A stretch of DNA of 64,000 nucleotides. Origin: Phycisphaera sp. Its GTDB lineage: Bacteria > Planctomycetota > Phycisphaerae > Phycisphaerales > Phycisphaeraceae. The stretch spans positions 1-64,000 of the forward strand of contig JANQPR010000258.1 of assembly GCA_028285385.1 (NCBI GenBank), in the 5' to 3' direction. The position numbers and the translations under genes were made by a program. Shown here piece after piece: positions 1 through 64,000 of the stretch. Every line of letters begins with the position of its first letter. Position 1 is the first letter of the stretch. The notes under the pieces are model-generated. The model searched no databases and had not been told where the DNA came from. It saw nothing but the letters and a program-made list of their open reading frames with translations.

Positions 1-1
1 G

Positions 2-1237
2 TTGGCTAGTTGTGCGGCAGCGCTGACGACCACGTGGACTGGTCCGGCGTCCGCATCGGTCACGTTCGACTGGGTCACCGTCGGAAACCCCGGGAACGCG
101 CCCGATGCCGAGACCGCGTTCGGTGCCGTGGCCCAGCCGTTCCGGATCAGCAAGACCGAGGTCACCAACTCCCAGTACGCCGTGTACCTCAACCGCATCG
201 ATCCGCTGGGCACCAACCCCCTGGGGACCTACCGGGTCGGCATGGGCGACGCAGACCTTGGCGGGATCGATCAAGTGCCGGGCAACCCGGCCGGTCAGCG
301 CTACGTGGTCAAGACAGAGCGGGGCAACGCGCCGGTCAACTACATGACGTGGGTCAACGCGGCGCGGTTCGTGAACTGGCTCCACAACGGACAAGGGGCT
401 GGCGGCACCGAGTCGGGCGTTTACGCGATAAGCGACGGGGTCAGCGAGGCCCGAAGCGCCAACGCCAACTTCTTCCTTCCCTCAGAGAACGAGTGGTACA
501 AGGCCGCGTATCACGACCCGTCGGCGGGCACGGCCGGCGTTTACTTCACCTACGCAACCGGCGCGAACAGCCCGCCGCCTAGCGATCAGCCCGGCGATGA
601 CCCGGCCGCGGCCAACTATTTCAACAACGACGGCGACCCGGGCAACGGCGTCAACGATGGTTTTGCGGTGACCGGCTCGACCACCAACCCCACGTCTCAG
701 GGCATCTACCCTCTGACCGATTCGGGGGTGTATCACCAAGCCGCCAGTCCATACGGTGCTCTGGATATGCACGGCAACGTGTGGGAGTGGACCGAGGGCT
801 TGGTCGGGAGCTTCAACCGAAATGCCCGCGGTGGCTCTTACTTCTCCAGCGAGTTTGTCACCCGCAACACCTTCCGGTTGACGGGCGCCAACAGCGACGG
901 CATGGTTGGATTCCGCGTTGCCGGCGTTGTGGGCGCGTTGATCTTGGGGGACTACAACGCCTCGGGCCAAGTCGAACAAGGGGACCTCGACATCGTCTTG
1001 CAGAACTGGGGGACGGGCACGTTCACGGGTGACGAAGCCGCATTGATCGGCGGCGGCCCCTTCGACGGCACGGTCGATCAGAACGAGTTGGATGGTGTAC
1101 TGCAGAACTGGGGCAGCACCGCAGCGCCTACCTTCGCCGGCACGAAACTGCCTGAGCCGTCTTCACTGGCTCCGCTCGCTCTGGCCTTGTTCCACCGCCG
1201 CGCGCGGGGTTGTACCCCGTCGCCGTATACGGCGTGA
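2..1237 (+). CDS. Secreted FGE/SUMF1-like protein with dockerin-like pair and PEP-CTERM tail (5' partial)
   Basis: The reading frame is open at the window edge, so the true start and most of the signal peptide are probably missing; TTG at position 2 is only the first usable codon. Residues about 30-310 show the formylglycine-generating-enzyme/sulfatase-modifying-factor fold: FRISKTEVTNSQY near residue 47, DMHGNVWEWTEG near 255, RGGSY near 276 and a closing GFRVA. Known family members bind or oxidise protein targets, but many bacterial homologues are non-catalytic surface proteins. Residues about 316-372 are a paired dockerin-like motif (GQVEQGDLD...LQNWG, then DQNELDGVLQNWG), followed by PEPSS and a hydrophobic tail. 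The end has only HRRARG instead of a clean RRR. An extracellular or cell-surface location is inferred; the substrate is unknown. Confidence 0.8.
   Translation: MASCAAALTTTWTGPASASVTFDWVTVGNPGNAPDAETAFGAVAQPFRISKTEVTNSQYAVYLNRIDPLGTNPLGTYRVGMGDADLGGIDQVPGNPAGQRYVVKTERGNAPVNYMTWVNAARFVNWLHNGQGAGGTESGVYAISDGVSEARSANANFFLPSENEWYKAAYHDPSAGTAGVYFTYATGANSPPPSDQPGDDPAAANYFNNDGDPGNGVNDGFAVTGSTTNPTSQGIYPLTDSGVYHQAASPYGALDMHGNVWEWTEGLVGSFNRNARGGSYFSSEFVTRNTFRLTGANSDGMVGFRVAGVVGALILGDYNASGQVEQGDLDIVLQNWGTGTFTGDEAALIGGGPFDGTVDQNELDGVLQNWGSTAAPTFAGTKLPEPSSLAPLALALFHRRARGCTPSPYTA
947..1117 (+). repeat. Dockerin-like paired module, linker type A
   Basis: Codes for GDYN..GQVEQGDLD..LQNWG, a linker with GPFDGTVDQNELD, and a second LQNWG. 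The linker is nearly identical to that at 15660-15830, although the N-terminal domains of the two proteins are unrelated. Confidence 0.8.
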
Positions 1238-1442
1238 CGCCCTGACAGTGCGCCTCGCGGTGTCCCGGCCGCGGCCCGTGCCAGTGGTGTCGGCCGTAGT
1301 GCTTACACCAGATGCGCCAGAGCAGGCGTCCGGTGTACGGGCATGTCGCCGGCCCAGCGGCCAGCGTGGGGCGTCGAGGCCGAGGAAGTCGCTGGGATGG
1401 GGGGCGGCGAGCACCTTCACGGCGCCAGCGTAAAATCGTGCG

Positions 1443-1811
1443 ATGCGATGCCCTCACTCCATCGTCTTTGCCATCTGTATTTGCCATCTCCTGACCGGCT
1501 GTGGCGGCTACACCTACCACCCCGTCGAAGTGAGCGCCGTAGACGCGGTGTCCCGCACGCCGGTGTCTGGGGCGCGGGTGCGGATCGACTACCCGGTACA
1601 GACGTTTGGCCCGGCACCCAAGGAGGTGAACGCGGTGACCGACGCGGCCGGCATGGTAACCGTGCAGGTGCCGGCGGTGACCGACCCGCGTTGGCGAATT
1701 GATGCCGCCGGCTACGAGCCGTATCAACCGAAACTTCAAGAGACACGCGGCGTCGGCGACGGCTCGCAGACGAGGATCGAGTTTGCCTTGCAGCCGGTCG
1801 CTGGTCCATGA
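1443..1811 (+). CDS. Small lipoprotein with a carboxypeptidase-regulatory-like (Ig-type) domain
   Basis: A 122-residue product. The N-terminus is hydrophobic and ends in a lipobox LTGC with the acylated Cys at residue 20, so it should be membrane-anchored. Residues 25-115 read as one beta-sandwich of the carboxypeptidase regulatory-like type: V.AVDAVSRTPVSGARVRI, a TDAAGMVTVQVP turn and a late AAGYEPYQP strand. Such domains are common as small stand-alone lipoproteins in planctomycetes, and no enzymatic role is evident. Its stop codon overlaps the next start by 4 bases (ATGA), so the two are probably co-transcribed. Confidence 0.75.
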   Translation: MRCPHSIVFAICICHLLTGCGGYTYHPVEVSAVDAVSRTPVSGARVRIDYPVQTFGPAPKEVNAVTDAAGMVTVQVPAVTDPRWRIDAAGYEPYQPKLQETRGVGDGSQTRIEFALQPVAGP

Positions 1812-2032
1812 ACCCGACGCCCCGCCAGACTGACCACCTCCGCCGCAGTGCCATCGTCGCTGCCGACGACACCGACACGCCGACCCAACCCGCTCTGTTC
1901 CATGGTGGCCCACTCGACCGCCTGACGCTGTCCGTGACGCCCGGCGCTTGGGCGTGGTGGCTGTGGTGCTTCGGTGCCTTCGAGGGCGGCTTGCAGATGA
2001 TGACGTACCACCGCGAGTTCGATGGGTTCTGA
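1808..2032 (+). CDS. Small hypothetical protein
   Basis: A 74-residue product that starts on the ATGA overlap with the preceding lipoprotein gene. It has a polar N-terminus and then FHGGPLDRLTLSV, a GGPLDG-type motif seen in short uncharacterised bacterial proteins, followed by a Trp-rich segment WAWWLWCF. The overlap and the motif support it as a real gene. No function can be given. Confidence 0.5.
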   Translation: MNPTPRQTDHLRRSAIVAADDTDTPTQPALFHGGPLDRLTLSVTPGAWAWWLWCFGAFEGGLQMMTYHREFDGF

Positions 2033-2299
2033 TCCGAGGGGATCGAGGATTCGGCGGAGCAACGGGATGGCTGATGAGATGCCGGCAAAGGTGAGAATGG
2101 GTGGTTGGCGGCTGCCAGCTTTGGGGGATCTTCTGTTTGCGAGAAATTGACCTGACATCCTGTCTCCTCGGGCCGGCTTGCCGGGCAGACCGTCGCGGAG
2201 AATGTGTTGTGACCGACTCGTTCTATTGCCCGTTGGCGTGTCGTGCGTAACTCATGGTCGCGATGCCATCAACCTCTGCAGATTGGAACGTGATCAGTA

Positions 2300-2947
2300 A
2301 TGACGAACGAAGATTGGGAAGAGCTTGGCGTTCAGGCGCACGGCTTGCCGCCGGACCTGCACGTTCCAGTTGCTGCCGCTGACTTGGACGCGATCGAAGC
2401 CTATGTTGGCGTGATTCGCGAACGCGTTCGAGGGCGTAGGCGACCTGTTAACGCCGTCGTAGTCGAGCCGAACCGGCCCGACCGCGGAGTTGGCGTGCCG
2501 CTTTGGTGCGAGAACGACTCTGATCGACACTTTGAGCTCCTTCATCCTCCAAGCCAACTGTGGGTCCATGTAGATTTTGCTGGATACAGGAACGCATGGA
2601 AGTCGCTGGATATTGGCCCGCTCTCCTCAGATGTGTTCCTCGATCACATCCGGAACCGCGAGGCCATTCGTCTCGCCGGGTATCGGCACCCGTTTCTTCG
2701 ATTGTGTCCGGTGTCCAGAGCGACGAACACAAGCGGTGGCCTAAACAACGGTGCTGAGGGCATGGAGAAGGAAGTACTTCGCAGCCTTGAACTGCATCCG
2801 GTGTTCTTTCGGCACCAAATGGAGCGAGCATTGGCTGCACCCGTGATCCTTGCCGACCCCATTGACTTGACCAAAATGCTCGACGTTCCTCCGGGTCTGA
2901 CTGAGTTACAGGGCGTCTCATCGATGCTCAAGAAGTTCTACGCTTAG
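2300..2947 (+). CDS. Hypothetical protein, 215 residues
   Basis: Starts at ATG 2300 without a strong ribosome-binding site. I recognise no domain. It is predicted soluble, with no signal peptide or membrane segment. The N-terminal half is acidic and the middle contains aromatic-rich LWVHVDFAGYRNAWKSLD; the C-terminal half looks helical. It is isolated between two gene-poor stretches and is slightly less GC-rich than its neighbours, so it may have been acquired. The reading frame is longer than chance would give at this GC content. Confidence 0.5.
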   Translation: MTNEDWEELGVQAHGLPPDLHVPVAAADLDAIEAYVGVIRERVRGRRRPVNAVVVEPNRPDRGVGVPLWCENDSDRHFELLHPPSQLWVHVDFAGYRNAWKSLDIGPLSSDVFLDHIRNREAIRLAGYRHPFLRLCPVSRATNTSGGLNNGAEGMEKEVLRSLELHPVFFRHQMERALAAPVILADPIDLTKMLDVPPGLTELQGVSSMLKKFYA

Positions 2948-3405
2948 CATCGCGCCATCCTGCGGACGGTGAGCGTGTCGGGCGACGACATAGGCCAGTG
3001 GTTCAAGGCTACGGGGAGGACGCGGCTTGAAGAATCAGTGGCAGTGTTCGAGCTCGTAGGATTGGTCGGCAACTGACCCGATTCGCTCGGGCAGACATGC
3101 CGTCATCTCATTAGACACATGGAGATTACATAGCCCTCATTGCTCGTGGCAGAAACTCTGGTCGGTCGCTGTGGCGGCAGTTCGGCAAACTCTGCTCTTG
3201 TCGTGGTCGCTGTCGCACCCAGGTTGACGACGCCGGCTCGCTCCTCTGGCTTCCCGATAAGTTGAGTCGATGATGTCTGAGGCAGAGCGTCGTTGTCGGA
3301 TCACCCTTGAGGCGTGGCCGGTCTGATTTCTTCGATGAGAGATTCCGCTAGGCTGCCGTTGGGAGGCCGGGAACATCGTTCTGGCTCGCTCGAAGGGGGT
3401 CCGTC
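2948..3405 (+). other. Intergenic stretch without recognisable gene
   Basis: 458 bases between the hypothetical gene and the DUF2339 gene. I see no convincing coding frame, RNA gene or repeat. The part before 3406 probably carries the promoter of the DUF2339 gene, but no clear -35/-10 pair stands out. Confidence 0.4.
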
Positions 3406-6400
3406 ATGGAAGCGGTTCTGATGCTGGTCGCGTTGATGCTGCTGGGGGGCATCCTGGCGGTCGTTGCCGCGGCATTCGGGGCGGCGATCCGGTCGAGCAA
3501 AAACAACCAACGCCTCGACGAGCTCGCCGCCAAGGTTGAACGCATCGAGGACCGTTTGCATCGAATCGACTTGCGGACCCGAGCGGATGCGTCGGCCGAG
3601 TCACCGCTAGAGCCTGCGGCTACCGTTTGCCCCCGCCCGATTCCTCAGCCAGGGCTTTCATCACCGACGAATCCGCCAACGCCGTCGTTGCCCTTCGCGG
3701 AGTCGCTCGCTCCACCTAGTCCAGCTCTACGGGGAGGCGAGACTCCGCGTGATGCTGAGTCAGCCAACCGCGTAAGCGAGCCCCCAACCGCCGGCGGCGC
3801 CACGGACCAGCCCGGTTCACTACAGCAAGAGGGCGGTGGTGGGGATACGCCGAGCGCTCCCACGACAGCCGCCTTAGCGCCAGGAGACCGAGCCGTTCCG
3901 AGGGTCGGTCCCACGGGGGGATCACTCGAAGAAGCGCTCGGCGGCAAGGTACTCGTCTGGATCGGCGGCGTCGCGCTGGCGCTGGCCGGGGCGTTCCTCG
4001 TCAAGTACTCGTGGGATGCGGGGCTGCTGTCGCCCAAGACCCGGCTAGGCTTGGCGGCGGGTTTCGGCGTGTTTTTGGTCGCGGCGGCACAGTGGATGCA
4101 CCCCCGTGCGGACCGCGTGGGCTCGGCATTAGCTGGAGCCGGCGTCGCGGTGCTTTACGGGGTCGTCTTCGCAGCGACCAGCGTGTACGACTTCCTGAAT
4201 CCATGGTTCGGGTTCGGATGCATGGCGGGCGTCACAGCCGCGGCCGTTCTCCTGTCGCTGAAGCACGGGCGTTTCGTCGCGCTGCTCGGGCTCGTCGGCG
4301 GGTTCCTCACCCCGGCGCTCGTCGGACAAGGCACGGAATCAACTGGCGCACTGTTCGGCTACTTGCTCGTTCTACAAATCGGTCTGGTCGTCACGACACG
4401 TCAACGCGGCTGGCTAGGCCTGTCGGCGCTGACGCTGGTGGGGTCGTTGGCGTGGGCCGTCGTGCGGACCTTCGTCGGGGACGGCCCCAGCGAGCGGGTC
4501 TGGGTCAGCGGTTTTGTGCTGGCATCGGCTGCGGTATTCATCCTGAACGCGGCGCGCGTTCAGGGCCAGAAAACCAAGGGTCACTCACCCCCGATGTCGA
4601 CTTTCGGCATGGCGGTGTCGGCCGTTGTGGCTGCGGCGGCGTTGCTCGGCGTATCTGCCGTACGCGGCGGGTACTCGCCGCAAGACTTGGCAATGATCGG
4701 TCTGCTCGGCGCTGGTGCGCTCTTCCTAGCCCGGACGGATCGGCGGTACGTGTCGATGGCTTGGCTGACGGCCGGTCTGGCGCTGTTGCTTGCGGTGGCC
4801 ACGAAGCTGAACCTCGACGAGGCCGCAACGATTCGAGTCGCGGCAGGCTATGGCGCACTGTTTGCCGTGGGCGGTTGGGCCTGTGGGTGGCGGAACGCGC
4901 GTGGCACGCACTTCGCTGTGATGTCGGCGGTGGCGGGGCCGGTGTTCCTGGGAGTTGTGGCGACGCCGAACTGGCCGTTCGGCGAGTTCAACACGGCTGT
5001 GCCTTGGTGGGCGCCGGGCGCGATGGTCGTGCTCTACGCGTTGGCCGCGGCGGGACTGCGAAAGGAGCAGTCGGCGGCCCGCGCCGCGCTGGCGTTCGCC
5101 GCTGCGGGGACGGCGACCTGGGCGACTGGCATCGCGGTCGACCGTCCGTGGGTGTTGCCCGCGTGGGCCGCGCTCGTGCCGGCGACGGTGTGGGTGGCCG
5201 GCCGCATCGGCCTCCTCACGGCCTTGCGCTGGTCGACGCTGTGGAACGCGGCGCTGGTTGCTGTTGGGCTAGGCGTCGTGTTAGTCCTCACGGACTGGGC
5301 CGAAACGCTCACGACCTCGGTGGTTTACGGTGGGGCGCTGATCGCCTTCGCGCTCGCGGCGTGGCGGCTGCGGCGAAGCGGCGACGAGCCTTTCGCCGGG
5401 GGCTACGCATCGGGTGCCGCGATCGCGGGTTGGCTCGGGCTGACGCGCCTGTTGCGGCTGTGGTTGCTCGGCCGTGAGGCGCTTGTCTTTCCGGATGGCC
5501 TGACGCACTGGTCTTCGTTTGTGACGCTGTGGCTCGCGGCGGGACTGGCGGTTGCGCTCATCGGGCGAGCGCTGGCCATAGCGGCCCTGTCGCGGACTGG
5601 CGAGCTGGTCGGCGGGCTGGGCGTCGCCCTCGGCGTATTCACGCTGTTGGGCTGGGCCAACCCCGTGTTCTCGGGTGAGGCCCTGGACGGCCCGATTGTC
5701 TTTAACGCGGCGCTGCTGAGTTACGGTGGGCCCATCGTGCTGGCGTGGTTACTCAGCGCCGCCCTGCCGGCTGGGCGAGCTGACGAGGCGACGAACGCCA
5801 GCAAGGTCGTGCTGCAGAGCATCGCGCTAGTTTGGCTGGTTGCATTGGCCGTCCTGCTCGTGCGTCACGGGTTCCACCGCCCGGACCTCAGTTGGCCGAC
5901 AACCCGGGTGACGCTGTTCGAGTCGGGGACGCATGGCGTTGGGTTCTTGGCGCTCGGATGGGGTTTGTGGGAAGTCGGGCAAAGGCGCCGTGACAGGCTC
6001 ATCGCCGCCGGCGGTGGAGTCATTGCGATGCTGGGTGTGCTAGCCGCGGTGTTGGTCACGGCCGGCCTGGTCAACCCGTTGTGGAACGCCGAGCCGGTGG
6101 GCGCGACGCCGGTCTTGAATGGGTTGCTCTATCTGTACGGGCTACCGTTAGCCCTCTGCGTGCTGATCGCTGCGCGTTTGCGTGCCGTATCGGGGTGGCG
6201 AACGGTCCGCGTCGCGTTCGGTGTCGCGGCGCTGCTGCTGGTCTTCACGTTGGTCAGTCTCGAGGTCCGCCAGTTCTTCGCCGGCGCCGTACTCCGGCTT
6301 GAGGGGGGCCCGGTCGACGAGGCCGAGTGGTACGCCTACTCCGCGGCCTGGGCGCTGCTTGGCGCAGCGATGCTGCTGGGCGGGCTGCTGTTCCGCAGCG

Positions 6401-6585
6401 CAGCGTTGCGCTACGGTTCGCTCGCCGTGTTCTTGCTGGCCGTGGGCAAGGTCTTCGTGCTTGACACCGCCCACCTCGACGGGCTGCTACGTGTTGCCAG
6501 CTTCTTGGGCTTGGGCGCGACGCTCATGGCGCTTGGCTTCGTGTATCAGCGGTACGTGTTCCGCAAGTCAACGACGGCGTCATGA
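3406..6585 (+). CDS. DUF2339 polytopic membrane protein
   Basis: A 1059-residue integral membrane protein. It begins with one hydrophobic helix (residues 1-25), then a short charged coiled-coil (about 28-60, LDELAAKVERIEDRLHRID) and a Pro/Ser-rich linker to about residue 170. From GGKVLVWIGGVALALAGAFLVKYSWDAGLLSPKTR onward it is a near-continuous run of two dozen or more transmembrane helices. That GG-W-G-hydrophobic-K-signature and this arrangement are diagnostic of DUF2339 proteins. Their function is unknown; a role in transport or envelope integrity is sometimes suggested. It stands alone, with no clear operon partner. Confidence 0.85.
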   Translation: MEAVLMLVALMLLGGILAVVAAAFGAAIRSSKNNQRLDELAAKVERIEDRLHRIDLRTRADASAESPLEPAATVCPRPIPQPGLSSPTNPPTPSLPFAESLAPPSPALRGGETPRDAESANRVSEPPTAGGATDQPGSLQQEGGGGDTPSAPTTAALAPGDRAVPRVGPTGGSLEEALGGKVLVWIGGVALALAGAFLVKYSWDAGLLSPKTRLGLAAGFGVFLVAAAQWMHPRADRVGSALAGAGVAVLYGVVFAATSVYDFLNPWFGFGCMAGVTAAAVLLSLKHGRFVALLGLVGGFLTPALVGQGTESTGALFGYLLVLQIGLVVTTRQRGWLGLSALTLVGSLAWAVVRTFVGDGPSERVWVSGFVLASAAVFILNAARVQGQKTKGHSPPMSTFGMAVSAVVAAAALLGVSAVRGGYSPQDLAMIGLLGAGALFLARTDRRYVSMAWLTAGLALLLAVATKLNLDEAATIRVAAGYGALFAVGGWACGWRNARGTHFAVMSAVAGPVFLGVVATPNWPFGEFNTAVPWWAPGAMVVLYALAAAGLRKEQSAARAALAFAAAGTATWATGIAVDRPWVLPAWAALVPATVWVAGRIGLLTALRWSTLWNAALVAVGLGVVLVLTDWAETLTTSVVYGGALIAFALAAWRLRRSGDEPFAGGYASGAAIAGWLGLTRLLRLWLLGREALVFPDGLTHWSSFVTLWLAAGLAVALIGRALAIAALSRTGELVGGLGVALGVFTLLGWANPVFSGEALDGPIVFNAALLSYGGPIVLAWLLSAALPAGRADEATNASKVVLQSIALVWLVALAVLLVRHGFHRPDLSWPTTRVTLFESGTHGVGFLALGWGLWEVGQRRRDRLIAAGGGVIAMLGVLAAVLVTAGLVNPLWNAEPVGATPVLNGLLYLYGLPLALCVLIAARLRAVSGWRTVRVAFGVAALLLVFTLVSLEVRQFFAGAVLRLEGGPVDEAEWYAYSAAWALLGAAMLLGGLLFRSAALRYGSLAVFLLAVGKVFVLDTAHLDGLLRVASFLGLGATLMALGFVYQRYVFRKSTTAS

Positions 6586-7326
6586 CCCTAAGCGCCGTGC
6601 TGCTTACTGGGTCGAAACGAGTCGCCGACAGGCATGGGCGGCCGGAACTCGGTGCGGTGCCGGATATCGGTTTGGCCGCGGCTGTATCCATGAGCTTCGG
6701 GAAGAACTGCGGCCAGCCGAGTTGTCTGTCCATGACGCTGGATCGGCTTCATTGCGCGTCTTCTTCACCCTCGGCTTCGTGTGCTTGCTGCGGCCGGCGT
6801 TGGCCCGTCTTTAGGCTCCGAAGGCCAGCGCATGCACCCACCATCACCATGTACTCGCTGACCGACGAGACGAGGGCCACGGTCGCCGATTAGTGGGCGC
6901 TCCGGCCACGGCCGGGGTGTTGGGCGGGACGCATGCGGCCAAGCGGGGCCGATCGAGCCGCAGCGGTGAACTCTCGGTTCGACCCGTTGCATGGAGTCCC
7001 CTCGATGCAACAAACCTGTTAAACGGTTCGAACAGCTCTTGCGCGGAGGCCGCTGCGTGCAACGACCCGGCCGCTGATTCGGCTGCCTTGGAGGGCTTCT
7101 GACCGTGTGGTTAGCAAGGTCAGGAGTAGTCGGTATCTGCACTTATGCCGTACGTGACCTCCCCGCGCGAGGTCTTGCGAAATCTCTCAAATCTCACGCG
7201 CGATGCCGGTTCGCACTTGGTTCGAATAGGGAGGTCGACGACGGGTTCATTCCGGAACCGGCGGGACTCACCGCGGTAGTACTGCTCGGAGTGGATGCGC
7301 GACAGAGTACCAGCAAGCGGCGTGGC
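6586..7326. other. Gene-poor stretch containing a degenerate repeat copy
   Basis: 741 bases separate the DUF2339 gene from the convergent apiose operon. No coding frame here looks protein-like. Positions about 6970-7216 resemble 21803-22047 (listed separately). The rest shows nothing I can name. Confidence 0.45.
6970..7216. repeat. Degenerate intergenic repeat, copy A
   Basis: By eye it aligns with copy B at 21803-22047: both open with CTCTCGGTTCGAC, then share a TGCAACAA...TGTTAA block, a later GTGGTTA block and CGCGAGGTCTTG versus CGCGAAGTCTTG. Stop codons interrupt all frames, so it is a decayed or non-coding element. Confidence 0.5.
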
Positions 7327-8358
7327 TCAGTGGTTTCGTAGCCGGACTGAGTCGCCGCGGGCCGCCGACTCGTACGCCGCCCACACGAGTTCTACCGTCT
7401 TCAGGTTGTCGCGGCCGGTGGTTTCCGCCCGCCGGCCGCGCAGGCCGCGGAGCAGGTCCGCCTGGCACGGCACGACCGACGACTGCACCACGGCGTAGCG
7501 CTGGTCGACCCACGGGTAGCTGGGTGGCGGGGCGGTGAGAGTGCGGGTCCCGTCGGCGGTGGTGATGCGCAGCTCATAGCCGGGTCGGAGTTCGAGCGTG
7601 CCGCGGTCGCCCTCAACAAACATGAGCGTCTGCGGGAAGCACTCGCGTTCGACCGCGTTGCCGGCGTAAGCCATGCGGACCAGGACCGTCGCGCCGGACT
7701 GCGCCCCGAGCATGGCGGTGGCGACGTCCTCGCCTTGGATGTCGTCGTGTACACGGCCGGCGCGGCAGACGACCGTGTCCATCTCTCCAAAGAGGAACCG
7801 CGCGACGTCGAGCGTGTGACTGCCGAGGTCGGCGATGATGAAGTGCGACTCTTGTTTGAGCGACGGCTGGTTGGCGAAGACGTTGAAGCCCGAGATGAAG
7901 TCGATCGTCGCACGGAACGCGTCGCCGATCTCGCCCGAATCCAGCACGTCACGCACTGCCCGGATCGGCGCCTGCCAGCGGAAGTTCTCGTGGACCAACA
8001 GCGGGACGCCCGCCATTTCGCAGCCGGCGACCATCGCCCGCGCCGCGCCAAGTTTGTCGGCCAAGGGCTTCTGACAGATCGAGGCGGTGCCTTTACTGCA
8101 AGCCAGCGCAACCAACGCGGCGTGCGTCTGTACCGGCGTGACGATGTCCACGAAGTCCAGCGATTCCTCGTCGAGCATCCTTGCCGCGTCCGCGTGGGCC
8201 GACGCCACCCCGAACTCGGCCGCGAGCGCGTCGGCCCGGCCCGGGTCGGCGTCGCACACCGCGACGCACCGCGCTACGGAGGCGTGCTCGCCCCAGCCGG
8301 CGAGTTGCACCCGGCCCCAGAAGCCGCAGCCGATCAGCCCGAATCGCAGTGGTCGCAT
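7327..8358 (-). CDS. apsD: D-apiose dehydrogenase (Gfo/Idh/MocA family)
   Basis: A 343-residue cytoplasmic NAD(P)-dependent oxidoreductase, last gene of the apiose operon; predicted to oxidise D-apiose to D-apionolactone. The Rossmann loop GLIGCGFWG is at residues 7-15. The family lysine signature appears as QKP at 96-98, HENFRWQ at 123-129, and the C-terminal domain begins around 130 with DLGSHTLD at 177-184. A longer frame exists upstream, but ATG 8358 places the Rossmann strand at the expected distance and lies 2 bases after the apnL stop. Gfo/Idh/MocA sequences alone are not substrate-specific; the apsD assignment rests on HENFRWQ-type similarity and on its neighbours apnL, apnO and oiaC. 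Confidence 0.8.
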   Translation of the reverse strand: MRPLRFGLIGCGFWGRVQLAGWGEHASVARCVAVCDADPGRADALAAEFGVASAHADAARMLDEESLDFVDIVTPVQTHAALVALACSKGTASICQKPLADKLGAARAMVAGCEMAGVPLLVHENFRWQAPIRAVRDVLDSGEIGDAFRATIDFISGFNVFANQPSLKQESHFIIADLGSHTLDVARFLFGEMDTVVCRAGRVHDDIQGEDVATAMLGAQSGATVLVRMAYAGNAVERECFPQTLMFVEGDRGTLELRPGYELRITTADGTRTLTAPPPSYPWVDQRYAVVQSSVVPCQADLLRGLRGRRAETTGRDNLKTVELVWAAYESAARGDSVRLRNH

Positions 8359-8360
8359 GG

Positions 8361-10163
8361 CTACGCCTCGCAATCGATCTGGAACACGCCCGGGCCTTCG
8401 GCCGCGAGCGCCCAACCGCTTTCGGTCTCTGTCGCGTTGCCGCCGCCGGAGATCCAGCGACCTTCACCCGGCGGGGCGCTGAGCCATCGGCCGTCTTCAA
8501 AGAGCGCGATCAGCCAGCGCTCCCGGCCGTCGCGTTCGAGCACCAGTGCCTCGGCCCACCCGGGAACGCTCCGTTCGTCACGTCGAGCCCGCACCGCGCC
8601 GAACCGCGTGATCGCCCTGACCGCAAGCCCGATCGGGTAAGGCCGGCCTGCGTCATTGCACAGGCCGGCCGGCCCGACGAGCGGCCCCAGGGTCACGGCG
8701 TGCGCTCCGGATGCGGCCGCGTGCGCGTAGGCGGCGACGAACCACGCCGCGGCAAACGGCACGCGCTGCCGTGGGTCGGCAGGCGGTGCCACCGGGTTCG
8801 CGTCGGGCGCGTCAGCGTTGACACTCGGCAGCAGCGTTAACGGCGAAACGGCTACCGGCATGCCGTCGGACATCGCGCAGGCGTCGCGCACGCAGAACGC
8901 CAGCCCGGCCGCGTTCTCCGCGACCGATCGGTCGTCGAACGCGTGCACCTGCGGGTTGGCGGCAAAAGCAAGCCCGTCGAAGCTGCCGATCGCCGGTCTC
9001 TGCCGGTTGAGCTCGGTGAAGTTACCGTCGGTACCGACCCAGACGGGCAGCGGCGCGGCGGCTTTGCGCAGCGCGACCGTCGCGTCCGGCGTCGGCGGCC
9101 GACCGCTGCTGCCGCAAGCGACGACCCGTTCGATGAGGACCCCCGCGCGATTTGCATCCTGGATCAGCCTCGTCAACAGCCTGGCAAGGTGCTCCGTGTC
9201 GGGTGCGGCGGGCAGGTTCAGCGCTAGCTCAACGCGGTCGGAGACGCGTGACGCCGAAGTGAGAAGAGAACCCGAGTTGGTTATCCCGTCAGCGTTGTCA
9301 ATCACCGCCGTTACTTCAACCCGGACATGGTCGAACATGGCTTGCTGTGCCCACGCCGTGGGTTCGTCCGACGGCCCGGTGTCCGGTTCCAGCGTGCACC
9401 CAATCCTTGGCCGGGTCGTCGCGGTTCCGGTCGCACGATCTTGCAAGCCGGGCAGCGTTGAGACACTCGCGGTTACTCGTGATGCCGTGGTCGACTCCAC
9501 CGGTAGCCGAGTCAACTCGACGTCAACCCGCTGCCGTACCCACTCACCGGCCCGCAGAAGCCGCGGTGTTGGCAGTCGTAGCGGCGTGCAGTACGTCTTG
9601 AAAGACAGGTCGGTCCAGTTGCGTTGGTCTTCGGTCTCGAACACGTCGCCGGTAAAGGCCACCCGGCAACGCACTCCCGTCGCGTCGACGTGCTCGATGG
9701 CACGCACATCAGTGAACACGACATCGGGGTGAACCCGATCGGGAAATGGTGTCACGGTCACGCTCCCGTCCACGTGCTCTGCTCGGCCCATCCGGCCCGC
9801 GACCGACACCGGGTGCAGCACACAAAGCCCGAGCCGGTTCACTGACGACGCGCTCCGCGCTTGCGCCGCGAAGTCGTAACTGAGGAGTCCGCTCCGACGC
9901 AACGTGATGACGGTTTGCCATGAAATATCGACCTCATCCCCGCGGCTGTGCGCGTCGAACGCGACCGTGACACCGTCTTCGCTCCGTGTTGTCTTCAGGC
10001 CGGTGATCGTCGGCTCGGGCGTGCCCCAGGACGCGTCGCGGGCCGCGGCGTAAATGCCGTGCAACATCTCTTCCTCGCCAACGCCGATGCGTCGCAGCGC
10101 GCCCCGAGCCGAGTCGAACTCGGCCCAGCCGGCCCCGCACTCGAGCCGCGTGATCTCGGTCAT
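8361..10163 (-). CDS. apnL: D-apionate lactonase
   Basis: A 600-residue soluble protein expected to hydrolyse D-apionolactone to D-apionate. It lacks a signal peptide. Signature segments of the ApnL family are visible: LGLCVLHPVSVAGR near 111-124, the TPFPDRVHPDVVF region near 138-150, and EDQRNWTDLSFKTYCTPL at 178-195. The C-terminal half (to residue 600) is beta-rich, with a TLGPLVGPAGLCNDAGRPYP stretch. The start ATG overlaps the apnO stop (ATGA), and its own stop is 2 bases before apsD, so all four genes are translationally coupled. The length is as expected for the family. Family membership is strong; the activity is inferred from characterised homologues. Confidence 0.85.
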   Translation of the reverse strand: MTEITRLECGAGWAEFDSARGALRRIGVGEEEMLHGIYAAARDASWGTPEPTITGLKTTRSEDGVTVAFDAHSRGDEVDISWQTVITLRRSGLLSYDFAAQARSASSVNRLGLCVLHPVSVAGRMGRAEHVDGSVTVTPFPDRVHPDVVFTDVRAIEHVDATGVRCRVAFTGDVFETEDQRNWTDLSFKTYCTPLRLPTPRLLRAGEWVRQRVDVELTRLPVESTTASRVTASVSTLPGLQDRATGTATTRPRIGCTLEPDTGPSDEPTAWAQQAMFDHVRVEVTAVIDNADGITNSGSLLTSASRVSDRVELALNLPAAPDTEHLARLLTRLIQDANRAGVLIERVVACGSSGRPPTPDATVALRKAAAPLPVWVGTDGNFTELNRQRPAIGSFDGLAFAANPQVHAFDDRSVAENAAGLAFCVRDACAMSDGMPVAVSPLTLLPSVNADAPDANPVAPPADPRQRVPFAAAWFVAAYAHAAASGAHAVTLGPLVGPAGLCNDAGRPYPIGLAVRAITRFGAVRARRDERSVPGWAEALVLERDGRERWLIALFEDGRWLSAPPGEGRWISGGGNATETESGWALAAEGPGVFQIDCEA

Positions 10164-10993
10164 GCCGTGGTGATTTCGCGGACCTGCTCGCGGATGTCGT
10201 CGAGCTCGAGCACGCGGTGCCAGTCGTCGCGGAAGATGGCCGGCCGGGCGCGTTGGCTGATCTTGTACGCCGCGTCGGAGAACGTGCCGTCGACCTCACC
10301 GAACAACACCGCCGCCTGGATCCGCAGGTGCCCGAGCAGGAAGTCCCGCGCCGCGTCAGCCGGCACGCCCTGTTCCACGACCCGGTCGAACCCCTCCTTG
10401 ATGACCTCCATGCACGTCTGCCCGAGCGTCTCTACCAGGCCGGGCTCCAGGATCGCCATCTGCTGCAGCGTGACGCGGTGGCTGCGCGACACTGGTGCGT
10501 AGAGGTCACGCGCCACCCGCTCGGTGAGCGCGTAGTCTTCATCGGTCCCGTCGACGAGTGCACAGACAATTGGCTGCGCCGCGGATACCCCGCCATAGAA
10601 GTCGCGCGTCGCGTCTTCGGTCGGTTCCCACACGAACAGCGACGGATGGCACGGGTGCGCGATTGCGAACGCGACGCCGGGGCCCCGGTGGACCTTGTCG
10701 TCCAGCGCCGCAGCTGGGTCGAGGGTAAGCAGCAACGAGCCGGGCTGCATCGAGCCCACCACCTCCTGCGACACCGACTCGAGCGCGACATCCGGCACCG
10801 CTAGCACGACCACGGCCGCGTCTCCGACCGCCTCGGTCAGCGGCGTAACCGATAGGTCGCGTCTTTCGAGGTTGGCCCGGCCGGTGTCGGACACCTCGAC
10901 ATACGCAGTGTCGTACGTGTCGAGGTCCTTCAGGTTGTCGGTGATCCGGCAACCCATCTTCCCCCCGGCCCCAATAAGTGCGAGGCGTGTCAC
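10160..10993 (-). CDS. apnO: D-apionate oxidoisomerase
   Basis: A 277-residue NAD-dependent enzyme predicted to oxidise and isomerise D-apionate to 3-oxo-isoapionate. It has an N-terminal Rossmann domain with GAGGKMG at residues 8-14 and a helical C-terminal domain of the phosphogluconate-dehydrogenase type (FAIAHPCHPSLF in the middle, then LGHLRIQAAVLFGEVDGTFSDAA). The start is GTG at 10993: the encoded VTRLALIGAGG fits the family N-terminus, AAGGAG lies 7-8 bases upstream, and the codon overlaps the oiaC stop (GTGA). The longer upstream frame is overlap with oiaC. Confidence is high because the same gene order is known from apionate operons. Confidence 0.87.
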   Translation of the reverse strand: MTRLALIGAGGKMGCRITDNLKDLDTYDTAYVEVSDTGRANLERRDLSVTPLTEAVGDAAVVVLAVPDVALESVSQEVVGSMQPGSLLLTLDPAAALDDKVHRGPGVAFAIAHPCHPSLFVWEPTEDATRDFYGGVSAAQPIVCALVDGTDEDYALTERVARDLYAPVSRSHRVTLQQMAILEPGLVETLGQTCMEVIKEGFDRVVEQGVPADAARDFLLGHLRIQAAVLFGEVDGTFSDAAYKISQRARPAIFRDDWHRVLELDDIREQVREITTA

Positions 10994-11814
10994 TGTGTGG
11001 CTCCTTCCGTGCGCGATACGACCGTTGATCGGAGATAGGTCCAGCTCTGCTCGGCCCATTGTTTCTCTTTTTCCACCGTGGCGGCGGCGGTCGGTTCCGG
11101 CGGGACCCACTGCTCCAATACCGCGCTGACGCACCGGCCCGACCGCTTGGCGGCTCCGAGTGCGGCGGCCAGATCCAGCTGCCCGGTGCCCGCCGGCGTG
11201 CCCTCGACGGTAAAGCCCTGTTGGTGCGGGAACCGACGGATCATCACGTCCTTGAGGTGGAGGTTGACACACACCGGGGCGAGCGCGTTGAGGACGTCAC
11301 CCAGCCCCTCGCCCTGCCCGAACGAGTTGGCGGTGTCAACGCACGCGCCCACGGCCGGGTCGTCCACCGCGTCAATAACTGATCGGAGCTGCGCCGCGGT
11401 TAGCCGGTCGTGGTTTTCCAACGCAAGAGTGACGCCGTGGTGATGCAGAGCGGGCAGCAGGCGGAACGCCGTGTCGACGACGGTGTCTACGTCTGGCTCG
11501 TGGCCCAGGTCGTCGATGAGGAACCGGAGGACCGTGACGCCTAGGTCGGCGGCGACGCGTACGCAGTACTCGGCGTGGGCCCCGGTTAATCCACGCGCAC
11601 CGAGCTCGAGTGTGATGCCGTGTCTTGCGGCGAGTCGCTTAACTTCTGCGAGATCGTCTCGCGCCGCGTCGGTGTCGTTGGCCCACGGCAAGTGATCGCC
11701 GAGTTGCACCCGCCTCACGCCGTGCGTCGCCGCCCACCCGATCACGCCTGTCGCGTCGAGCCGGCGCTCGGCGACCGCCCAACCGAAGGCGTAACTCGAT
11801 ACGCCGATCTCCAT
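10990..11814 (-). CDS. oiaC: 3-oxo-isoapionate decarboxylase (TIM-barrel, sugar-isomerase fold)
   Basis: The first gene of the apiose operon encodes a 274-residue xylose-isomerase-like TIM barrel. It begins MEIGVSSYAFGW and shows LALENHD, GACVDTANSFGQGEG and NLHLKDV, which carry the metal-binding Glu/Asp/His residues of this superfamily. In characterised apionate clusters this type of protein decarboxylates 3-oxo-isoapionate to L-erythrulose and CO2. ATG 11814 is chosen because it opens directly on the first barrel strand; no strong ribosome-binding site precedes it, so leaderless or weak initiation is possible. Alone it would be only a sugar phosphate isomerase/epimerase; the neighbours make the specific call. 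No kinase (OiaK) is nearby, which agrees with this branch. Confidence 0.8.
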   Translation of the reverse strand: MEIGVSSYAFGWAVAERRLDATGVIGWAATHGVRRVQLGDHLPWANDTDAARDDLAEVKRLAARHGITLELGARGLTGAHAEYCVRVAADLGVTVLRFLIDDLGHEPDVDTVVDTAFRLLPALHHHGVTLALENHDRLTAAQLRSVIDAVDDPAVGACVDTANSFGQGEGLGDVLNALAPVCVNLHLKDVMIRRFPHQQGFTVEGTPAGTGQLDLAAALGAAKRSGRCVSAVLEQWVPPEPTAAATVEKEKQWAEQSWTYLRSTVVSRTEGATQ

Positions 11815-12037
11815 TGGACCGAGCTTATCGTTTATGGTCGGGCCACGGTTGATTCTCCGCGGAGCCCGGCTTGAGGTAATCGACACCCGGCCCGCTGTCG
11901 ACGCGTGAGGCGACTCGGACGCTGCAGCGAATCCGTCGGTTCATCGGTCTTCATCGAACTGGGGCAGGCGTTCGACCCGCGAGGTGCACAATCGGCTGCG
12001 CTGCTGCATTCTGTTGCAGCCGACACACGGCCCACGG

Positions 12038-12064
12038 AAAAAAACGCCCGCCTTTCGGCGAGCG
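12038..12064 (-). terminator. Rho-independent terminator of the PEP-CTERM gene
   Basis: On the minus strand, an 8-base-pair stem CGCTCGCC/GGCGGGCG closes a GAAA tetraloop and is followed by seven T. It lies about 30 bases past the stop of the 12095-12748 gene and before the apiose operon, separating the two transcripts. Confidence 0.9.
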
Positions 12065-12094
12065 CTCATACGATCAAGCTGTAGTGGCAGTCGT

Positions 12095-12748
12095 TCAGGC
12101 CACGCGGCGACGCAGCATCAACAGGCCGCCGACGCCCAGCAGCGCCGCGGTTGCGGGCTCGGGGGTCAGGCTGGCGTTGTCGACGTAGACCTTCTGGGTC
12201 GCCGGGCCGCCGAAGCTCTGGATCGCGTACACCCAGCGGGCCGTGTCGGCGCCGACGGGGACCGTGTCCTGGAACGAGAACAACTCGTAGTCCGTGCCCA
12301 ACGAAGCGGGTGTCATGTTCGCGGTCCGGCTGATCTCGGTGTCCGTCACCGAATCGCGGTACTCGATGCGGGCCTCGATGCCCTGGCCGTTGCTGCCCGC
12401 CAGCGCTTTGTGGTAGACGCTGTACTCGACCAGCGTGCCCGCCGCCACCGGGACGTCCTGGAACAGGCCGGCGAACGAGTTGGCGACGTTGTCGATGTCC
12501 AGTGCGAGGTGTTGCGCGCCGGCAAAGGGCATGTCGGTGCTCGGCATCGATAGCGGATTCGTGCCCAACGGGTCGCCCGACCCACTGAACGCCTCCCACA
12601 GCCCGACGAATGGGGGGCCGTCCGCCGTGAACTTGGAGTTGTCCTCGAACCCGCCGTCGACCAGCAGGTTCATCGCTGCGCCCGTTGACGCGACGCTCGA
12701 AACCCCGGCTGCGACTACGCCGGTCAGCAGGTTCCGAATTATCTGCAT
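12095..12748 (-). CDS. PEP-CTERM sorting-domain protein
   Basis: A 217-residue secreted protein. The signal peptide (about 1-25) is followed by NLLVDGGFED, the typical opening of PEP-CTERM proteins with a CBM-like beta-sandwich; the central domain ends near residue 190. The tail is TPEPATAALLGVGGLLMLRRR, a textbook PEP-CTERM signal recognised by exosortase. AAGGAG lies 8 bases before ATG 12748. Unlike most other sorted proteins in the window, it has no dockerin-like module. A monocistronic unit is supported by its own terminator. A role as a surface carbohydrate-binding or matrix protein is inference. Confidence 0.85.
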   Translation of the reverse strand: MQIIRNLLTGVVAAGVSSVASTGAAMNLLVDGGFEDNSKFTADGPPFVGLWEAFSGSGDPLGTNPLSMPSTDMPFAGAQHLALDIDNVANSFAGLFQDVPVAAGTLVEYSVYHKALAGSNGQGIEARIEYRDSVTDTEISRTANMTPASLGTDYELFSFQDTVPVGADTARWVYAIQSFGGPATQKVYVDNASLTPEPATAALLGVGGLLMLRRRVA

Positions 12749-13083
12749 GCTCTCTTCTCCTTTGCAGACGGAAAACGGGCACTAAACGTTTCCCGATGGG
12801 ATGAATCGCGGACCGCCCAACATGGGGCACTCCGTAACCTGAGTGTAACGCGCCCAAGCCGTCCCACAACGCCGAAGCACCCCGAACCCGTGAAAATACC
12901 GGTCCTCACCCCGTCCTTGGTTCAAATCAAATGTGACCAAGCAGATGCTTGGATCAGCTTCTTCGGGTTGGGTCGGAGGTGCGGTGGGAATCTCAGACCC
13001 GACCCAGGCCGCGAACCGCCCCAGACTCAAGTGCCTCCTGGTCACTGATATCGTCATCATCAGGTCACGCTGAACCATGGGCA
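12749..13083. other. Intergenic stretch upstream of the small PEP-CTERM gene
   Basis: Contains a perfect 8-base palindrome AAACGTTT at 12784-12791, about 35 bases upstream of the PEP-CTERM start, a possible LacI-type half-site pair. The rest follows the IS3 orfA remnant and could once have held orfB, but I cannot recognise orfB residues. Confidence 0.35.
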
Positions 13084-13351
13084 TCAGGCCTTTGACTTCG
13101 AGGCGTCCTGCAGCATCGACTTGTCCAGCGACGGATCTGCGACCAACTCCTTGAGTCTGCGGTTCTCGTCTTCGAACTGCTTGAGCCGACGCACCTCACC
13201 GAGGGCCCAAGCCGTCGAACTTCTGCTTCCTACGGCAGAACGTCGCCTCGCCGATCTGCATCCTCCGCACGATCTCAAACCTCGGTGTTTCGGACTTGCC
13301 CTGCCGCAGGGCAAAAGCGACCTGCTGCTCCCTGTCCTGCTCCTCCTTCAT
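13084..13351 (-). pseudogene. IS3-family transposase orfA remnant with one frameshift
   Basis: The minus strand from ATG 13351 encodes EEQ-like QQVAFALRQGKSETPRFEIV, then RRMQIGEATFCRRKQKFDGLG, and stops. In the next frame it continues LGEVRRLKQFEDENRRLKE and LVADPSLDKSMLQDASKSK. Together these are the helix-turn-helix and leucine-zipper regions of a classic IS3-group OrfA. One extra C near 13205 explains the break. No orfB or inverted repeats are visible, so the element is dead. It sits between the PEP-CTERM gene and the LacI gene. Confidence 0.75.
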
Positions 13352-13482
13352 CCGAATGCTTCCTCAATAGGTGACCCAAGCATTATTCAAAATGTCGCAC
13401 TTATCCTGAGGCCGGAAACGAGGGGAAGGTCCCCGCGCCAATCCACCGGATCGCTGTTGAGCGGAGGCAAGACGCAAAATTC

Positions 13483-13511
13483 TTGACGCCACTCAGCGTC
13501 TTGTTTAAACT
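13483..13511 (+). promoter_or_regulatory. Putative sigma-70-type promoter of the LacI-type gene
   Basis: TTGACG at 13483-13488 and TAAACT at 13506-13511 are 17 bases apart. The expected transcription start falls on the palindrome at 13514-13527. Confidence 0.5.
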
Positions 13512-13513
13512 GA

Positions 13514-13527
13514 TGTAAACGTTTTCA
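13514..13527. promoter_or_regulatory. Putative LacI-type operator (autoregulation)
   Basis: TGTAAACGTTTTCA is a near-perfect palindrome centred on AACGTT, the usual centre of LacI/GalR-family operators. It lies at the expected transcription start of a LacI-type gene, so self-repression is likely. One symmetric base pair is mismatched. Confidence 0.55.
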
Positions 13528-13548
13528 CTGCGGTTCTGTTCAGCCTCA

Positions 13549-14829
13549 TTGTACGTCGCCGGCCTTGGTCTGCGACCTAGCCCTCACGCTCTGATTCTTT
13601 GTGGCTTTCGCCCGAGTTCTGCGGTCGCTCAGCCCCGCGTCGCCTCCGTTCACCTGGCCCGAGATAAGCCCTTGTCTCCCGTGGTTCCGCCTGCCCCGCA
13701 TCCTGTTGAGGCCCGTCGGTCGCCGGCCGGTGTGGGCCGGGCCGTGACGCTGGGCGACGTGTCCCGCCACGTCGGGCTGTCGGTGGCGACGGTATCGCGG
13801 GTGCTCAGCGGCAGTCCGCGGGTGCGGCAGGCGACGCGGGATCAGGTGCTCCGGGCGGCGGACGAACTGGGCTACTCGGCGAACCTCTCGGCCCGGGCCC
13901 TCAAGACGCAGCGGACCGACATGCTCGGCGTCGTCTTCCCCGACATCAACAACGAGTTCTACCGGGAACTGCTGACCGGCATCAACGACGAGGCCCACGC
14001 GGCGGGGCGGCACCTGATGGTCGAGTTCGGCCCGGGGCCGCGGTGGCAGTCGCTTCGGCCGCAGGACTACCTGTTCGGCGGGCGGATCGACGCGTTGATC
14101 CTGCTGAACCTCGGCCTGCCCATGGACTTCCTCCGTGACCTGGCGGGGCGGGGCACGCCGCTGGTGTTGATGGACCGCCCGGCCCCCGGGGTGCCCGCGG
14201 CGACCGTCCGTCTGGAGAACGTCGCGGGAGCAGACGCCGCGATGTCGCACCTGCTCGAGCACGGCTACCGACGGATCGCGGTGCTCCGCGGCCCCGGCGA
14301 CAGCTACGACGCCAACGAGCGGTGGCGCGGCTGCGAGCGTGCCCTCCGACGGTTCGGGGTTGAACTCGACCACAACTTGATCTGGGAGGCCGGCTTCTAC
14401 GAGGCATACGCTTACACCGCGACGCAGCGTTGGCTGGCCGACCACGACGCGCCCGAGGCGATCCTGGCCCTGAACGATGCGATGGCGATCGGGGCGTTAC
14501 ACGCGCTGCGAGAGCACGGCCTCTCGGTCCCGCAGGACGTCGCGCTTGTCGGCTTCGACGACGTGGACTGCGCGAAGCACCTCGGGCTGACGACCGTCCA
14601 CTGCCCGATCCGACAGATGGGCCAAGCCGCGGCCCGGGCGGCGCTGAACCTCATGGCGACCGACGAGCCCGCGGCGTTCTACCGCGAAGAGGTGCTCGAC
14701 ACGCATTTGATCGTCCGCACCTCGTGCGGTTGCGTGCCGGACGACAACCCGATTTCACAGCGACCACCGATCAACGCGGTGTCACGCTTGGAGAAAAAGC
14801 ACGCACGGCCCGTTCGGCCGGAGGTTTGA
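13549..14829 (+). CDS. LacI/GalR-family transcriptional regulator
   Basis: DNA-binding repressor with the helix-turn-helix VTLGDVSRHVGLSVATVSRV followed by the hinge region, then a periplasmic-binding-protein-like effector domain (MLGVVFPDINNEFYRELL; LVLMDRP; PEAILALNDAMAIGAL; VALVGFDDVDCAKHL). The frame opens with TTG 13549, but GTG 13744 would start exactly at the helix-turn-helix as usual for the family. The 65 codons between are low-complexity and may be leader sequence; no ribosome-binding site decides. The C-terminus ends TSCGC, as in many GalR-like proteins. It precedes a run of secreted glycan-related genes and probably regulates them and itself; the effector is unknown. Confidence 0.88.
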   Translation: MYVAGLGLRPSPHALILCGFRPSSAVAQPRVASVHLARDKPLSPVVPPAPHPVEARRSPAGVGRAVTLGDVSRHVGLSVATVSRVLSGSPRVRQATRDQVLRAADELGYSANLSARALKTQRTDMLGVVFPDINNEFYRELLTGINDEAHAAGRHLMVEFGPGPRWQSLRPQDYLFGGRIDALILLNLGLPMDFLRDLAGRGTPLVLMDRPAPGVPAATVRLENVAGADAAMSHLLEHGYRRIAVLRGPGDSYDANERWRGCERALRRFGVELDHNLIWEAGFYEAYAYTATQRWLADHDAPEAILALNDAMAIGALHALREHGLSVPQDVALVGFDDVDCAKHLGLTTVHCPIRQMGQAAARAALNLMATDEPAAFYREEVLDTHLIVRTSCGCVPDDNPISQRPPINAVSRLEKKHARPVRPEV

Positions 14830-14852
14830 ATCATTACTGGAGGAACCCACCC

Positions 14853-15932
14853 ATGACCCCACAACCCAAATCCGTACAACCGACCACCCTCGCCCTGATC
14901 GGCGCTAATTGTTTTGCCGGGGTCTTGGCCGGCCCGGCGTCGGCGGCGATCGGCGAGATTAACTCGCTGGTGATTGAAGAACGCCGTTTCAACGACTTCC
15001 CCGGAACGACGCTGACGGTCACAGACAACGACTTTGCTGGCGTTCGCATTCAAGAGACCGACTTCATCCCTGACGGCGGGAACGACTTCGCAAATCGGCA
15101 TGTCGCGTGGCTGTCTGACAACAACGTCGACCGCTTTGCATTCCAAAACGGTGAAGGGTTCGAGTTCTTTGCCGACATCAACCTAGACTGGGGTGCCGAT
15201 ACCACGATCAAGGAGGCCGGCATCTACATGGACTCGCTGATCGCCGGCGAAGGCCAGTTCCTGCTCAAGGGCGGCGGCAACAACGAGATCGCCACCTTCG
15301 GCAGCTTTTTTCCGTTCACGAGCAGCACCGCCGATGATGACGACGGCGTCGAGTACAACGGGCAGACCTACAACAAGGACACGACCGTCAACATCGGCCT
15401 GCGCTACACCCCGGGCAGCGGGCCTTCCGCCGAGCCGGGCGTGATCGAGCCCGACGTCCGCGCGACTATGGAGTTTTTCGTTGACGGCGTCTCCAGTGGC
15501 GCGCGTGACATCACCAACAATGAAAACGGCGTTATCGACGGCAGCCAATTTGGGTTCTATGTCCAGACGCCCGGCGACTTCTTCGCCTCTCCGCCGGACT
15601 TCAGCGACGTTTTGTTCTCGAACGTGGTGTTCAACGTCCTCGGCGGCGACGTGATCACCGGCGACTACGACACGTCCGGTCAGGTCGAACAGGGCGACCT
15701 CGACATCGTCCTGCAGAACTGGGGCACCGGCACCTTCACCGGTGACGAGAACGCGTTGGTCGGCGGCGGCCCGTTTGACGGCACCGTCGACCAGAACGAA
15801 CTCGACGGCGTGCTACAAAACTGGGGCAGTGTCGCCACGCCGGACTTTACGGGCTCGGCCGTGCCCGAGCCTGCGGCGTTGGCGTTGCTCGGCGTCGGCG
15901 GGCTTGCTGCGCTGCGTCGCCGGATCGCGTGA
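14853..15932 (+). CDS. Secreted dockerin/PEP-CTERM protein
   Basis: The 359-residue product starts at ATG 14853, preceded by GGAGG with a 9-base spacing. A signal peptide ends near PASAA (about residue 31). Residues about 32-265 form a beta-rich domain that I do not recognise (GEGFEFFADINLDWGADTTI, FFVDGVSSGARDI), compatible with a lectin-like sandwich. Residues about 270-326 are a type A dockerin-like pair, and the protein ends VPEPAALALLGVGGLAALRRR. It is the first gene after the LacI regulator and probably in its regulon. Confidence 0.85.
   Translation: MTPQPKSVQPTTLALIGANCFAGVLAGPASAAIGEINSLVIEERRFNDFPGTTLTVTDNDFAGVRIQETDFIPDGGNDFANRHVAWLSDNNVDRFAFQNGEGFEFFADINLDWGADTTIKEAGIYMDSLIAGEGQFLLKGGGNNEIATFGSFFPFTSSTADDDDGVEYNGQTYNKDTTVNIGLRYTPGSGPSAEPGVIEPDVRATMEFFVDGVSSGARDITNNENGVIDGSQFGFYVQTPGDFFASPPDFSDVLFSNVVFNVLGGDVITGDYDTSGQVEQGDLDIVLQNWGTGTFTGDENALVGGGPFDGTVDQNELDGVLQNWGSVATPDFTGSAVPEPAALALLGVGGLAALRRRIA
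15660..15830 (+). repeat. Dockerin-like paired module, linker type A
   Basis: Same linker as 947-1117 (GTGTFTGDE, GGGPFDGTVDQNELD), also very similar at the DNA level. Confidence 0.8.
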
Positions 15933-16046
15933 CCCTTCCTGCTTCACCCTCCCCCGCGACGCCCACCGCGCCGCGGGGCATTGGACACACGGACTCATTT
16001 TCCCGTTTGGCCCGGATTTGGCTCTCTTCTGCCTGCGAGGTAACCC

Positions 16047-16892
16047 ATGAAAACCATCCGCCCGTCCCGCTTCCGGGGCCGGCCTGCGTCGCGACCCGCC
16101 GGGTTCACGCTGATCGAGTTGCTCGTGGTGATCTCAATCATCGCGCTGTTGATCGGCATCCTGCTGCCAGCGCTGGGCGCGGCACGCCAAGTCGCGCGAC
16201 AATCGCAGTGCCTGCAGCACCTCCGGCAGATCGCGGTCGGTTGTCAGACGTATGCGACGGACAACAAGGAGTACCTGCCGATCGAGTACAGCTGGCCTCG
16301 TAGCGGCACGATCTTTAAGCTGAACATCAGCTACCAGAAACAGGGTTTGCAGATCCTGATGCTGTCCGATTACGTCGCCAGCACGGACGTGTACCGCTGC
16401 GCCGAGGCGGAGCGGACGCAGTCCCAAGGCGAGTTGTTTGTTCCCCCGGCTCGGGCCGCTGTGATCCCAGGCATCGGCTGGTACGAGGTCGGCATTAACG
16501 ATCAGGGCCATCTCGACAACGCGGCCACGGCCGAGCGGTTCTACACCGACTACAAGCTCAACGACAACATCAGCCGGGACGGCGGCATCGTGAATCGCCC
16601 CGTCTACAACCTGCCGATCCCGACGGAAACGGTCATCGGCCTGGACTTCGACACGCCGTCGCCCGCCCAGGGGCCCGGCAGTAACCTCGAAGTCCTGCGT
16701 CACGGAGGCGGGAAGGGAAACAACTTCAGCTTCCTCGACGGCCATTCAGAGTTCTTGGAGGTCGAGCAATACAAAGACTTCGAGAACAGCGGTGTTCCGA
16801 TTGATTCCAAGGGCAACGGTCCGTGGTTCAACTGGGGCCACCCGGACGGCGACGTTGTGGACGGGAACGAGGCGAACTTGGTGGTCCAGTGA
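16047..16892 (+). CDS. Prepilin-like (pseudopilin) protein with N-terminal cleavage/methylation domain
   Basis: 281 residues. [19 protein letters not shown] is the prepilin peptidase motif with Gly19/Phe20 as the cut site and Glu at +5 of the mature protein. The hydrophobic helix is followed by a globular domain, and [15 protein letters not shown] near the C-terminus matches the H-x-DG tail of the large planctomycete pseudopilin families. Such genes occur in many copies beside glycan-use loci; their exact role (type II secretion-like or surface appendage) is unsettled. ATG 16047 follows a sparse leader. It lies between the dockerin protein and the GH144-like enzyme. Confidence 0.88.
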
Positions 16893-16999
16893 TCTTGGGG
16901 GCCCGGGATTTAATTACTCCGCCGCGATTTTCACGAAAGCCCCATGTTTTTGCTGACGAAGTAGGGCGCGCCGGTGTGGTTTGCTGACCGAGGAGTTTC

Positions 17000-19069
17000 A
17001 TGTCGCCGTTGAGTCTGTCGTACCTAAGCCTGATTTTGGCCGTGCCTGTGTTGCTCCTGTGGGTCGGGGCGCCCGGCGTGACGAACGCGTTGGCGCAGGA
17101 CGTGTCGGAGGAACCCGCGCCGGCGCACGCCGACGCCGAGGCCGATTCCGGCTCTGACCCAGACCCGGGCAAGTCGTTGGTGCCGGAAACGGCGTGGGCC
17201 GTGCCGAGCAGCTATGTCGGGCCCGACTACGCCGCGTTCGCGGGCGACCCGCTGCTTGAAGAGATCCAACGGCGGGCGGTGCGGTTCATGTGGGAGCAGG
17301 GGCACCCGCAGACCGGGCTGGTAGCGGACCGCGCCCCGGCGGACGGGTCGGGCCAGTTCGAGGTGGCGAGCATCGCGGCAACGGGGTTCGGCTTGACCGC
17401 GCTGTGCATCGCCGACCAGCGCGGTTGGCTCGACGAGGGGCAGGCCTACGAGCGGGCGTTGACGACGCTGCGGTTCCTGTGGGAAAAGATGCCGCACGAG
17501 CGCGGCTGGTTCTACCACTTCATGCACCACGAGACGGGGCAGCGGGTGTGGAACTGCGAGCTGTCGTCGATCGACACAGCGTTGCTGCTGGCGGGGGCGT
17601 TGACAGCTCGGCAGTACTGGCAGGGCAGTGAGGTCGCGGAGCTGGCCGAAAAGATTTACGGCCGGGTCGACTTCCCGTGGATGCTCAACGAGCGAGGTGT
17701 GTTCAGCATGGGCTGGTCGCCGGAGGGGGGCTTTCTGCCGGCGACGTGGGACGGGTACAGCGAGCACATCGTGTTGCAAGTCTTGGCTCTCGGCTCGCCG
17801 ACGCACCCGGTGCCCGAGGCGACGTGGACCACGTGGAGCCGGGAGCCGACGATCCGATACCGGGGCAAGACGTTCCTGGCGTGCCCGCCGCTGTTTACGC
17901 ACCAGTTCTCGCACGCCTGGGTCGACCTGCGTGGGCTGCGGGATGCGTACGCCGACTACTGGCACAACTCGGTGCTGGCGACGCGGGCGCACATCCACAT
18001 GCACACCGAGGAGTTGTCTCGGCGGTACCCGCACTACGGAGAAGACCTCTGGGGCGTCAGCGCGTCGGACTACGTCGGGGGATACACGGCCTGGGGCGGG
18101 CCGCCCGTGACGGACAACATCGACGGCACGGTGGTGCCCTACGCGGCAACGGGTGCCGTGGTGTTCACGCCGAAGGAGTCGCTGCGGACGCTGCGGTACA
18201 TGAAGAGCCAGTACGGAGCCCGGGCGTGGTCGCACTACGGGTTCGTCGCGGCGTTCAACCCGCAGACCGAGTGGTTCGCTTCGGACGTGCTCGGCATCGA
18301 CAAGGGCGTGAGCCTGGTGATGATCGAGAACCTCCGGACCGGCGGGCCGTGGCGGTGGTTCATGAGCAACCCGGAGATTCAGCGGGCGGTGGAGCGGGCC
18401 GGGCTGAGGCCGTTGGCCGTCGCGGAGGCGGACCCGCAGCGGGACGCGGCGACGTTTGGGCTGGAGGCGATCCCGTCGGAGGTGCACGCCGCGTACTGGC
18501 GGGGCGAGCCGTCGGCGAAGGTACGCCGGCTGGACGTCGGGTGGGACCAGGCGGACTGGCACCGGGTCCGCGCGGCAAACCCGCTGGCGGGAGAGCATGG
18601 CAGCACGCCGCCCCCGGCCGACGCGCGTTTCGCGTGCCTGTGGGATGACGATGCGCTGCACGTTCGGGTGCGGGTCGATCCCAGCGAGCCGGGCCCGGCC
18701 AATGGCGATGGTGGCCGGATCGACAGCGAGTTCGTCGAGTTGTACCTGGACCCGCAGGTGCCGTCGGACCTGCGCGACGGGCAGAAGGTGGACTACCGGT
18801 TCCGCTTCGCGCCGCCGGCGAGCGAGGGCGAGACGCTGCGGCGTCAGCAGGGCTACGCGACGCGGGTGCTCCGCGATGCCGAGGGGTACGAGGTCTACGC
18901 GACGATCCCATGGTCGGCCCTGACGCTCGAGCCGAAGCGCTACGACGTGGTCCGTGCGTCGGTCTCGGTGTTGGAGGGGACGGTGTCGGGCCCGGCTGTG
19001 ATCAAGCTCAACTGGCGGATGCGGTCGTCCGGCCGGTCGATCGAGTTGGGCTGGCTGGTGCTGCAGTAG
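17000..19069 (+). CDS. Secreted glucoamylase-domain (GH144-like) enzyme with C-terminal CBM9/DOMON-like domain
   Basis: A 689-residue product with ATG 17000 preceded by GAGGAG (spacing 5) and a signal peptide ending near ALAQD (about 34). Residues about 75-475 form an alpha/alpha toroid of the glycoamylase domain type: RRAVRFMWEQGHPQTGLVAD, SIAATGFGLTAL, RGWFYHFMHHETG, WGVSASDYVGGYTAWGGPP, GFVAAFNPQTEWFASDVLGIDKG. Characterised relatives are beta-1,2-glucanases (GH144) and related glucosidases; the substrate here is not proven. Residues about 500-689 form a beta-sandwich (DARFACLWDDDALHVRVRVD, EFVELYLDP) of the CBM9-like type that probably binds glycan. No PEP-CTERM tail, so it is probably released or periplasmic. 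Confidence 0.85.
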   Translation: MSPLSLSYLSLILAVPVLLLWVGAPGVTNALAQDVSEEPAPAHADAEADSGSDPDPGKSLVPETAWAVPSSYVGPDYAAFAGDPLLEEIQRRAVRFMWEQGHPQTGLVADRAPADGSGQFEVASIAATGFGLTALCIADQRGWLDEGQAYERALTTLRFLWEKMPHERGWFYHFMHHETGQRVWNCELSSIDTALLLAGALTARQYWQGSEVAELAEKIYGRVDFPWMLNERGVFSMGWSPEGGFLPATWDGYSEHIVLQVLALGSPTHPVPEATWTTWSREPTIRYRGKTFLACPPLFTHQFSHAWVDLRGLRDAYADYWHNSVLATRAHIHMHTEELSRRYPHYGEDLWGVSASDYVGGYTAWGGPPVTDNIDGTVVPYAATGAVVFTPKESLRTLRYMKSQYGARAWSHYGFVAAFNPQTEWFASDVLGIDKGVSLVMIENLRTGGPWRWFMSNPEIQRAVERAGLRPLAVAEADPQRDAATFGLEAIPSEVHAAYWRGEPSAKVRRLDVGWDQADWHRVRAANPLAGEHGSTPPPADARFACLWDDDALHVRVRVDPSEPGPANGDGGRIDSEFVELYLDPQVPSDLRDGQKVDYRFRFAPPASEGETLRRQQGYATRVLRDAEGYEVYATIPWSALTLEPKRYDVVRASVSVLEGTVSGPAVIKLNWRMRSSGRSIELGWLVLQ

Positions 19070-19134
19070 GCGGGAAAGTGTCGGATACCCGTGAAAAACC
19101 TCGGCATTCTGTGCCTGCTGGCGTACGCTGAAGC

Positions 19135-21285
19135 ATGGACTGGAGGAAGCCCTTGTGCCTGATTCTGCGTCGGATTGCTCCAACCGCGGGGGCAGTGTGC
19201 CTGTCCGCCTCGTCGGCGCTGGGGTTGTCGTCTGACCTTTCCGTGGTGCCGTTCTGGGACGGCGAGACGTCCGAAGGCTTGCGCAACCGCTACGGCGGCA
19301 ACTCGGCGGTGAGCTCCGGCGTCCTCACCCAACGCACCGAGAGCGTCGCGCTCAACGGCGCGGCGTCCCTGGGCGTGGCGACCCTCGGGTCCATCCCGCT
19401 CAACGGCTCGGCCTTCACGCAGTGGACCCTCGGACCCATCGGCAGCACGCCCGGGCTGACCCAGGCCCGCGACCTCACGCGCTACGACGCCGCCGCGTTC
19501 TCGCTACGCAACGAGACCGGTGAGCCTTTCACCGTCACGTACGAGATCAAGGACGACCGCAACAGCAACGCCCACGTCGCCCGCTGGTCGCAACTCATCG
19601 ACGCCTCAACGGACTGGCAGACAGTCAACGTCCCTTTGGACCTCGGCGCACCGGGGTGGACCGTGATCGGCAACCCGGACCTCACACGCGCGAGCCGGGT
19701 CACCTACGGGTTCAGCGCCAACCAAGGCACGGCCGTGACCGGGACGTTCTTCATCGATGACGCCGTGTTCGTTGAGCCGGGCGGATCGGTCGATGTCGCA
19801 ACCGCGCCGGTTAACGTGCTCGCCGAGCGTGTCGCGCGTCGGCAGTGGGACGGTTTGTGGTCGGCGCGGCACCGGGACACGGGGTTGGTCCCGCTGCATA
19901 ACACGTCGAACGAGCGGGGCGCGATGAACACGAGTTCGGCGGTGCTCAAAATGCTGCCGGGTGCGGTCCAGCGCGGGTGGGTGTCCTCTGTTGAAGCTGA
20001 GCAACACGTGACGAACCTCGTCGCGTCGCTGAACACGATGCTCGACCAGGGCATGTATCTGCCGCAGCGCTACGTCCGCACGACCGACCTCTCGCCCGTG
20101 CCCGGGATCGGCGGCGAAGAGTCGAGCATCGACGCGGCGTTCATGGCCCTCGCGCTGCACCAATACAAGAACAGCCCCGGCGTGTCGCCCGCGTTGGCCC
20201 AGGCGGTCGACGACGTGCAGAACCGCTTCAACTTCACCGCGTTCAGCGACACGGTCGGCTCGACGCGCGGCTGGAAGTTCGCCTACCGCACCGACACCGG
20301 GCTCACCGACGGGACGTACAACAGCTACAGCGGCGAGCCGTGGGTCATCTCGCTTGCCGCCGCGCTCAGCGACGACTTCCACGTGCCGATCGAGACGCAG
20401 TGGAACTCGGCCGTGTTTCGCACGAAGGACAGCCTCACCGGCGCCGACGACGAGCACCTGGTCAGCACGTTCGACCAGTTCCGCCCGCCGTTCGTGCAGT
20501 GGCTGTTGCCGATGTTCGTCGACACCAGCGACCGCGGCCACGACACGTACCCGGTCCTGTCGATCGCGGGCAACCCCGAGGACAACGCCGCGGCGTACCA
20601 GCGCGACGTCAACGACTACTTCGCGTCCATCGGCCGGGGCGAGCTGCTGCAGCCCGACGCAGGCGACAACGGATTCGGCAACTACCAGCAGTTCAGCGCG
20701 TACATGGACTTCGGTGACGCCGAGTTGTTCATGCCCTGGGCAGTCACGCTTGCGCTGCTGGGCGACCCTGACGCCGAGTCCGCGTTTCGGCAGCACCTCG
20801 CTAACGACCTCGAGGGCCCGCTCGGCTTGGCGGACACGGCGTACCAGGCGACCGGCACCAACGAGCCGTACAACGTCCGCGCGTTCCTCGATTTCTGGAA
20901 CACCTCACTGTCGACGATGGCGCTCGTCGATCTGCTCTACGACGAGGCGGCTGGTTTCGCCGCGTTGCCCGAGGTCCGCGCTGCGTTAGACGTCGTGTTC
21001 CACCTGGCCGGCGACTACAACCTCAACGGCCAGGTCGAACAGGGCGACCTCGACCTTGTCCTGCAGAACTGGGGGTTGGACGTGGCGGCGAGTGGTGTCC
21101 CGACGGGTTGGTTGAACGACCGGCCACGCGGTGTGGTCGATCAGGCTGAACTCGACCGCGTGCTCCAGAACTGGGGCGACAGCGAGGCACCGGACTTCGG
21201 CGGCGCGAGCGTGCCCGAGCCGGGCGCTGCGTTTGCGATTTGGGCGGTCAGCCTGTGGCGCGGTCGGCATCGTTCGCGTTCGTGA
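19135..21285 (+). CDS. Secreted alpha/alpha-toroid-like protein with dockerin-like pair and PEP tail
   Basis: 716 residues. Residues about 35-220 include a beta-sandwich (TYEIKDDRNSNAHVARW, WTVIGNPDLT), and residues about 230-610 are helical with WDGLWSARHRDTGLVPLHNT and GGEESSIDAAFMALAL. These resemble glycoside-processing alpha/alpha barrels, but I cannot assign a family. Dockerin-like modules follow (about 626-682), then VPEPGAAFAIW; the expected RRR is replaced by WRGRHRSRS. ATG 19135 is given, but TTG 19153 is attractive because GGAGG lies 6 bases before it and it would start on the signal peptide. It follows the GH144-like gene by 65 bases, which suggests joint action on one glycan. Confidence 0.75.
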   Translation: MDWRKPLCLILRRIAPTAGAVCLSASSALGLSSDLSVVPFWDGETSEGLRNRYGGNSAVSSGVLTQRTESVALNGAASLGVATLGSIPLNGSAFTQWTLGPIGSTPGLTQARDLTRYDAAAFSLRNETGEPFTVTYEIKDDRNSNAHVARWSQLIDASTDWQTVNVPLDLGAPGWTVIGNPDLTRASRVTYGFSANQGTAVTGTFFIDDAVFVEPGGSVDVATAPVNVLAERVARRQWDGLWSARHRDTGLVPLHNTSNERGAMNTSSAVLKMLPGAVQRGWVSSVEAEQHVTNLVASLNTMLDQGMYLPQRYVRTTDLSPVPGIGGEESSIDAAFMALALHQYKNSPGVSPALAQAVDDVQNRFNFTAFSDTVGSTRGWKFAYRTDTGLTDGTYNSYSGEPWVISLAAALSDDFHVPIETQWNSAVFRTKDSLTGADDEHLVSTFDQFRPPFVQWLLPMFVDTSDRGHDTYPVLSIAGNPEDNAAAYQRDVNDYFASIGRGELLQPDAGDNGFGNYQQFSAYMDFGDAELFMPWAVTLALLGDPDAESAFRQHLANDLEGPLGLADTAYQATGTNEPYNVRAFLDFWNTSLSTMALVDLLYDEAAGFAALPEVRAALDVVFHLAGDYNLNGQVEQGDLDLVLQNWGLDVAASGVPTGWLNDRPRGVVDQAELDRVLQNWGDSEAPDFGGASVPEPGAAFAIWAVSLWRGRHRSRS
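21010..21180 (+). repeat. Dockerin-like paired module, linker type B
   Basis: GDYNLNGQVEQGDLD..LQNWG, a linker with GVPTGWLNDRPRG, then VDQAELDRVLQNWG. The linker type is shared with both copies in the 33871-38103 gene. Confidence 0.8.
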
Positions 21286-21476
21286 CGCGTTTATCGAAAG
21301 CCAGGCTCTGTTGTAAGGTGTCTCTGCGCGCTGTTCGAAAACTGTATCCCGCCGTCGAGTGTCACTGATGCGTTCTTTGACACGTGAGGAGACGAGTTTC
21401 AAGGGTCCTGCCCGGTAAGTTGGCGCAAACGGATAGCGCTCGAAGCCGATCGGATCGTCCGCTTGGTGAGACGGGT

Positions 21477-21672
21477 TCATGCGGCCTTGTGCTGGCAGTG
21501 CCGGATGAGACCACCGAGCCGTTCCTGGTAGAGGATGCCGTCGGTGCTTAACGGTGGGGCGGTCGGCGGCTGAACGAGTTTGAGTGGCGCGCTGAGTCTG
21601 GTTCTCGACCTACAGATACTGAAGCTGTCGGGCCAGGTCCTCGCGGGAGCACCGGGCTCAGTTCATGAGTAA
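21477..21672 (-). pseudogene. Remnant of an integrase-core transposase, internally deleted
   Basis: The minus strand reads CSREDLARQLQYL, a stop, then VENQTQRA. This matches the helical N-terminus (LARQ..YLK.EN..LR) of an integrase-core transposase type that is frequent in planctomycetes. Shortly after, in another frame, it reads LYQERLGGLIRHCQHKAA and a stop, which resembles the C-terminus of the same type (RERLGGLLKYY...AA). The whole catalytic core is missing. The frame change and stops show it is dead. Confidence 0.5.
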
Positions 21673-21802
21673 CGGCTTCAAGAACGGGATCGTGATCGAA
21701 ATTCGTAAATCAAGGTGGGCAAAGGCACTTCCGGGGGGAGCGTAGTTTTCGAACACCGCTGATGGGCCGGAAACGTGCCGATCGTGGCTTGATGCAGAAC
21801 CA

Positions 21803-22047
21803 ACCTCTCGGTTCGACGCGTTACGTTGAGCACCGTCGGTGCAACAACCGTGTTAACCGGTTTGAGATGCTGTCGTGCCGAGGAGCTTGCGCAACAACTC
21901 GTCTGCTGATCGAGCACCTACCGAGGCCCCTGGCCGAGTGGTTAACACCATCAAGACCAGCTGAGAACGGGATTTGCGCCGCGTCCGATACTGGAGCGCG
22001 AAGTCTTGTGCAATCTGCACAAACTCGCGCGCGGTATGAGTTCGACA
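21803..22047. repeat. Degenerate intergenic repeat, copy B
   Basis: The counterpart of copy A at 6970-7216. It begins CCTCTCGGTTCGAC and ends in CGCGCGGTATGAGTTCG. Similarity is patchy but colinear across about 245 bases; frames are interrupted. Confidence 0.5.
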
Positions 22048-22152
22048 GTGTTTCGCCCACGGAACGTCACACCAGCAGGATCCAGTGGTGGAAAAGCTGA
22101 CGCAGGTAATGATCGGCGTAGTTTCGCATAACTGCTGCGCCGATACACCTCG

Positions 22153-22185
22153 CCCCCCCCTCACGCGGTTTGCGTGAGAGGGGGG
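22153..22185. terminator. Strong GC hairpin, possible terminator of the 22206-24233 gene
   Basis: CCCCCCCCTCACGC and GCGTGAGAGGGGGG form a 14-base-pair arm with one mismatch around a five-base loop. It starts about 20 bases past the minus-strand stop. There is no T-tract on either side, so a factor-independent terminator is only possible. Confidence 0.45.
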
Positions 22186-22205
22186 AGTCGGCGTTGCAGA
22201 TTGTG

Positions 22206-24233
22206 TTAAGGGTGTGCCCCAGACTTTAGTTTTCGAGGCCGCCGCCGTTGCCGCCGCAGCCCGGAGAGGGCCAGCAGGCCGAAGACGGTGGTCGCGGGCT
22301 CGGGGACGGGGGCGCCGCCGACGACCTGAGTGGCGACGCCGCCGTTGGCAGTGAGGATAGAACCGCCACCGGTGAGGGTCTGGTAGTAGAGGTCGATGCC
22401 ATTGAGGTTGATCGACGTGCCGGCGGCCAGGACCAGGTTCGTGATGAACACGGCGTCGGCGAGGCCGGCCTGATTATCGAAGTTGTCGACCAGGTCGAGC
22501 TCTTCGGCCCCGCCGGCGAACTCGGCGGTGAGTTCGAGGGTGTCCAGGGCGAAGTTGCCAGTGAAGCCGTCGAGGAGGTTGGCGTAGTTGTCGCGTCCGG
22601 CCGCTTCGAGGGTCGCGGTGAAGATCACGTCGTCGAACACCAGCGTGGTTTGATTGAGACCGAGGAGGTCGTTGGCGTCCGGGTTCTCGATCTCGATGTC
22701 GGCGTCGTACGCGCCCGAGAACGTGATGGTGGTGCCCGCGACGGCGGTGTACTCGCTGTGGCCGCCGAAGCGGAGGAGCCCCGTGAGGTTGATGTCGGCG
22801 GCGGCGTCGGTGACGTCGAGGCGGCCGTTGCCGTCGTTGGCGGGGTTCGATGTCGCCGCGTAGCTGACACTGAGTTCCGTGGTGTTAAGCGTGCCGCCGC
22901 TCATGGTGTACGTGCCCTGCCCGGTGTGGTACCCCACCCGTACGGTATGGGCGTTGACGACACCGCCTGAGTGCGTAAAGGTGCCGTCACCGAGCAGGCC
23001 GATGGAGATGCGCGGCCGGTGGAACGTGCCGGAGATAAAAGGGTCTTGGTTGATAGTCCCGCCCTTCATGTGGTACTCCCCGTCGCCGAGGTAGCCGACC
23101 CAGATCTCGCGTCTTGCGATGGTCGCGTTGGTCATCACGGACCCGCCCTCTTGCGTCAACACCCCGCGGCTCCCCACCTCGCGCCCGAGGATGATCCGAT
23201 CCATGAAGTAGGTGGTGCCGGCCCACTGGGTGTAGGTGGAATCGGTGGTGGTGTCGCCGACGACGAGCCCGTAGGTCGCCAGGCTACCGCCGTTGGTGGT
23301 GAGAGTTACCGAGCCTCCGTCGTCGAGAACCAGGAAGTTCTGTCGGGTGGGGTCGTAGGTGCTGAAGTCCGTAGCGGGCAGGCAGGCCTCGCCGCCATCG
23401 AGGGTGAGGGTGCCGGTGTAGAGCACCTCGCCGTCGCTGTCGCTGAGCCCGAACTTGGCGTCCGTCGCGGTGACCGTGAAGTCGGGGAGGGACCCGCCGG
23501 GGGCGAGGTCGTAGGTGTATTCGATGGCCATCGTCGCGTAACCGGCATTGGTCGCGCCGATAGTCGCGGGCAGACTGAGTGCACCCTTATCTAACCCAAT
23601 GGCACTGAACAGGTTGAAGGCGTGCACCGATTTGCTGGGCGTGACGATCAGTGAGCCCAGGTCGGAGGGGTCGGAGGTATCGAACTGATAATCAATGAGT
23701 AGAGCAGTTGCTCCAGCAGGCACATCCTCGTTCAGTGAAAAAACGGAACTGCTGGTGTCGGACAGGTCATCCCCGCCCACTATTATGCCGCCACTCGGGA
23801 TTGAAAATGGCCCCGCCAGGAAGCTTCCATCGGGATCAGACGGCGTTTCCGGGATGTCTCGGTCGATGTCGGTTGCGATTTTAAAGAACATCACGACGTC
23901 TTCCGTGCCGACATCGGGCACCCAGGTATATCCATAATCGGCCTGCCCAAAGACATCCAACTCAGCCCGCGTAAGCGTTCCGAAAGCGGCTTCATCAAAC
24001 CGCGGAAGGAACAACCAGGGATTGTTTGGCTCGGGATCGGGGAATAGAAGACGGCTGCTGGAGGGCGGATTATAAGAAGGGTGGTTGGGGTCGTGAGTCA
24101 AAAAGCTCGCTAAAGCCCAATCGGTTCCGACTTCGTAGCGGACGGTAGTTAGCGCCGCTGCGGTTGAGGCCGGCAGGGCCGAGCCGCTCATGATTGACGC
24201 ACTCAGTCCGATGATGGAAATCTGGCGGATCAC
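22206..24233 (-). CDS. Large PEP-CTERM protein with autotransporter-like beta-repeats
   Basis: 675 residues. GTG 24233 is chosen as the start because GAGGAGG lies 7 bases upstream and the product then opens with a normal signal peptide (IRQISIIGLSASIMSGSALPASTAAA). Residues about 30-230 form a beta-domain; about 320-500 hold Gly/Thr-rich repeats typical of right-handed beta-helix surface proteins (MTNATIARREIWVGYLGDGEY, SIGLLGDGTFTHSGGVV, VRVGYHTGQGTYTMSGGTL). The tail VPEPATTVFGLLALSGLRRQRRR is a PEP-CTERM signal. No dockerin-like module is present. It is monocistronic and preceded by AT-rich DNA with an AACGTT-centred palindrome. Confidence 0.82.
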   Translation of the reverse strand: MIRQISIIGLSASIMSGSALPASTAAALTTVRYEVGTDWALASFLTHDPNHPSYNPPSSSRLLFPDPEPNNPWLFLPRFDEAAFGTLTRAELDVFGQADYGYTWVPDVGTEDVVMFFKIATDIDRDIPETPSDPDGSFLAGPFSIPSGGIIVGGDDLSDTSSSVFSLNEDVPAGATALLIDYQFDTSDPSDLGSLIVTPSKSVHAFNLFSAIGLDKGALSLPATIGATNAGYATMAIEYTYDLAPGGSLPDFTVTATDAKFGLSDSDGEVLYTGTLTLDGGEACLPATDFSTYDPTRQNFLVLDDGGSVTLTTNGGSLATYGLVVGDTTTDSTYTQWAGTTYFMDRIILGREVGSRGVLTQEGGSVMTNATIARREIWVGYLGDGEYHMKGGTINQDPFISGTFHRPRISIGLLGDGTFTHSGGVVNAHTVRVGYHTGQGTYTMSGGTLNTTELSVSYAATSNPANDGNGRLDVTDAAADINLTGLLRFGGHSEYTAVAGTTITFSGAYDADIEIENPDANDLLGLNQTTLVFDDVIFTATLEAAGRDNYANLLDGFTGNFALDTLELTAEFAGGAEELDLVDNFDNQAGLADAVFITNLVLAAGTSINLNGIDLYYQTLTGGGSILTANGGVATQVVGGAPVPEPATTVFGLLALSGLRRQRRRPRKLKSGAHP

Positions 24234-24338
24234 AATGAACCTCCTCAAAAATCGAGACACAAAAACAGCTGGCACGCCTGCGTACGGCAAGGCGTGCGGG
24301 GCGTGAACGAACCCCCAGTAATCCAGCTAACACATAAC

Positions 24339-24352
24339 TATTAACGTTATTA
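24339..24352. promoter_or_regulatory. AACGTT-centred palindrome, possible LacI-type operator
   Basis: TATTAACGTTATTA has a perfect 8-base core TAACGTTA and lies about 106 bases upstream of the GTG start at 24233. Candidate only. Confidence 0.3.
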
Positions 24353-24774
24353 TTTTCGTTTTCACCTGATCATTGACTCTTGCGGAGCACCTCTAGACCG
24401 CTTGGGTTATACGCTAAAGCAAAGCAATATATCGGATTTCATAGTCTGATTAACTCAACATAGCTTGGCCCGGATGTCAAGGCTACCTAGGGTTTCCCCG
24501 TTGACCATGGCTTCGCCCGGCTCGAACGCTAAACCCAGTCGCGTTGTTCGGAAATGAAGCTCCGCCACAAAGCGTGATGAGTCCGTTTTCTGAAAAGTGA
24601 AGAATGGCGAGTTTGAAGTTCTGATAGACCAGCATTCGCAGCCGGATCGTGCCGGCTTACTTGGATTAGCAGGCGGTCTCGCTCCGTTGCGTCTGGCGTT
24701 ACGACATAGTGCTTGAGCAACCTGTCCGACGAACCCCCGAATGCGTGAGCAATCGCATAACGATAGGTGATGTT

Positions 24775-24856
24775 CGGCCGTCAGACATCACATGAGGATC
24801 CGATGGTGGAAATGTTGGCGTGCGCAGTAACTGTTATCGCTTCACAGACCGCAGCG
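24775..24856. repeat. Degenerate repeat block related to 22055-22141
   Basis: Both contain AGGATCC.(A)GTGGTGGAAA followed by a GCGCAG/ACGCAG segment and a TTTCGCAT/TATCGCTT segment. Found by eye only. Confidence 0.4.
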
Positions 24857-24985
24857 TTACTGCAACGCGCCCGCTTTGTTGCGACGCGACAGAGGCCTGA
24901 TTCTCACGTGTTTCGAGCAAAGAGACGCGGAGCGTCGAGTTCGTCTGGCTGGGGTGCGCACGTCAGGCCACCCATCGATATGCCG

Positions 24986-27900
24986 TCAGTTCGCTTTTCG
25001 CCCAAACCCGTCCGCGTATTGCCGGACCGCGCGGGCGGCCAACTCCGGGATGGCCAACCGCGTTTGGTCCAGCCACTCCCGAACACGTTCCTCCGCCGAG
25101 CGGGCTTCTGCCTTCCGACCGGCTGCCTGGAGGATCAACACGCGGTACGCGTCGGCCACACGCGAGACCTCCGTCGTCGCTTTTGCGAGCAGCGGTTCGG
25201 CACGTTCCATCGTCTCGAGCGCCTCACTCGGTTGGTCCATCCGATACTGTGCTACCGCCTTCAAGATGACGCTGCCGGGATCATCGGGGAACCTGTTGCT
25301 CAGGGCAGACGCGATCCGCATCCCGAACTCCGCAACACGGGCCTCGGCTTCCGCATGGACCGAGTCGGGAAACCGCGTCACCATGAGTTCTTCGACCACC
25401 GACTTGACCTGTTCGATGCCTGGTTCGTCCAGCCCATCGAACGACGACGAGCCCCGCATTTCGGGTTGGGCATGTTGTTGAGCCTCCACGTCGAGTAAGC
25501 CGAGAACAGCCGAATAGCCCGGCAGCTCCTGCGTCTGGCAGGCCGTCTTCAATACCTCGTACAGTTCCGTGGGGACGTCAAGTGTTCCCATCAACCTCGC
25601 CTCGTAGTACACGTAGTCAGAGATCGCTAGCGGCATCAATCGGCCCGGCCGCGAACACAACTCGATCGCCTCGGCCAGCCTCGCGAGCGCCGCCTCGTCC
25701 TGTCCGACCATCAACAGATAGTCGGCCATGCTACGGGCGACGAGGCCCCAGTCCGCGTTGAGCAGTTCGGGCGGGGTTTGCTCGAACCATTGCTTGGCCC
25801 GCTGATGCAACCGTGCCGCGGCAGCGGTGTCTCCGGCGCGTTGCAGCCGTAGAACACCGCGTTCGAGCGTGAGCAGGGCCCACACCGACACCGGAGCGCC
25901 GACGCTCTCGCGCTCGGTGAGGATGTCGACCAGCATCTCACACCCGCGCAACGCGTCGCCGGTGCGGGCGTGACTCGCCGCGAACATGTAGCGGGCGTAG
26001 TCAACCTCGGGGCTTTCTTCGTCGTAGACGCTCCGGGCGATCGCCAAGGCCCGTTCGGCGTGCATCAGAGAGAGTTCAGGCCGGTTCCCGCTGTCGTAGG
26101 CCGCGGCCAATGCCGCGTGGACCCTAGCCTGTCGATTGCGGTCGTCGATCCGTTCTGCTGTGTCGAGGCTGCGGTGGAACCAGTCCAGTGCAGATTGATC
26201 CTGCAGCCCGGTGCGATAGATCCAGCCCATCGCGGCCATTGCTCGGGCGCCGGTCCGGGTCGGCCTGTCGTCGTTTGGCTGGGCCAGAGCGAGTGCCTCA
26301 CGGATCAGTTCGAGGAGGTGTTCGTTTTTGGATTCGCGTAGCGTGGGCGCGACATCGACCTGGTCAAGGATTGCGTTGGCCAGGGCGGTAGGCGACGTGC
26401 CGTCCTGGCTGCGCATCAGTTCGACGGTTCGGCCGAAGTGGTGGCCAGCCTCTTGGCGGAATCCCAGTTCGCGGAGCGCCTTGGCTACCGTCGAGTGCAG
26501 GTCGGCGGCGACCGCGGGCTGGCCCGCCGCGAGCGTGTCGATGTCGCTGCCGAAGTCGGTCAGCATCTCTACGACGGTGTAGTCGGGCGACCGGCCCGGC
26601 CGCGGCTCGGCCAATGTGACCATCCGGCTGAGCATGTTCCGCAGCGATTCGGAGCGGACAAGTGCTTCCTGGGTCTGCGCCTGGAGGTCCTCCGCCCGGA
26701 ATCGGGCGTGGCGTTCGTCGGCGGCCTTTTGGACCGCGACCGCCAGTCCGACCAACAGTGCCAGCAGGATAAGCGTCGCCGACACGATGGCTGGCTTGTG
26801 GCGGTGGACCAGCTTGCGTGCTCGGTACATGAGGTTCGGTGGTCCGGCGGAGACAGCCTCTCCGCGGAGGTGTCGGTTCAGGTCGGCGATCAGCATGTTG
26901 ACGCCGCCGTACCGACGGTTTCGGTCGTTCTCCATGGCCTTGACGACGACCCAGTCGAGGTCGCCGCGCAGTAGCCTGTGGAGACGCCCGGCGGTAGTGC
27001 GCCGGTGCCGTGCGGCCGCGACGCCACCGTCCTGCAAGTTCCGGACCCGGGTGCTGGGCCGCGTCGGCTCCTGCTCGCGCACGGCCGAGATCATGCGGTC
27101 GTAGGCCATTTCCTGAAGCTCGACCCGGTTGAACTGTGTCGTCCCGGTCAGGAGTTCGTGTAGCAGGACACCCAGTGAAAACACGTCGGTGCGTGTGTCC
27201 AGGTCGCGGGCGGCACCCGCCTGTTCGGGGCTCATGTACTCGGGCGTGCCCAGCAGCAGGCCGTGCCCGGTTTGCTGAGCCAGCTCGCTGAGGCTGTGGT
27301 CGGTGGCTTTTGCGATGCCGAAGTCGATGACCTTGGGCGTGGCCGTCATGCCCTGCTCGGCGATCAGGACGTTCGAGGGCTTGAGGTCGCGGTGGATGAC
27401 GCCCTTCTGGTGCGCGTGCCAGACCGCGTCGCAGACGTCGAGGAACAGCTCGATGCGGCGGTCAACGGGCAAGCGGTTCTCGTCGCAGTACCGCGTGATC
27501 GGCGGGCCGTCCACCCGCTCCATTACGAAAAACGGCCGGCCCGCGTCGGTGGCGCCGCCGTCGTAGATGGAGGCAATGTTTCGGTGCGACATCAACGCGA
27601 GCGCCTGCCGTTCGGCCTCGAACCGCGCGGCAATCTGTCGGGTGCCGAGGCCCGACTTGATCACTTTCAGGGCAACGGGGCGGCGCAGCGGCACGAACTG
27701 CTCGGCGGCGAAGACCGTGGCCATTCCCCCCTCCCCAATCACTCGCTCGAGTCGGTACCGACCTGCGACGATCTCGCCGGGCTTGAGGTCCGTCCTGTCC
27801 TGCGAGACGAAGTGTTCGTCGATCGCGTTCGTTTCGAGGAATCCGCCCGCGGCGTCGTGGGCACGCAGCAGTGCCTCGACCCGTGAGTGCAGCTCGGGAT

Positions 27901-28003
27901 CGTCGGCGCACGCTTCTGCCAGCAGTGCTGCGCGACGTTCGGGGTCCTCCTCCCGGAGGAGTCTGAGAAAAATCTGCTCTTGCGCTGACGTGTCGTCGGG
28001 CAT
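24986..28003 (-). CDS. Membrane Ser/Thr protein kinase with C-terminal TPR-like region
   Basis: 1005 residues. An N-terminal helical leader (ADDPELHSRVEALLRAHDAAGGF) typical of planctomycete kinases precedes a full Hanks-type kinase domain at about 80-370: glycine loop GEGGMATVF near 90, catalytic Lys113, HRDLKPSN at 204-211, DFG at 227-229 and GTPEYMSPEQ. One transmembrane helix follows (PAIVSATLILLALLVGLAVAV, about 400-420), and the remaining 550 residues are helical TPR-like repeats. All catalytic residues are present. It lies 96 bases downstream of a co-directional ECF sigma gene, the usual pairing for STK-linked ECF systems. The signal sensed is unknown. No strong ribosome-binding site precedes ATG 28003. 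Confidence 0.9.
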   Translation of the reverse strand: MPDDTSAQEQIFLRLLREEDPERRAALLAEACADDPELHSRVEALLRAHDAAGGFLETNAIDEHFVSQDRTDLKPGEIVAGRYRLERVIGEGGMATVFAAEQFVPLRRPVALKVIKSGLGTRQIAARFEAERQALALMSHRNIASIYDGGATDAGRPFFVMERVDGPPITRYCDENRLPVDRRIELFLDVCDAVWHAHQKGVIHRDLKPSNVLIAEQGMTATPKVIDFGIAKATDHSLSELAQQTGHGLLLGTPEYMSPEQAGAARDLDTRTDVFSLGVLLHELLTGTTQFNRVELQEMAYDRMISAVREQEPTRPSTRVRNLQDGGVAAARHRRTTAGRLHRLLRGDLDWVVVKAMENDRNRRYGGVNMLIADLNRHLRGEAVSAGPPNLMYRARKLVHRHKPAIVSATLILLALLVGLAVAVQKAADERHARFRAEDLQAQTQEALVRSESLRNMLSRMVTLAEPRPGRSPDYTVVEMLTDFGSDIDTLAAGQPAVAADLHSTVAKALRELGFRQEAGHHFGRTVELMRSQDGTSPTALANAILDQVDVAPTLRESKNEHLLELIREALALAQPNDDRPTRTGARAMAAMGWIYRTGLQDQSALDWFHRSLDTAERIDDRNRQARVHAALAAAYDSGNRPELSLMHAERALAIARSVYDEESPEVDYARYMFAASHARTGDALRGCEMLVDILTERESVGAPVSVWALLTLERGVLRLQRAGDTAAAARLHQRAKQWFEQTPPELLNADWGLVARSMADYLLMVGQDEAALARLAEAIELCSRPGRLMPLAISDYVYYEARLMGTLDVPTELYEVLKTACQTQELPGYSAVLGLLDVEAQQHAQPEMRGSSSFDGLDEPGIEQVKSVVEELMVTRFPDSVHAEAEARVAEFGMRIASALSNRFPDDPGSVILKAVAQYRMDQPSEALETMERAEPLLAKATTEVSRVADAYRVLILQAAGRKAEARSAEERVREWLDQTRLAIPELAARAVRQYADGFGRKAN

Positions 28004-28099
28004 GGACGGTCGTCGGTCACGGGAGAAAGTGAACGGTTACAAGCAGTTTTCCCCCGCTCGCGCCTAGTGGGTAAGAAGATATCTAAAGACCGCTGACGC

Positions 28100-28675
28100 T
28101 CAGTTGACCCCGCCCTGGATCGCGTCGTGCAGCCAGGCCCGGGCGAACAGCCAGTCGTTATCCGCGGTCGACCGCGAGACGCCCAGCAGGGCGGCCGCCT
28201 CCGCCTGGGTCAGCCCTCCGAAAAACCTCAGCTTGACGAGTTGAGCCTTGCGCTGGTCGGCCGCCTCGAGGCGGGTGAGCGCTTCGTCGATCGCGAGCAG
28301 GTCGTCGTTCGGGCCGCCGCCGTCGAGGCTGATCAGCCCCGTCTCGAGGTCGACCTGTGTCATGCCGCCGCCGCGCTTGAGTCGGTCACGCTCCCGGGCG
28401 TGGTCGATCAGCACCCGCCGCATGGCTTCGGCGGCGGCCGCGAAGAAGTGGCCACGGTTCTCGAAGTCCCGCAGGGAGGGCCCGACCAGCCGCAAGTACG
28501 CTTCGTGGACCAGAGCCGTCGGGTCGAAGACCTGGCCCGGGGTTTCCCGCGCCAGCTTCGCCGCCGCGATCCGCTTCAACTCGTCGTAGACCAGCGGCAG
28601 CAAGCTGTCCACGGGCGAACCGTCACCCTCAGGCTTCTCTCGGAGAATGCGTGTGATCGGGCTATCGACATTCAC
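28100..28675 (-). CDS. ECF sigma factor, planctomycete STK-linked type
   Basis: 191 residues, with sigma region 2 (TALVHEAYLRLVG, FFAAAAEAMRRVLIDHARERDRLKRGG) and region 4 helix-turn-helix (KLRFFGGLTQAEAAALLGVSRSTADNDW). This is the RNA polymerase sigma factor family found next to Ser/Thr kinases in Planctomycetes. It probably redirects transcription when its partner kinase (24986-28003) phosphorylates or releases it; that mechanism is inferred from other systems. Start ATG 28675 is followed by a typical N-terminus. Confidence 0.9.
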   Translation of the reverse strand: MNVDSPITRILREKPEGDGSPVDSLLPLVYDELKRIAAAKLARETPGQVFDPTALVHEAYLRLVGPSLRDFENRGHFFAAAAEAMRRVLIDHARERDRLKRGGGMTQVDLETGLISLDGGGPNDDLLAIDEALTRLEAADQRKAQLVKLRFFGGLTQAEAAALLGVSRSTADNDWLFARAWLHDAIQGGVN

Positions 28676-29088
28676 GAGACCATTCTACTCGTGGACATTG
28701 CTGCTCCGATGGGGCGGTTTGTGTTTGTATTCAGTGATCGCACAGCCTGAAGCAAAGCTCTGATCTTCCCCGTTTTATTGATGTGGTCGGTGCGGTCTAT
28801 GCGCTGTCGTGCATCAATTTGGACCCCGAGTATCTGCGCAAAAACTGGGCACGCGGCATCCCCGTATTACGGCGCCAAGAACGGCCACGTCACGATCGCA
28901 GCCGGGCAGCGGGTTCGCGCAACGCAGCGCTCGAACGCCATCAAAGGTAACTGTTGTGTGCTGAACCAGTCACCCTGGGGAATGTTCTAGGTAAGCAAGG
29001 CTCGACGCTTTGACGCATGAAGTCTTGCGGCAGTATCCGGTGCCGCTCCTACAAACCTTGTCCCGATCATCGGAAAGTGAGACCTATC
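28676..29088. other. Divergent intergenic region
   Basis: 413 bases between the divergent ECF sigma gene and the first large repeat protein. It should hold promoters in both directions. I see no clear coding frame, RNA gene or palindrome. Confidence 0.4.
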
Positions 29089-31383
29089 ATGTACCTACCC
29101 TTCCCCGCAACGATAACCCCGGGTGCATCTGTTCGCATCCAGCCTAACCGCGTGTTTGGTGCGGTTGGTTTTGCCACCGCGCTCTGCGTGGCGACTCCTG
29201 CGCTGGCGGCACAGCGCGAATGGACCGGAGCCTTCAGCGAGTTCTGGACCAGCTCGCAGAACTGGACCGCGTTCGACATCCCCGACAGCGACGACACCGC
29301 GGTCATCGGCAACGCCCCCAACAACGACGTCCTGCTCAACACCGACACCAACCCCATCGACGGATTGACCCTCACCGACGGGGCGACGCTCAACACCAAC
29401 GGACGGCGACTCGTGGTCGACAACGCGACCGACGACGCACCCCTCAATATCGGCGATGGGTCGACGCTGTTCGTTTCAACCGTCAACGCCAACCCGGCGG
29501 CCTCCGGCCTCGATACCGACCGGCTGAACGTCCTCAGTGGCGGAACCTTCGGCAACATTGATCTTTCCGTGATCGACGACCGACTGCAAGTGTTCCAGGG
29601 CGGCACGGTCGCGAGCGTCGGCACGATCGTCATCGGGCAGGGTATCAACCCCGGCAACATCGGGCTGATCAACGACGGCACCATCACCGCCAGCTTGCTC
29701 GGTGCCGGAACGCTGACTCTCCAGAGCGAAGACAACAAGACGTTCGACCTCGATGGTTCGTTCGGCGACGGCGTAATCCGAGCCGCCGCCGACGGGCTGT
29801 TCGGTGGGGTGGCCGCTTCGACCCTCAACATCAACGGCGCCCTCAGCGACAACTTCGATGGCACGGCCGTTATCGGCCAACGCGACGCCATGAACTTCCA
29901 GCAAGCCTGGGTCAACAGCGGCCAACTCGAGTTCAACGGCACGGACGCCGACCCGGCAACCCTGGGCGGCGCGGAGATGACCCTGGACGACAACACGGCC
30001 GGTGACGGCGGCTCGGTCGGCGACGGGTGGGTCACCGTCAACTCCGGCACCGCCGTTGTGGATGCCGACGTCTTCGCCACCGGCGGAACGTGGACCATGG
30101 CCGACAACACCACCACGACGTTCAACGGCGAGGCCAACTTCCTCCCCGCCGCCGACCTCGACCTCAGCGCCGCCTCCCTTACCGTCAACGTCAACGATAG
30201 TCTCCGGGTGCAGCAGTCCTCGATCGACCTCGACGGCACCGTCTCCGCCGACAACACGATCAACGTCAACAGCGGCGCGACGCTCCGCATCGACGGCGAC
30301 TTCAGCGACGCGTTTAACGGCACGCTCAACCTCGAGAACGGCAGCACCCTGACCCTCAACGGTGTCAGCACCTTCGCGGCCGACTCTACGTTCGACAAGA
30401 CCAGTGGCAACATCACCGTCAACATCGGCGGCCAGACGACCATCAATACGACGATCGACCTGGACGGCGTGGGCGCCCCCCTGAGCACGATCAACCTCAC
30501 CAACGACACCGCGAGCCTGACCCTCAACGGCGATATCGAAAACAACGGGGCGCAGTTCGACGGCACCATCAACAACCGCGGCGCGTTGACCGTGGCGCCC
30601 GGCACCGTCTGGACCAACGACGGAACGATCCACCTGATCGACGAGGGTATCGACCCAACCGTTGGCGGTAACGGCATGACCAACACCGGTGTCCTCCGCG
30701 GCGACGGGACGTTCAACGTGACCGTGAACAACGCCGAGGGCGGTCTGATCCAGCCGGGCACCGCCTCGACCGCCGGCCGTCTCGACTTCAACAACCCCCT
30801 CACCATGGGCGACGAGTCCGAGATGGAGATCGGCCTGGGGGGGGTGACGCCCGGCACGGGTCACGACCGGATCGACGCCACCACGCTCAACCTGGAGGCC
30901 GGTTCCACGCTCGACGTTGACTCGCTCGGCGGGTACCTCCCGACCCTTTACACGACTCACACCGTCGTCGACGCCACCCTGATGACCGGCGTCTTCAACT
31001 TCATCGACGGCGTTGTCATCGCCGCGACCGACACCGGCTGGGCGGTGACTTACGACTACGCCCTCGACCAGGTCCTTGTCCAACGGGCCCTGCTGGGTGA
31101 CGCGAACCTCAACGGCCAGGTCGAACAGGGCGACCTCGATGCCGTGCTCCAGAACTGGGGCGGACAGGCGTCGGACGGCGTGATCTCCTGGGTCACCGGC
31201 GACCTCAATGGCAACGGCCAGGTCGAGCAGGGCGACCTCGACGCGATTCTTCAGAACTGGGGCAGCCTCGCGGCACCTGACTTCACCGGGTCCCCGGTGC
31301 CCGAGCCCGCGGTCGGCCTGCTCGCCGCGATGCTGGCGACGCTTCGGCGTCGTTCTGCTTCGCGAGCCGCGACCTTCGGTTGA
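29089..31383 (+). CDS. Large secreted beta-repeat protein with dockerin pair and PEP tail
   Basis: 764 residues from ATG 29089, which places a signal peptide (VGFATALCVATPALAAQREW) near residue 40. It opens with REWTGAFSEFWTSSQNWTAFDIPDSDDTAVI, the start of the autotransporter-associated beta-strand protein type, followed by Asn/Thr/Gly-rich beta-helix repeats rich in INVNSGATL-like and LTLNG-like units. Residues about 670-726 hold two complete GQVEQGDLD..LQNWG units, then VPEPAVGLLAAMLATLRRR. It is paralogous to the next gene, with the same direction and domain order. It probably forms a surface adhesin or matrix fibre. Confidence 0.82.
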   Translation: MYLPFPATITPGASVRIQPNRVFGAVGFATALCVATPALAAQREWTGAFSEFWTSSQNWTAFDIPDSDDTAVIGNAPNNDVLLNTDTNPIDGLTLTDGATLNTNGRRLVVDNATDDAPLNIGDGSTLFVSTVNANPAASGLDTDRLNVLSGGTFGNIDLSVIDDRLQVFQGGTVASVGTIVIGQGINPGNIGLINDGTITASLLGAGTLTLQSEDNKTFDLDGSFGDGVIRAAADGLFGGVAASTLNINGALSDNFDGTAVIGQRDAMNFQQAWVNSGQLEFNGTDADPATLGGAEMTLDDNTAGDGGSVGDGWVTVNSGTAVVDADVFATGGTWTMADNTTTTFNGEANFLPAADLDLSAASLTVNVNDSLRVQQSSIDLDGTVSADNTINVNSGATLRIDGDFSDAFNGTLNLENGSTLTLNGVSTFAADSTFDKTSGNITVNIGGQTTINTTIDLDGVGAPLSTINLTNDTASLTLNGDIENNGAQFDGTINNRGALTVAPGTVWTNDGTIHLIDEGIDPTVGGNGMTNTGVLRGDGTFNVTVNNAEGGLIQPGTASTAGRLDFNNPLTMGDESEMEIGLGGVTPGTGHDRIDATTLNLEAGSTLDVDSLGGYLPTLYTTHTVVDATLMTGVFNFIDGVVIAATDTGWAVTYDYALDQVLVQRALLGDANLNGQVEQGDLDAVLQNWGGQASDGVISWVTGDLNGNGQVEQGDLDAILQNWGSLAAPDFTGSPVPEPAVGLLAAMLATLRRRSASRAATFG
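31096..31266 (+). repeat. Dockerin-like paired module, linker type C
   Basis: Two complete GQVEQGDLDA.LQNWG units with linker ISWVTGDLNGN; shares its type with 33522-33683. Confidence 0.8.
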
Positions 31384-31520
31384 TCGACCCCCTGAGTGCC
31401 GCGTCTCGCCGCGCGGCGCTCGGCTTACCGACCTTCCTTGGATTGTTCATCAGACCTCCCTAAGCGGCCGGCCGGCCAGCTCGCAAGAGATTCCCGCGCC
31501 TGAACATCGAGAGGCCCACG

Positions 31521-33809
31521 ATGCCCGACTGTATGTCCTCCTTGATCCGATCTGCCATTCTCCACCCTACGAAACGCAACAAGAGTGTGGCCCGGGGGCT
31601 CGCGCTGGGCCTCGCCGCCACGTCGCCCGCCGTTCACGCTGTCGATCGGGTCTGGGACGGGAGCACCAGCGACAGCTGGAACACGGCGTCTAACTGGACG
31701 CCGTTCGGCACTCCGACGGGGCTCGACACCGCGGTCATCGCCAACGGAGACTCTGTGGAACTCACAGGCAACACCGCAGGCATTAACGCGCTGACGGTCG
31801 GCCTCGATTCGAACCTGAACACGAACGGGCACCTGTTGCTCGTTGACAACGGCGGCGCAGCCACCACGCAGATCGTGACCAACGCTCAACTCGTCGCCGC
31901 CGCCGGGGTGGCCAAGGCGTTTGACACCGACAACCTCGTCATCGGGCCCACCAGCGGCATGTTCAGCGGCCCGACCCTCATCCACGTCGACCGCCTGGCC
32001 ATCAATGAAGGCACGATCGGCGGCAGCGGTCACTACATCTTCGGTGTCGACGGCCTGCAGGCGGCCGGCCCGGGGCTCATCAATGACGGCGTGCTCACCC
32101 CCAACTTCTTCGGGTCCACCACGATGCGTATCGAGGCCGGGCCCAACGCGACGCTCGACCTGGACGGGAACACCGGCGGCGGCCACCTGGACGTGGATGT
32201 CGACGGCTTCTTCGGCGGCTTCGGCGCCGGCACGTTGATCGTCGACGGCGTCCTGGAAGACACCTTCGACGGCACCATCGATATCGGTGAAGGCGACACG
32301 CTCGAGTTCACCTTCTTCTGGGGCCACTCGGGCACCATGAACTTCAACGGTACCCACGCCGACCCCGCAACCCTCCGCGGGGGGCCGGCGACTACCTTTC
32401 AGGACTCGACCCGGATCAACGTCACTTCAGGCGAGGCGGTCTTTGACGCGCGTGTGGCCATGAACGACGGCGATCTCGTGGCCGCCAATGGCACGACGCT
32501 CACGATCCGGGAAGACTTCAACGTCGGCAACAACGCCGGCTTCGACCTCAGCGGCGACGACATCACCGTCAATCTCGAGAACCAGGCCACCTTGCGGATC
32601 AACAGCGACAACGACCTCGACGGGAACCTGAGCGGGAGCAACGTGTTCAACCTCGGTGCACTCACGACCCTGGAAATCAACGGCGCGTCCGAGTCGGGTG
32701 CGAACGGCATATTCAATGGCGTGATCAACGCCCAATCGCTCTCTACCACGGTCACGTTCGACGCAGCATTCCATGTCGCGGGCGGTGGTCGATTCAACTT
32801 TGATGGGAACAACAGCGAGCTCAATGTCAACGCGGATGTCACGATCGATCAGGGCGACTTCGACCTCGATGGCGACGTTGGCATCAACCGCGTCCACATC
32901 GCCGACAACGCGACGCTGCGTCTCAACACCGACGGCATCGACAACGACGGCGTCAATGACTTTGGCGGCGAGCTGGACATCTGGGGCACCCTGCACACCG
33001 ACTTCGTGGGGACGAGCTGGTCGAATTCCGGACAGTTGCGGCTCAATAGTGGGCCGGCTTCTGATGTCCGGTTGATCGGCGACGATGTGATTAATACCGG
33101 TTACATTGGCGGAGACGGCGACGCCGTGATGACCGACGTCGCGATCCAGAACGACACCGGTGGCACGCTCAGCCCGGGGTACCAGGCTTTAGCCCGCACC
33201 TGGACGCTCGACGGCCTCACCGGCGAACTCGACCTCAACGAAGGCGGGCTGTTGGAGATGAGCCTCCTCTCTGAGTTTGAGCACGACCGCATCCATGCCT
33301 CGGACCTCGACCTGGGCGGCACGCTCAAGCTGATACTTATCGATGGCTACGACCCCAACCCGTACGTCGTGCACACACTTCTGACCGATCTAGCCGGCGG
33401 CCTCGGCGCGCTGGACGGCCGGTTCGATGCCGTCGAAGGCATCCAGATTGACCCGCTCTACGGCCTTGCGGTGGTCTACAACGTCGCGGCCCAGACCGTC
33501 ACCGTTCAGAAGGCCCTGCTCGGTGACGCGAACCTCAACGGCCAGGTCGAGCAGGGCGACCTCGATCTTGTCTTACAGAACTGGGGTGACAGCACCAACG
33601 TCGGTTGGGAACTCGGCGACATGACCGGCAACGGGCAAATCGAACAGGGCGACCTCGACCTCGTCCTCCAGCACTGGGGCGCCACCGCCGCCCCCGACTT
33701 CAAGGGTTTCATCGTGCCCGAACCGACAGCAATCGTGCCAATGGTTCTGGGTGCCTTTGCGGTGGCCGGTCGCCTCCGCTACGCGAATGCCAGATCCGTC
33801 GGTATCTAG
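31521..33809 (+). CDS. Large secreted beta-repeat protein with dockerin pair and PEP tail (paralogue)
   Basis: 762 residues with a signal peptide ending near SPAVHAVDRVW (about 41). It opens VWDGSTSDSWNTASNWTPFGTPTGLDTAVI like its upstream paralogue and continues with beta-helix repeats (TLDLDGNTGGGHLDVDVDGF, TVNLENQATLRINSD). Residues about 668-721 hold a type C dockerin pair, and the tail VPEPTAIVPMVLGAFAVAGRLR lacks the usual Arg cluster, ending RYANARS. It lies 137 bases after the preceding gene, so they are probably co-transcribed and arose by duplication. It ends 61 bases from the convergent fusion gene. Confidence 0.8.
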   Translation: MPDCMSSLIRSAILHPTKRNKSVARGLALGLAATSPAVHAVDRVWDGSTSDSWNTASNWTPFGTPTGLDTAVIANGDSVELTGNTAGINALTVGLDSNLNTNGHLLLVDNGGAATTQIVTNAQLVAAAGVAKAFDTDNLVIGPTSGMFSGPTLIHVDRLAINEGTIGGSGHYIFGVDGLQAAGPGLINDGVLTPNFFGSTTMRIEAGPNATLDLDGNTGGGHLDVDVDGFFGGFGAGTLIVDGVLEDTFDGTIDIGEGDTLEFTFFWGHSGTMNFNGTHADPATLRGGPATTFQDSTRINVTSGEAVFDARVAMNDGDLVAANGTTLTIREDFNVGNNAGFDLSGDDITVNLENQATLRINSDNDLDGNLSGSNVFNLGALTTLEINGASESGANGIFNGVINAQSLSTTVTFDAAFHVAGGGRFNFDGNNSELNVNADVTIDQGDFDLDGDVGINRVHIADNATLRLNTDGIDNDGVNDFGGELDIWGTLHTDFVGTSWSNSGQLRLNSGPASDVRLIGDDVINTGYIGGDGDAVMTDVAIQNDTGGTLSPGYQALARTWTLDGLTGELDLNEGGLLEMSLLSEFEHDRIHASDLDLGGTLKLILIDGYDPNPYVVHTLLTDLAGGLGALDGRFDAVEGIQIDPLYGLAVVYNVAAQTVTVQKALLGDANLNGQVEQGDLDLVLQNWGDSTNVGWELGDMTGNGQIEQGDLDLVLQHWGATAAPDFKGFIVPEPTAIVPMVLGAFAVAGRLRYANARSVGI
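33522..33683 (+). repeat. Dockerin-like paired module, linker type C
   Basis: GDANLNGQVEQGDLD..LQNWG, linker VGWELGDMTGN, then GQIEQGDLDLVLQHWG. The second unit has His in place of Asn. Confidence 0.8.
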
Positions 33810-33870
33810 GACCCGTCTCTGGCTCGCGTCACTACCGCGCAAAGGTCTTGGCGTGCACGGCCTCGACCCC

Positions 33871-36800
33871 TCAAGAGCACGTACGCCCCGCGCGTATCGC
33901 ACTAATGCCGCCGGTAAGTAGCAGCACCAGTGAAGTGGGTTCTGGAACACCAGCTCCGCTGAAGCTTGGTGCGGCAGTGGAGCCCCAGTTCTGGAGGACG
34001 AGGTCGAGCTCGGCCTGGTCAATCTGGCCGTCGGGTAGGTCGTTGACCCAGCCGTTGGGGACGCCGGTGACGGCAGTGTCGTTACCCCAGTTCTGTAAGA
34101 CAAGGTCGAGGTCGCCTTGTTCGACCTGTCCGTTGCCGTTGTAGTCGCCGGAGAGCAAGGTATTGGCGATGAAGTCGCTGAGGAACACTTGGTTGGGGTC
34201 GAACGCGCTGGTGGGGCCATAGCTGACGAGGAAAGACCCGAGGCCATCGGCGGTGGTGACGCGGTCGCCGGGCGCGGCGTTGGCGAACTGGCCGGAGATC
34301 GCGGTGGCCATAAGGACGTCGTAGGCCTCCTCGGCATCGGGGACGAAGCCGTCTAGCAACTGGATATCGAGCGTGCCGCCCAGGATCGCGTCCCCGTTGA
34401 CCGCGACGTGGTCGTAACCAATGCCGCAGCCGAGGCTGTGGTCGACGATGTCGATGAGCAGCGCGGCGTTGGCTTGCTGGCGGTAGTCGCCGATGATTGT
34501 GGACATGCCGGCGTCTCTTTCGGCGAAGCGTGGGTCGCCGGTAAACGGCGAGAAGGTTGCGCCGGTGTTGGTCAGGTCGCCCAGGAACTGGCGCATGTAG
34601 AACTCGCCGCCGTTGAGGTCGAGGCGGCCGCCGAAGCGGTGGTCGATGGTCTGCACGGCCAGGCTGCCGCCGGGGTTGAGCAGCGCTTCGCCCTGGGCTC
34701 CAACGTTGAGCCGGCCGTCGATGGTAGCCTCGGCGTTGGTGAGCACGTTGAAGATCCCGCGGCCGTTGGGAGCGATGCCGTCGCCGCCGAGGTGGAGGTT
34801 GCGGGATTGATGCCACCGCGTCGGGTTCTCGGGGTCCGCGCTGCTGAGGTTGATGCGCGCGGTGGCGCCGGCCCCTTCGCCGGCGACGACGTCGTGTGGG
34901 GTGACGGTCCCCCCGTTGAGGACGTTGATCAGGACGTCGCCGTTGAACCCCAGCAAAATGGAAGACTCGGCGTCCCAAGTTGAACCCGGGCCGTCGATCA
35001 CGACCGAGCTGGGGCCGTCGCGGCCGATGGCGGCGGCCAGGGACCGCATCGTGCCGCCCGTTTCGACCAGCACGTCGCCCCGATCGACGAAGAGGCTGTC
35101 GGTGCCCCAGTCTGCGCCGCCGCCGGAGACGCGCACGAGCCCGAGTCCGCCGCCGAGCGCGCCGAGCGTCGTGACCCGCGCGTAAACGGAACCTCCCGCC
35201 TCGACCGACAGCCGGCCCGTGCCCGACTGGCCGATCACCAGGTTGCCGTCCGAGCGGAACGCGCTGCCCGTGAAGAAGCCCGTACCGGCCACCGTGAGCT
35301 CGCCCACGCTGCCGACGACCGACCCCAGGACGGTGTTCGTTTCGACATCCACGAAGGCCCCGTCGTCGACCCGCACCTCGCCGCGCCCGACGTTGCCGAT
35401 AAACAACTGCTCGGCGCTCCAACTCGAGATCTCGCCACCCGGGCCCGTGCCGGTCACGAACACCCGGCCGCCGATTCCAGCCCCAGTTCGGTCGAGGATC
35501 GCGGCGCCGGTCTGCAGCCGCGTCCCGTCTTGCACGAACAGGCCGCCACGGATGTTGGTGTTTGTTGTCGATTCGAGCGTGACGCCTTTGCCGTTGATGC
35601 CGCGTTGCAGGAACAGCTCGCCGGCGTTGAGCACGAGATTCTCGACTGTATAGGCCGGGTCGTCGGCAAGTATGCCCGCCCCCTCGAAGACAACGTCGCC
35701 GCCGACGATCTGTAGCTGCCGAACCTGACGATCCTGGTTGAAAGACACGGTGTAGTCGCCGTTGATCCCGAAGCGTGCTGTATCGAGTGGGCTGGGCACG
35801 CCGACGGGGTCCCAATGGGTAACGGTGCCGTAGACGCCGCCGGTGGGCTCGTCCCACTCGTGGACGTCCTGCGCGTATGCGCTCGTCGCGATCGTGGCCG
35901 CGGTGGCTAGAACCACGGTGGCCTCCCTGGGCCGCGTTGTTGAGACACTGGTCCGCCTTCGTAAGAAGCATGCGCTCATGCCCGCGAGCACCCCGAACGC
36001 CGCCGGCTCAGGGACGACGTTTCCAACGAAGCCCGGCGCGGCGGTGGCGCCCCAGTTCTGGAGAACGCCGTCGAGCTCGGCCTGATCGATCTGGCCTTCG
36101 GGCAGGTCGCTGACCCAGCCGCTGGGGACTCCAGTGACGGTCGTGTCGTCGCCCCAGTTCTGTAAGACGAGGTCGAGGTCGCCCTGCTCGACCTGTCCGT
36201 TGCCGTTGTAGTCGCCGGAGAGCAAGGCATTGGCGATGAAGTCGCTGAGGAGGATCTGCCCGGTCGGAGCGGGGCTGCCCAAACCGTAGTTGACGACGAA
36301 GGAGCCTCGACCGTCCACGGTCGTCAGGCGTTGGCCTGGCAGGACGTTGTCGAAGGTGCCCGCCAGGACGGCGGTGGCAAAGATCGTGAAGGCGTCGTTG
36401 CTGTCGGGCGTGAACCCGTCGCGCAGCTCGACCGCGAGGGTGCCGCCCAGGTCGGCGAAGCCGGTGACGGTGAGTTGATCGAAGTCCTGGCCTGCGGTGC
36501 TGCCGGCCAACTCGAAGAGCAGCGTGCCGGTCTCGTCCTGCGAGTAGTTGCCGAGGATGCCGGCGACGCCCAGGTCGTCCGCGGGCGAAAGCGTCACGTT
36601 CTCAAGAGTGAAGTCGCCGAGGATGCGGTCGAATTCGAGTTTGCCGGCGAGCAGCTCGAGGTCACCGCCGCCGTCGGGGTCGTCGGGGTCGTACTCGCCA
36701 AGGAACAACGTGCCGCCGTCGAGCGTGACCCGGCTGACCGGGGCCACGGTGAGCTGTCCGCCGACGCCGAACTCGGTGCCGGCCGGGATGGTGACCTCGC

Positions 36801-38103
36801 CGACGCCGGTCCCGGATGAACTGTGCGACCCGACCGTGACGTCGCCGGAACTGAACCAGGCCGTGGTCGGGATCACGCCTGGTGCGCTGTTGGACAGCAG
36901 CACTTCGGAGAGCGCTCCCTGAACGACGCCGACCTCGACGTCTTCCGTTTCAAACCGGCCTCCATCCCGGACCTCGACCGTCGTGATCAACCGCCGACCA
37001 AGCGTCAGCAGGTCGCTGACGGACCAGGTTGACGGGACGCCATTGGTTCCGGTGCCGTCGATCACGATGGGCTCCGACGCCTCCTCGATCAGCACCTGTG
37101 TGCTTTCCACGCGGCCGCCGTCGAGGATGCGGAAGCCCGGCCCGTCGAAGTCGTTGGCCAACAGGGTTCCGGTCCGCCAGAGCGAAGGGTTGCCGGTGGC
37201 GTCGGTGCCCACGACATCGATGATGCCGAAGCCCTCGCCGAACTGGGTGCCGACGCTGGTGGTCTCGCCGATCACGTGGGCGCCGCCGTCGATGCGCAGG
37301 GAGCCAAGGCCGAACGTTGCAACATCGAAGAGCTTGCTGTTCAGCGTCGAGGGCTGGCCGTCGGTCCCCACGCCGGTGACGTGGACACTCGTGCGGTTGG
37401 AGTTGTTGGCGTTCGGGAGACCGCTGCCAAGCGAGACGCGGTTGCCGACGAACTCACCGCCGGCTTCGATGAGCAACTCGCCGCCGCCGCCGATGCCATC
37501 ATTGGTGCCCATGTCGAGGTTGCGAGCCGTCATGTCCCACGTGGCGTCCGTGCCTGACACGACCAAGCGACCGAGGCGTCCTGGGAACTTGCCCAGGACC
37601 GTGTTGTCGGCCTTGAACGTGACTTTGTCGAGCACGGTGAGCACGTTGCGGGTGTCGTCGTTGGCAAAGCCGGTGATGTTGATCGGCCCGTTCACGTCGA
37701 CTTCCAGCCGACGGTCGCCGAGCGTGTCGAACGTGAGCCGGCTGTCCAAGACGTCGAGCGTGGTGTCGATCGTCAGCCGCGTCAGGCCTACCGGGTCGAC
37801 GCTCTGGGCGCGGAAGATCGGCCCGGCGTTGTCGTCGATGTCCAATGCGTCGATGTGGACGTCGTTGGGCAGGGTGACCTCATACGTGCCGGGAACCTGG
37901 AAGAACACGGTGTCCGTGTCGTCGGGGACCGCAGCGGGGATCCAGTTGGTCGGGTCGGAGAACGCGCCCCCGCCGGGATCGATCCAGAAACGATCGGCGG
38001 CGTAGGCATGTCGCCCCGTCAGATGTACCGCGGAGAACGCGATAGCGAAGGCGACAGTAGCCGTGTTGATAAGTGGGTAAAGACCGAATCGCGCAGGGCG
38101 CAT
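33871..38103 (-). CDS. Giant secreted protein: in-frame fusion of two paralogous beta-repeat/dockerin/PEP-CTERM proteins
   Basis: 1410 residues. Residues 1-37 are a signal peptide (HLTGRHAYAADRF). Residues about 38-625 are beta-helix repeats; 630-686 are a type B dockerin pair; near 697 lies PEPAAFGVLAGMSACFLRRR, a complete PEP-CTERM-like tail. The frame does not stop but runs into VVLATAATIATSAYAQD, a second signal-peptide core, and then a second set of repeats, a second type B pair (about 1319-1375) and PEPTSLVLLLTGG at the end. A GTG at 35916 (codon 730), preceded by AGGGAGG at 5 bases, or the ATG of MSACFLRRR, could start the second protein independently. Either a stop was lost between tandem genes or both forms are made. 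Confidence is high for the frame, low for its translation as one chain. Confidence 0.78.
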   Translation of the reverse strand: MRPARFGLYPLINTATVAFAIAFSAVHLTGRHAYAADRFWIDPGGGAFSDPTNWIPAAVPDDTDTVFFQVPGTYEVTLPNDVHIDALDIDDNAGPIFRAQSVDPVGLTRLTIDTTLDVLDSRLTFDTLGDRRLEVDVNGPINITGFANDDTRNVLTVLDKVTFKADNTVLGKFPGRLGRLVVSGTDATWDMTARNLDMGTNDGIGGGGELLIEAGGEFVGNRVSLGSGLPNANNSNRTSVHVTGVGTDGQPSTLNSKLFDVATFGLGSLRIDGGAHVIGETTSVGTQFGEGFGIIDVVGTDATGNPSLWRTGTLLANDFDGPGFRILDGGRVESTQVLIEEASEPIVIDGTGTNGVPSTWSVSDLLTLGRRLITTVEVRDGGRFETEDVEVGVVQGALSEVLLSNSAPGVIPTTAWFSSGDVTVGSHSSSGTGVGEVTIPAGTEFGVGGQLTVAPVSRVTLDGGTLFLGEYDPDDPDGGGDLELLAGKLEFDRILGDFTLENVTLSPADDLGVAGILGNYSQDETGTLLFELAGSTAGQDFDQLTVTGFADLGGTLAVELRDGFTPDSNDAFTIFATAVLAGTFDNVLPGQRLTTVDGRGSFVVNYGLGSPAPTGQILLSDFIANALLSGDYNGNGQVEQGDLDLVLQNWGDDTTVTGVPSGWVSDLPEGQIDQAELDGVLQNWGATAAPGFVGNVVPEPAAFGVLAGMSACFLRRRTSVSTTRPREATVVLATAATIATSAYAQDVHEWDEPTGGVYGTVTHWDPVGVPSPLDTARFGINGDYTVSFNQDRQVRQLQIVGGDVVFEGAGILADDPAYTVENLVLNAGELFLQRGINGKGVTLESTTNTNIRGGLFVQDGTRLQTGAAILDRTGAGIGGRVFVTGTGPGGEISSWSAEQLFIGNVGRGEVRVDDGAFVDVETNTVLGSVVGSVGELTVAGTGFFTGSAFRSDGNLVIGQSGTGRLSVEAGGSVYARVTTLGALGGGLGLVRVSGGGADWGTDSLFVDRGDVLVETGGTMRSLAAAIGRDGPSSVVIDGPGSTWDAESSILLGFNGDVLINVLNGGTVTPHDVVAGEGAGATARINLSSADPENPTRWHQSRNLHLGGDGIAPNGRGIFNVLTNAEATIDGRLNVGAQGEALLNPGGSLAVQTIDHRFGGRLDLNGGEFYMRQFLGDLTNTGATFSPFTGDPRFAERDAGMSTIIGDYRQQANAALLIDIVDHSLGCGIGYDHVAVNGDAILGGTLDIQLLDGFVPDAEEAYDVLMATAISGQFANAAPGDRVTTADGLGSFLVSYGPTSAFDPNQVFLSDFIANTLLSGDYNGNGQVEQGDLDLVLQNWGNDTAVTGVPNGWVNDLPDGQIDQAELDLVLQNWGSTAAPSFSGAGVPEPTSLVLLLTGGISAIRAGRTCS
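33979..34149 (-). repeat. Dockerin-like paired module, linker type B (C-terminal copy)
   Basis: GDYNGNGQVEQGDLD..LQNWG, linker GVPNGWVNDLPDG, then IDQAELDLVLQNWG. It is almost identical to the internal copy at 36046-36216. Confidence 0.8.
35922..35928 (-). promoter_or_regulatory. Internal ribosome-binding site inside the fusion gene
   Basis: AGGGAGG on the minus strand lies 5 bases before the in-frame GTG at 35916, directly ahead of the second signal-peptide core. It may be the preserved start of a once separate gene. Confidence 0.5.
36046..36216 (-). repeat. Dockerin-like paired module, linker type B (internal copy)
   Basis: GDYNGNGQVEQGDLD..LQNWG, linker GVPSGWVSDLPEG, then IDQAELDGVLQNWG. 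It lies in the middle of the fused protein, before the buried PEP tail. Confidence 0.8.
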
Positions 38104-38325
38104 GGCATCTCTCCAAGCCGCGGGTTGGGGTACTTCTCGATACGGGCGGCTACGAGACCTCCCGATGCCTTGAAAAGCGACATCTGGGTGAGCCGGGGCT
38201 CATGGAGGCAACGAAAATTCATTTCGGTGCCAGAAGGCCCCGCGTTGTGTGTCTGTAAGTAAATATATTTTCAATTCTTATAAATATTTTGGGCGGGGCG
38301 CGTCGCCGTTAGACTTGTGGTTCAG

Positions 38326-38889
38326 ATGATTGAGATCTCCGGGCTGCTGGCCCGAGCCAAATCGGGTGACAGTTCCGCGCGGCACGAGCTGCTCGACGCG
38401 ACCTATATGGAGTTGCACCGCCTCGCAACGTCGCGCATGGCTAAAGAGCGGCCGGACCACACACTCACGGCCACTGCCTTGGTGCACGAGGTGTCGGTCA
38501 AGCTCCTCGAAGGCGACAAGGTGACGGTCGAGAACCGCGGGCAGTTCCTTGCGCTGGCTGCCCATGCGATGCGGAACCTGTTGGTCGACCACGCGCGTGG
38601 CCGTGCCCGAGCTAAGCGTGGCGGCGACCGGACCAAGCTCTCGCTCGACGAGGCGCTGGTGGCCTGCAACGATCAGAGTGGCGAGCTGGTGGACCTGCAC
38701 GAAGCGCTCGAAGCGTTGTCCCGGATCGACGCCCGCAAAGGACAAGTGGTGGAGATGCGTTACTTCGGCGGGCTGTCGGTCGCGGAAGTCTCGGCGGCCT
38801 TAGGCGTGTCGTCGGCGACGGTGAAACGGGATTGGGAGGTTGCCCGGGCGTGGTTGCTGCATGCGCTGGGAGGGCCGCGAGATGCATGA
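38326..38889 (+). CDS. ECF sigma factor, planctomycete STK-linked type (second copy)
   Basis: 187 residues from ATG 38326; GTG 38317 would add three residues. Region 2 is seen as TALVHEVSVKLLEGD and ALAAHAMRNLLVDHARGRARAKRGGD; region 4 as EMRYFGGLSVAEVSAALGVSSATVKRDW. It is divergent from the giant fusion gene, and the intervening 220 bases are AT-rich. Its stop overlaps the downstream kinase start by 8 bases, implying translational coupling. Same family as the 28100-28675 gene, but clearly diverged. Confidence 0.9.
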   Translation: MIEISGLLARAKSGDSSARHELLDATYMELHRLATSRMAKERPDHTLTATALVHEVSVKLLEGDKVTVENRGQFLALAAHAMRNLLVDHARGRARAKRGGDRTKLSLDEALVACNDQSGELVDLHEALEALSRIDARKGQVVEMRYFGGLSVAEVSAALGVSSATVKRDWEVARAWLLHALGGPRDA

Positions 38890-41668
38890 ATCGCGTTCCC
38901 GGCGAGCGCTACTGGTTTTCGAGTCGTCTCTGGAGTTGTCGCAAGAAAGGCGTCCGGCGTACGTCGACGAGGTTTGCGTAGGCGACCCGGCGCTGGCCGA
39001 AGAAGTTGCGGGCTTACTCGAAGCACATAACCGTGCGTCGTTTTTCTTACGCGGTACCGAGGACGAAACAAATGAAGCGCGGGTTGGTCAGGTCTTTGTG
39101 ACTGAGCCCACGCCCGGCATGCGGCTGGGCGACTTTCGCCTGGACGCATTGATCGGTAGCGGCGGGATGGGGCGGGTCTTCCGTGCGCACCAGGTGTCGC
39201 TGGGGCGTGATGTCGCACTGAAGATCATGCCGCCACACCTGCACTTCTCGCCGATGGCCGCGGCACGGTTCGAACGAGAGGTGCAGGCCGCCGCCCGGTT
39301 ACATCACACGCATCTGGTCGGCGTCTTCGCTGCCGGGCAAGACCGTGGGCTGAGCTTCTACGCCATGGAACTGGTCGACGGGCCGACGCTCCATCAGGTG
39401 CTTGAAGCGCTGCGGCGCAACCCGGTCCCTGGGCTTCACTCCGCCAGCGATTGGCGTTGTGGTCGAGAGGGCGAGTCGGCCAGCCCAGAACATTTTCGCG
39501 CCGGTTCGCCTGGTGTGAAGCCCCATGACTCCGCCGGTCTCGATGCGCTCCTCGCCGGCTTAGCCCGAAACTACTTCGAGATGGTCGCAAGCCAGATCGC
39601 CGGCGTCGCCGACGGCCTCCACTATGCGCACGAGCAGAGTGTTCTTCACCGCGACGTCAAGCCATCCAACCTGCTTTTTTCGCGTGACGGCCGGCTTCAC
39701 CTCGGCGACTTCGGGCTGGCTCGCCTTATCGACGAGCCGGGGCTGACGCAGACCGGCGACTGTGTCGGCACGCCGTACTACATGGCACCCGAACAGGTCG
39801 TAACCGGCGCGGGCACCGTGGATCGGCGTACCGATGTCTACGCCTTGGGCGCAACACTGTACGAGCTACTTACGCTGCAGCCGCCGATCCCCGGCAACGA
39901 CCGACGGCAGGTATTGGCACAAATCGGACGTTGTACGCCACGCGTTCCTCGACGGCTTAACCCTCGTGTGCCACGTGACCTTGAAACAATCTGTCTCAAG
40001 GCCCTTGCCAGCGATCCCGCGGAGCGGTACCTCACGGCTGGAGACTTCGCCGATGACCTCCGTCGGTATGCGCAGCGCCACGTCATCTCGGCGCGACGGG
40101 CCAGCCTGCTTACGCGTGGGGTAAAGCTGGTGCGAAGGCACCCTGCGTTGTCCTCGGCCTCACTGGCGGTCATGGTGTTGGCGGTGACCGTCGGGTACCT
40201 CGGGCACCGCGCAACACACCATGCGCACCAGCGTGCCGAAGCCGAGCAAGGTTTGGCCGACGCCCGGCTTGAGGTCCTCCGGGTGCAGCAGACCGAACAA
40301 GAACGATTGTTTCAAGCCGCGCTGCTCGCCGCGATGCAGGGAGATCAGCCTGCCGTCGCTCAAGCCATCGCCGAGGCCGAAGCTCGTGGTGGTAGTCCCA
40401 TCCGGATCGGCCTGATTCGCGGGCAACTCGACCTCGTTTCCGGGAATTTCGAGCCGGCCATCGCGTCCTTCCAGCGGGTAATCGATCAAGACACCGGCAA
40501 CGTTGCGGCGCACGCACTGCTTGCCGAGGTTTACGCGAGGTGTGGTCTTTGGGCGTTGAGCCGTGACTACCGAGCCCGCGCCCTCGCTCTGTCGCCGACA
40601 TCGGTCGAGGAACTCATCCTTCTCGGCCGGATGGAGTCATACCACGACGCCACGACCGCGGAGCACATTTTGGATCGTGCTGTGACCTCGGACAGACAGA
40701 ATGTCGTCGCCCGCCTGATCCGTGGAGCGATCCGGTCGGGGCTTGCGTACGCGACCTGTACGCCTGAACACGCCGAACTTGCCCTCGATGACCTGCGCCT
40801 CGCGGCGACACTCCTGCCCGAGACACCGTTCATGCTCAGTAACCGACTCCGGGCCCACCTCATTGCCGCCGCCGCATATGACGACGAGGGCCTGGTTGAT
40901 CGGCGCGATCAACACCGAGATCAAGCCGGCATACTTGCGAACAAACTCGCTGCATACCCGGGCGACTACGAGGCGCACCGTTGGCGGGCTCACTTTTTCG
41001 ACACGGCTGGCGATCTGGATCAAGCGATTGTCGAGTGGGACGCCATCAAGGACAGAACGATCGGCTACCTGGCCATGGCCCTGTTCCGTGCGGGGCGTTT
41101 CGAGGAAGCCCGTCAAGCCTGCCTCGATTACCGGAAACACGTCACGACGAGCACGCCCGACTTCTGCCTGTCCCTCGTTGCATCGGCAACCGCTCGATCG
41201 CGGCAAGACTACCTCGACAGCCTCAACTTCGAGCGGATGCCCGGGATGGACCGTCATTCAGCTCAACGTCAACTCCACATCCTCTGGTGTCTGGCCGGCG
41301 AGCCCCAGCGCGCTCAGGAAGAGATCAAGCGTTTGAGCGTTGACGGTAAGCCGGTCTCAGTTCAAGGCCCGAAGGCTGCGTTTCTGTCCGGATCAATCGG
41401 TGAAGATCAACTCCTTGAAGCGACGGCGGCGTCCCGACTGGACCGGGCCCAAGCCCACCTGCTGATCGGCGTCAAAGCTCTGGGAGAAGGGAAACGGCTT
41501 GACGCACAGGCGCACCTTGGAAAGGCGGTCGCGCTTCGTCAGGACTTCAACTATGTGACATCGCTCAGCCGAGGGTTCCTTGCGCAGTTGGTTCGAAACC
41601 CTGAATGGCCGCCGTGGATACCCGACGGTGATGCATCTGTCGCGGCGCAGCGGCTGGTGAGTGACTGA
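38882..41668 (+). CDS. Membrane Ser/Thr protein kinase with TPR-like C-terminus (second copy)
   Basis: 928 residues, starting inside the end of the sigma gene. After a helical leader (VGDPALAEEVAGLLEAHN) comes a kinase domain at about 85-400: IGSGGMGRVF near 91, catalytic Lys114, HRDVKPSN at 256-263, DFG at 276-278 and GTPYYMAPEQ. Between hinge and catalytic loop it carries a polar insertion (about 180-225), a feature of one planctomycete kinase subfamily. A transmembrane helix follows (SSASLAVMVLAVTVGYLGH), then a TPR-like region with repeated Ala-rich helices. All catalytic residues are present. It probably modulates the coupled sigma factor; the signal is unknown. Confidence 0.9.
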   Translation: MHESRSRRALLVFESSLELSQERRPAYVDEVCVGDPALAEEVAGLLEAHNRASFFLRGTEDETNEARVGQVFVTEPTPGMRLGDFRLDALIGSGGMGRVFRAHQVSLGRDVALKIMPPHLHFSPMAAARFEREVQAAARLHHTHLVGVFAAGQDRGLSFYAMELVDGPTLHQVLEALRRNPVPGLHSASDWRCGREGESASPEHFRAGSPGVKPHDSAGLDALLAGLARNYFEMVASQIAGVADGLHYAHEQSVLHRDVKPSNLLFSRDGRLHLGDFGLARLIDEPGLTQTGDCVGTPYYMAPEQVVTGAGTVDRRTDVYALGATLYELLTLQPPIPGNDRRQVLAQIGRCTPRVPRRLNPRVPRDLETICLKALASDPAERYLTAGDFADDLRRYAQRHVISARRASLLTRGVKLVRRHPALSSASLAVMVLAVTVGYLGHRATHHAHQRAEAEQGLADARLEVLRVQQTEQERLFQAALLAAMQGDQPAVAQAIAEAEARGGSPIRIGLIRGQLDLVSGNFEPAIASFQRVIDQDTGNVAAHALLAEVYARCGLWALSRDYRARALALSPTSVEELILLGRMESYHDATTAEHILDRAVTSDRQNVVARLIRGAIRSGLAYATCTPEHAELALDDLRLAATLLPETPFMLSNRLRAHLIAAAAYDDEGLVDRRDQHRDQAGILANKLAAYPGDYEAHRWRAHFFDTAGDLDQAIVEWDAIKDRTIGYLAMALFRAGRFEEARQACLDYRKHVTTSTPDFCLSLVASATARSRQDYLDSLNFERMPGMDRHSAQRQLHILWCLAGEPQRAQEEIKRLSVDGKPVSVQGPKAAFLSGSIGEDQLLEATAASRLDRAQAHLLIGVKALGEGKRLDAQAHLGKAVALRQDFNYVTSLSRGFLAQLVRNPEWPPWIPDGDASVAAQRLVSD

Positions 41669-41794
41669 AACCAGATTCGCCAACGGCTCAAGAAGTGTGC
41701 CGGTGCAAAGATGCGTCGTCAGCGGATCTGTAACGGTGGTCAAGTCGAGGCGCCAGGTCAGGCTGGCTAAAGGATGTAAGAAAGTTAGGTCGAC

Positions 41795-42670
41795 TCAACA
41801 CAGTGAGATGCCGTGTTGCTTGGCGACGCCGCGAATGTACACGCCGGCCTCTTCGTACTCGGCTTCGGTGTCGAGGTGCTCGATCATGAGCGGCAGGTCG
41901 GCCGCACCGCCGAAGTAGTGCGGCAGGCCGTCGAGCATCTTGAGCATACCGGCGTAGTCGAGGTTTCCGCGGCCGGGGAGCACCTCGTCGAGCTGCACAC
42001 TGATCGACGGCGACGCCAACGTCAGGTCCTTCGCGTGCGCCGAGACGATCCGCGTGCCCAGTAGCTCCCGGCTTTCGTCCAGGAGGTGGCCGTGGTCGAA
42101 GTACGACGCCGCGTTGTCGATCAGGTTCGCCAAGTCGTAGTGGATCGAGAACTGCGGGCGGTCCACCGCATCGGCCAGCCGACGGACGTTTGCGCAGCGG
42201 TACGTCACGTTGAAAGGGAAGATCTCGTAGCAGAAGCTCGTTCGTGTCGGCTTGACCTCGTCGATGAACTTCCGGGCCATCTCGGCCACGGTGTCGAAGA
42301 ACTCTTCCGAGAAGTTGTCGGGGTGGTGGTCGGTCATCGACACGCCGGCCGCGTACGACCCCGCGACGTTCACGGCACACGCCGCGCCCACCTCGTCGGC
42401 GATCGTCAGGCACTCGACCATGCGCTTCTGGTTCGCCGCCGCCTTGGCTGGGTCCGGGTCGAGCAGGTTGTCCCAGTATCCCAGCTCCGCGAGCATCACG
42501 TCGGCTTCTTCGAACGCGGCCCGCACTTCGCGGAGGCGTGGCGTGTCGTTCACGTCGGTGGGTGGGACATACGCTGCGGCCCAGCCCTTGACGCGGTGGC
42601 GTTGGGCAAGGTCGAACGGGTCGTCCTGCTGAGTCGGGGCCGGGAAGATCGGGGCGCCCAGACGGATCAT
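41795..42670 (-). CDS. TIM-barrel sugar phosphate isomerase/epimerase family protein
   Basis: 291 residues from ATG 42670 with AGGAG 6 bases upstream. A xylose-isomerase-like TIM barrel: CYEIFPFNV, FSIHYDLANLIDN, IVSAHAKDLTL and MIEHLDTEAEYEEA carry the expected Glu/Asp/His metal ligands. The reaction (epimerisation, isomerisation or dehydration of a sugar or polyol) cannot be told from the sequence. It is the last gene of the minus-strand block that starts at 47720, 26 bases after the creatininase-family gene. Confidence 0.8.
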   Translation of the reverse strand: MIRLGAPIFPAPTQQDDPFDLAQRHRVKGWAAAYVPPTDVNDTPRLREVRAAFEEADVMLAELGYWDNLLDPDPAKAAANQKRMVECLTIADEVGAACAVNVAGSYAAGVSMTDHHPDNFSEEFFDTVAEMARKFIDEVKPTRTSFCYEIFPFNVTYRCANVRRLADAVDRPQFSIHYDLANLIDNAASYFDHGHLLDESRELLGTRIVSAHAKDLTLASPSISVQLDEVLPGRGNLDYAGMLKMLDGLPHYFGGAADLPLMIEHLDTEAEYEEAGVYIRGVAKQHGISLC

Positions 42671-42696
42671 GCGTTCTCCTGAATAGGCGTGGCGAT

Positions 42697-43632
42697 TCAA
42701 GCCGAGAGGTCCGGTGCCCACCGTCGGAGTGCCGCTTCGAGCAACCTCGCGAAACGCTCGAACATCACATGCCCGAGCGCTTCATTGGCGTGGCGCGGGT
42801 CGAGCGCCTCAAAATCCTTGCGTCGGTCGGCGTACCCGGGCAGGTAGCCGTCGTCTTCGTTGAGGTAGGGCGCGCCCAGGTAAGCCGTGGACGGCTTCGA
42901 GGTGTCCGGTGAGAGCTGCGACAGGTCGACGCTCCCGGGGGCGGCGACCATCGTCATCGACGCTTCCCGGCTGCACGCGTGTGTCCAGAATGCGGGCCTG
43001 GACGGCTCATCCTGGCCCCACATGAACCAGGTCAAGGTTTCCATCGGTTGGCCCAGCGAGCCGCGGCGCGCGGCGTTGTCGCGGTAGGCCTTGGCGGCGG
43101 CCTCACAGCGTTTGGGGTTCGGGCCGTGGCCGGGGAGCATGACGACGCGCTTGAAGCCGTAGAGGTGGGCCTGCAGCAGGACACCGGCGATGTGCTTGTC
43201 GAACGCCAGGTTCTGTTCGTGCAACGTGAACGGCAGAGCGACTTCTGGGGGTTGACCGTCGTCGGGCTGCGTCGGGCAGTCGTAGCCCGGAGTGCCGTCA
43301 TTCGCCTGCAAGGAAAACGCCGCGAGAAACGCCTCGGGTACGCCGAGTTCCTGTGCGGCGGTCTTGCGCCACTCGACGCGCTTTTCCTGGACGATGTAAC
43401 GGGTGTCGCCGTAGGTGATCGGCGGGAACACGACGCCGCCGAACCGGCCTGCGACGATCTGCGCCAGGTGGTGGGGGATCAGGTTGTCGGTGCCGAAGGG
43501 TTGGGTGCTCCCGTGCCACTCGAGCGTGCCGACGGGAAGGAAGGCCAGGTTGCACCTGTCGCGCCGGGCCCGGAGCTGGGCCGGCGTCATGTAGTCGAAG
43601 CGGGTTTCGTGTGGGTCGCCGGGCGTTGGCAT
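42697..43632 (-). CDS. Creatininase-family amidohydrolase
   Basis: 311 residues, cytoplasmic. The creatininase metal-binding pattern is visible as FLPVGTLEWHG (Glu38, His40), FGTDN (Asp49) and MLPGHGPN in the middle. Family members hydrolyse cyclic amides such as creatinine or open lactam-like rings, and many are uncharacterised. Beside an aminotransferase it might act on a nitrogen-containing sugar derivative or an amide; that is inference. It lies 103 bases downstream of the aminotransferase gene. Confidence 0.8.
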   Translation of the reverse strand: MPTPGDPHETRFDYMTPAQLRARRDRCNLAFLPVGTLEWHGSTQPFGTDNLIPHHLAQIVAGRFGGVVFPPITYGDTRYIVQEKRVEWRKTAAQELGVPEAFLAAFSLQANDGTPGYDCPTQPDDGQPPEVALPFTLHEQNLAFDKHIAGVLLQAHLYGFKRVVMLPGHGPNPKRCEAAAKAYRDNAARRGSLGQPMETLTWFMWGQDEPSRPAFWTHACSREASMTMVAAPGSVDLSQLSPDTSKPSTAYLGAPYLNEDDGYLPGYADRRKDFEALDPRHANEALGHVMFERFARLLEAALRRWAPDLSA

Positions 43633-43735
43633 GGGCGGGCTCCGGAAGGGCGCCTAGCAGTCGCAGGAGATCAAACCCGCACGATTCAACCCTTCGCTGC
43701 GCTGAGGGCTCGAGCTCTGGCTGTGCAAGGATGCG

Positions 43736-44971
43736 TCAGCGTAGCTCGTCGATGTTGTCGATGACCTTCGTGATTGTGTCGACGATCACCCGCATGTCGC
43801 GATCGTCGCACGGCGGGGACAGATCGGGCTGACCGATGCAGAACTCACGGTCGGCCATCGCCTCGCTTACGGGCAAGTCGCCCTTGGCGTAGACCGGCGG
43901 GTTCTTGACGTGAGGGCACTGGAACGGGCAACCTTTGCCGTAGAGGTTGCGCTCCCGGAAGATCGTCCGCAGGTGGATCGGCCCACCGGCGGCGATCGGC
44001 TTGCTGTCGGGCGTGAAACGGTAGTTTGCGTCCTTGAGGTATGCGACCACGAACAACCCCTCGGCGTTGAGCGCCTCACAGAAGCGGTCGCGGCTCACGT
44101 CATGTACGTCCGGGTCCCACAGGCAGGTGTAGTAGTGATACACGTGCTTGTATCCGGGCCGGACGTACGGCGTGGTGATCCCGGGCACATCCTCAAGCTG
44201 CGAGGTCAGGTAGTCGCAGTTGGCGATCCGGGCATTGGTACGCGCGTCGGCGTCAAGCAACTGCATCATCCCGTCGTTGGGGACGTTGCGGAAGTTGTCC
44301 CCCGTGCCGCCCATCGAGGCGTATTTGAGCACGTCCGGGTCCTGCGCGACGCCGGCGATCAAGGTCGGGTGCTGCCCACCCAACAGGCCGCGCTCGAAGA
44401 GCTTGCGGTCGTTGGTCAGGTACGCACCCCCGCCGCCGTAGGTGGTGTAGATCGGCTTGCCGGAGAAGCTGAACGCGGTCATGTCGGCGATGCTGCCGAC
44501 CTTTTGTCCGTCGATCTCGGCGGTGGACGCCTGGCATGCGTCCTCGATGACGAACAGATGGTGTTCGTGGGCGACCGCCATGAGCTCGGGGATCGGCGCC
44601 GGGTGACCGTAGAAGTCAACCGGCAGGATCGCCTTGGTCTGCGGTGTGATCTTCCGGCGAACATCCGCGACGTCGATGGTCAGCGTCTGCGGATCGATGT
44701 CGGCGAACACAGGCACCGCGTTGACCCGCAGGATCGCGCCCACGGTCGCGGTCCACGTGTAAGCGACGGTGATGACTTCGTCCCCGGGGCCGATGCCCGC
44801 GGCAAGCAAGCAGGAGATCAGCGCCCCGGTACCCGAGTTGGTCATCTGGACGAACTTGGCACCGGTGTACTCCCGGAGCGCCTCGTCCATGTTGGCGGTC
44901 TTCCATCGGCTGCGGAGTCGGCGTTCGTCGGCGATCATCTTGCCGCCGCCGGTGAGTGCGAGTCTGCCCAT
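43736..44971 (-). CDS. DegT/DnrJ/EryC1/StrS-family aminotransferase
   Basis: 411 residues from ATG 44971, preceded by AAGGAGG; the longer frame upstream overlaps the AraC gene and is not used. Fold-type I PLP enzyme: NSGTGALISCLLAAGIGPGDEV, FADIDPQTLTID, VIEDACQAS and TAFSFSGKPIYTTYGGGGAY, where the Lys should form the PLP aldimine. Such enzymes aminate keto-sugars, mostly for cell-surface glycans or antibiotics; in a catabolic block the reverse deamination of an amino sugar is possible. The substrate is unknown. Confidence 0.85.
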   Translation of the reverse strand: MGRLALTGGGKMIADERRLRSRWKTANMDEALREYTGAKFVQMTNSGTGALISCLLAAGIGPGDEVITVAYTWTATVGAILRVNAVPVFADIDPQTLTIDVADVRRKITPQTKAILPVDFYGHPAPIPELMAVAHEHHLFVIEDACQASTAEIDGQKVGSIADMTAFSFSGKPIYTTYGGGGAYLTNDRKLFERGLLGGQHPTLIAGVAQDPDVLKYASMGGTGDNFRNVPNDGMMQLLDADARTNARIANCDYLTSQLEDVPGITTPYVRPGYKHVYHYYTCLWDPDVHDVSRDRFCEALNAEGLFVVAYLKDANYRFTPDSKPIAAGGPIHLRTIFRERNLYGKGCPFQCPHVKNPPVYAKGDLPVSEAMADREFCIGQPDLSPPCDDRDMRVIVDTITKVIDNIDELR

Positions 44972-45008
44972 AGAATCCTCCTTGGGTTGCCGCCCAGTGA
45001 TCAACAAG

Positions 45009-46037
45009 TCAAGGAGTGAAGCAATCTGATCGATTCGGGACTTGGATGGATGTGACCTTGGGTTGCGGTTTTCTGACTTCGCGGCGCCATGCGCCTGGGG
45101 GGCTGCCGACCGCGTTCTTGAAAGTCCGCACGAAATGGGCGAGGTCGTTAAAGCCGGTACGGTGAGCGATTTCTGTGACCGTTCGGTCCGTATCGACCAG
45201 AAGCTCAATCGCTCTGGCAACGCGGTAACGCCTCAAGTATTCCGTGGGGGGCACGCCAATGCAGCGCTTGAAGAGCCGGGCAAAGTACTGCACTTGGAAT
45301 CCACTGCATCGCGCGAGGTCAGTGGCCCGGAGGTCGTCGGCATAACGCGATTCGATATAGCGCAAAACGCGTTCGACCGCCTCCGGGCAGGAGTTACGCC
45401 TGGTGAATCGTTCGGCAGCCCCTTGAGAAGTGGCGCGCGGCTCGGGAGCCGGACCCACCAACCGTTCCCACTCCCGGCCGACTCGTATCATCATCTGCAT
45501 GACGAGGCTACCCAAAAGCAACTCCCGCCCCACGCCGGGAGTGGCGGCCTCGCGCTGCAGTGTGTCGAGCAGTTGCCCGATCGTGTTTAGTGCTTCGGGG
45601 CCCAGCCGCAAGCTTGAGCGTTGTTGAAGACACACGCTCGGGCTGTGGTCCCGAAAAAAGAAGGCTCGAACTTCGGAGACTCCCCCGAATCGGGTCTTGA
45701 GCGTTTCGATCTCATCGAGGCCCAGCAGCAGGTACGTCACCTCAAGTCGGTCGGTATTGGCGTAGGCATGAGGCTCGAACCTGTTGATCACGAACACGTC
45801 CCCGGCCGAGACTCGACCGCTCAGCGCGCCCACGCGGTGAACGCCGGTGCCGCTGCGCACCGTGGCGACCTCAAGGAAGTCGTGGGCATGTCGGTACGAC
45901 TCACTCGCAGTCTCAAGGACGGAGCAGACGTGGATCTGAGCGCCTTCACCGAAGAAAGCGTCGCCGCGCAGGAGCGGCAACCGTCGGGCGGTCGGCTTGC
46001 ATGGCCCCTGCGTTTTGTCGTTTTTCAAAGAGGCCAT
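45009..46037 (-). CDS. AraC-family transcriptional regulator
   Basis: 342 residues. An N-terminal cupin-like sensing domain (HAHDFLEVATVRSGTGVHRV, GDVFVINRFEPHAY) and a C-terminal double helix-turn-helix (DLARCSGFQVQYFARLFKRC; VTEIAHRTGFNDLAHFVRTFK) identify it. The product lies within the minus-strand block, 12 bases after the FAH-family gene and 37 before the aminotransferase, so it is probably co-transcribed and may activate this block in response to a sugar. The ligand is unknown. Confidence 0.9.
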   Translation of the reverse strand: MASLKNDKTQGPCKPTARRLPLLRGDAFFGEGAQIHVCSVLETASESYRHAHDFLEVATVRSGTGVHRVGALSGRVSAGDVFVINRFEPHAYANTDRLEVTYLLLGLDEIETLKTRFGGVSEVRAFFFRDHSPSVCLQQRSSLRLGPEALNTIGQLLDTLQREAATPGVGRELLLGSLVMQMMIRVGREWERLVGPAPEPRATSQGAAERFTRRNSCPEAVERVLRYIESRYADDLRATDLARCSGFQVQYFARLFKRCIGVPPTEYLRRYRVARAIELLVDTDRTVTEIAHRTGFNDLAHFVRTFKNAVGSPPGAWRREVRKPQPKVTSIQVPNRSDCFTP

Positions 46038-46049
46038 GTGATTCGGGTT

Positions 46050-46910
46050 CTACGCCCGAGGCGGCGTTACTAGCTGCCGCTGCGTACCGAGGCCGCTGAT
46101 GGACAACTCGACCGAGTCGCCCGGCTTCAGGTAACGCGGTGGGTCCATTCCCAAGCCGACGCCGGGTGGCGTGCCGGTGGTGATCACGTCGCCGGCTTCA
46201 AGTGTCATGAACCGGCTCAGGTAGTGCACAAGAAAGAACACATCGAAGACCATGGTCCGGGTGTTGCCATCCTGCATCCGTTCCCCGTTGACCTCGAGCC
46301 TCAGTCCGAGGTTGCGCGGGTCGGCGATCTCATCAGTGGTGACCAGCCAGGGACCTAGCGGGTTGAACGTATCGCAGCTCTTGCCCTTGGTCCACTGGCC
46401 GGTGCCTTCGAGTTGGAACGCGCGTTCGGACACGTCGTGGCTGATGCAATAGCCGGCGATGAACGACGCGGCCTCCTCCGGGGAATCCAGGTCCTTCGCG
46501 TCTCGTCCGATGACGACACCCAGTTCAACTTCCCAGTCGGTCTTAACACTGCCGCGCGGCAAAACGATGTCGTCATAGGGACCAACGACCGTGTTGGAGG
46601 CCTTGAGGAACACCACCGGCTCAGTGGGGATGTCCATGCCGGACTCGGCGGCGTGATCGGCGTAGTTGAGCCCGATGCAGACCACCTTTCCCGGCCGGGG
46701 TACCGGCGGCCCCAGACGCACGGATGCCGGAACTTCGGGTAGGGAACCGGCGTGGCGCGCCAGTAGGTCTCGCAGTTGATACAAGCCGCCGCCGTTGAAG
46801 AACGCGGGGCCCCAGTCGGCAAACGAGCCGGACAGATCGACCCTTCGGCCGTCCGACAACTCGACCCCGGGGTGTTCGTGTCGATCTGGGCCAAAGCGGA
46901 TCAGTCTCAT
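46050..46910 (-). CDS. Fumarylacetoacetate hydrolase-family protein (candidate 2,4-diketo-3-deoxy-L-fuconate hydrolase)
   Basis: 286 residues from ATG 46910 (a TTG two codons earlier is less likely). FAH-family core: GKVVCIGLNYADHAAESGMDIP, TDWEVELGVVIG with the metal-binding Glu pair, YCISHDVSERAFQ with the Asp, and VITTGTPPGVG. Family members cleave or hydrolyse beta-diketo acids. In the non-phosphorylative L-fucose pathway this type splits 2,4-diketo-3-deoxy-L-fuconate into pyruvate and L-lactate. That fits the fucosidase, the lactonase and the SDR genes in the region, but the family is broad, so the exact substrate is inference. Confidence 0.85.
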   Translation of the reverse strand: MRLIRFGPDRHEHPGVELSDGRRVDLSGSFADWGPAFFNGGGLYQLRDLLARHAGSLPEVPASVRLGPPVPRPGKVVCIGLNYADHAAESGMDIPTEPVVFLKASNTVVGPYDDIVLPRGSVKTDWEVELGVVIGRDAKDLDSPEEAASFIAGYCISHDVSERAFQLEGTGQWTKGKSCDTFNPLGPWLVTTDEIADPRNLGLRLEVNGERMQDGNTRTMVFDVFFLVHYLSRFMTLEAGDVITTGTPPGVGLGMDPPRYLKPGDSVELSISGLGTQRQLVTPPRA

Positions 46911-46934
46911 GCTCAATGGTCCCGGCAGGTGGGA

Positions 46935-47720
46935 TCAGCGGAGGTTCACCACTCCGCCGTCGATGGGGTATGCGCACCCGGTGAGGAACGAGGCCTCATC
47001 GCTGCAGAGGTACAACACGAAGGACGCGACTTCCTCCGGCTGCCCCATTCGACCGATAGGCTGATACTTCGAGAGGGTCTCGAACACGTCGCCCTCACGC
47101 CCGGGGTAGTTGTCTCGGATGAAGCCATCGACGAACGGCGTGTGCACTCGTGCCGGGCAAACGCAGTTGCAGCGGACGCCGTGGTCGATGTAATCGGCGG
47201 CGACCGAGTACGTCATCGTCAGGACCGCGCCCTTGGTCATCGAATACGCAAAGCGATCTTTGATACCGACGACAGAAGCGATCGACGCCAGATTGACGAT
47301 CGCGCCGCCGCCATGCGCGGTCATACGCGGCAGCACCGCGCGGAGGCAAAAGTAAACCCCTCGGACGTTGACCCGGTACAAGCGGTCAAAGTCCTCCGGC
47401 TCGGTGGTGGTGGCGGTGCCGACGTGGGCGACGCCGGCGTTGTTGACCAGGATGTCGATGCGGCCGTGGGTGGCTTCGACCGCAGCCACAGCGGCGTCAA
47501 CCGAGGGCGCGTCGGCGACGTCGCACGCCACGACCTCCGCCTTCCCGCCTTCGGCCTGGATGTCGTGGGCGGTAGCGGTCCCCGCAAGTTCGTCGCGCTC
47601 GAAGATCACAACGGATGCCCCGTGCCGAGCGAATCGGTGGGCGATGGCTTGGCCGATCCCGGATCCACCCCCGGTCACGATCGCCACTCGATCCGTGAGG
47701 TTGTGCAGAACCAAGCTCAT
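46935..47720 (-). CDS. SDR-family oxidoreductase, candidate 2-keto-3-deoxy-sugar-acid dehydrogenase
   Basis: 261 residues. Classical short-chain dehydrogenase: VTGGGSGIG near 15-23, NNAG in LVNNAGVAHVG, YSMTKG as the Tyr/Lys pair, and a C-terminal FLTGCAYPIDGG. It is the first gene of the minus block, 24 bases before the FAH-family gene. In L-fucose-type routes an SDR oxidises 2-keto-3-deoxy-L-fuconate just before the FAH-family hydrolase, so the gene order supports that role. It is divergent from the GntR gene. No sequence feature fixes the substrate. Confidence 0.82.
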   Translation of the reverse strand: MSLVLHNLTDRVAIVTGGGSGIGQAIAHRFARHGASVVIFERDELAGTATAHDIQAEGGKAEVVACDVADAPSVDAAVAAVEATHGRIDILVNNAGVAHVGTATTTEPEDFDRLYRVNVRGVYFCLRAVLPRMTAHGGGAIVNLASIASVVGIKDRFAYSMTKGAVLTMTYSVAADYIDHGVRCNCVCPARVHTPFVDGFIRDNYPGREGDVFETLSKYQPIGRMGQPEEVASFVLYLCSDEASFLTGCAYPIDGGVVNLR

Positions 47721-47856
47721 GCATCGAACCTATATGATATGATTTTGAACTTCAAGGCTACATTAGCATTTGACGTTCACTTTTTGAACAACTTATCATA
47801 ACAGTATCACCACTGTCACCTACCAACTCGGCAGCGGAACAGAGAGCCGTGATGGC
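47721..47856. promoter_or_regulatory. Divergent regulatory region between SDR and GntR genes
   Basis: 136 bases, strikingly AT-rich. It contains TATATGATATGATT and TTATCATAA (inverted TATGATA/TATCATA words) and TTGAACTTCAAG, which is nearly palindromic. It is a likely binding region for the GntR-family protein encoded on its right side; no site is proven. Confidence 0.45.
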
Positions 47857-48537
47857 TTGGTCGGTGCTGTGGCTCGCGATCTCCGGCAGCGCATCCTGCA
47901 GGGTGAGTGGGCGGCCGGTGAGGCGCTGCCCGCCGAGGGAGCACTGGCCGAATCGTTCGGGGTCTCGCGCACTGTGGCACGCGAGGCGTTGCGGACTCTC
48001 AGCGGCGGGGGGCTGGTGGATATCGCGCAAGGCCGGACCGCCCGAGTGCGTCCCCCCGATGCGCTTGCCGCCGCAGCCAACCTCCAGGCCTTGCTTCGCC
48101 GGGATCACGCGTCGTTGGAGCAGCTGCTCGAAGTCCGCGCCCCGCTGGAGAGCGAGATCGCGTCCCTGGCCGCGCGCCGACTCACGCAGTCGAGGCGCGA
48201 GCAACTCGAACACGCCGTGACTGCGCTCGAAAACGCGGAGCTGATCAACGAACGCGCCGATGCGGATATCGCGTTCCATGTCGGTCTGGCGGAAGCCACC
48301 GGAAACCCGATCTTCCCGCTGCTGCTTTCGACCCTGACGGCGTTGATGCGCGAGCTTCTCGGCGCCACCCTGGCACACCCAACTGGCCGCGACCGCGCCG
48401 CGGCGGGACACCGCGCGATCTTGGCTCCGGTGGTCGACGGCGACGCGGAGCGCGCCCGCCGGGAGATGCTCAACCACCTCGACGCCGCCCGGCACGACCT
48501 GATCCAGACCCGGCAGGAGGGCCCGGCCGATGTCTGA
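47857..48537 (+). CDS. GntR-family (FadR/FCD subfamily) transcriptional regulator
   Basis: 226 residues. The N-terminal winged helix (LRQRILQGEWAAGEALPAEG, LAESFGVSRTVAREALRTL) and the C-terminal FCD domain (LLEVRAPLESEIASLAARR, FHVGLAEATGNPIF, GHRAILAPVVDGD with metal-binding His) are clear. The start TTG 47857 is the only usable early codon after an in-frame stop; GTG 47869 would shorten the helix. It overlaps the next gene by 8 bases and probably controls both its own block and the divergent one. FCD regulators typically bind sugar acids, which fits the locus. Confidence 0.87.
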   Translation: MVGAVARDLRQRILQGEWAAGEALPAEGALAESFGVSRTVAREALRTLSGGGLVDIAQGRTARVRPPDALAAAANLQALLRRDHASLEQLLEVRAPLESEIASLAARRLTQSRREQLEHAVTALENAELINERADADIAFHVGLAEATGNPIFPLLLSTLTALMRELLGATLAHPTGRDRAAAGHRAILAPVVDGDAERARREMLNHLDAARHDLIQTRQEGPADV

Positions 48538-49570
48538 GTTGCCGCTGGTGGTCGTCGCCGACTTTCTTGAAGACGACCTCCGGCCTGAGAGAAGCGCCCT
48601 GGACGGGGTCGCGCGGGTCGAACGGCTCGGTTGCAACTGCGAATCGGAACTGGCCGAACGCGCCGCCGACGCCGAGGCGATCATGCTCTGGCACATCGTG
48701 GGGCTAGGCGACGAGGGGCTCCGTCGGCTCCCGCGTTGCAAGCTCGTGGTGCGCATGGGCGTCGGCCTGGACAACCTCGACGTCGAGGCGGCGACCCGGC
48801 GAGGGGTACAGGTCGCCAATGTCCCCGACTACGGCACCGAAGACGTCGCCGACTCGGCACTGGGCATGGCGTTGGTCTTGGCACGGGGTATCCACCAGGC
48901 CAATGAGTTGTCACGTCGCGACAACGGGCCCTGGTCGTACGCCGCGGTTAAGCCGTTGCACCGGTTACGCGGCCGAACACTCGGGCTGCTCGGGATGAGC
49001 CGGATCGGCACCGCGGTCGCGCTGCGTGCCAAGGCGTTCGGCATGGACGTTGTCTTCTTCGATCCGTACCTGCCCGGCGGGGTCGAGAAGTCGATCGGGG
49101 TTCGACGTGTTGAGTCACTCGATCAACTGCTTAGTCAATCAAGCCTGCTGAGTCTGCACTGCCTGCTGACCCCGGAGACGCGACATGTTATCGACGAAGA
49201 CGCGCTGTCGAAGCTACCGGCTGGCGCGATCCTGATCAACACCGCACGCGGGGGCCTGGTCGATAGCGGGGCGCTGTTGGCGGCGCTGGCGTCCGGCCAT
49301 CTCGACGGCGCGGGGCTCGACGTGTTGGAGCAGGAGCCGCCAGACCCTAAAGACCCCCTGATCTGCGCCTGGCGTGATCCCGAGCACCCGGCTTCTTCTC
49401 GGCTGATCATTAACCCCCATGTCGCGTTCTACTGCGAGGAGAGCATCCAAGAACTGCGGACCAAGGCCGCTCTCGCCTGCCGACAGGCCGTCTTGGGCGA
49501 GCCCGTGACTTACACCATCAACGCCGCCGCGCTCGCAGCCAATACGACCCGTGAACTAAAAGATGTGTGA
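48530..49570 (+). CDS. D-isomer-specific 2-hydroxyacid dehydrogenase (CtBP-like)
   Basis: 346 residues. Catalytic and cofactor features: Rossmann motif GLLGMSRIGTAVA, INTARGGLVD with the substrate-binding Arg, a Glu-containing LDVLEQEPPDP, and NPHVAFYCEES with the catalytic His. GGAGG lies upstream of ATG 48530. The family oxidises or reduces 2-hydroxyacids such as lactate, glycerate or sugar acids with NAD(P). Overlaps on both sides (8 bases each) tie it to the GntR gene and the amidohydrolase gene. The substrate is probably a product of the local sugar-acid route. Confidence 0.87.
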   Translation: MSELPLVVVADFLEDDLRPERSALDGVARVERLGCNCESELAERAADAEAIMLWHIVGLGDEGLRRLPRCKLVVRMGVGLDNLDVEAATRRGVQVANVPDYGTEDVADSALGMALVLARGIHQANELSRRDNGPWSYAAVKPLHRLRGRTLGLLGMSRIGTAVALRAKAFGMDVVFFDPYLPGGVEKSIGVRRVESLDQLLSQSSLLSLHCLLTPETRHVIDEDALSKLPAGAILINTARGGLVDSGALLAALASGHLDGAGLDVLEQEPPDPKDPLICAWRDPEHPASSRLIINPHVAFYCEESIQELRTKAALACRQAVLGEPVTYTINAAALAANTTRELKDV

Positions 49571-50420
49571 CCTGCCCATCATCGACTCGCACCTGCACAT
49601 CTGGGACATCCAGCGTCTCCGTTACCCTTGGCTGGATGGCTTCCCGGAGCTGAACCGCACCTTTACGCTGCGTGACTTCGATATGGCGTGTCGGGGCGTT
49701 GACGTGCGCCGGATGGTCTTCCTCAACTGCGAGCCCTTGCCGGAGCAGAACCTCGCGGAGTTGGCCTGGGTCGACGCGATTGCTGACGAAGACAAACGCT
49801 TGGCGGCGATCGTTCCTTACGTTGCGGTCGAGCAAGGCGACGACATCGCCGACCAGATCGAAATGGTGGGGCGGTATGGGCGCGTACGGGGCATACGACG
49901 GCTTCTTCAAGGCGAGCCCGAAGGTTTCGCCCTGCAGCCCGCGGTGGTGGATGCGGTTCGTCGGATTGGCGCTAACGGCATGCACTTCGAGATCACCGTC
50001 GCCGCGACACAACTCCCCGAGGCGCTCGAACTCGTTCAGCGCTGCCCGGACGTGCCGTTCATCCTCGACCACTGCGGGAACCCGGACATCGCCGGCGGCG
50101 GGTTCGAGCCGTGGCGTTCGGATCTCGAGGCACTGGCAGAGTGCGAACGGGTCACCTGCAAGGTCTCGAATCTGACAAACAACGCGGACCTGGCCCGGTG
50201 GACGGTTGACGACATCACGCCCTACTTCGACGCCGTGGTCGAAGTGTTCGGGCCGACGCGGGTGATGTGGGCGGGCGACTGGCCACATGCCCTACGCAGC
50301 GTCACGTACTCACGATGGGTCGAGGTGGCTGAGGGGCTGACCGCGGCGTGGTCGTCAACCGATCGGCTTGCCTTCTTCCACGACAACGCGGCTCGGGTCT
50401 ACCGACTCCAGACCGACTGA
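49563..50420 (+). CDS. Amidohydrolase-family sugar lactonase (L-fuconolactonase-like)
   Basis: 285 residues of the amidohydrolase 2/COG3618 type. The metal site is seen as DSHLHIWD (His10, His12), later FILDHCGNPD and a C-terminal VMWAGDWPH with the catalytic Asp. LRYPWLDGFPELNRTFTLRDF is typical of the lactonase branch that opens L-fucono- or L-rhamnono-lactones. It overlaps the dehydrogenase gene by 8 bases. With the fucosidase and SDRs nearby, L-fuconolactone is the best guess; this is inference from context. Confidence 0.82.
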   Translation: MCDLPIIDSHLHIWDIQRLRYPWLDGFPELNRTFTLRDFDMACRGVDVRRMVFLNCEPLPEQNLAELAWVDAIADEDKRLAAIVPYVAVEQGDDIADQIEMVGRYGRVRGIRRLLQGEPEGFALQPAVVDAVRRIGANGMHFEITVAATQLPEALELVQRCPDVPFILDHCGNPDIAGGGFEPWRSDLEALAECERVTCKVSNLTNNADLARWTVDDITPYFDAVVEVFGPTRVMWAGDWPHALRSVTYSRWVEVAEGLTAAWSSTDRLAFFHDNAARVYRLQTD

Positions 50421-50453
50421 CTACCCCACGCATCGCTCGCAAGGAACACCACG

Positions 50454-51287
50454 ATGAGCGTACCCAAGACTTCCCACTACGTCGATCGTTTCAAGGGACG
50501 CGTCGCGGTCGTTACCGGCGGCTCGGCGGGCATCGGCCGAGCCATCGTCGAGGGGCTCTGCCAAGAAGGTGCGTCGGTCCTGTTCTCCGGCATCGAACCG
50601 GATGGTGATGCCGTCGCCAGGGAGATGAAGCGGGAGGGGTTCGACGTGGTGTTCCGTCTCGGGGACATGCAGGACGAGGCGTTCTGCCGCTCATTGGGCG
50701 ACCGCGCGGTCGAGTTGTGGGGACGCATCGACTTCCTGGTCAACAACGCGTTCTCCTTTACCGCCAAGGGTATGGACGCAACCGACCAGGACTGGGCCCG
50801 CAGCCTGACCGTGGGACCGGTGGCCTACGCCCGGATGGTTCAGCGGTGCGCCCCGGAGATGAAGGCGATCGGAGGCGGGGCGGTGGTCAACATCTCGAGC
50901 ATCTCGGGCCGGATTGCGCAGATCAATCGTTGGACCTACAACGCCGCGAAGGGCGCCGTGGACCAACTGACCCGCTGCCAGGCGCTCGACCTCGCGTCAG
51001 ACAACATCCGTGTCAACACGCTGAGCCCGGGATGGGTCTGGACAAGGGAGGTCGAGAAGGCCGCGGCGCTCGACGGCGGGGGTCGGGAGAAGTGGGGGCC
51101 GTTGTGGGGCAAGTATCACATGCTCCGCCGCTTGGCCGAGCCGGTCGAGATTGCTCGCGCGGCGATGTTTCTGCTCAGTGACGACGCGTCGTTCGTTACC
51201 GGCGTTGACCTGCCGGTCGATGGGGGTTATCTCGCCATGGGGCCGGAAGGCCTTGGTGAGACAACCGTCAACGCTGGCTCTGCGTGA
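50454..51287 (+). CDS. SDR-family oxidoreductase, candidate sugar dehydrogenase
   Basis: 277 residues, with AAGGAA before ATG 50454. SDR core: VTGGSAGIG near 20-28 and Tyr/Lys in WTYNAAKG; the usual NNAG is NNAF here, a small deviation in the adenine-side loop. C-terminal FVTGVDLPVDGG. It closes the plus-strand block 33 bases after the lactonase gene, so it may supply the lactone by oxidising the free sugar (L-fucose dehydrogenase role). Not provable from sequence. Confidence 0.82.
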   Translation: MSVPKTSHYVDRFKGRVAVVTGGSAGIGRAIVEGLCQEGASVLFSGIEPDGDAVAREMKREGFDVVFRLGDMQDEAFCRSLGDRAVELWGRIDFLVNNAFSFTAKGMDATDQDWARSLTVGPVAYARMVQRCAPEMKAIGGGAVVNISSISGRIAQINRWTYNAAKGAVDQLTRCQALDLASDNIRVNTLSPGWVWTREVEKAAALDGGGREKWGPLWGKYHMLRRLAEPVEIARAAMFLLSDDASFVTGVDLPVDGGYLAMGPEGLGETTVNAGSA

Positions 51288-51445
51288 TCAAGCGGCCCGA
51301 GTCGCGGTGCCAGAAGCGCCGTTTGACGTGAGTTGAACCCGCTGTTTGGTAAGTGATACGGCGGGGGCCAAGGTCCCATCCGGCAGATGGGCGCAACCGA
51401 TCGTGCTGAGTGCAGGTTGGCTCGCCTCGGTCGTCTTGCAGAGAT

Positions 51446-52267
51446 TCAGACGTAGCCGCCGTTGCCGAAGAGCTCGCGGAGTTCGGCATCGTCGCCGTCC
51501 CTGTAGCGGTCGGAAAGCGGGTGGTCGGGAGGTTGGCCGTAGGGGTTGTCCACGAACCAGGCGGGGGCGTAACCGAGCAGGACGAGGCGTCTCTTCTGAC
51601 CCTCGGGCATCGTGGGCATGCCGCGGTGCCAGACGTTGCTGTGCATGAACACGGCCGACCCCGCGGGCAAGGCGAGCACGCGTTGGCCTTCCTTGTCGCC
51701 GTAGTCGTGTGCGTCGAGTTTGCGGTGGTACCAGCGGTGAGACTCGGGCACGACCACCAATGGCCCGGTCGGCCGCGCGAGATCGTCCAGGTAGATCAGG
51801 ATGTCGATGACGTGGGGTTGGCTGAACCACGGCGGCAGCGGCTCGGGGATGACTCTGCGGTGGGTGTGCCAGATGGTTTCCTGGCCGGGTTCGCCCGGGT
51901 AGGTGACGCGCAGCGTGCTCCCCGACAGCTTGATCGCCGGGCCGAGCATCGCCCGCACGATCGACACCAACTCCGGCCGTTGCACCAGGTCGAGGAAGGC
52001 TCCGTCCTTGTCGTGGATGTAGCGGGCAAAGAAGCCGCCGAACTTATCGCTCGAAGTGGCGTGCGCAATCCCACCCTCTCTCGCTTCGAGGCGGTCGGTC
52101 GCTTCACGGAGGCGTTCGAGATCGTCGCCGGTGAACAGCCTCTCCTTGACGAGGAACCCCTGCGTGTCCATTTCCGCCAACTCGTCGGCCGACGCGTGCA
52201 CGTCCACCTCGCGCACGGGGAAGCCTGCGATCGGGTCGTTGATCTCGTAGCGGAGCTTCACGGTCAT
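51446..52267 (-). CDS. Phytanoyl-CoA dioxygenase (PhyH)-family protein with altered metal motif
   Basis: 273 residues, cytoplasmic. PhyH-type double-stranded beta-helix: FLVKERLFTGDDLERLREA at the N-terminus, LSGSTLRVTYPGEPGQETIWH, PLVVVPESHRW and SAVFMHSNVWHRG. These proteins normally use Fe(II) and 2-oxoglutarate with an H-x-D pair. Here the first ligand pair reads WHTHRR (His134, His136), so the Asp is replaced by His; the distal His214 is kept. Last gene of the minus block from 58905. The substrate is unknown. Confidence 0.82.
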   Translation of the reverse strand: MTVKLRYEINDPIAGFPVREVDVHASADELAEMDTQGFLVKERLFTGDDLERLREATDRLEAREGGIAHATSSDKFGGFFARYIHDKDGAFLDLVQRPELVSIVRAMLGPAIKLSGSTLRVTYPGEPGQETIWHTHRRVIPEPLPPWFSQPHVIDILIYLDDLARPTGPLVVVPESHRWYHRKLDAHDYGDKEGQRVLALPAGSAVFMHSNVWHRGMPTMPEGQKRRLVLLGYAPAWFVDNPYGQPPDHPLSDRYRDGDDAELRELFGNGGYV

Positions 52268-52327
52268 CGCGGGATTCCTTAGTACGAGAAGTGAGCCGGG
52301 CGTTTGGCCGCGGCTTGCGCGGTATAC

Positions 52328-53047
52328 CTACCAGACACGCATCGTGGTCGGGAACACCACGGTGTCGTAGACGTTGATGCCGGGCGGGGCCCGGAGCGTG
52401 TGGAGGACGGCGTCGGCGACGACGTCTGGGGGCATCGCATCGGCGTCGCCCTTGGGGTTTCCCATGTCGGTGTCGGTCTTTCCAGGGCAGACCAGGCTAA
52501 CCGCGATGCGCGATCCTTCCTGGTGGAGTTGCCGAGTGATCCCCTCCACCATGCCACGGAGGCCAAACTTCGACGCCGGGTAGCCGCCGTAGTCGCCGAA
52601 CGTTGCCCAGTGCGAGCGCACCGAGCCGAGCAAGACGATCTTGCCGTCGCCACGCCCGTCCATCGCTCGGACCGCGTGCCGAACGCAGTTGTAGGATGAG
52701 ACTAGGTTCACCTCCAGGCAGTCGCGGAAGGTCGACACCGGCACATCACGGATCGATCCGTACGGCGCGATGCCCGCGCTATGGACAAGCGCCTCCAACG
52801 GGCCGAAGCGCTCGGCGTGACCGGCGAACAGGTCGTCGACGAATGCCTCGTCCGTGATGTCTCCCGGGGCCACGTGGACGTCAGCGCCTCGGTCTCGCCA
52901 CTCGGCCGCCGCGGCTTCGAGCTTCTCGGCGTCGCGTGCCGTGACGGTCAGCCGGATGTGCTCGTGAGCCAGACGCGAGGCGATCGCGTTCCCTATACCG
53001 CGGCTGACGCCGGTCAGGATCGCGTTCGTGGGCAGCGGGCGGTTCAT
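52328..53047 (-). CDS. SDR-family oxidoreductase
   Basis: 239 residues from ATG 53047; the longer frame upstream is ignored because it overlaps the fucosidase end and is low-complexity. SDR core: LTGVSRGIG near 11-19, HSAG for the NNAG loop, and GGYPASK with catalytic Tyr/Lys. C-terminus short. It lies 109 bases after the fucosidase gene and 60 before the PhyH-like gene. It may oxidise the released sugar or act with the dioxygenase; no evidence separates these. Confidence 0.82.
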   Translation of the reverse strand: MNRPLPTNAILTGVSRGIGNAIASRLAHEHIRLTVTARDAEKLEAAAAEWRDRGADVHVAPGDITDEAFVDDLFAGHAERFGPLEALVHSAGIAPYGSIRDVPVSTFRDCLEVNLVSSYNCVRHAVRAMDGRGDGKIVLLGSVRSHWATFGDYGGYPASKFGLRGMVEGITRQLHQEGSRIAVSLVCPGKTDTDMGNPKGDADAMPPDVVADAVLHTLRAPPGINVYDTVVFPTTMRVW

Positions 53048-53156
53048 TCGTTCGCACGGGAGGACCGATGAGTCACGCCGTGGCGCGTGCAGCGTCAACC
53101 GTCCTCGGGTTCTTTGGCCTACACCGTGGATTGCCAGCGATCTTGCTTCAACGCGA

Positions 53157-54545
53157 TCACCGCAGGAACAGTTCGATGACAGGGACCTCGACGCCTTCGG
53201 GCTCGCGCTGAGGCAGGGCGAGGGTGAGGGTGTGCTCGGGGAGTTGGAGGTGGCTGGCGTGCCACTCGTCGAGGCCGCGGCACTCGCTGGCATCGTTGAG
53301 TAGCTGGGCGTACTCGACGCGGTCAGCGTAGGCCCGGCCCGTCAGGTGGACGAACTTGTAGGGCCAGCTGAGCAGGTGGAGGTAGAGGCGGTTCTTCTCG
53401 GGGTGGTAGGTAAGGCGGCAGTCGCGCGGGCAGGCGAACTCGTCCGGGGCTTGGGTGCAGCCGTAGATGGACCGGCTGTGCAGGCGCATCCACCGACCAA
53501 TACCTTCGAGACGGTCGAGCGCGCGTTGGTCGATCTCGCCCCGGCCGTTGGGCCCGACGTTGAGCAGCAGGTTGCCGCCTTTGCTGACGCAGTCGATGAG
53601 CGTGGTGATCAGTTGCTTGGTCGACCGCCAGTCGTGCTCGTCGCGGTAGTAGCCCCAGGAGCCGGAGAAGGTCTGGCACGCCTCCCACGTCACCGGTTGC
53701 CCGTCGACCTCGACCCACTGGGTGGGCTGGGCCTGCTCGGGGGTCTTGAAGTCGCCGCCGGAGAGGTGCCGGTCGAGGTCGAGCCGGTCCGTGAGCAAGA
53801 CATTCGGCTGGAGTTCCCGGATCATCTCGTACAACTTTTCGGATTGCCAAGCCTCGCGTCCCTTGTTGTAGACGAAGTCGTCGCGCGGGTGGTCGGGGTC
53901 GCGGACGAACGAGAAGTCGAACCACAAGGCCGAGACGTCGCCGAACTCGGTCAACAGTTCGCGGACCTGGTCGCGGAGGTAAGCGGCGTAGCGTGACTGG
54001 TCTCGGCCGGCGTTGATGTCGGCGCCGGTGTGGTTGGCGCCGGTCGCGGCGGGGCCCATGCCGACAGGCGGGACGTCGGCGGGGGGTAGCTCGTTGCGCC
54101 GGGAGTGGTTCTTGTAATCGACGATGTAGTCCGGGTGGTGCCAGTCGAGCAGCGAGTGGTAGAAGCCGGTGCGCAACCCTCGGGAACTGAAGGCATCGAC
54201 CATGGGGCGCAGGAGGTCCTTGCCGCAGGGCGAGTTGGTCGACTTGTAGTCCGTGTGTTTGGAGTCCCAGAGGCAGAAGCCGTCGTGGTGCTTGGTCGTG
54301 ACCACGAAGTACTTCATGCCGGCGTTCGCGGCGGCGGCGGCCCAGCGCTGCGGGTCGTAGAGGTCGGGGTCGAAGTGCTCGAAATACCTGCGGTCGTAGA
54401 TGCCGTCGGGGATGCACTCCATTGACTTGACCCACTCGTGCCGGGCCGGCAACGCGTACAGGCCCCAGTGGATGAACAACCCGAAGCGGTCGTGCCGGAA
54501 CCAGGACGTGTCGCCGGGCGTCGGGGCAATCTGAGTTTCAAGCAT
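53157..54545 (-). CDS. GH29 alpha-L-fucosidase, cytoplasmic
   Basis: 462 residues. GH29 hallmarks: FGLFIHWGLYALPARHEW (21-38), YFVVTTKHHDGFCLWDSK (79-96), the block ending KSTNSPCGKDLL, and SALWFDFSF with Asp210 as the likely nucleophile. The acid/base residue cannot be fixed by eye. There is no signal peptide, so it should act on fucosides after import, which matches its place behind the ABC transporter genes. The C-terminal beta-domain is about 110 residues. Fucosidase specificity (alpha-1,2/3/4/6) is unknown. Confidence 0.9.
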   Translation of the reverse strand: MLETQIAPTPGDTSWFRHDRFGLFIHWGLYALPARHEWVKSMECIPDGIYDRRYFEHFDPDLYDPQRWAAAAANAGMKYFVVTTKHHDGFCLWDSKHTDYKSTNSPCGKDLLRPMVDAFSSRGLRTGFYHSLLDWHHPDYIVDYKNHSRRNELPPADVPPVGMGPAATGANHTGADINAGRDQSRYAAYLRDQVRELLTEFGDVSALWFDFSFVRDPDHPRDDFVYNKGREAWQSEKLYEMIRELQPNVLLTDRLDLDRHLSGGDFKTPEQAQPTQWVEVDGQPVTWEACQTFSGSWGYYRDEHDWRSTKQLITTLIDCVSKGGNLLLNVGPNGRGEIDQRALDRLEGIGRWMRLHSRSIYGCTQAPDEFACPRDCRLTYHPEKNRLYLHLLSWPYKFVHLTGRAYADRVEYAQLLNDASECRGLDEWHASHLQLPEHTLTLALPQREPEGVEVPVIELFLR

Positions 54546-54603
54546 GGTTGGCTTCGGTCGGAAGTGGGGGAGCGGTTGGCGATGCGAGCGGAACGGTACG
54601 GAA

Positions 54604-55878
54604 TCACCCCTTGACAGCGCCGAGCTGGATGCCCTTGACGAGTTGTTTCTGCATGACGACGAAGACGACGATCATGGGGAGGACGGACATGGTGACGGCG
54701 GCCATGAGCAGGTTGGTCTCCTGGCCGGCGGAGGAGTCGAAGTAGAGCAGGCCGATGGGCAGGGTGTAGCGGTGCTCGCTCTTGAGCATGACCAGGGGCC
54801 AGAAGAACGAGTTGTAGTTGCCCATGAAAGTGAAGATGGCGAGCGTGACCAAGCCGGGCCGGGCAAGCGGCAGGATGACGTCCCAGTAGGTGCGCCACTT
54901 GCTCGCGCCGTCGATAGCGGCGGCTTCGTCGAGCGAGGCGGGTATGGAGAGCATGAACTGTCGGAGCAGGAACGTGCCGAACGCGGTGAACGCCGCGGGC
55001 AGGATCAGGCCGATCATGGTGTCGACCAGGCCCAGCGTGATCATGATCTGGTAGTTGGGGATCATCATGACCAGGCCGGGCAGCATCATGGTGGAGAGGT
55101 AGAGCAGGAACACCTGGTCTCGGCCGGGCCATCGGAGCCGGGCGAAGCTGAACGCGGCGAGCGAACTGGTGAACACCTGCAGGAACGTCACCCAGCACGC
55201 GACGAACAGCGAGTTGACGTAGTACCGGCCGAAGGGCACCTGCCGGAAGACCTCGAGGTAGTTGTGCCAGCGGAAGGTTCGCGGCGCTGGGATCAGGTCC
55301 GGCAGCGCGTCGTGCAGCGCCCAGGCGTTGAACAGTGCGACGTCTCGATGGCGGCGGTCCTGCTCGTCTTCCAGAGCCCGGCCGGTCAGCGCGGGGTCGA
55401 TCGGCGTCTTCTGACTGTCGGCGACCGCGTCCCGGTAGCGCTGGGTGTCGGCTGAGAGGTCAACGCCGGTTAAGACTTCATCGGGGACCGGCTCCGCCGA
55501 TCGGATCGCGGTGTTGACCTGCTCCGCGAGTTGCTTGGGCTTCAGGTCGGCGGTTTCGAGGTCAATGAAGCCCGCGAGGTAGGCCGCCGCCGGGTCGTCC
55601 GCGGTCCGCAGGCGTTCGCGCACCGCTTGAACCGCCTCGGCCGGGAACTGCCCCCGATCTGTGTACGTCGACAGCGTGGGCAGCCAGCCTTCGTCGCCGA
55701 CCTGGTCGAGGGGCTTGAGGCTGGTCAGCACCATCCAGAGGAACGGCAGGAACAGCAGCAACCCGACCACCGTCAGCGTCGCGTGCAGCGGCAACGCGCC
55801 GAGGTAGCGACGCACCTCGGCTTTGCGGCGACGCGCCGACACTTTCATGCTCGTGGGCGGGAGATCAGTCGTTGACAT
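54604..55878 (-). CDS. Carbohydrate ABC transporter permease (MalG-type) with large insertion
   Basis: 424 residues from ATG 55878, overlapping the upstream permease gene by 14 bases. TM1 (ATLTVVGLLLFLPFLWMVLTS) is followed by a polar, largely helical insertion of about 140 residues (roughly 55-195) before the usual core. The EAA loop reads DEAAAIDGASKWRTYWDVIL. Typical MalG-like proteins have about 280 residues, so the insertion is notable and should face the outer side. No ATPase gene is in the window. Confidence 0.88.
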   Translation of the reverse strand: MSTTDLPPTSMKVSARRRKAEVRRYLGALPLHATLTVVGLLLFLPFLWMVLTSLKPLDQVGDEGWLPTLSTYTDRGQFPAEAVQAVRERLRTADDPAAAYLAGFIDLETADLKPKQLAEQVNTAIRSAEPVPDEVLTGVDLSADTQRYRDAVADSQKTPIDPALTGRALEDEQDRRHRDVALFNAWALHDALPDLIPAPRTFRWHNYLEVFRQVPFGRYYVNSLFVACWVTFLQVFTSSLAAFSFARLRWPGRDQVFLLYLSTMMLPGLVMMIPNYQIMITLGLVDTMIGLILPAAFTAFGTFLLRQFMLSIPASLDEAAAIDGASKWRTYWDVILPLARPGLVTLAIFTFMGNYNSFFWPLVMLKSEHRYTLPIGLLYFDSSAGQETNLLMAAVTMSVLPMIVVFVVMQKQLVKGIQLGAVKG

Positions 55879-57358
55879 ACCGGTTGCCGAACTTCCAGTT
55901 GAAGAGTGTGACGCTAAACACCAGCACGAACAGCGCCCAGGACACCGCCGAGGCAAAGCCCAGCCGGCCGGTCTCGAAGCCTTCGATGTAGATGAAGTAG
56001 CTGAGCGTGGTGGTCGCGCCAGCCGGGCCGCCCTCGGTCATGACGCGGGCCATCTCGAAGCCGCCCTGAAGCCCGCCGATCGTCGACATGACGAAGATAA
56101 AGAAGGTGGTGGGTGCGAGCTGTGGCCAAGTGATGTTCCAGAACCGCTGCATCGGGCGGGCGCCGTCGATGTCCGCGGCCTCGTACAGTTCGCCCGGCAC
56201 GTTCGTCAACGCCGCGAGGTACAGCAGCATGTTGTTGCTGCCGATCGCCGCCCAGAAGCCCATGATCATGAGTGCGGGCTTGGCGAAGGCCGGGTCTGTC
56301 AACCACGACGGCGCCTCCAGGACGCCGTCGCCCGCCATCGACGGCACGTTGCCCGCGACCACGAGCAATCCCAGCACGACGAACTGCCCGACCATCGTCA
56401 GCAAGGCGAGCATCAACGCGCTGCCGAACCCCTCGGTGGCACTGGGCGCTGAGAACTTGTCGGCCGATCGCACCAGCCGGGTGGCGTGGTAGAGCACGAC
56501 GGCGACGCCACCTACCAGCAATACCGCGCGGTAGGGCGACGCGTACCCCCACATCATCGCCACCCCGAAGGGGACCAGCAGCAACACCACCGGCAGCAGC
56601 GCGGCCCGCCACCCCAACTCGCCGTCGATGTATACCTGTCGCAGCCGGCGCAGCCCCATGGCCAAGAGCAGGAGCAGCAAGACGACCCCCAACCACGCGA
56701 GCGCCGTGAAGAATGGGCCGACCGCCTGCGCCGCGCCAGCGACCCCGTCGAGGACCGGCTGCAGCGCCACGTTGATCGGCCCGGTCTGTTGGGCGTACAG
56801 CTTCTTCCAGAGGATGAATGTCGCGACACCGGCAACGAAGTGGGGCGTGTAGAACAGCGTGCGGTAGAAGGTCAGCCCGCCGGTCACGCCCAGCAGCAGG
56901 ATGCCGCAGCCGGCGCCGGCGATCAGCAGCACCATCGCCGTCTGGCCCGTCCCCGCCAGCGCGAGCATCACACAGCCGGCGATCAGCCCCGCCGACGCCA
57001 GCAGCCAGACGTACGGCCGCCCGCCGCCCGCGCGGGTGTCCTTGCTCAGGAGTATCGCCGCGCCCAGAGACCCGGCCACGGCGACCGGGATGCCCATCAT
57101 GAAGAACAGCGTGTTACCGAAGTAGCGAAGGAACTCCCACCCCCGGACCAGCTCGGCGAAGTTGCCCAGGCCTTCAAACTTCGGCCGGGTGTCTTTGAAC
57201 GGGTTGTGCTGCGTCAGGTCCCAGTTCGAGAACGCCATTACCAGCGAGAACACCACCGGGAACACAGTGAACACCGCGACGCCCAGGATGTTCGGCGAGA
57301 GAAAGGCCAGGCCCGTGAGCAGGGCCCGGCGTCGGTCGCGGGCGGCGCGTCGACTCAC
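55865..57358 (-). CDS. Carbohydrate ABC transporter permease (MalF-type) with extra membrane segments
   Basis: 497 residues; the family usually has about 300. TM1 (FLSPNILGVAVFTVFPVVFSL) and the C-terminal core with EAA loop YEAADIDGARPMQRFWNI are normal. Between them lie two additional hydrophobic blocks (about 110-160 and 215-320) that predict several further helices. It overlaps the sugar-binding-protein gene by 4 bases and the MalG-type gene by 14, so the three are coupled. Confidence 0.87.
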   Translation of the reverse strand: MSRRAARDRRRALLTGLAFLSPNILGVAVFTVFPVVFSLVMAFSNWDLTQHNPFKDTRPKFEGLGNFAELVRGWEFLRYFGNTLFFMMGIPVAVAGSLGAAILLSKDTRAGGGRPYVWLLASAGLIAGCVMLALAGTGQTAMVLLIAGAGCGILLLGVTGGLTFYRTLFYTPHFVAGVATFILWKKLYAQQTGPINVALQPVLDGVAGAAQAVGPFFTALAWLGVVLLLLLLAMGLRRLRQVYIDGELGWRAALLPVVLLLVPFGVAMMWGYASPYRAVLLVGGVAVVLYHATRLVRSADKFSAPSATEGFGSALMLALLTMVGQFVVLGLLVVAGNVPSMAGDGVLEAPSWLTDPAFAKPALMIMGFWAAIGSNNMLLYLAALTNVPGELYEAADIDGARPMQRFWNITWPQLAPTTFFIFVMSTIGGLQGGFEMARVMTEGGPAGATTTLSYFIYIEGFETGRLGFASAVSWALFVLVFSVTLFNWKFGNRYVND

Positions 57359-58905
57359 GGCGCAGTCACCGCCATCGCGTGTCGCTCCACCGTTGCGGCA
57401 GCAGTCGCCGGGCTCTCGGAAAGCTGCCCGGTCCGTCGGTAGTAGGCCAAGTGGAACGGGTTCTTGATCAACTCGGCGGGGATGGGCCGGCCCTCGGCCT
57501 TGAGCCGGTCGATCTGTTCTTGAGCGGCCCGGTCACGCTCAAAGGGGTCGCGCAGCTCCGGCTTGCGGTCCAGCTCGTCGGCGATGCGGGCGTTGAGGTC
57601 GTCGGCGGTCGCGGCCGCGGCGTCGTCGGCGCTCATCAGGCCGAACATGAACTGATCCTCGAAGAACTCCCGCCGGCGCTTGACCACGGTCGGCAGCACG
57701 TACGGGCTGAACGTCTCGCCGATCGCGATGGTCTCCGCCGTCTCCACGAAGGCGCCGTGCGTCCCCCACTCCTTGGGGTAGGCCGGCGGACGCAGGAACG
57801 CCTCGCCCCGCGTGTACGCCGGGTTGGGGGGCAAGGCGTCGGCGTCGGCGACGATCTGCTCGTTGTAGGCCGCGCTGGCCAGGTACTGCAGGAACAGCTT
57901 GGCCAACTCCGGGTGGCGGCTCCCGGCGTAGAGCGCCACCGCACGGGAGCTGATCATCGTGCACGGGAACCCGGCGTGCGGGAACTCGACAACCCGCAGA
58001 TCCCCCAGGTGCGGGTACCGGCGGAACAGGATCAGGAGGTAGCGCCCGCCCTCGAGCAGCGCGTAGTCGCCGGTGCCGAAGCGCTGCGCGTCGCTGCCCA
58101 TGAAGCTCTGCTGCGAGGCAAACGCGGCCTCGTCTTCCGGGGTCGGCAGGATGTTGAGGTCGTAGACCCACCGGCGCTTGGCTCGCAGCGTCTCCGCGTA
58201 GCGCGGGTCGTCGAGGGTGCAAGCCGTCAACGTTTCGTTGAACTTCGACAGGCCCGTGGTGCGAAGCAACCGCACCGAGTCGAGGTTGAGGGCGAAGAAC
58301 CGGCGCTCGTTGGGGGCGGTGCCCGGCGGGTTGGCCGCGTCGCGAAACGCCACGCCCAGCCGCTCAAAGTCTTCCCAGGTCCATCGCGTGGGCGGCGGCT
58401 CTAGGCCGTGGCGACGCAGCGCGTCGACGTTGACCCAGAGCATGGAGTTCCCAACGTTCGCCGGGTACCGGTACTGCCGGCCGTCCACCGTGATGGACGG
58501 CTCGATCGCGGCGTAGGTCTGGTCCGGACTGAATCCCATCGCCTCGGCGTCCTCGGTCAGGTCGGTCAGCACCCCCATCGCCTGCAACTGCCGCATCGAC
58601 GGCCCGTACGTGTCCATCAGGTCCCCGGCGACCCCCGAGACGCTTTGGATCGTCTGTTTGGTCAGGTCCATGTTGGCCACATCGAGGCGCAACTCCACCG
58701 CCGGCTCGCCCGCGTCGTTGACGTGCCCGTTCTCCACCAACCACTCGTGAAACAACGCGACCTGCTGCTCCCGTGCCGGGTTCTTGTCCGTCACCCAATA
58801 GATCACCGGACGCTCCGTCTGCACATCCGGGAACGACCAGCGCAGCCCGAGGCTGACTAAGACGAGGACGCCGAATACGGATGTGAACAGTACTTTCATG
58901 GGCAT
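57355..58905 (-). CDS. Extracellular sugar-binding protein of the ABC importer
   Basis: 516 residues, solute-binding protein of the type 1 carbohydrate class: WVTDKNPAREQQVALFHEWL, LRLDVANMDLTKQTIQSVSG, a hinge region around VGNSMLWVNVDALRRHGLEPPPTRWTWEDF, and GTGDYALLEGGRYLLILFRR. The N-terminus is a hydrophobic helix (VLFTSVFGVLVLVSLGL) without a lipobox Cys, so it may be membrane-tethered by that helix. First gene of the block containing both permeases and the fucosidase; it probably captures fucosylated oligosaccharides or L-fucose. ATG 58905 or ATG 58899 are both possible. Confidence 0.87.
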   Translation of the reverse strand: MPMKVLFTSVFGVLVLVSLGLRWSFPDVQTERPVIYWVTDKNPAREQQVALFHEWLVENGHVNDAGEPAVELRLDVANMDLTKQTIQSVSGVAGDLMDTYGPSMRQLQAMGVLTDLTEDAEAMGFSPDQTYAAIEPSITVDGRQYRYPANVGNSMLWVNVDALRRHGLEPPPTRWTWEDFERLGVAFRDAANPPGTAPNERRFFALNLDSVRLLRTTGLSKFNETLTACTLDDPRYAETLRAKRRWVYDLNILPTPEDEAAFASQQSFMGSDAQRFGTGDYALLEGGRYLLILFRRYPHLGDLRVVEFPHAGFPCTMISSRAVALYAGSRHPELAKLFLQYLASAAYNEQIVADADALPPNPAYTRGEAFLRPPAYPKEWGTHGAFVETAETIAIGETFSPYVLPTVVKRRREFFEDQFMFGLMSADDAAAATADDLNARIADELDRKPELRDPFERDRAAQEQIDRLKAEGRPIPAELIKNPFHLAYYRRTGQLSESPATAAATVERHAMAVTAP

Positions 58906-58927
58906 CGCTGCCTTGGTGCGACTCGCG

Positions 58928-58941
58928 TTATAACGTTACAA
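58928..58941. promoter_or_regulatory. AACGTT-centred palindrome between transporter operon and beta-helix gene
   Basis: TTATAACGTTACAA is symmetric except for one pair, 23 bases upstream of the sugar-binding-protein start and about 78 upstream of the divergent gene at 59019. It resembles a LacI-type operator and could control both directions. Confidence 0.5.
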
Positions 58942-59018
58942 TATCACGGATCTGATTTCACAGGCGTTGATATCGATTCGGCGGGGTCCAACCGTTCGGT
59001 TCGTCAAAAGGTGTGTCC

Positions 59019-62000
59019 ATGCTTGCCCGATTCCCGGCCCTTGATGGCCGACCCATGGCGTGTTTGGCTGGTGCTTTGCTGGCATTGTGCGCTTCGGTTC
59101 ACGGTGCCGTTGCGGAGGCAATGCACGGCGTTGCTCAAGGCCGGACGTGGCACGTGGACGCTCGACACCCCGACGCGACCGACGATAACACCGGGACGCC
59201 CGACGCACCGCTTCGTACCATCAACGCCGCAGCCGAACGAGCCCAGGCCGGCGACCGCGTGCTCGTTCAGCCGGGGGTTTACCGCGAATGGGTCAGCCCC
59301 GCCCGCAGCGGGACGGCCGGCAGGCCGATTGTCTATGAAGCCGCGAAGGCGAGGCAGGTGTTTGTTCGAGGGTCCGAGGTCTGGACGCCGAAGTGGGAGC
59401 CCGTGTCGGGCCGCAACGGGGTGTTCCGAGCGCCGCTCGACGACGCGATGTTCGACGGGCTGCCCTACCCGCCCTACGAAGCGTTGGCCAATCGACGGCA
59501 GCGCTACCCACACGAGTTTCCGTTGCCCGAGAGTTTCTGGCGTGCTCGGCCGATCGAAGCCAAGATTGCCTCGGCTTCTCAGGCCAACGCGTCGGAGGAA
59601 AAGAACCGTGAACTCTTCATCACGGAAGGCCCCGGCGCTGTGCATTGGCCGAGAACGATGGGGCAGGTCTTTCTGAACGGTGAGATGCTCGAGCAGGTCG
59701 AGTCGATGGAGGACGTCACGCGTCGGCCCGGTTCGTGGATCGCATCGGCCGATGGTAAAGCCGTCCTGCTCCATGTGCCGCGAGGGGTTGAGCACCCCGC
59801 CGAGGCGTTGGTCGAACTGTCGGTCCGTCACCGCGTGTTCGGAGCGAAACGGCGCGGGCTGGGCCACATCGTGGTACGCGGGTTTGTCATCGAGCACGCG
59901 GCGAACCACGCCCCATGGCCGCAGGCCGGGATGGTCAGCACCCGGAGCGGACACCACTACACCTTCGAGAACAATGTGATCCGCCACGCGCGGACGGTCG
60001 GCCTCGACATCGGTCGGGAGTGGAAGCCCGCTTCGGTCGAACGCAAAAGCGACGCGGTGAACGCACTCGACGGCACCCCACGCGGCCACCATCGCATCGT
60101 CGGCAACCTGATCGCCGAGAACGGCTCGGCGGGGATCATCGGCTGGGGCGGCAACCCGGGCACCGTCATCGCCCGAAACGTCATCGAGAGAAACAACTAC
60201 CGTGGTACTTCAACGGTCGAGGAAGGCGGCATCAAGATCCACGGCTCGCAGGGGATGCTCATCGAGCAGAACCTGGTACGCGACAACGACGCCGCCGGGA
60301 TCTGGCTCGACACCGGATACGCCGGTGCGCGGGTCACCCGTAACGTGGTCATCGGCAACGTCACGGGCATCTTCGTTGAGTTGGGGCACGGCCGAGTTGT
60401 CGTCGATCACAATGTTTGCGCCGACAACATCGACGGCATCTACGCCCACGATGCGTCCGACGTGGTCATCGCGCACAACCTGCTCGCAACCAACGCGCAC
60501 TACGGCGTGTACACCCGTCAGGTGTCGGACCGCAGTTACTCCAACCCGGACCACCGGGCCGACCCGACTCAACCCGAGCGGCGGGGCGCCGGTTCCGCCC
60601 GCCACCGCGTGGTCAACAACCTGTTCGTTGACAACTACCGCGGGGCGATCTGTATGGGCTGGCCCGGAGAAACCACCGGCGGTTCCTTCAGTAACGGCAA
60701 CGTGTTCACCAACGGGCGGCAGTGGCAGTGGAACGGGTTCGAACGGGTCCCGATGTTCGCGTTGGACCCCAATGAAGGCCGCACCACCGACGCGTTGATC
60801 GAGTCGACCTTCCGCCGCGCCCTCGAAACTCAAGGCCAGGATGACCCGAGCGATGCGATCGTGGCATCGCGCGTCGACGCCAAACTCCTGTCGCTCGAAG
60901 AGTGGCGCGCGGTCACGGGGTGGGACGCGGATAGCGTTGTCGTCGAAGCGCAGAAGGCGCCGGACGTCAGCCCCTTACGGCCGAAGTTCACATTGAAACT
61001 CAACGACCGCGCGTTCTTCGACGCGGCCTGCGAGCCGGTGGAAGGGCTGCGGCAAGACTTCTTTGGTCGGCCATTGGGGCGAGGCCCGCTGTTGCCCGGC
61101 CCGTTCCAGGACGTGATCGCCGGCGAGACCGAAGAAGAGCTGCGTGACAAGCGGGCCAAGGTCAATACCTGGTTGCTTTGGCCCCCGGTTGATCTCGAAG
61201 CAACGCACACGGATGCCTCCGAGCAGGACACGAAGATGCCGCTGACCGTCTCCCCGCCAACCGTGATCCCGTTGGACATCCCAGCCCCCGCCGACACCCG
61301 CGGCGGCCTGATCGCCGCCGACCTGACCGGCGACGGCCGCCGCGCGCTGATCGTGACCACGCCTGGACACCTCACCGCGGTGACGCCGGACGGGCAGCGG
61401 CTCTGGACGATCCGGGCCGACATCCGGCTGGCGAGCAAATCCGAGGACAACGGTCTGCCCGGCCACCACGGCTCTGGCGTCCAGGCGGGCGACATCGACG
61501 GGGATGGCAAGATCGAAGTGCTCTTCATGACTTTCGAGGGCGAACTCCGCGTGCACGACGGCTCGACCGGTGAGTTCCGCTGGTCCGCGACTCCGGCACC
61601 GCCACCCGAGGCGTTCCAGTGGGAGCAGCCGATCATCGCCAACCTCCGCGGGCTCGGCGACCGCGACATCCTGCTCCAGGCCTGTGATGACGGGGAGGGC
61701 CGCCGGGGCGGCTACCGCGTGGCGCGTCACCTCGTCGCCTACGCCGCCGAAGAACTGCAAAAGCAACAGCCCGAGCCGATGTGGCAGCGTGACGACTTCT
61801 TCGGCGTGAATCACGGTTCGGCTCGCATCGCCGATCTTGATCTGGACGGCCGAGACGAGATCGTGGGCGGGATGATCTTGTCCCCCGAAGGCGAACCGCT
61901 GTTTTCCGTGCCGGTCGAAGCCAATCTCCGCACGCCTCACATCGATTCGGTCTTCGTGGATTATGTGCTGCCCGACCGGGACACGCCCCAGGTGGTGGCC

Positions 62001-62573
62001 CTGGAGGAAGCCGGCGAGAACCGCGTCTTTCTCTACGACCACAACGGACTGATCTGGCAGACTCACCACCAGCACATGGAGCCGCAGAACGCGGGTCTGG
62101 CCCGGCCGGACGATTACGATCAGCAAGGCATGTTGATCTGGTGCCGCAGCCGGATCAATGAACACCAGCAGCCGTTCGTGTTCAACGCGCAAGGCGAACT
62201 GGTTCATACGTACGAGATGGACGAGGTCGCGCCCGCCGACTGGACGGTCCGGGGGTTGGAGACGATCGTGTCGATTCACTGGGACGGCACGGGCGCACAA
62301 CTGCTCGCCGCCAAAGAACGCCACACCTCCGGCGATGTCTGTCTGTTCGACCCGGCCACCGGCGAGTTCCGGCTACGCCTCCCCGAGGCCGCGGACCGGC
62401 TCTACGTCGCTGACGTGACCGGGGATTGGCGCGAAGAACTGATCGTGCAGGCCGGGAGCGAGTTGCGCATCTACCAGAATCCCTCGGCAAACCCCAACCC
62501 CGAGCGGCCCCGGCTATGGACGATGAACCACTACCGCCGCAGCAAGAGCACCTGGAACTACTACTCGCCCTAA
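59019..62573 (+). CDS. Secreted right-handed beta-helix protein fused to a beta-propeller (PL11-like) domain
   Basis: 1184 residues from ATG 59019 with AAAGG about 8 bases upstream. A signal peptide (ACLAGALLALCASVHGAVAEA) ends near residue 34. Residues about 40-540 are a parallel beta-helix: GTPDAPLRTINAAAERAQAGDRVL (DUF1565-type start), then repeated NVI..N and GIYAHDASDVVIAHN turns as in pectate-lyase-like glycan enzymes. A linker of about 180 residues follows. Residues about 755-1184 carry DxDGDGKIE-type calcium loops (GDIDGDGKIEVLF, DLDLDGRDEIVGG) and end WTMNHYRRSKSTWNYYSP, which recalls rhamnogalacturonan lyase (PL11) propellers. A glycan-degrading role is likely; the catalytic residues are not identified. 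Confidence 0.75.
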   Translation: MLARFPALDGRPMACLAGALLALCASVHGAVAEAMHGVAQGRTWHVDARHPDATDDNTGTPDAPLRTINAAAERAQAGDRVLVQPGVYREWVSPARSGTAGRPIVYEAAKARQVFVRGSEVWTPKWEPVSGRNGVFRAPLDDAMFDGLPYPPYEALANRRQRYPHEFPLPESFWRARPIEAKIASASQANASEEKNRELFITEGPGAVHWPRTMGQVFLNGEMLEQVESMEDVTRRPGSWIASADGKAVLLHVPRGVEHPAEALVELSVRHRVFGAKRRGLGHIVVRGFVIEHAANHAPWPQAGMVSTRSGHHYTFENNVIRHARTVGLDIGREWKPASVERKSDAVNALDGTPRGHHRIVGNLIAENGSAGIIGWGGNPGTVIARNVIERNNYRGTSTVEEGGIKIHGSQGMLIEQNLVRDNDAAGIWLDTGYAGARVTRNVVIGNVTGIFVELGHGRVVVDHNVCADNIDGIYAHDASDVVIAHNLLATNAHYGVYTRQVSDRSYSNPDHRADPTQPERRGAGSARHRVVNNLFVDNYRGAICMGWPGETTGGSFSNGNVFTNGRQWQWNGFERVPMFALDPNEGRTTDALIESTFRRALETQGQDDPSDAIVASRVDAKLLSLEEWRAVTGWDADSVVVEAQKAPDVSPLRPKFTLKLNDRAFFDAACEPVEGLRQDFFGRPLGRGPLLPGPFQDVIAGETEEELRDKRAKVNTWLLWPPVDLEATHTDASEQDTKMPLTVSPPTVIPLDIPAPADTRGGLIAADLTGDGRRALIVTTPGHLTAVTPDGQRLWTIRADIRLASKSEDNGLPGHHGSGVQAGDIDGDGKIEVLFMTFEGELRVHDGSTGEFRWSATPAPPPEAFQWEQPIIANLRGLGDRDILLQACDDGEGRRGGYRVARHLVAYAAEELQKQQPEPMWQRDDFFGVNHGSARIADLDLDGRDEIVGGMILSPEGEPLFSVPVEANLRTPHIDSVFVDYVLPDRDTPQVVALEEAGENRVFLYDHNGLIWQTHHQHMEPQNAGLARPDDYDQQGMLIWCRSRINEHQQPFVFNAQGELVHTYEMDEVAPADWTVRGLETIVSIHWDGTGAQLLAAKERHTSGDVCLFDPATGEFRLRLPEAADRLYVADVTGDWREELIVQAGSELRIYQNPSANPNPERPRLWTMNHYRRSKSTWNYYSP

Positions 62574-62692
62574 TGGGTGTTCGGTTCGGTGTCACTGGAC
62601 CTCGGGGCGCGGCGCGTCCGCAGATTTCACCGGCGCGGTCCAGGGATTGGCCCGATTTATCTGCCCGAGCTTTTTGATCCCTGTGCACTTGG

Positions 62693-63595
62693 TTGGTCCT
62701 TTTTCTCTTGACGTCTCTCGCTGGCAACCCGTTGCTCCCCGTTCCAATGGGCGACCCCTCCGGTCATGTCTACGAGAACAAGGTGTTTATCTACGGCAAG
62801 CGAGACCGCCGCTGCCGGCCCGACACCAACGACCTCACCTGGACCTGCTTCTCCTCGAGTAACCTCGAGCACTGGACCGACCACGAGGACATCTTTGGTG
62901 TCGCCGACATTCCCTGGGCCACCGGGTACGCGTTCGCACCGGACTGCGCCCTCAAGAACGGCATCTACTATCTGTACGCTCCTTGTGTCGACGACAACGG
63001 CGAATGGAACACGGCCATTGGCACCAGCGACAAGCCGCAGGGGCCGTTTACCTACGCGGGGCGGATCGACCTCCGCGAAATCGATCCTTCAACGTTCATC
63101 GACGACGACGGCAGTGCCTGGGTCTATTACCCCGCACATCTCGCCCGCCTGCGTGAAGACATGCTCGGGATCGAGGGCGAGTGGATCCCCCGTGAGCAGT
63201 ACCTGATCGGCGGGCCGCTCGACCCCAAGGTGTACACAACTTTTGAGAACCCCTTCGTCTTCAAACGCAACGGCGTCTACTACTACCTCTTGTCGGTATT
63301 CGAGCGCGGAGAGACCACCCGCTGTAAGGGCGGGCAAAGCGTCTATTACTGGATGGGTGACACCCCCGCCGGACCGTTTCACTATAGAGGATGCATCTAC
63401 GATCCCGAGAGCGGCAACTGCGGCTCCTCGATCGTGGAGTTCCAGGGGCGGTGGATCTTCTTCTATCACAAGATGTCGCATTCGCCCGACGTCGACTGCA
63501 ACGAGCGCAAACCCCAGGCTGAGTGGTGTGTGTTCAACGGGGACGGCACGATCCAACCAATGACAGCGACCAAGGAAGGGCTGGCAACGGATTAG
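62693..63595 (+). CDS. GH43-like glycoside hydrolase
   Basis: About 295-300 residues. GH43-type five-bladed propeller features: PLLPVPMGDPSGHVYENKVFIYG (blade 1 with the catalytic-base Asp), APDCALKNGIYYLYA, DPSTFIDDDGSAWVYY, and FENPFVFKRNGVYYYLLS with the acid Glu. No signal peptide. The start is uncertain: TTG 62693, TTG 62708 or ATG 62748 are possible and none has a good ribosome-binding site, so the N-terminus could be trimmed. Family 43 includes arabinosidases, xylosidases and galactosidases; the specificity is not predictable. It lies 120 bases after the beta-helix gene. Confidence 0.75.
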   Translation: MVLFLLTSLAGNPLLPVPMGDPSGHVYENKVFIYGKRDRRCRPDTNDLTWTCFSSSNLEHWTDHEDIFGVADIPWATGYAFAPDCALKNGIYYLYAPCVDDNGEWNTAIGTSDKPQGPFTYAGRIDLREIDPSTFIDDDGSAWVYYPAHLARLREDMLGIEGEWIPREQYLIGGPLDPKVYTTFENPFVFKRNGVYYYLLSVFERGETTRCKGGQSVYYWMGDTPAGPFHYRGCIYDPESGNCGSSIVEFQGRWIFFYHKMSHSPDVDCNERKPQAEWCVFNGDGTIQPMTATKEGLATD

Positions 63596-64000
63596 GACAG
63601 CACTCGATTTCCCGGGATGATCCGGTGTTCGCCTCTACCCGTTGTCGTCAAGACGACGTCATTGACCGCGTTAGCATGGCGACGCCCCGTCTCGGGTGCC
63701 TTAGAGCCTGTCCGAACAATCACGCTTTCTGGCAAACACTCCGCAACTGGAAGGAGATTGCGTCGAGACCTTTGCGGTCCGGCGACCGACCGCCTAACTC
63801 GTGAGGTTGATCCGCGGCAGGATCAGCGGCCGGGAACTTCGCTCACACCTCATCGGTCCGCCGAATCACCCCGCTCATCGGCAAGCGTGTTATCACCAGC
63901 CTCCTTGTCCAGGGCAGCATCGCGAAGGGCCATATCAGCAAGAGGGGGCTGTTCGGGACATGATCTTAGTCCGAACCCCAGTCGTCGGGCGTGACGCCTT
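63596..64000. other. Window end without recognisable gene; possible IS scar
   Basis: 405 bases. GAGCCTGTCCGAACAATC near 63705 and, inverted, GGGGCTGTTCGGGACATG near 63945 could be the ends of a short non-autonomous element or a scar. No coding frame looks real. Confidence 0.35.

Follow-up and report, generated by a model that had tools for sequence, protein, structure and literature searches.

The window analysed here, a 64,000-nucleotide stretch of DNA from a Phycisphaera sp. (Planctomycetota) genome, carries a minus-strand operon running from 11814 to 7327, in which four complete open reading frames follow one another in the order oiaC-like, apnO, apnL and apsD. The features of the locus are as follows.

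10990..11814, minus strand: oiaC-like gene, 274 aa; xylose-isomerase-like TIM barrel, probable 3-oxo-isoapionate decarboxylase
10160..10993, minus strand: apnO, putative D-apionate oxidoisomerase, 277 aa, GTG start
8361..10163, minus strand: apnL, putative D-apionate lactonase, diverged, 600 aa
7327..8358, minus strand: apsD, putative D-apiose dehydrogenase of the Gfo/Idh/MocA family, 343 aa
12042..12067, minus strand: intrinsic-terminator-like hairpin, an 11-pair stem followed by a T tract

An earlier note on this DNA had described four minus-strand genes joined by GTGA, ATGA and a 2-base gap, and the reading frames and junctions are exactly so: oiaC-like and apnO share the 4-base overlap GTGA (10993-10990), apnO and apnL overlap in ATGA (10163-10160), and apnL and apsD are separated by 2 bases in TAG-CC-ATG (8361/8358), as read directly from the sequence. 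Its statement that the genes stand in pathway order is also right, with the order being reversed along the transcript. GC3 lies between 0.79 and 0.87 across all four genes, a coding-like range. The hairpin at 12067-12042 sits between the operon and the same-strand gene upstream, where it may bound the operon, but as a terminator it is no more than suggestive, since the scan yields fewer such sites than shuffled sequences do on average; a sigma-70 scan found no promoter for the operon. Given the family evidence for each protein and the recurrence of the same gene set in other phyla, both detailed below, the operon is not a chance arrangement.

Two further features of the window were observed outside the operon. 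Predicted exported proteins with a C-terminal dockerin-like repeat (GDYDGNGQVEQGDLDLVLQNWG) and a PEP-CTERM-like tail are strikingly many, and were located as follows.

2-1237, 14430-15932, 19135-21285 and 29017-38103: dockerin-like/PEP-CTERM-like exported proteins (predicted)

The region 41795-58905 encodes a GH29 alpha-L-fucosidase, short-chain dehydrogenases, an amidohydrolase-type lactonase candidate, an FAA hydrolase, a 2-hydroxyacid dehydrogenase, an AraC-type regulator and an ABC sugar transporter, and looks like a set for non-phosphorylating L-fucose catabolism.

Sequence comparison argues strongly for the assignments of ApsD and ApnO. The window ApsD matches the PDB 5uhw series (5uhw/5uhz/5ui9/5uia/5uib) at E 6.7e-88 and 45% identity, with 298.6 bits for the best match vs 77.8 for the next PDB sequence, and it is thus closer to this series than to other Gfo/Idh/MocA enzymes; a comparison with its own genome gave 296 bits vs 55 for the next Gfo/Idh/MocA paralogue. 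The PDB title of the series reads only “oxidoreductase”, and we take 5uhw to be the ApsD of Agrobacterium, an identity that is supported by a close 5uhw homologue in Rhizobium sp. SRDI969, encoded immediately ahead of apnL in a cluster that also has an NCBI-named oiaX. ApnO combines an NAD-binding domain with a PGDH_C domain (PF16896, 1.8e-62, residues 122-275), and matches 5t57 at E 5.7e-71, a structure which, by its context, is presumably an ApnO. It falls in a 27-row clade (SH-aLRT 99) of ApnOs from OiaC-type loci, is at most 65% identical to the ApnOs of Verrucomicrobiota-type apiose loci, and is 43-47% identical to those of rhizobial plasmids, one of which carries an annotated oiaX.

The protein encoded at 8361-10163 is supported by its sequence as a diverged ApnL homologue, and is not a certified equivalog. 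Its sole curated match is NCBIfam NF049900 (D-apionate lactonase), covering profile positions 18-581 of 595 with 248 bits and E 1.7e-73, far short of the curated cut-off for an equivalog (750 bits). All non-rhizobial ApnL homologues that were tested also remain below it, at 233-350 bits, whereas the Rhizobium and Sinorhizobium proteins reach 1046 and 832 bits, which indicates that the cut-off separates the rhizobial group from the rest. The homology is full-length, 23 columns are invariant across a 25-row ApnL alignment that includes the window protein, and the gene stands beside those for ApsD and ApnO. The identity to the ApnLs of Verrucomicrobiota and Bacteroidota apiose loci is approximately 30%, and the window protein forms the longest branch in the ApnL tree, so that its placement there is unreliable. 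A PDB sequence search with ApnL gave no match. The predicted structure consists of a beta-sandwich (1-219) followed by a GH30/GH79/GH51-like barrel with a further beta-sandwich (235-600), the latter part resembling beta-glucuronidase 8b0d with a Z of 27.7; judged by this model, ApnL is apparently a lactonase built on a glycosidase scaffold.

The four genes recur together far beyond this genome. Among 79 loci with a relative of the window TIM barrel (80 when the one duplicating the planctomycete genome G314 is counted), ApnO was found nearby in 69, ApsD in 53, ApnL in 36 and a GH140 apiosidase in 32; 29 of the loci have the full four-gene set of the operon. At least one of ApnO, ApsD and ApnL accompanies the TIM-barrel relative in 73 of the 79, spread over about ten bacterial phyla and Archaea, and none does so in the other six (L071, L095, L096, L101, L102 and L120). 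The phyla represented are Verrucomicrobiota, Bacteroidota, Chloroflexota, Acidobacteriota, Armatimonadota, Lentisphaerota, Bacillota, Actinomycetota, Pseudomonadota, Spirochaetota, Planctomycetota and Bathyarchaeota. Two haloarchaeal plasmids (L035, 8034-11535, and L036, 4189-8831) encode ApnO together with an OiaK-like kinase and a RuBisCO-like protein, with no annotated ApsD or ApnL, and possibly reflect apionate use in haloarchaea.

The apiose module, which is widespread over bacterial phyla and often accompanied by a GH140 apiosidase, is rare in Planctomycetota. Within 392 sampled genomes of this phylum, the window's own included, an ApnL homologue was found in 11, a close TIM-barrel relative in five, and the four-gene operon, with the four genes in a row, in two, namely the window's own genome and G314. 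Another planctomycete, G200, combines ApsD, ApnL and ApnO with an OiaK-like kinase instead, and in the Phycisphaerae record KatS3mg104 (L117) the four genes are all present, those for ApsD and ApnO with interrupted frames. Neither an ApnL nor a TIM-barrel homologue was detected in the other sampled members of the window's genus, family and order. The highest identities are to Verrucomicrobiota-type loci (47% for the TIM barrel, 65% for ApnO and 57% for ApsD), and the window TIM barrel belongs to a supported 26-row set, mostly from Verrucomicrobiota and Bacteroidota, apart from other planctomycetes. Based on these sequence relationships, the operon was likely acquired laterally, from a donor that cannot be named. 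Nothing indicates a recent import, since the operon (GC 0.68) differs little in composition from the window as a whole (0.65). The earlier note knew of no report highlighting this operon in Phycisphaerae, and our literature search likewise found no paper treating apiose and Phycisphaerae together; as a claim of novelty this is weak, the module being widespread and all four genes being carried by L117.

The TIM barrel is the weakest of the four assignments, and OiaC is its best reading by context. The protein belongs to the generic family PF01261 (1.6e-21); an NCBIfam search returned weak epimerase matches and no curated model, and a PDB sequence search returned no match. The closest folds to its structural model (pLDDT 94) are the isomerase Art22 and D-tagatose 3-epimerases, with Z of 25-27, and a putative metal tetrad (E133, D160, H186 and E234) is invariant in a 35-row alignment. 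The context, which points to a decarboxylase, is of two kinds. In most of the loci the TIM-barrel gene is linked to ApnO with no other decarboxylase gene nearby. Further, plasmids of Erwinia and Pantoea encode an MFS transporter, a LerK-like and a LerI-like protein, the TIM barrel and ApnO in a row, together with RpiB; because the kinase and isomerase functions have genes of their own, the TIM barrel is the only candidate decarboxylase there, though it is 31% identical to the window protein and separated from it by a very long branch. Pulling the other way, OiaK and/or OiaX occur alongside the TIM barrel in six loci (L080, L086, L091, L094, L103 and L104) from Chloroflexota and Bacteroidota, which fall at two distinct places in the tree; Flexithrix dorotheae is one organism that has both. 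In such company a TIM-barrel decarboxylase would be superfluous, which counts against a simple OiaC role, and these loci are the reason why we infer this role and do not take it as given.

The main alternative is therefore that the TIM barrel isomerises or epimerises L-erythrulose or an intermediate derived from apiose, with the other three genes remaining ApsD, ApnL and ApnO, and that 3-oxo-isoapionate, a beta-keto acid, decarboxylates spontaneously or through another enzyme. Its fold neighbours among isomerases and ketose 3-epimerases, the full putative metal tetrad, the loci shared with OiaK/OiaX, and the presence of LerK or LerI in 0/80 loci would all suit such an enzyme. Weighed against the scarcity of other decarboxylase genes in its loci, and against the separate genes for the kinase and both isomerase functions in Erwinia and Pantoea, we regard this alternative as unlikely, yet as one to be taken seriously. 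With OiaC retained as the preferred reading, the names OiaC, ApnO, ApnL and ApsD proposed previously stand on different footings: ApsD and ApnO are supported, ApnL is a diverged homologue below the cut-off, and OiaC follows from context. A related set of alphaproteobacterial plasmids (L030, L031, L033 and L034) encodes an OiaC-related TIM barrel, in no case with ApnO nearby; a DAK-type kinase is found in three, and split transketolase genes, an SDR and a TRAP transporter in three, so these plasmids possibly encode another tetrulose or apiose-derived route.

Release of apiose could be accounted for by the genome itself. The earlier note was right that no apiosidase is adjacent, and a GH140 apiosidase is encoded on another contig (G000:C75:403-1380), scoring 383 bits with PF13204 vs a gathering cut-off of 26.5 bits and sharing 44-49% identity with most of the GH140s that lie within apiose clusters of other genomes. 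For uptake, the operon indeed lacks a transporter, as the note had said; its corollary, that one is encoded elsewhere, found no counterpart in the genome, where a search with the apiose-type ABC binding protein of Verrucomicrobiota gave no match (this search had no positive control, and one query was a 70-residue fragment).

LerK, of the DAK family, is the known next enzyme after L-erythrulose, and Dak1/LerK is the only L-erythrulose kinase family known to us. No Dak1-domain protein (PF02733) was found in the window's own genome, which is 97% complete, by a search that was positive in three control genomes, and hence the genome has no LerK and LerK-dependent assimilation is not encoded. OiaX (NF042437) likewise gave no match in this genome and was detected in five controls, and thus the OiaK/OiaX branch lacks its RuBisCO-like enzyme. 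The chain, which had been called complete without a kinase, is thus complete as far as L-erythrulose; the genome lacks the LerK step, and no transporter was identified. Of 15 isolates that carry the module, 0/10 Bacteroidota and 4/5 Paenibacillus have Dak1, and Dyadobacter psychrophilus and Larkinella soli are examples of cultured carriers that lack it; its absence from these Bacteroidota means that LerK cannot be the route there, and does not show a loss. RpiB is absent from the 80 loci, as are LerK and LerI, and the genome's two RpiB homologues adjoin ordinary housekeeping-type genes and are uninformative as a clue to L-erythrulose use. Transketolase has been reported to take erythrulose as a donor substrate (PMC9917271), which makes its direct use of L-erythrulose possible; as the sink in this organism, transketolase is a guess.

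Taken together, the four-gene locus is very probably a D-apiose catabolic operon ending at L-erythrulose. In the proposed route, the GH140 apiosidase encoded on the other contig would release apiose, ApsD would oxidise D-apiose to D-apionolactone, ApnL would open this lactone to D-apionate, and ApnO would oxidise and rearrange D-apionate to 3-oxo-isoapionate, from which the metal-dependent TIM barrel (OiaC) would remove CO2 to leave L-erythrulose; the further use of L-erythrulose would bypass the known LerK kinase. All of these reactions are ones that we infer, most of all the OiaC step and what becomes of L-erythrulose; the gene order, family membership, conserved synteny, genomic apiosidase and absence of the LerK and OiaX families were observed.

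That the operon degrades another branched or furanose sugar by the same chemistry is a thought raised by the position of ApnL, the most apiose-specific family, far under its equivalog cut-off, by the generic superfamilies to which two of the other genes belong, and by the haloarchaeal plasmids with ApnO and no annotated ApsD or ApnL; with GH140 apiosidases sharing the cluster in 32/79 loci, one encoded in this very genome, and an ApsD 45% identical to the 5uhw protein and far above all paralogues, we consider it highly improbable. A non-functional or decaying import, which the lack of ApnL and TIM-barrel homologues in the sampled genus, family and order and the long ApnL branch might suggest, is barely credible for four intact, tightly coupled frames with coding-like GC3, in which the metal tetrad and the conserved positions of ApnL are retained.

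The operon places apiose use in a planctomycete lineage in which it is rarely found, and by extension also the attack on rhamnogalacturonan II of pectin or on the apiogalacturonan of aquatic plants. More generally, a kinase-free four-gene module with GH140 recurs over many phyla, and its carriers often lack the known L-erythrulose kinase family, so that the last part of the pathway is a well-defined gap which experiments can address. Two points merit the attention of specialists: many carriers are without the known kinase, and in a few loci the TIM barrel stands alongside OiaK/OiaX. One conjecture, which we find plausible and would not favour over its negation, is that a major route for apiose outside Proteobacteria runs through the ApsD-ApnL-ApnO-TIM barrel module and feeds unphosphorylated L-erythrulose to a non-LerK sink (e.g. 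transketolase), or else that its TIM barrel carries out a non-OiaC reaction.

The founding apiose paper, by Carter et al. in Nat Chem Biol in 2018, reportedly describes D-apiose catabolic pathways that include an OiaC branch. The window locus shares with this branch ApsD, ApnL, ApnO and OiaC-type enzymes, and the lack of OiaK and of the RuBisCO-like OiaX; it differs in lacking LerK/LerI at the locus, any LerK-family gene in the genome and a transporter within the operon, and in its diverged ApnL. The oiaX-oiaK-apnO-ABC-apsD-apnL cluster of Rhizobium sp. SRDI969 (NZ_CP104036.1) has ApsD, ApnL and ApnO homologues in common with it, the Rhizobium ApnL passing the NF049900 equivalog cut-off with its 1046 bits, but uses a kinase and a RuBisCO-like decarboxylase in place of the TIM barrel and, unlike the window operon, has a dedicated ABC transporter. 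The Erwinia/Pantoea plasmid clusters place ApnO beside an OiaC-type TIM barrel, as in the window, whereas they lack ApsD/ApnL nearby, add DAK-type LerK, LerI and RpiB, and have the TIM barrel of 31% identity. Nearest by sequence are loci of Verrucomicrobiota and Bacteroidota (e.g. L043, L044, L046 and L052), which contain the same four genes, with an ApnL about 30% identical, and often add an ABC transporter and/or GH140. The pathway is thus a known one and the module is widespread, and what is new here is a member in an uncommon host.
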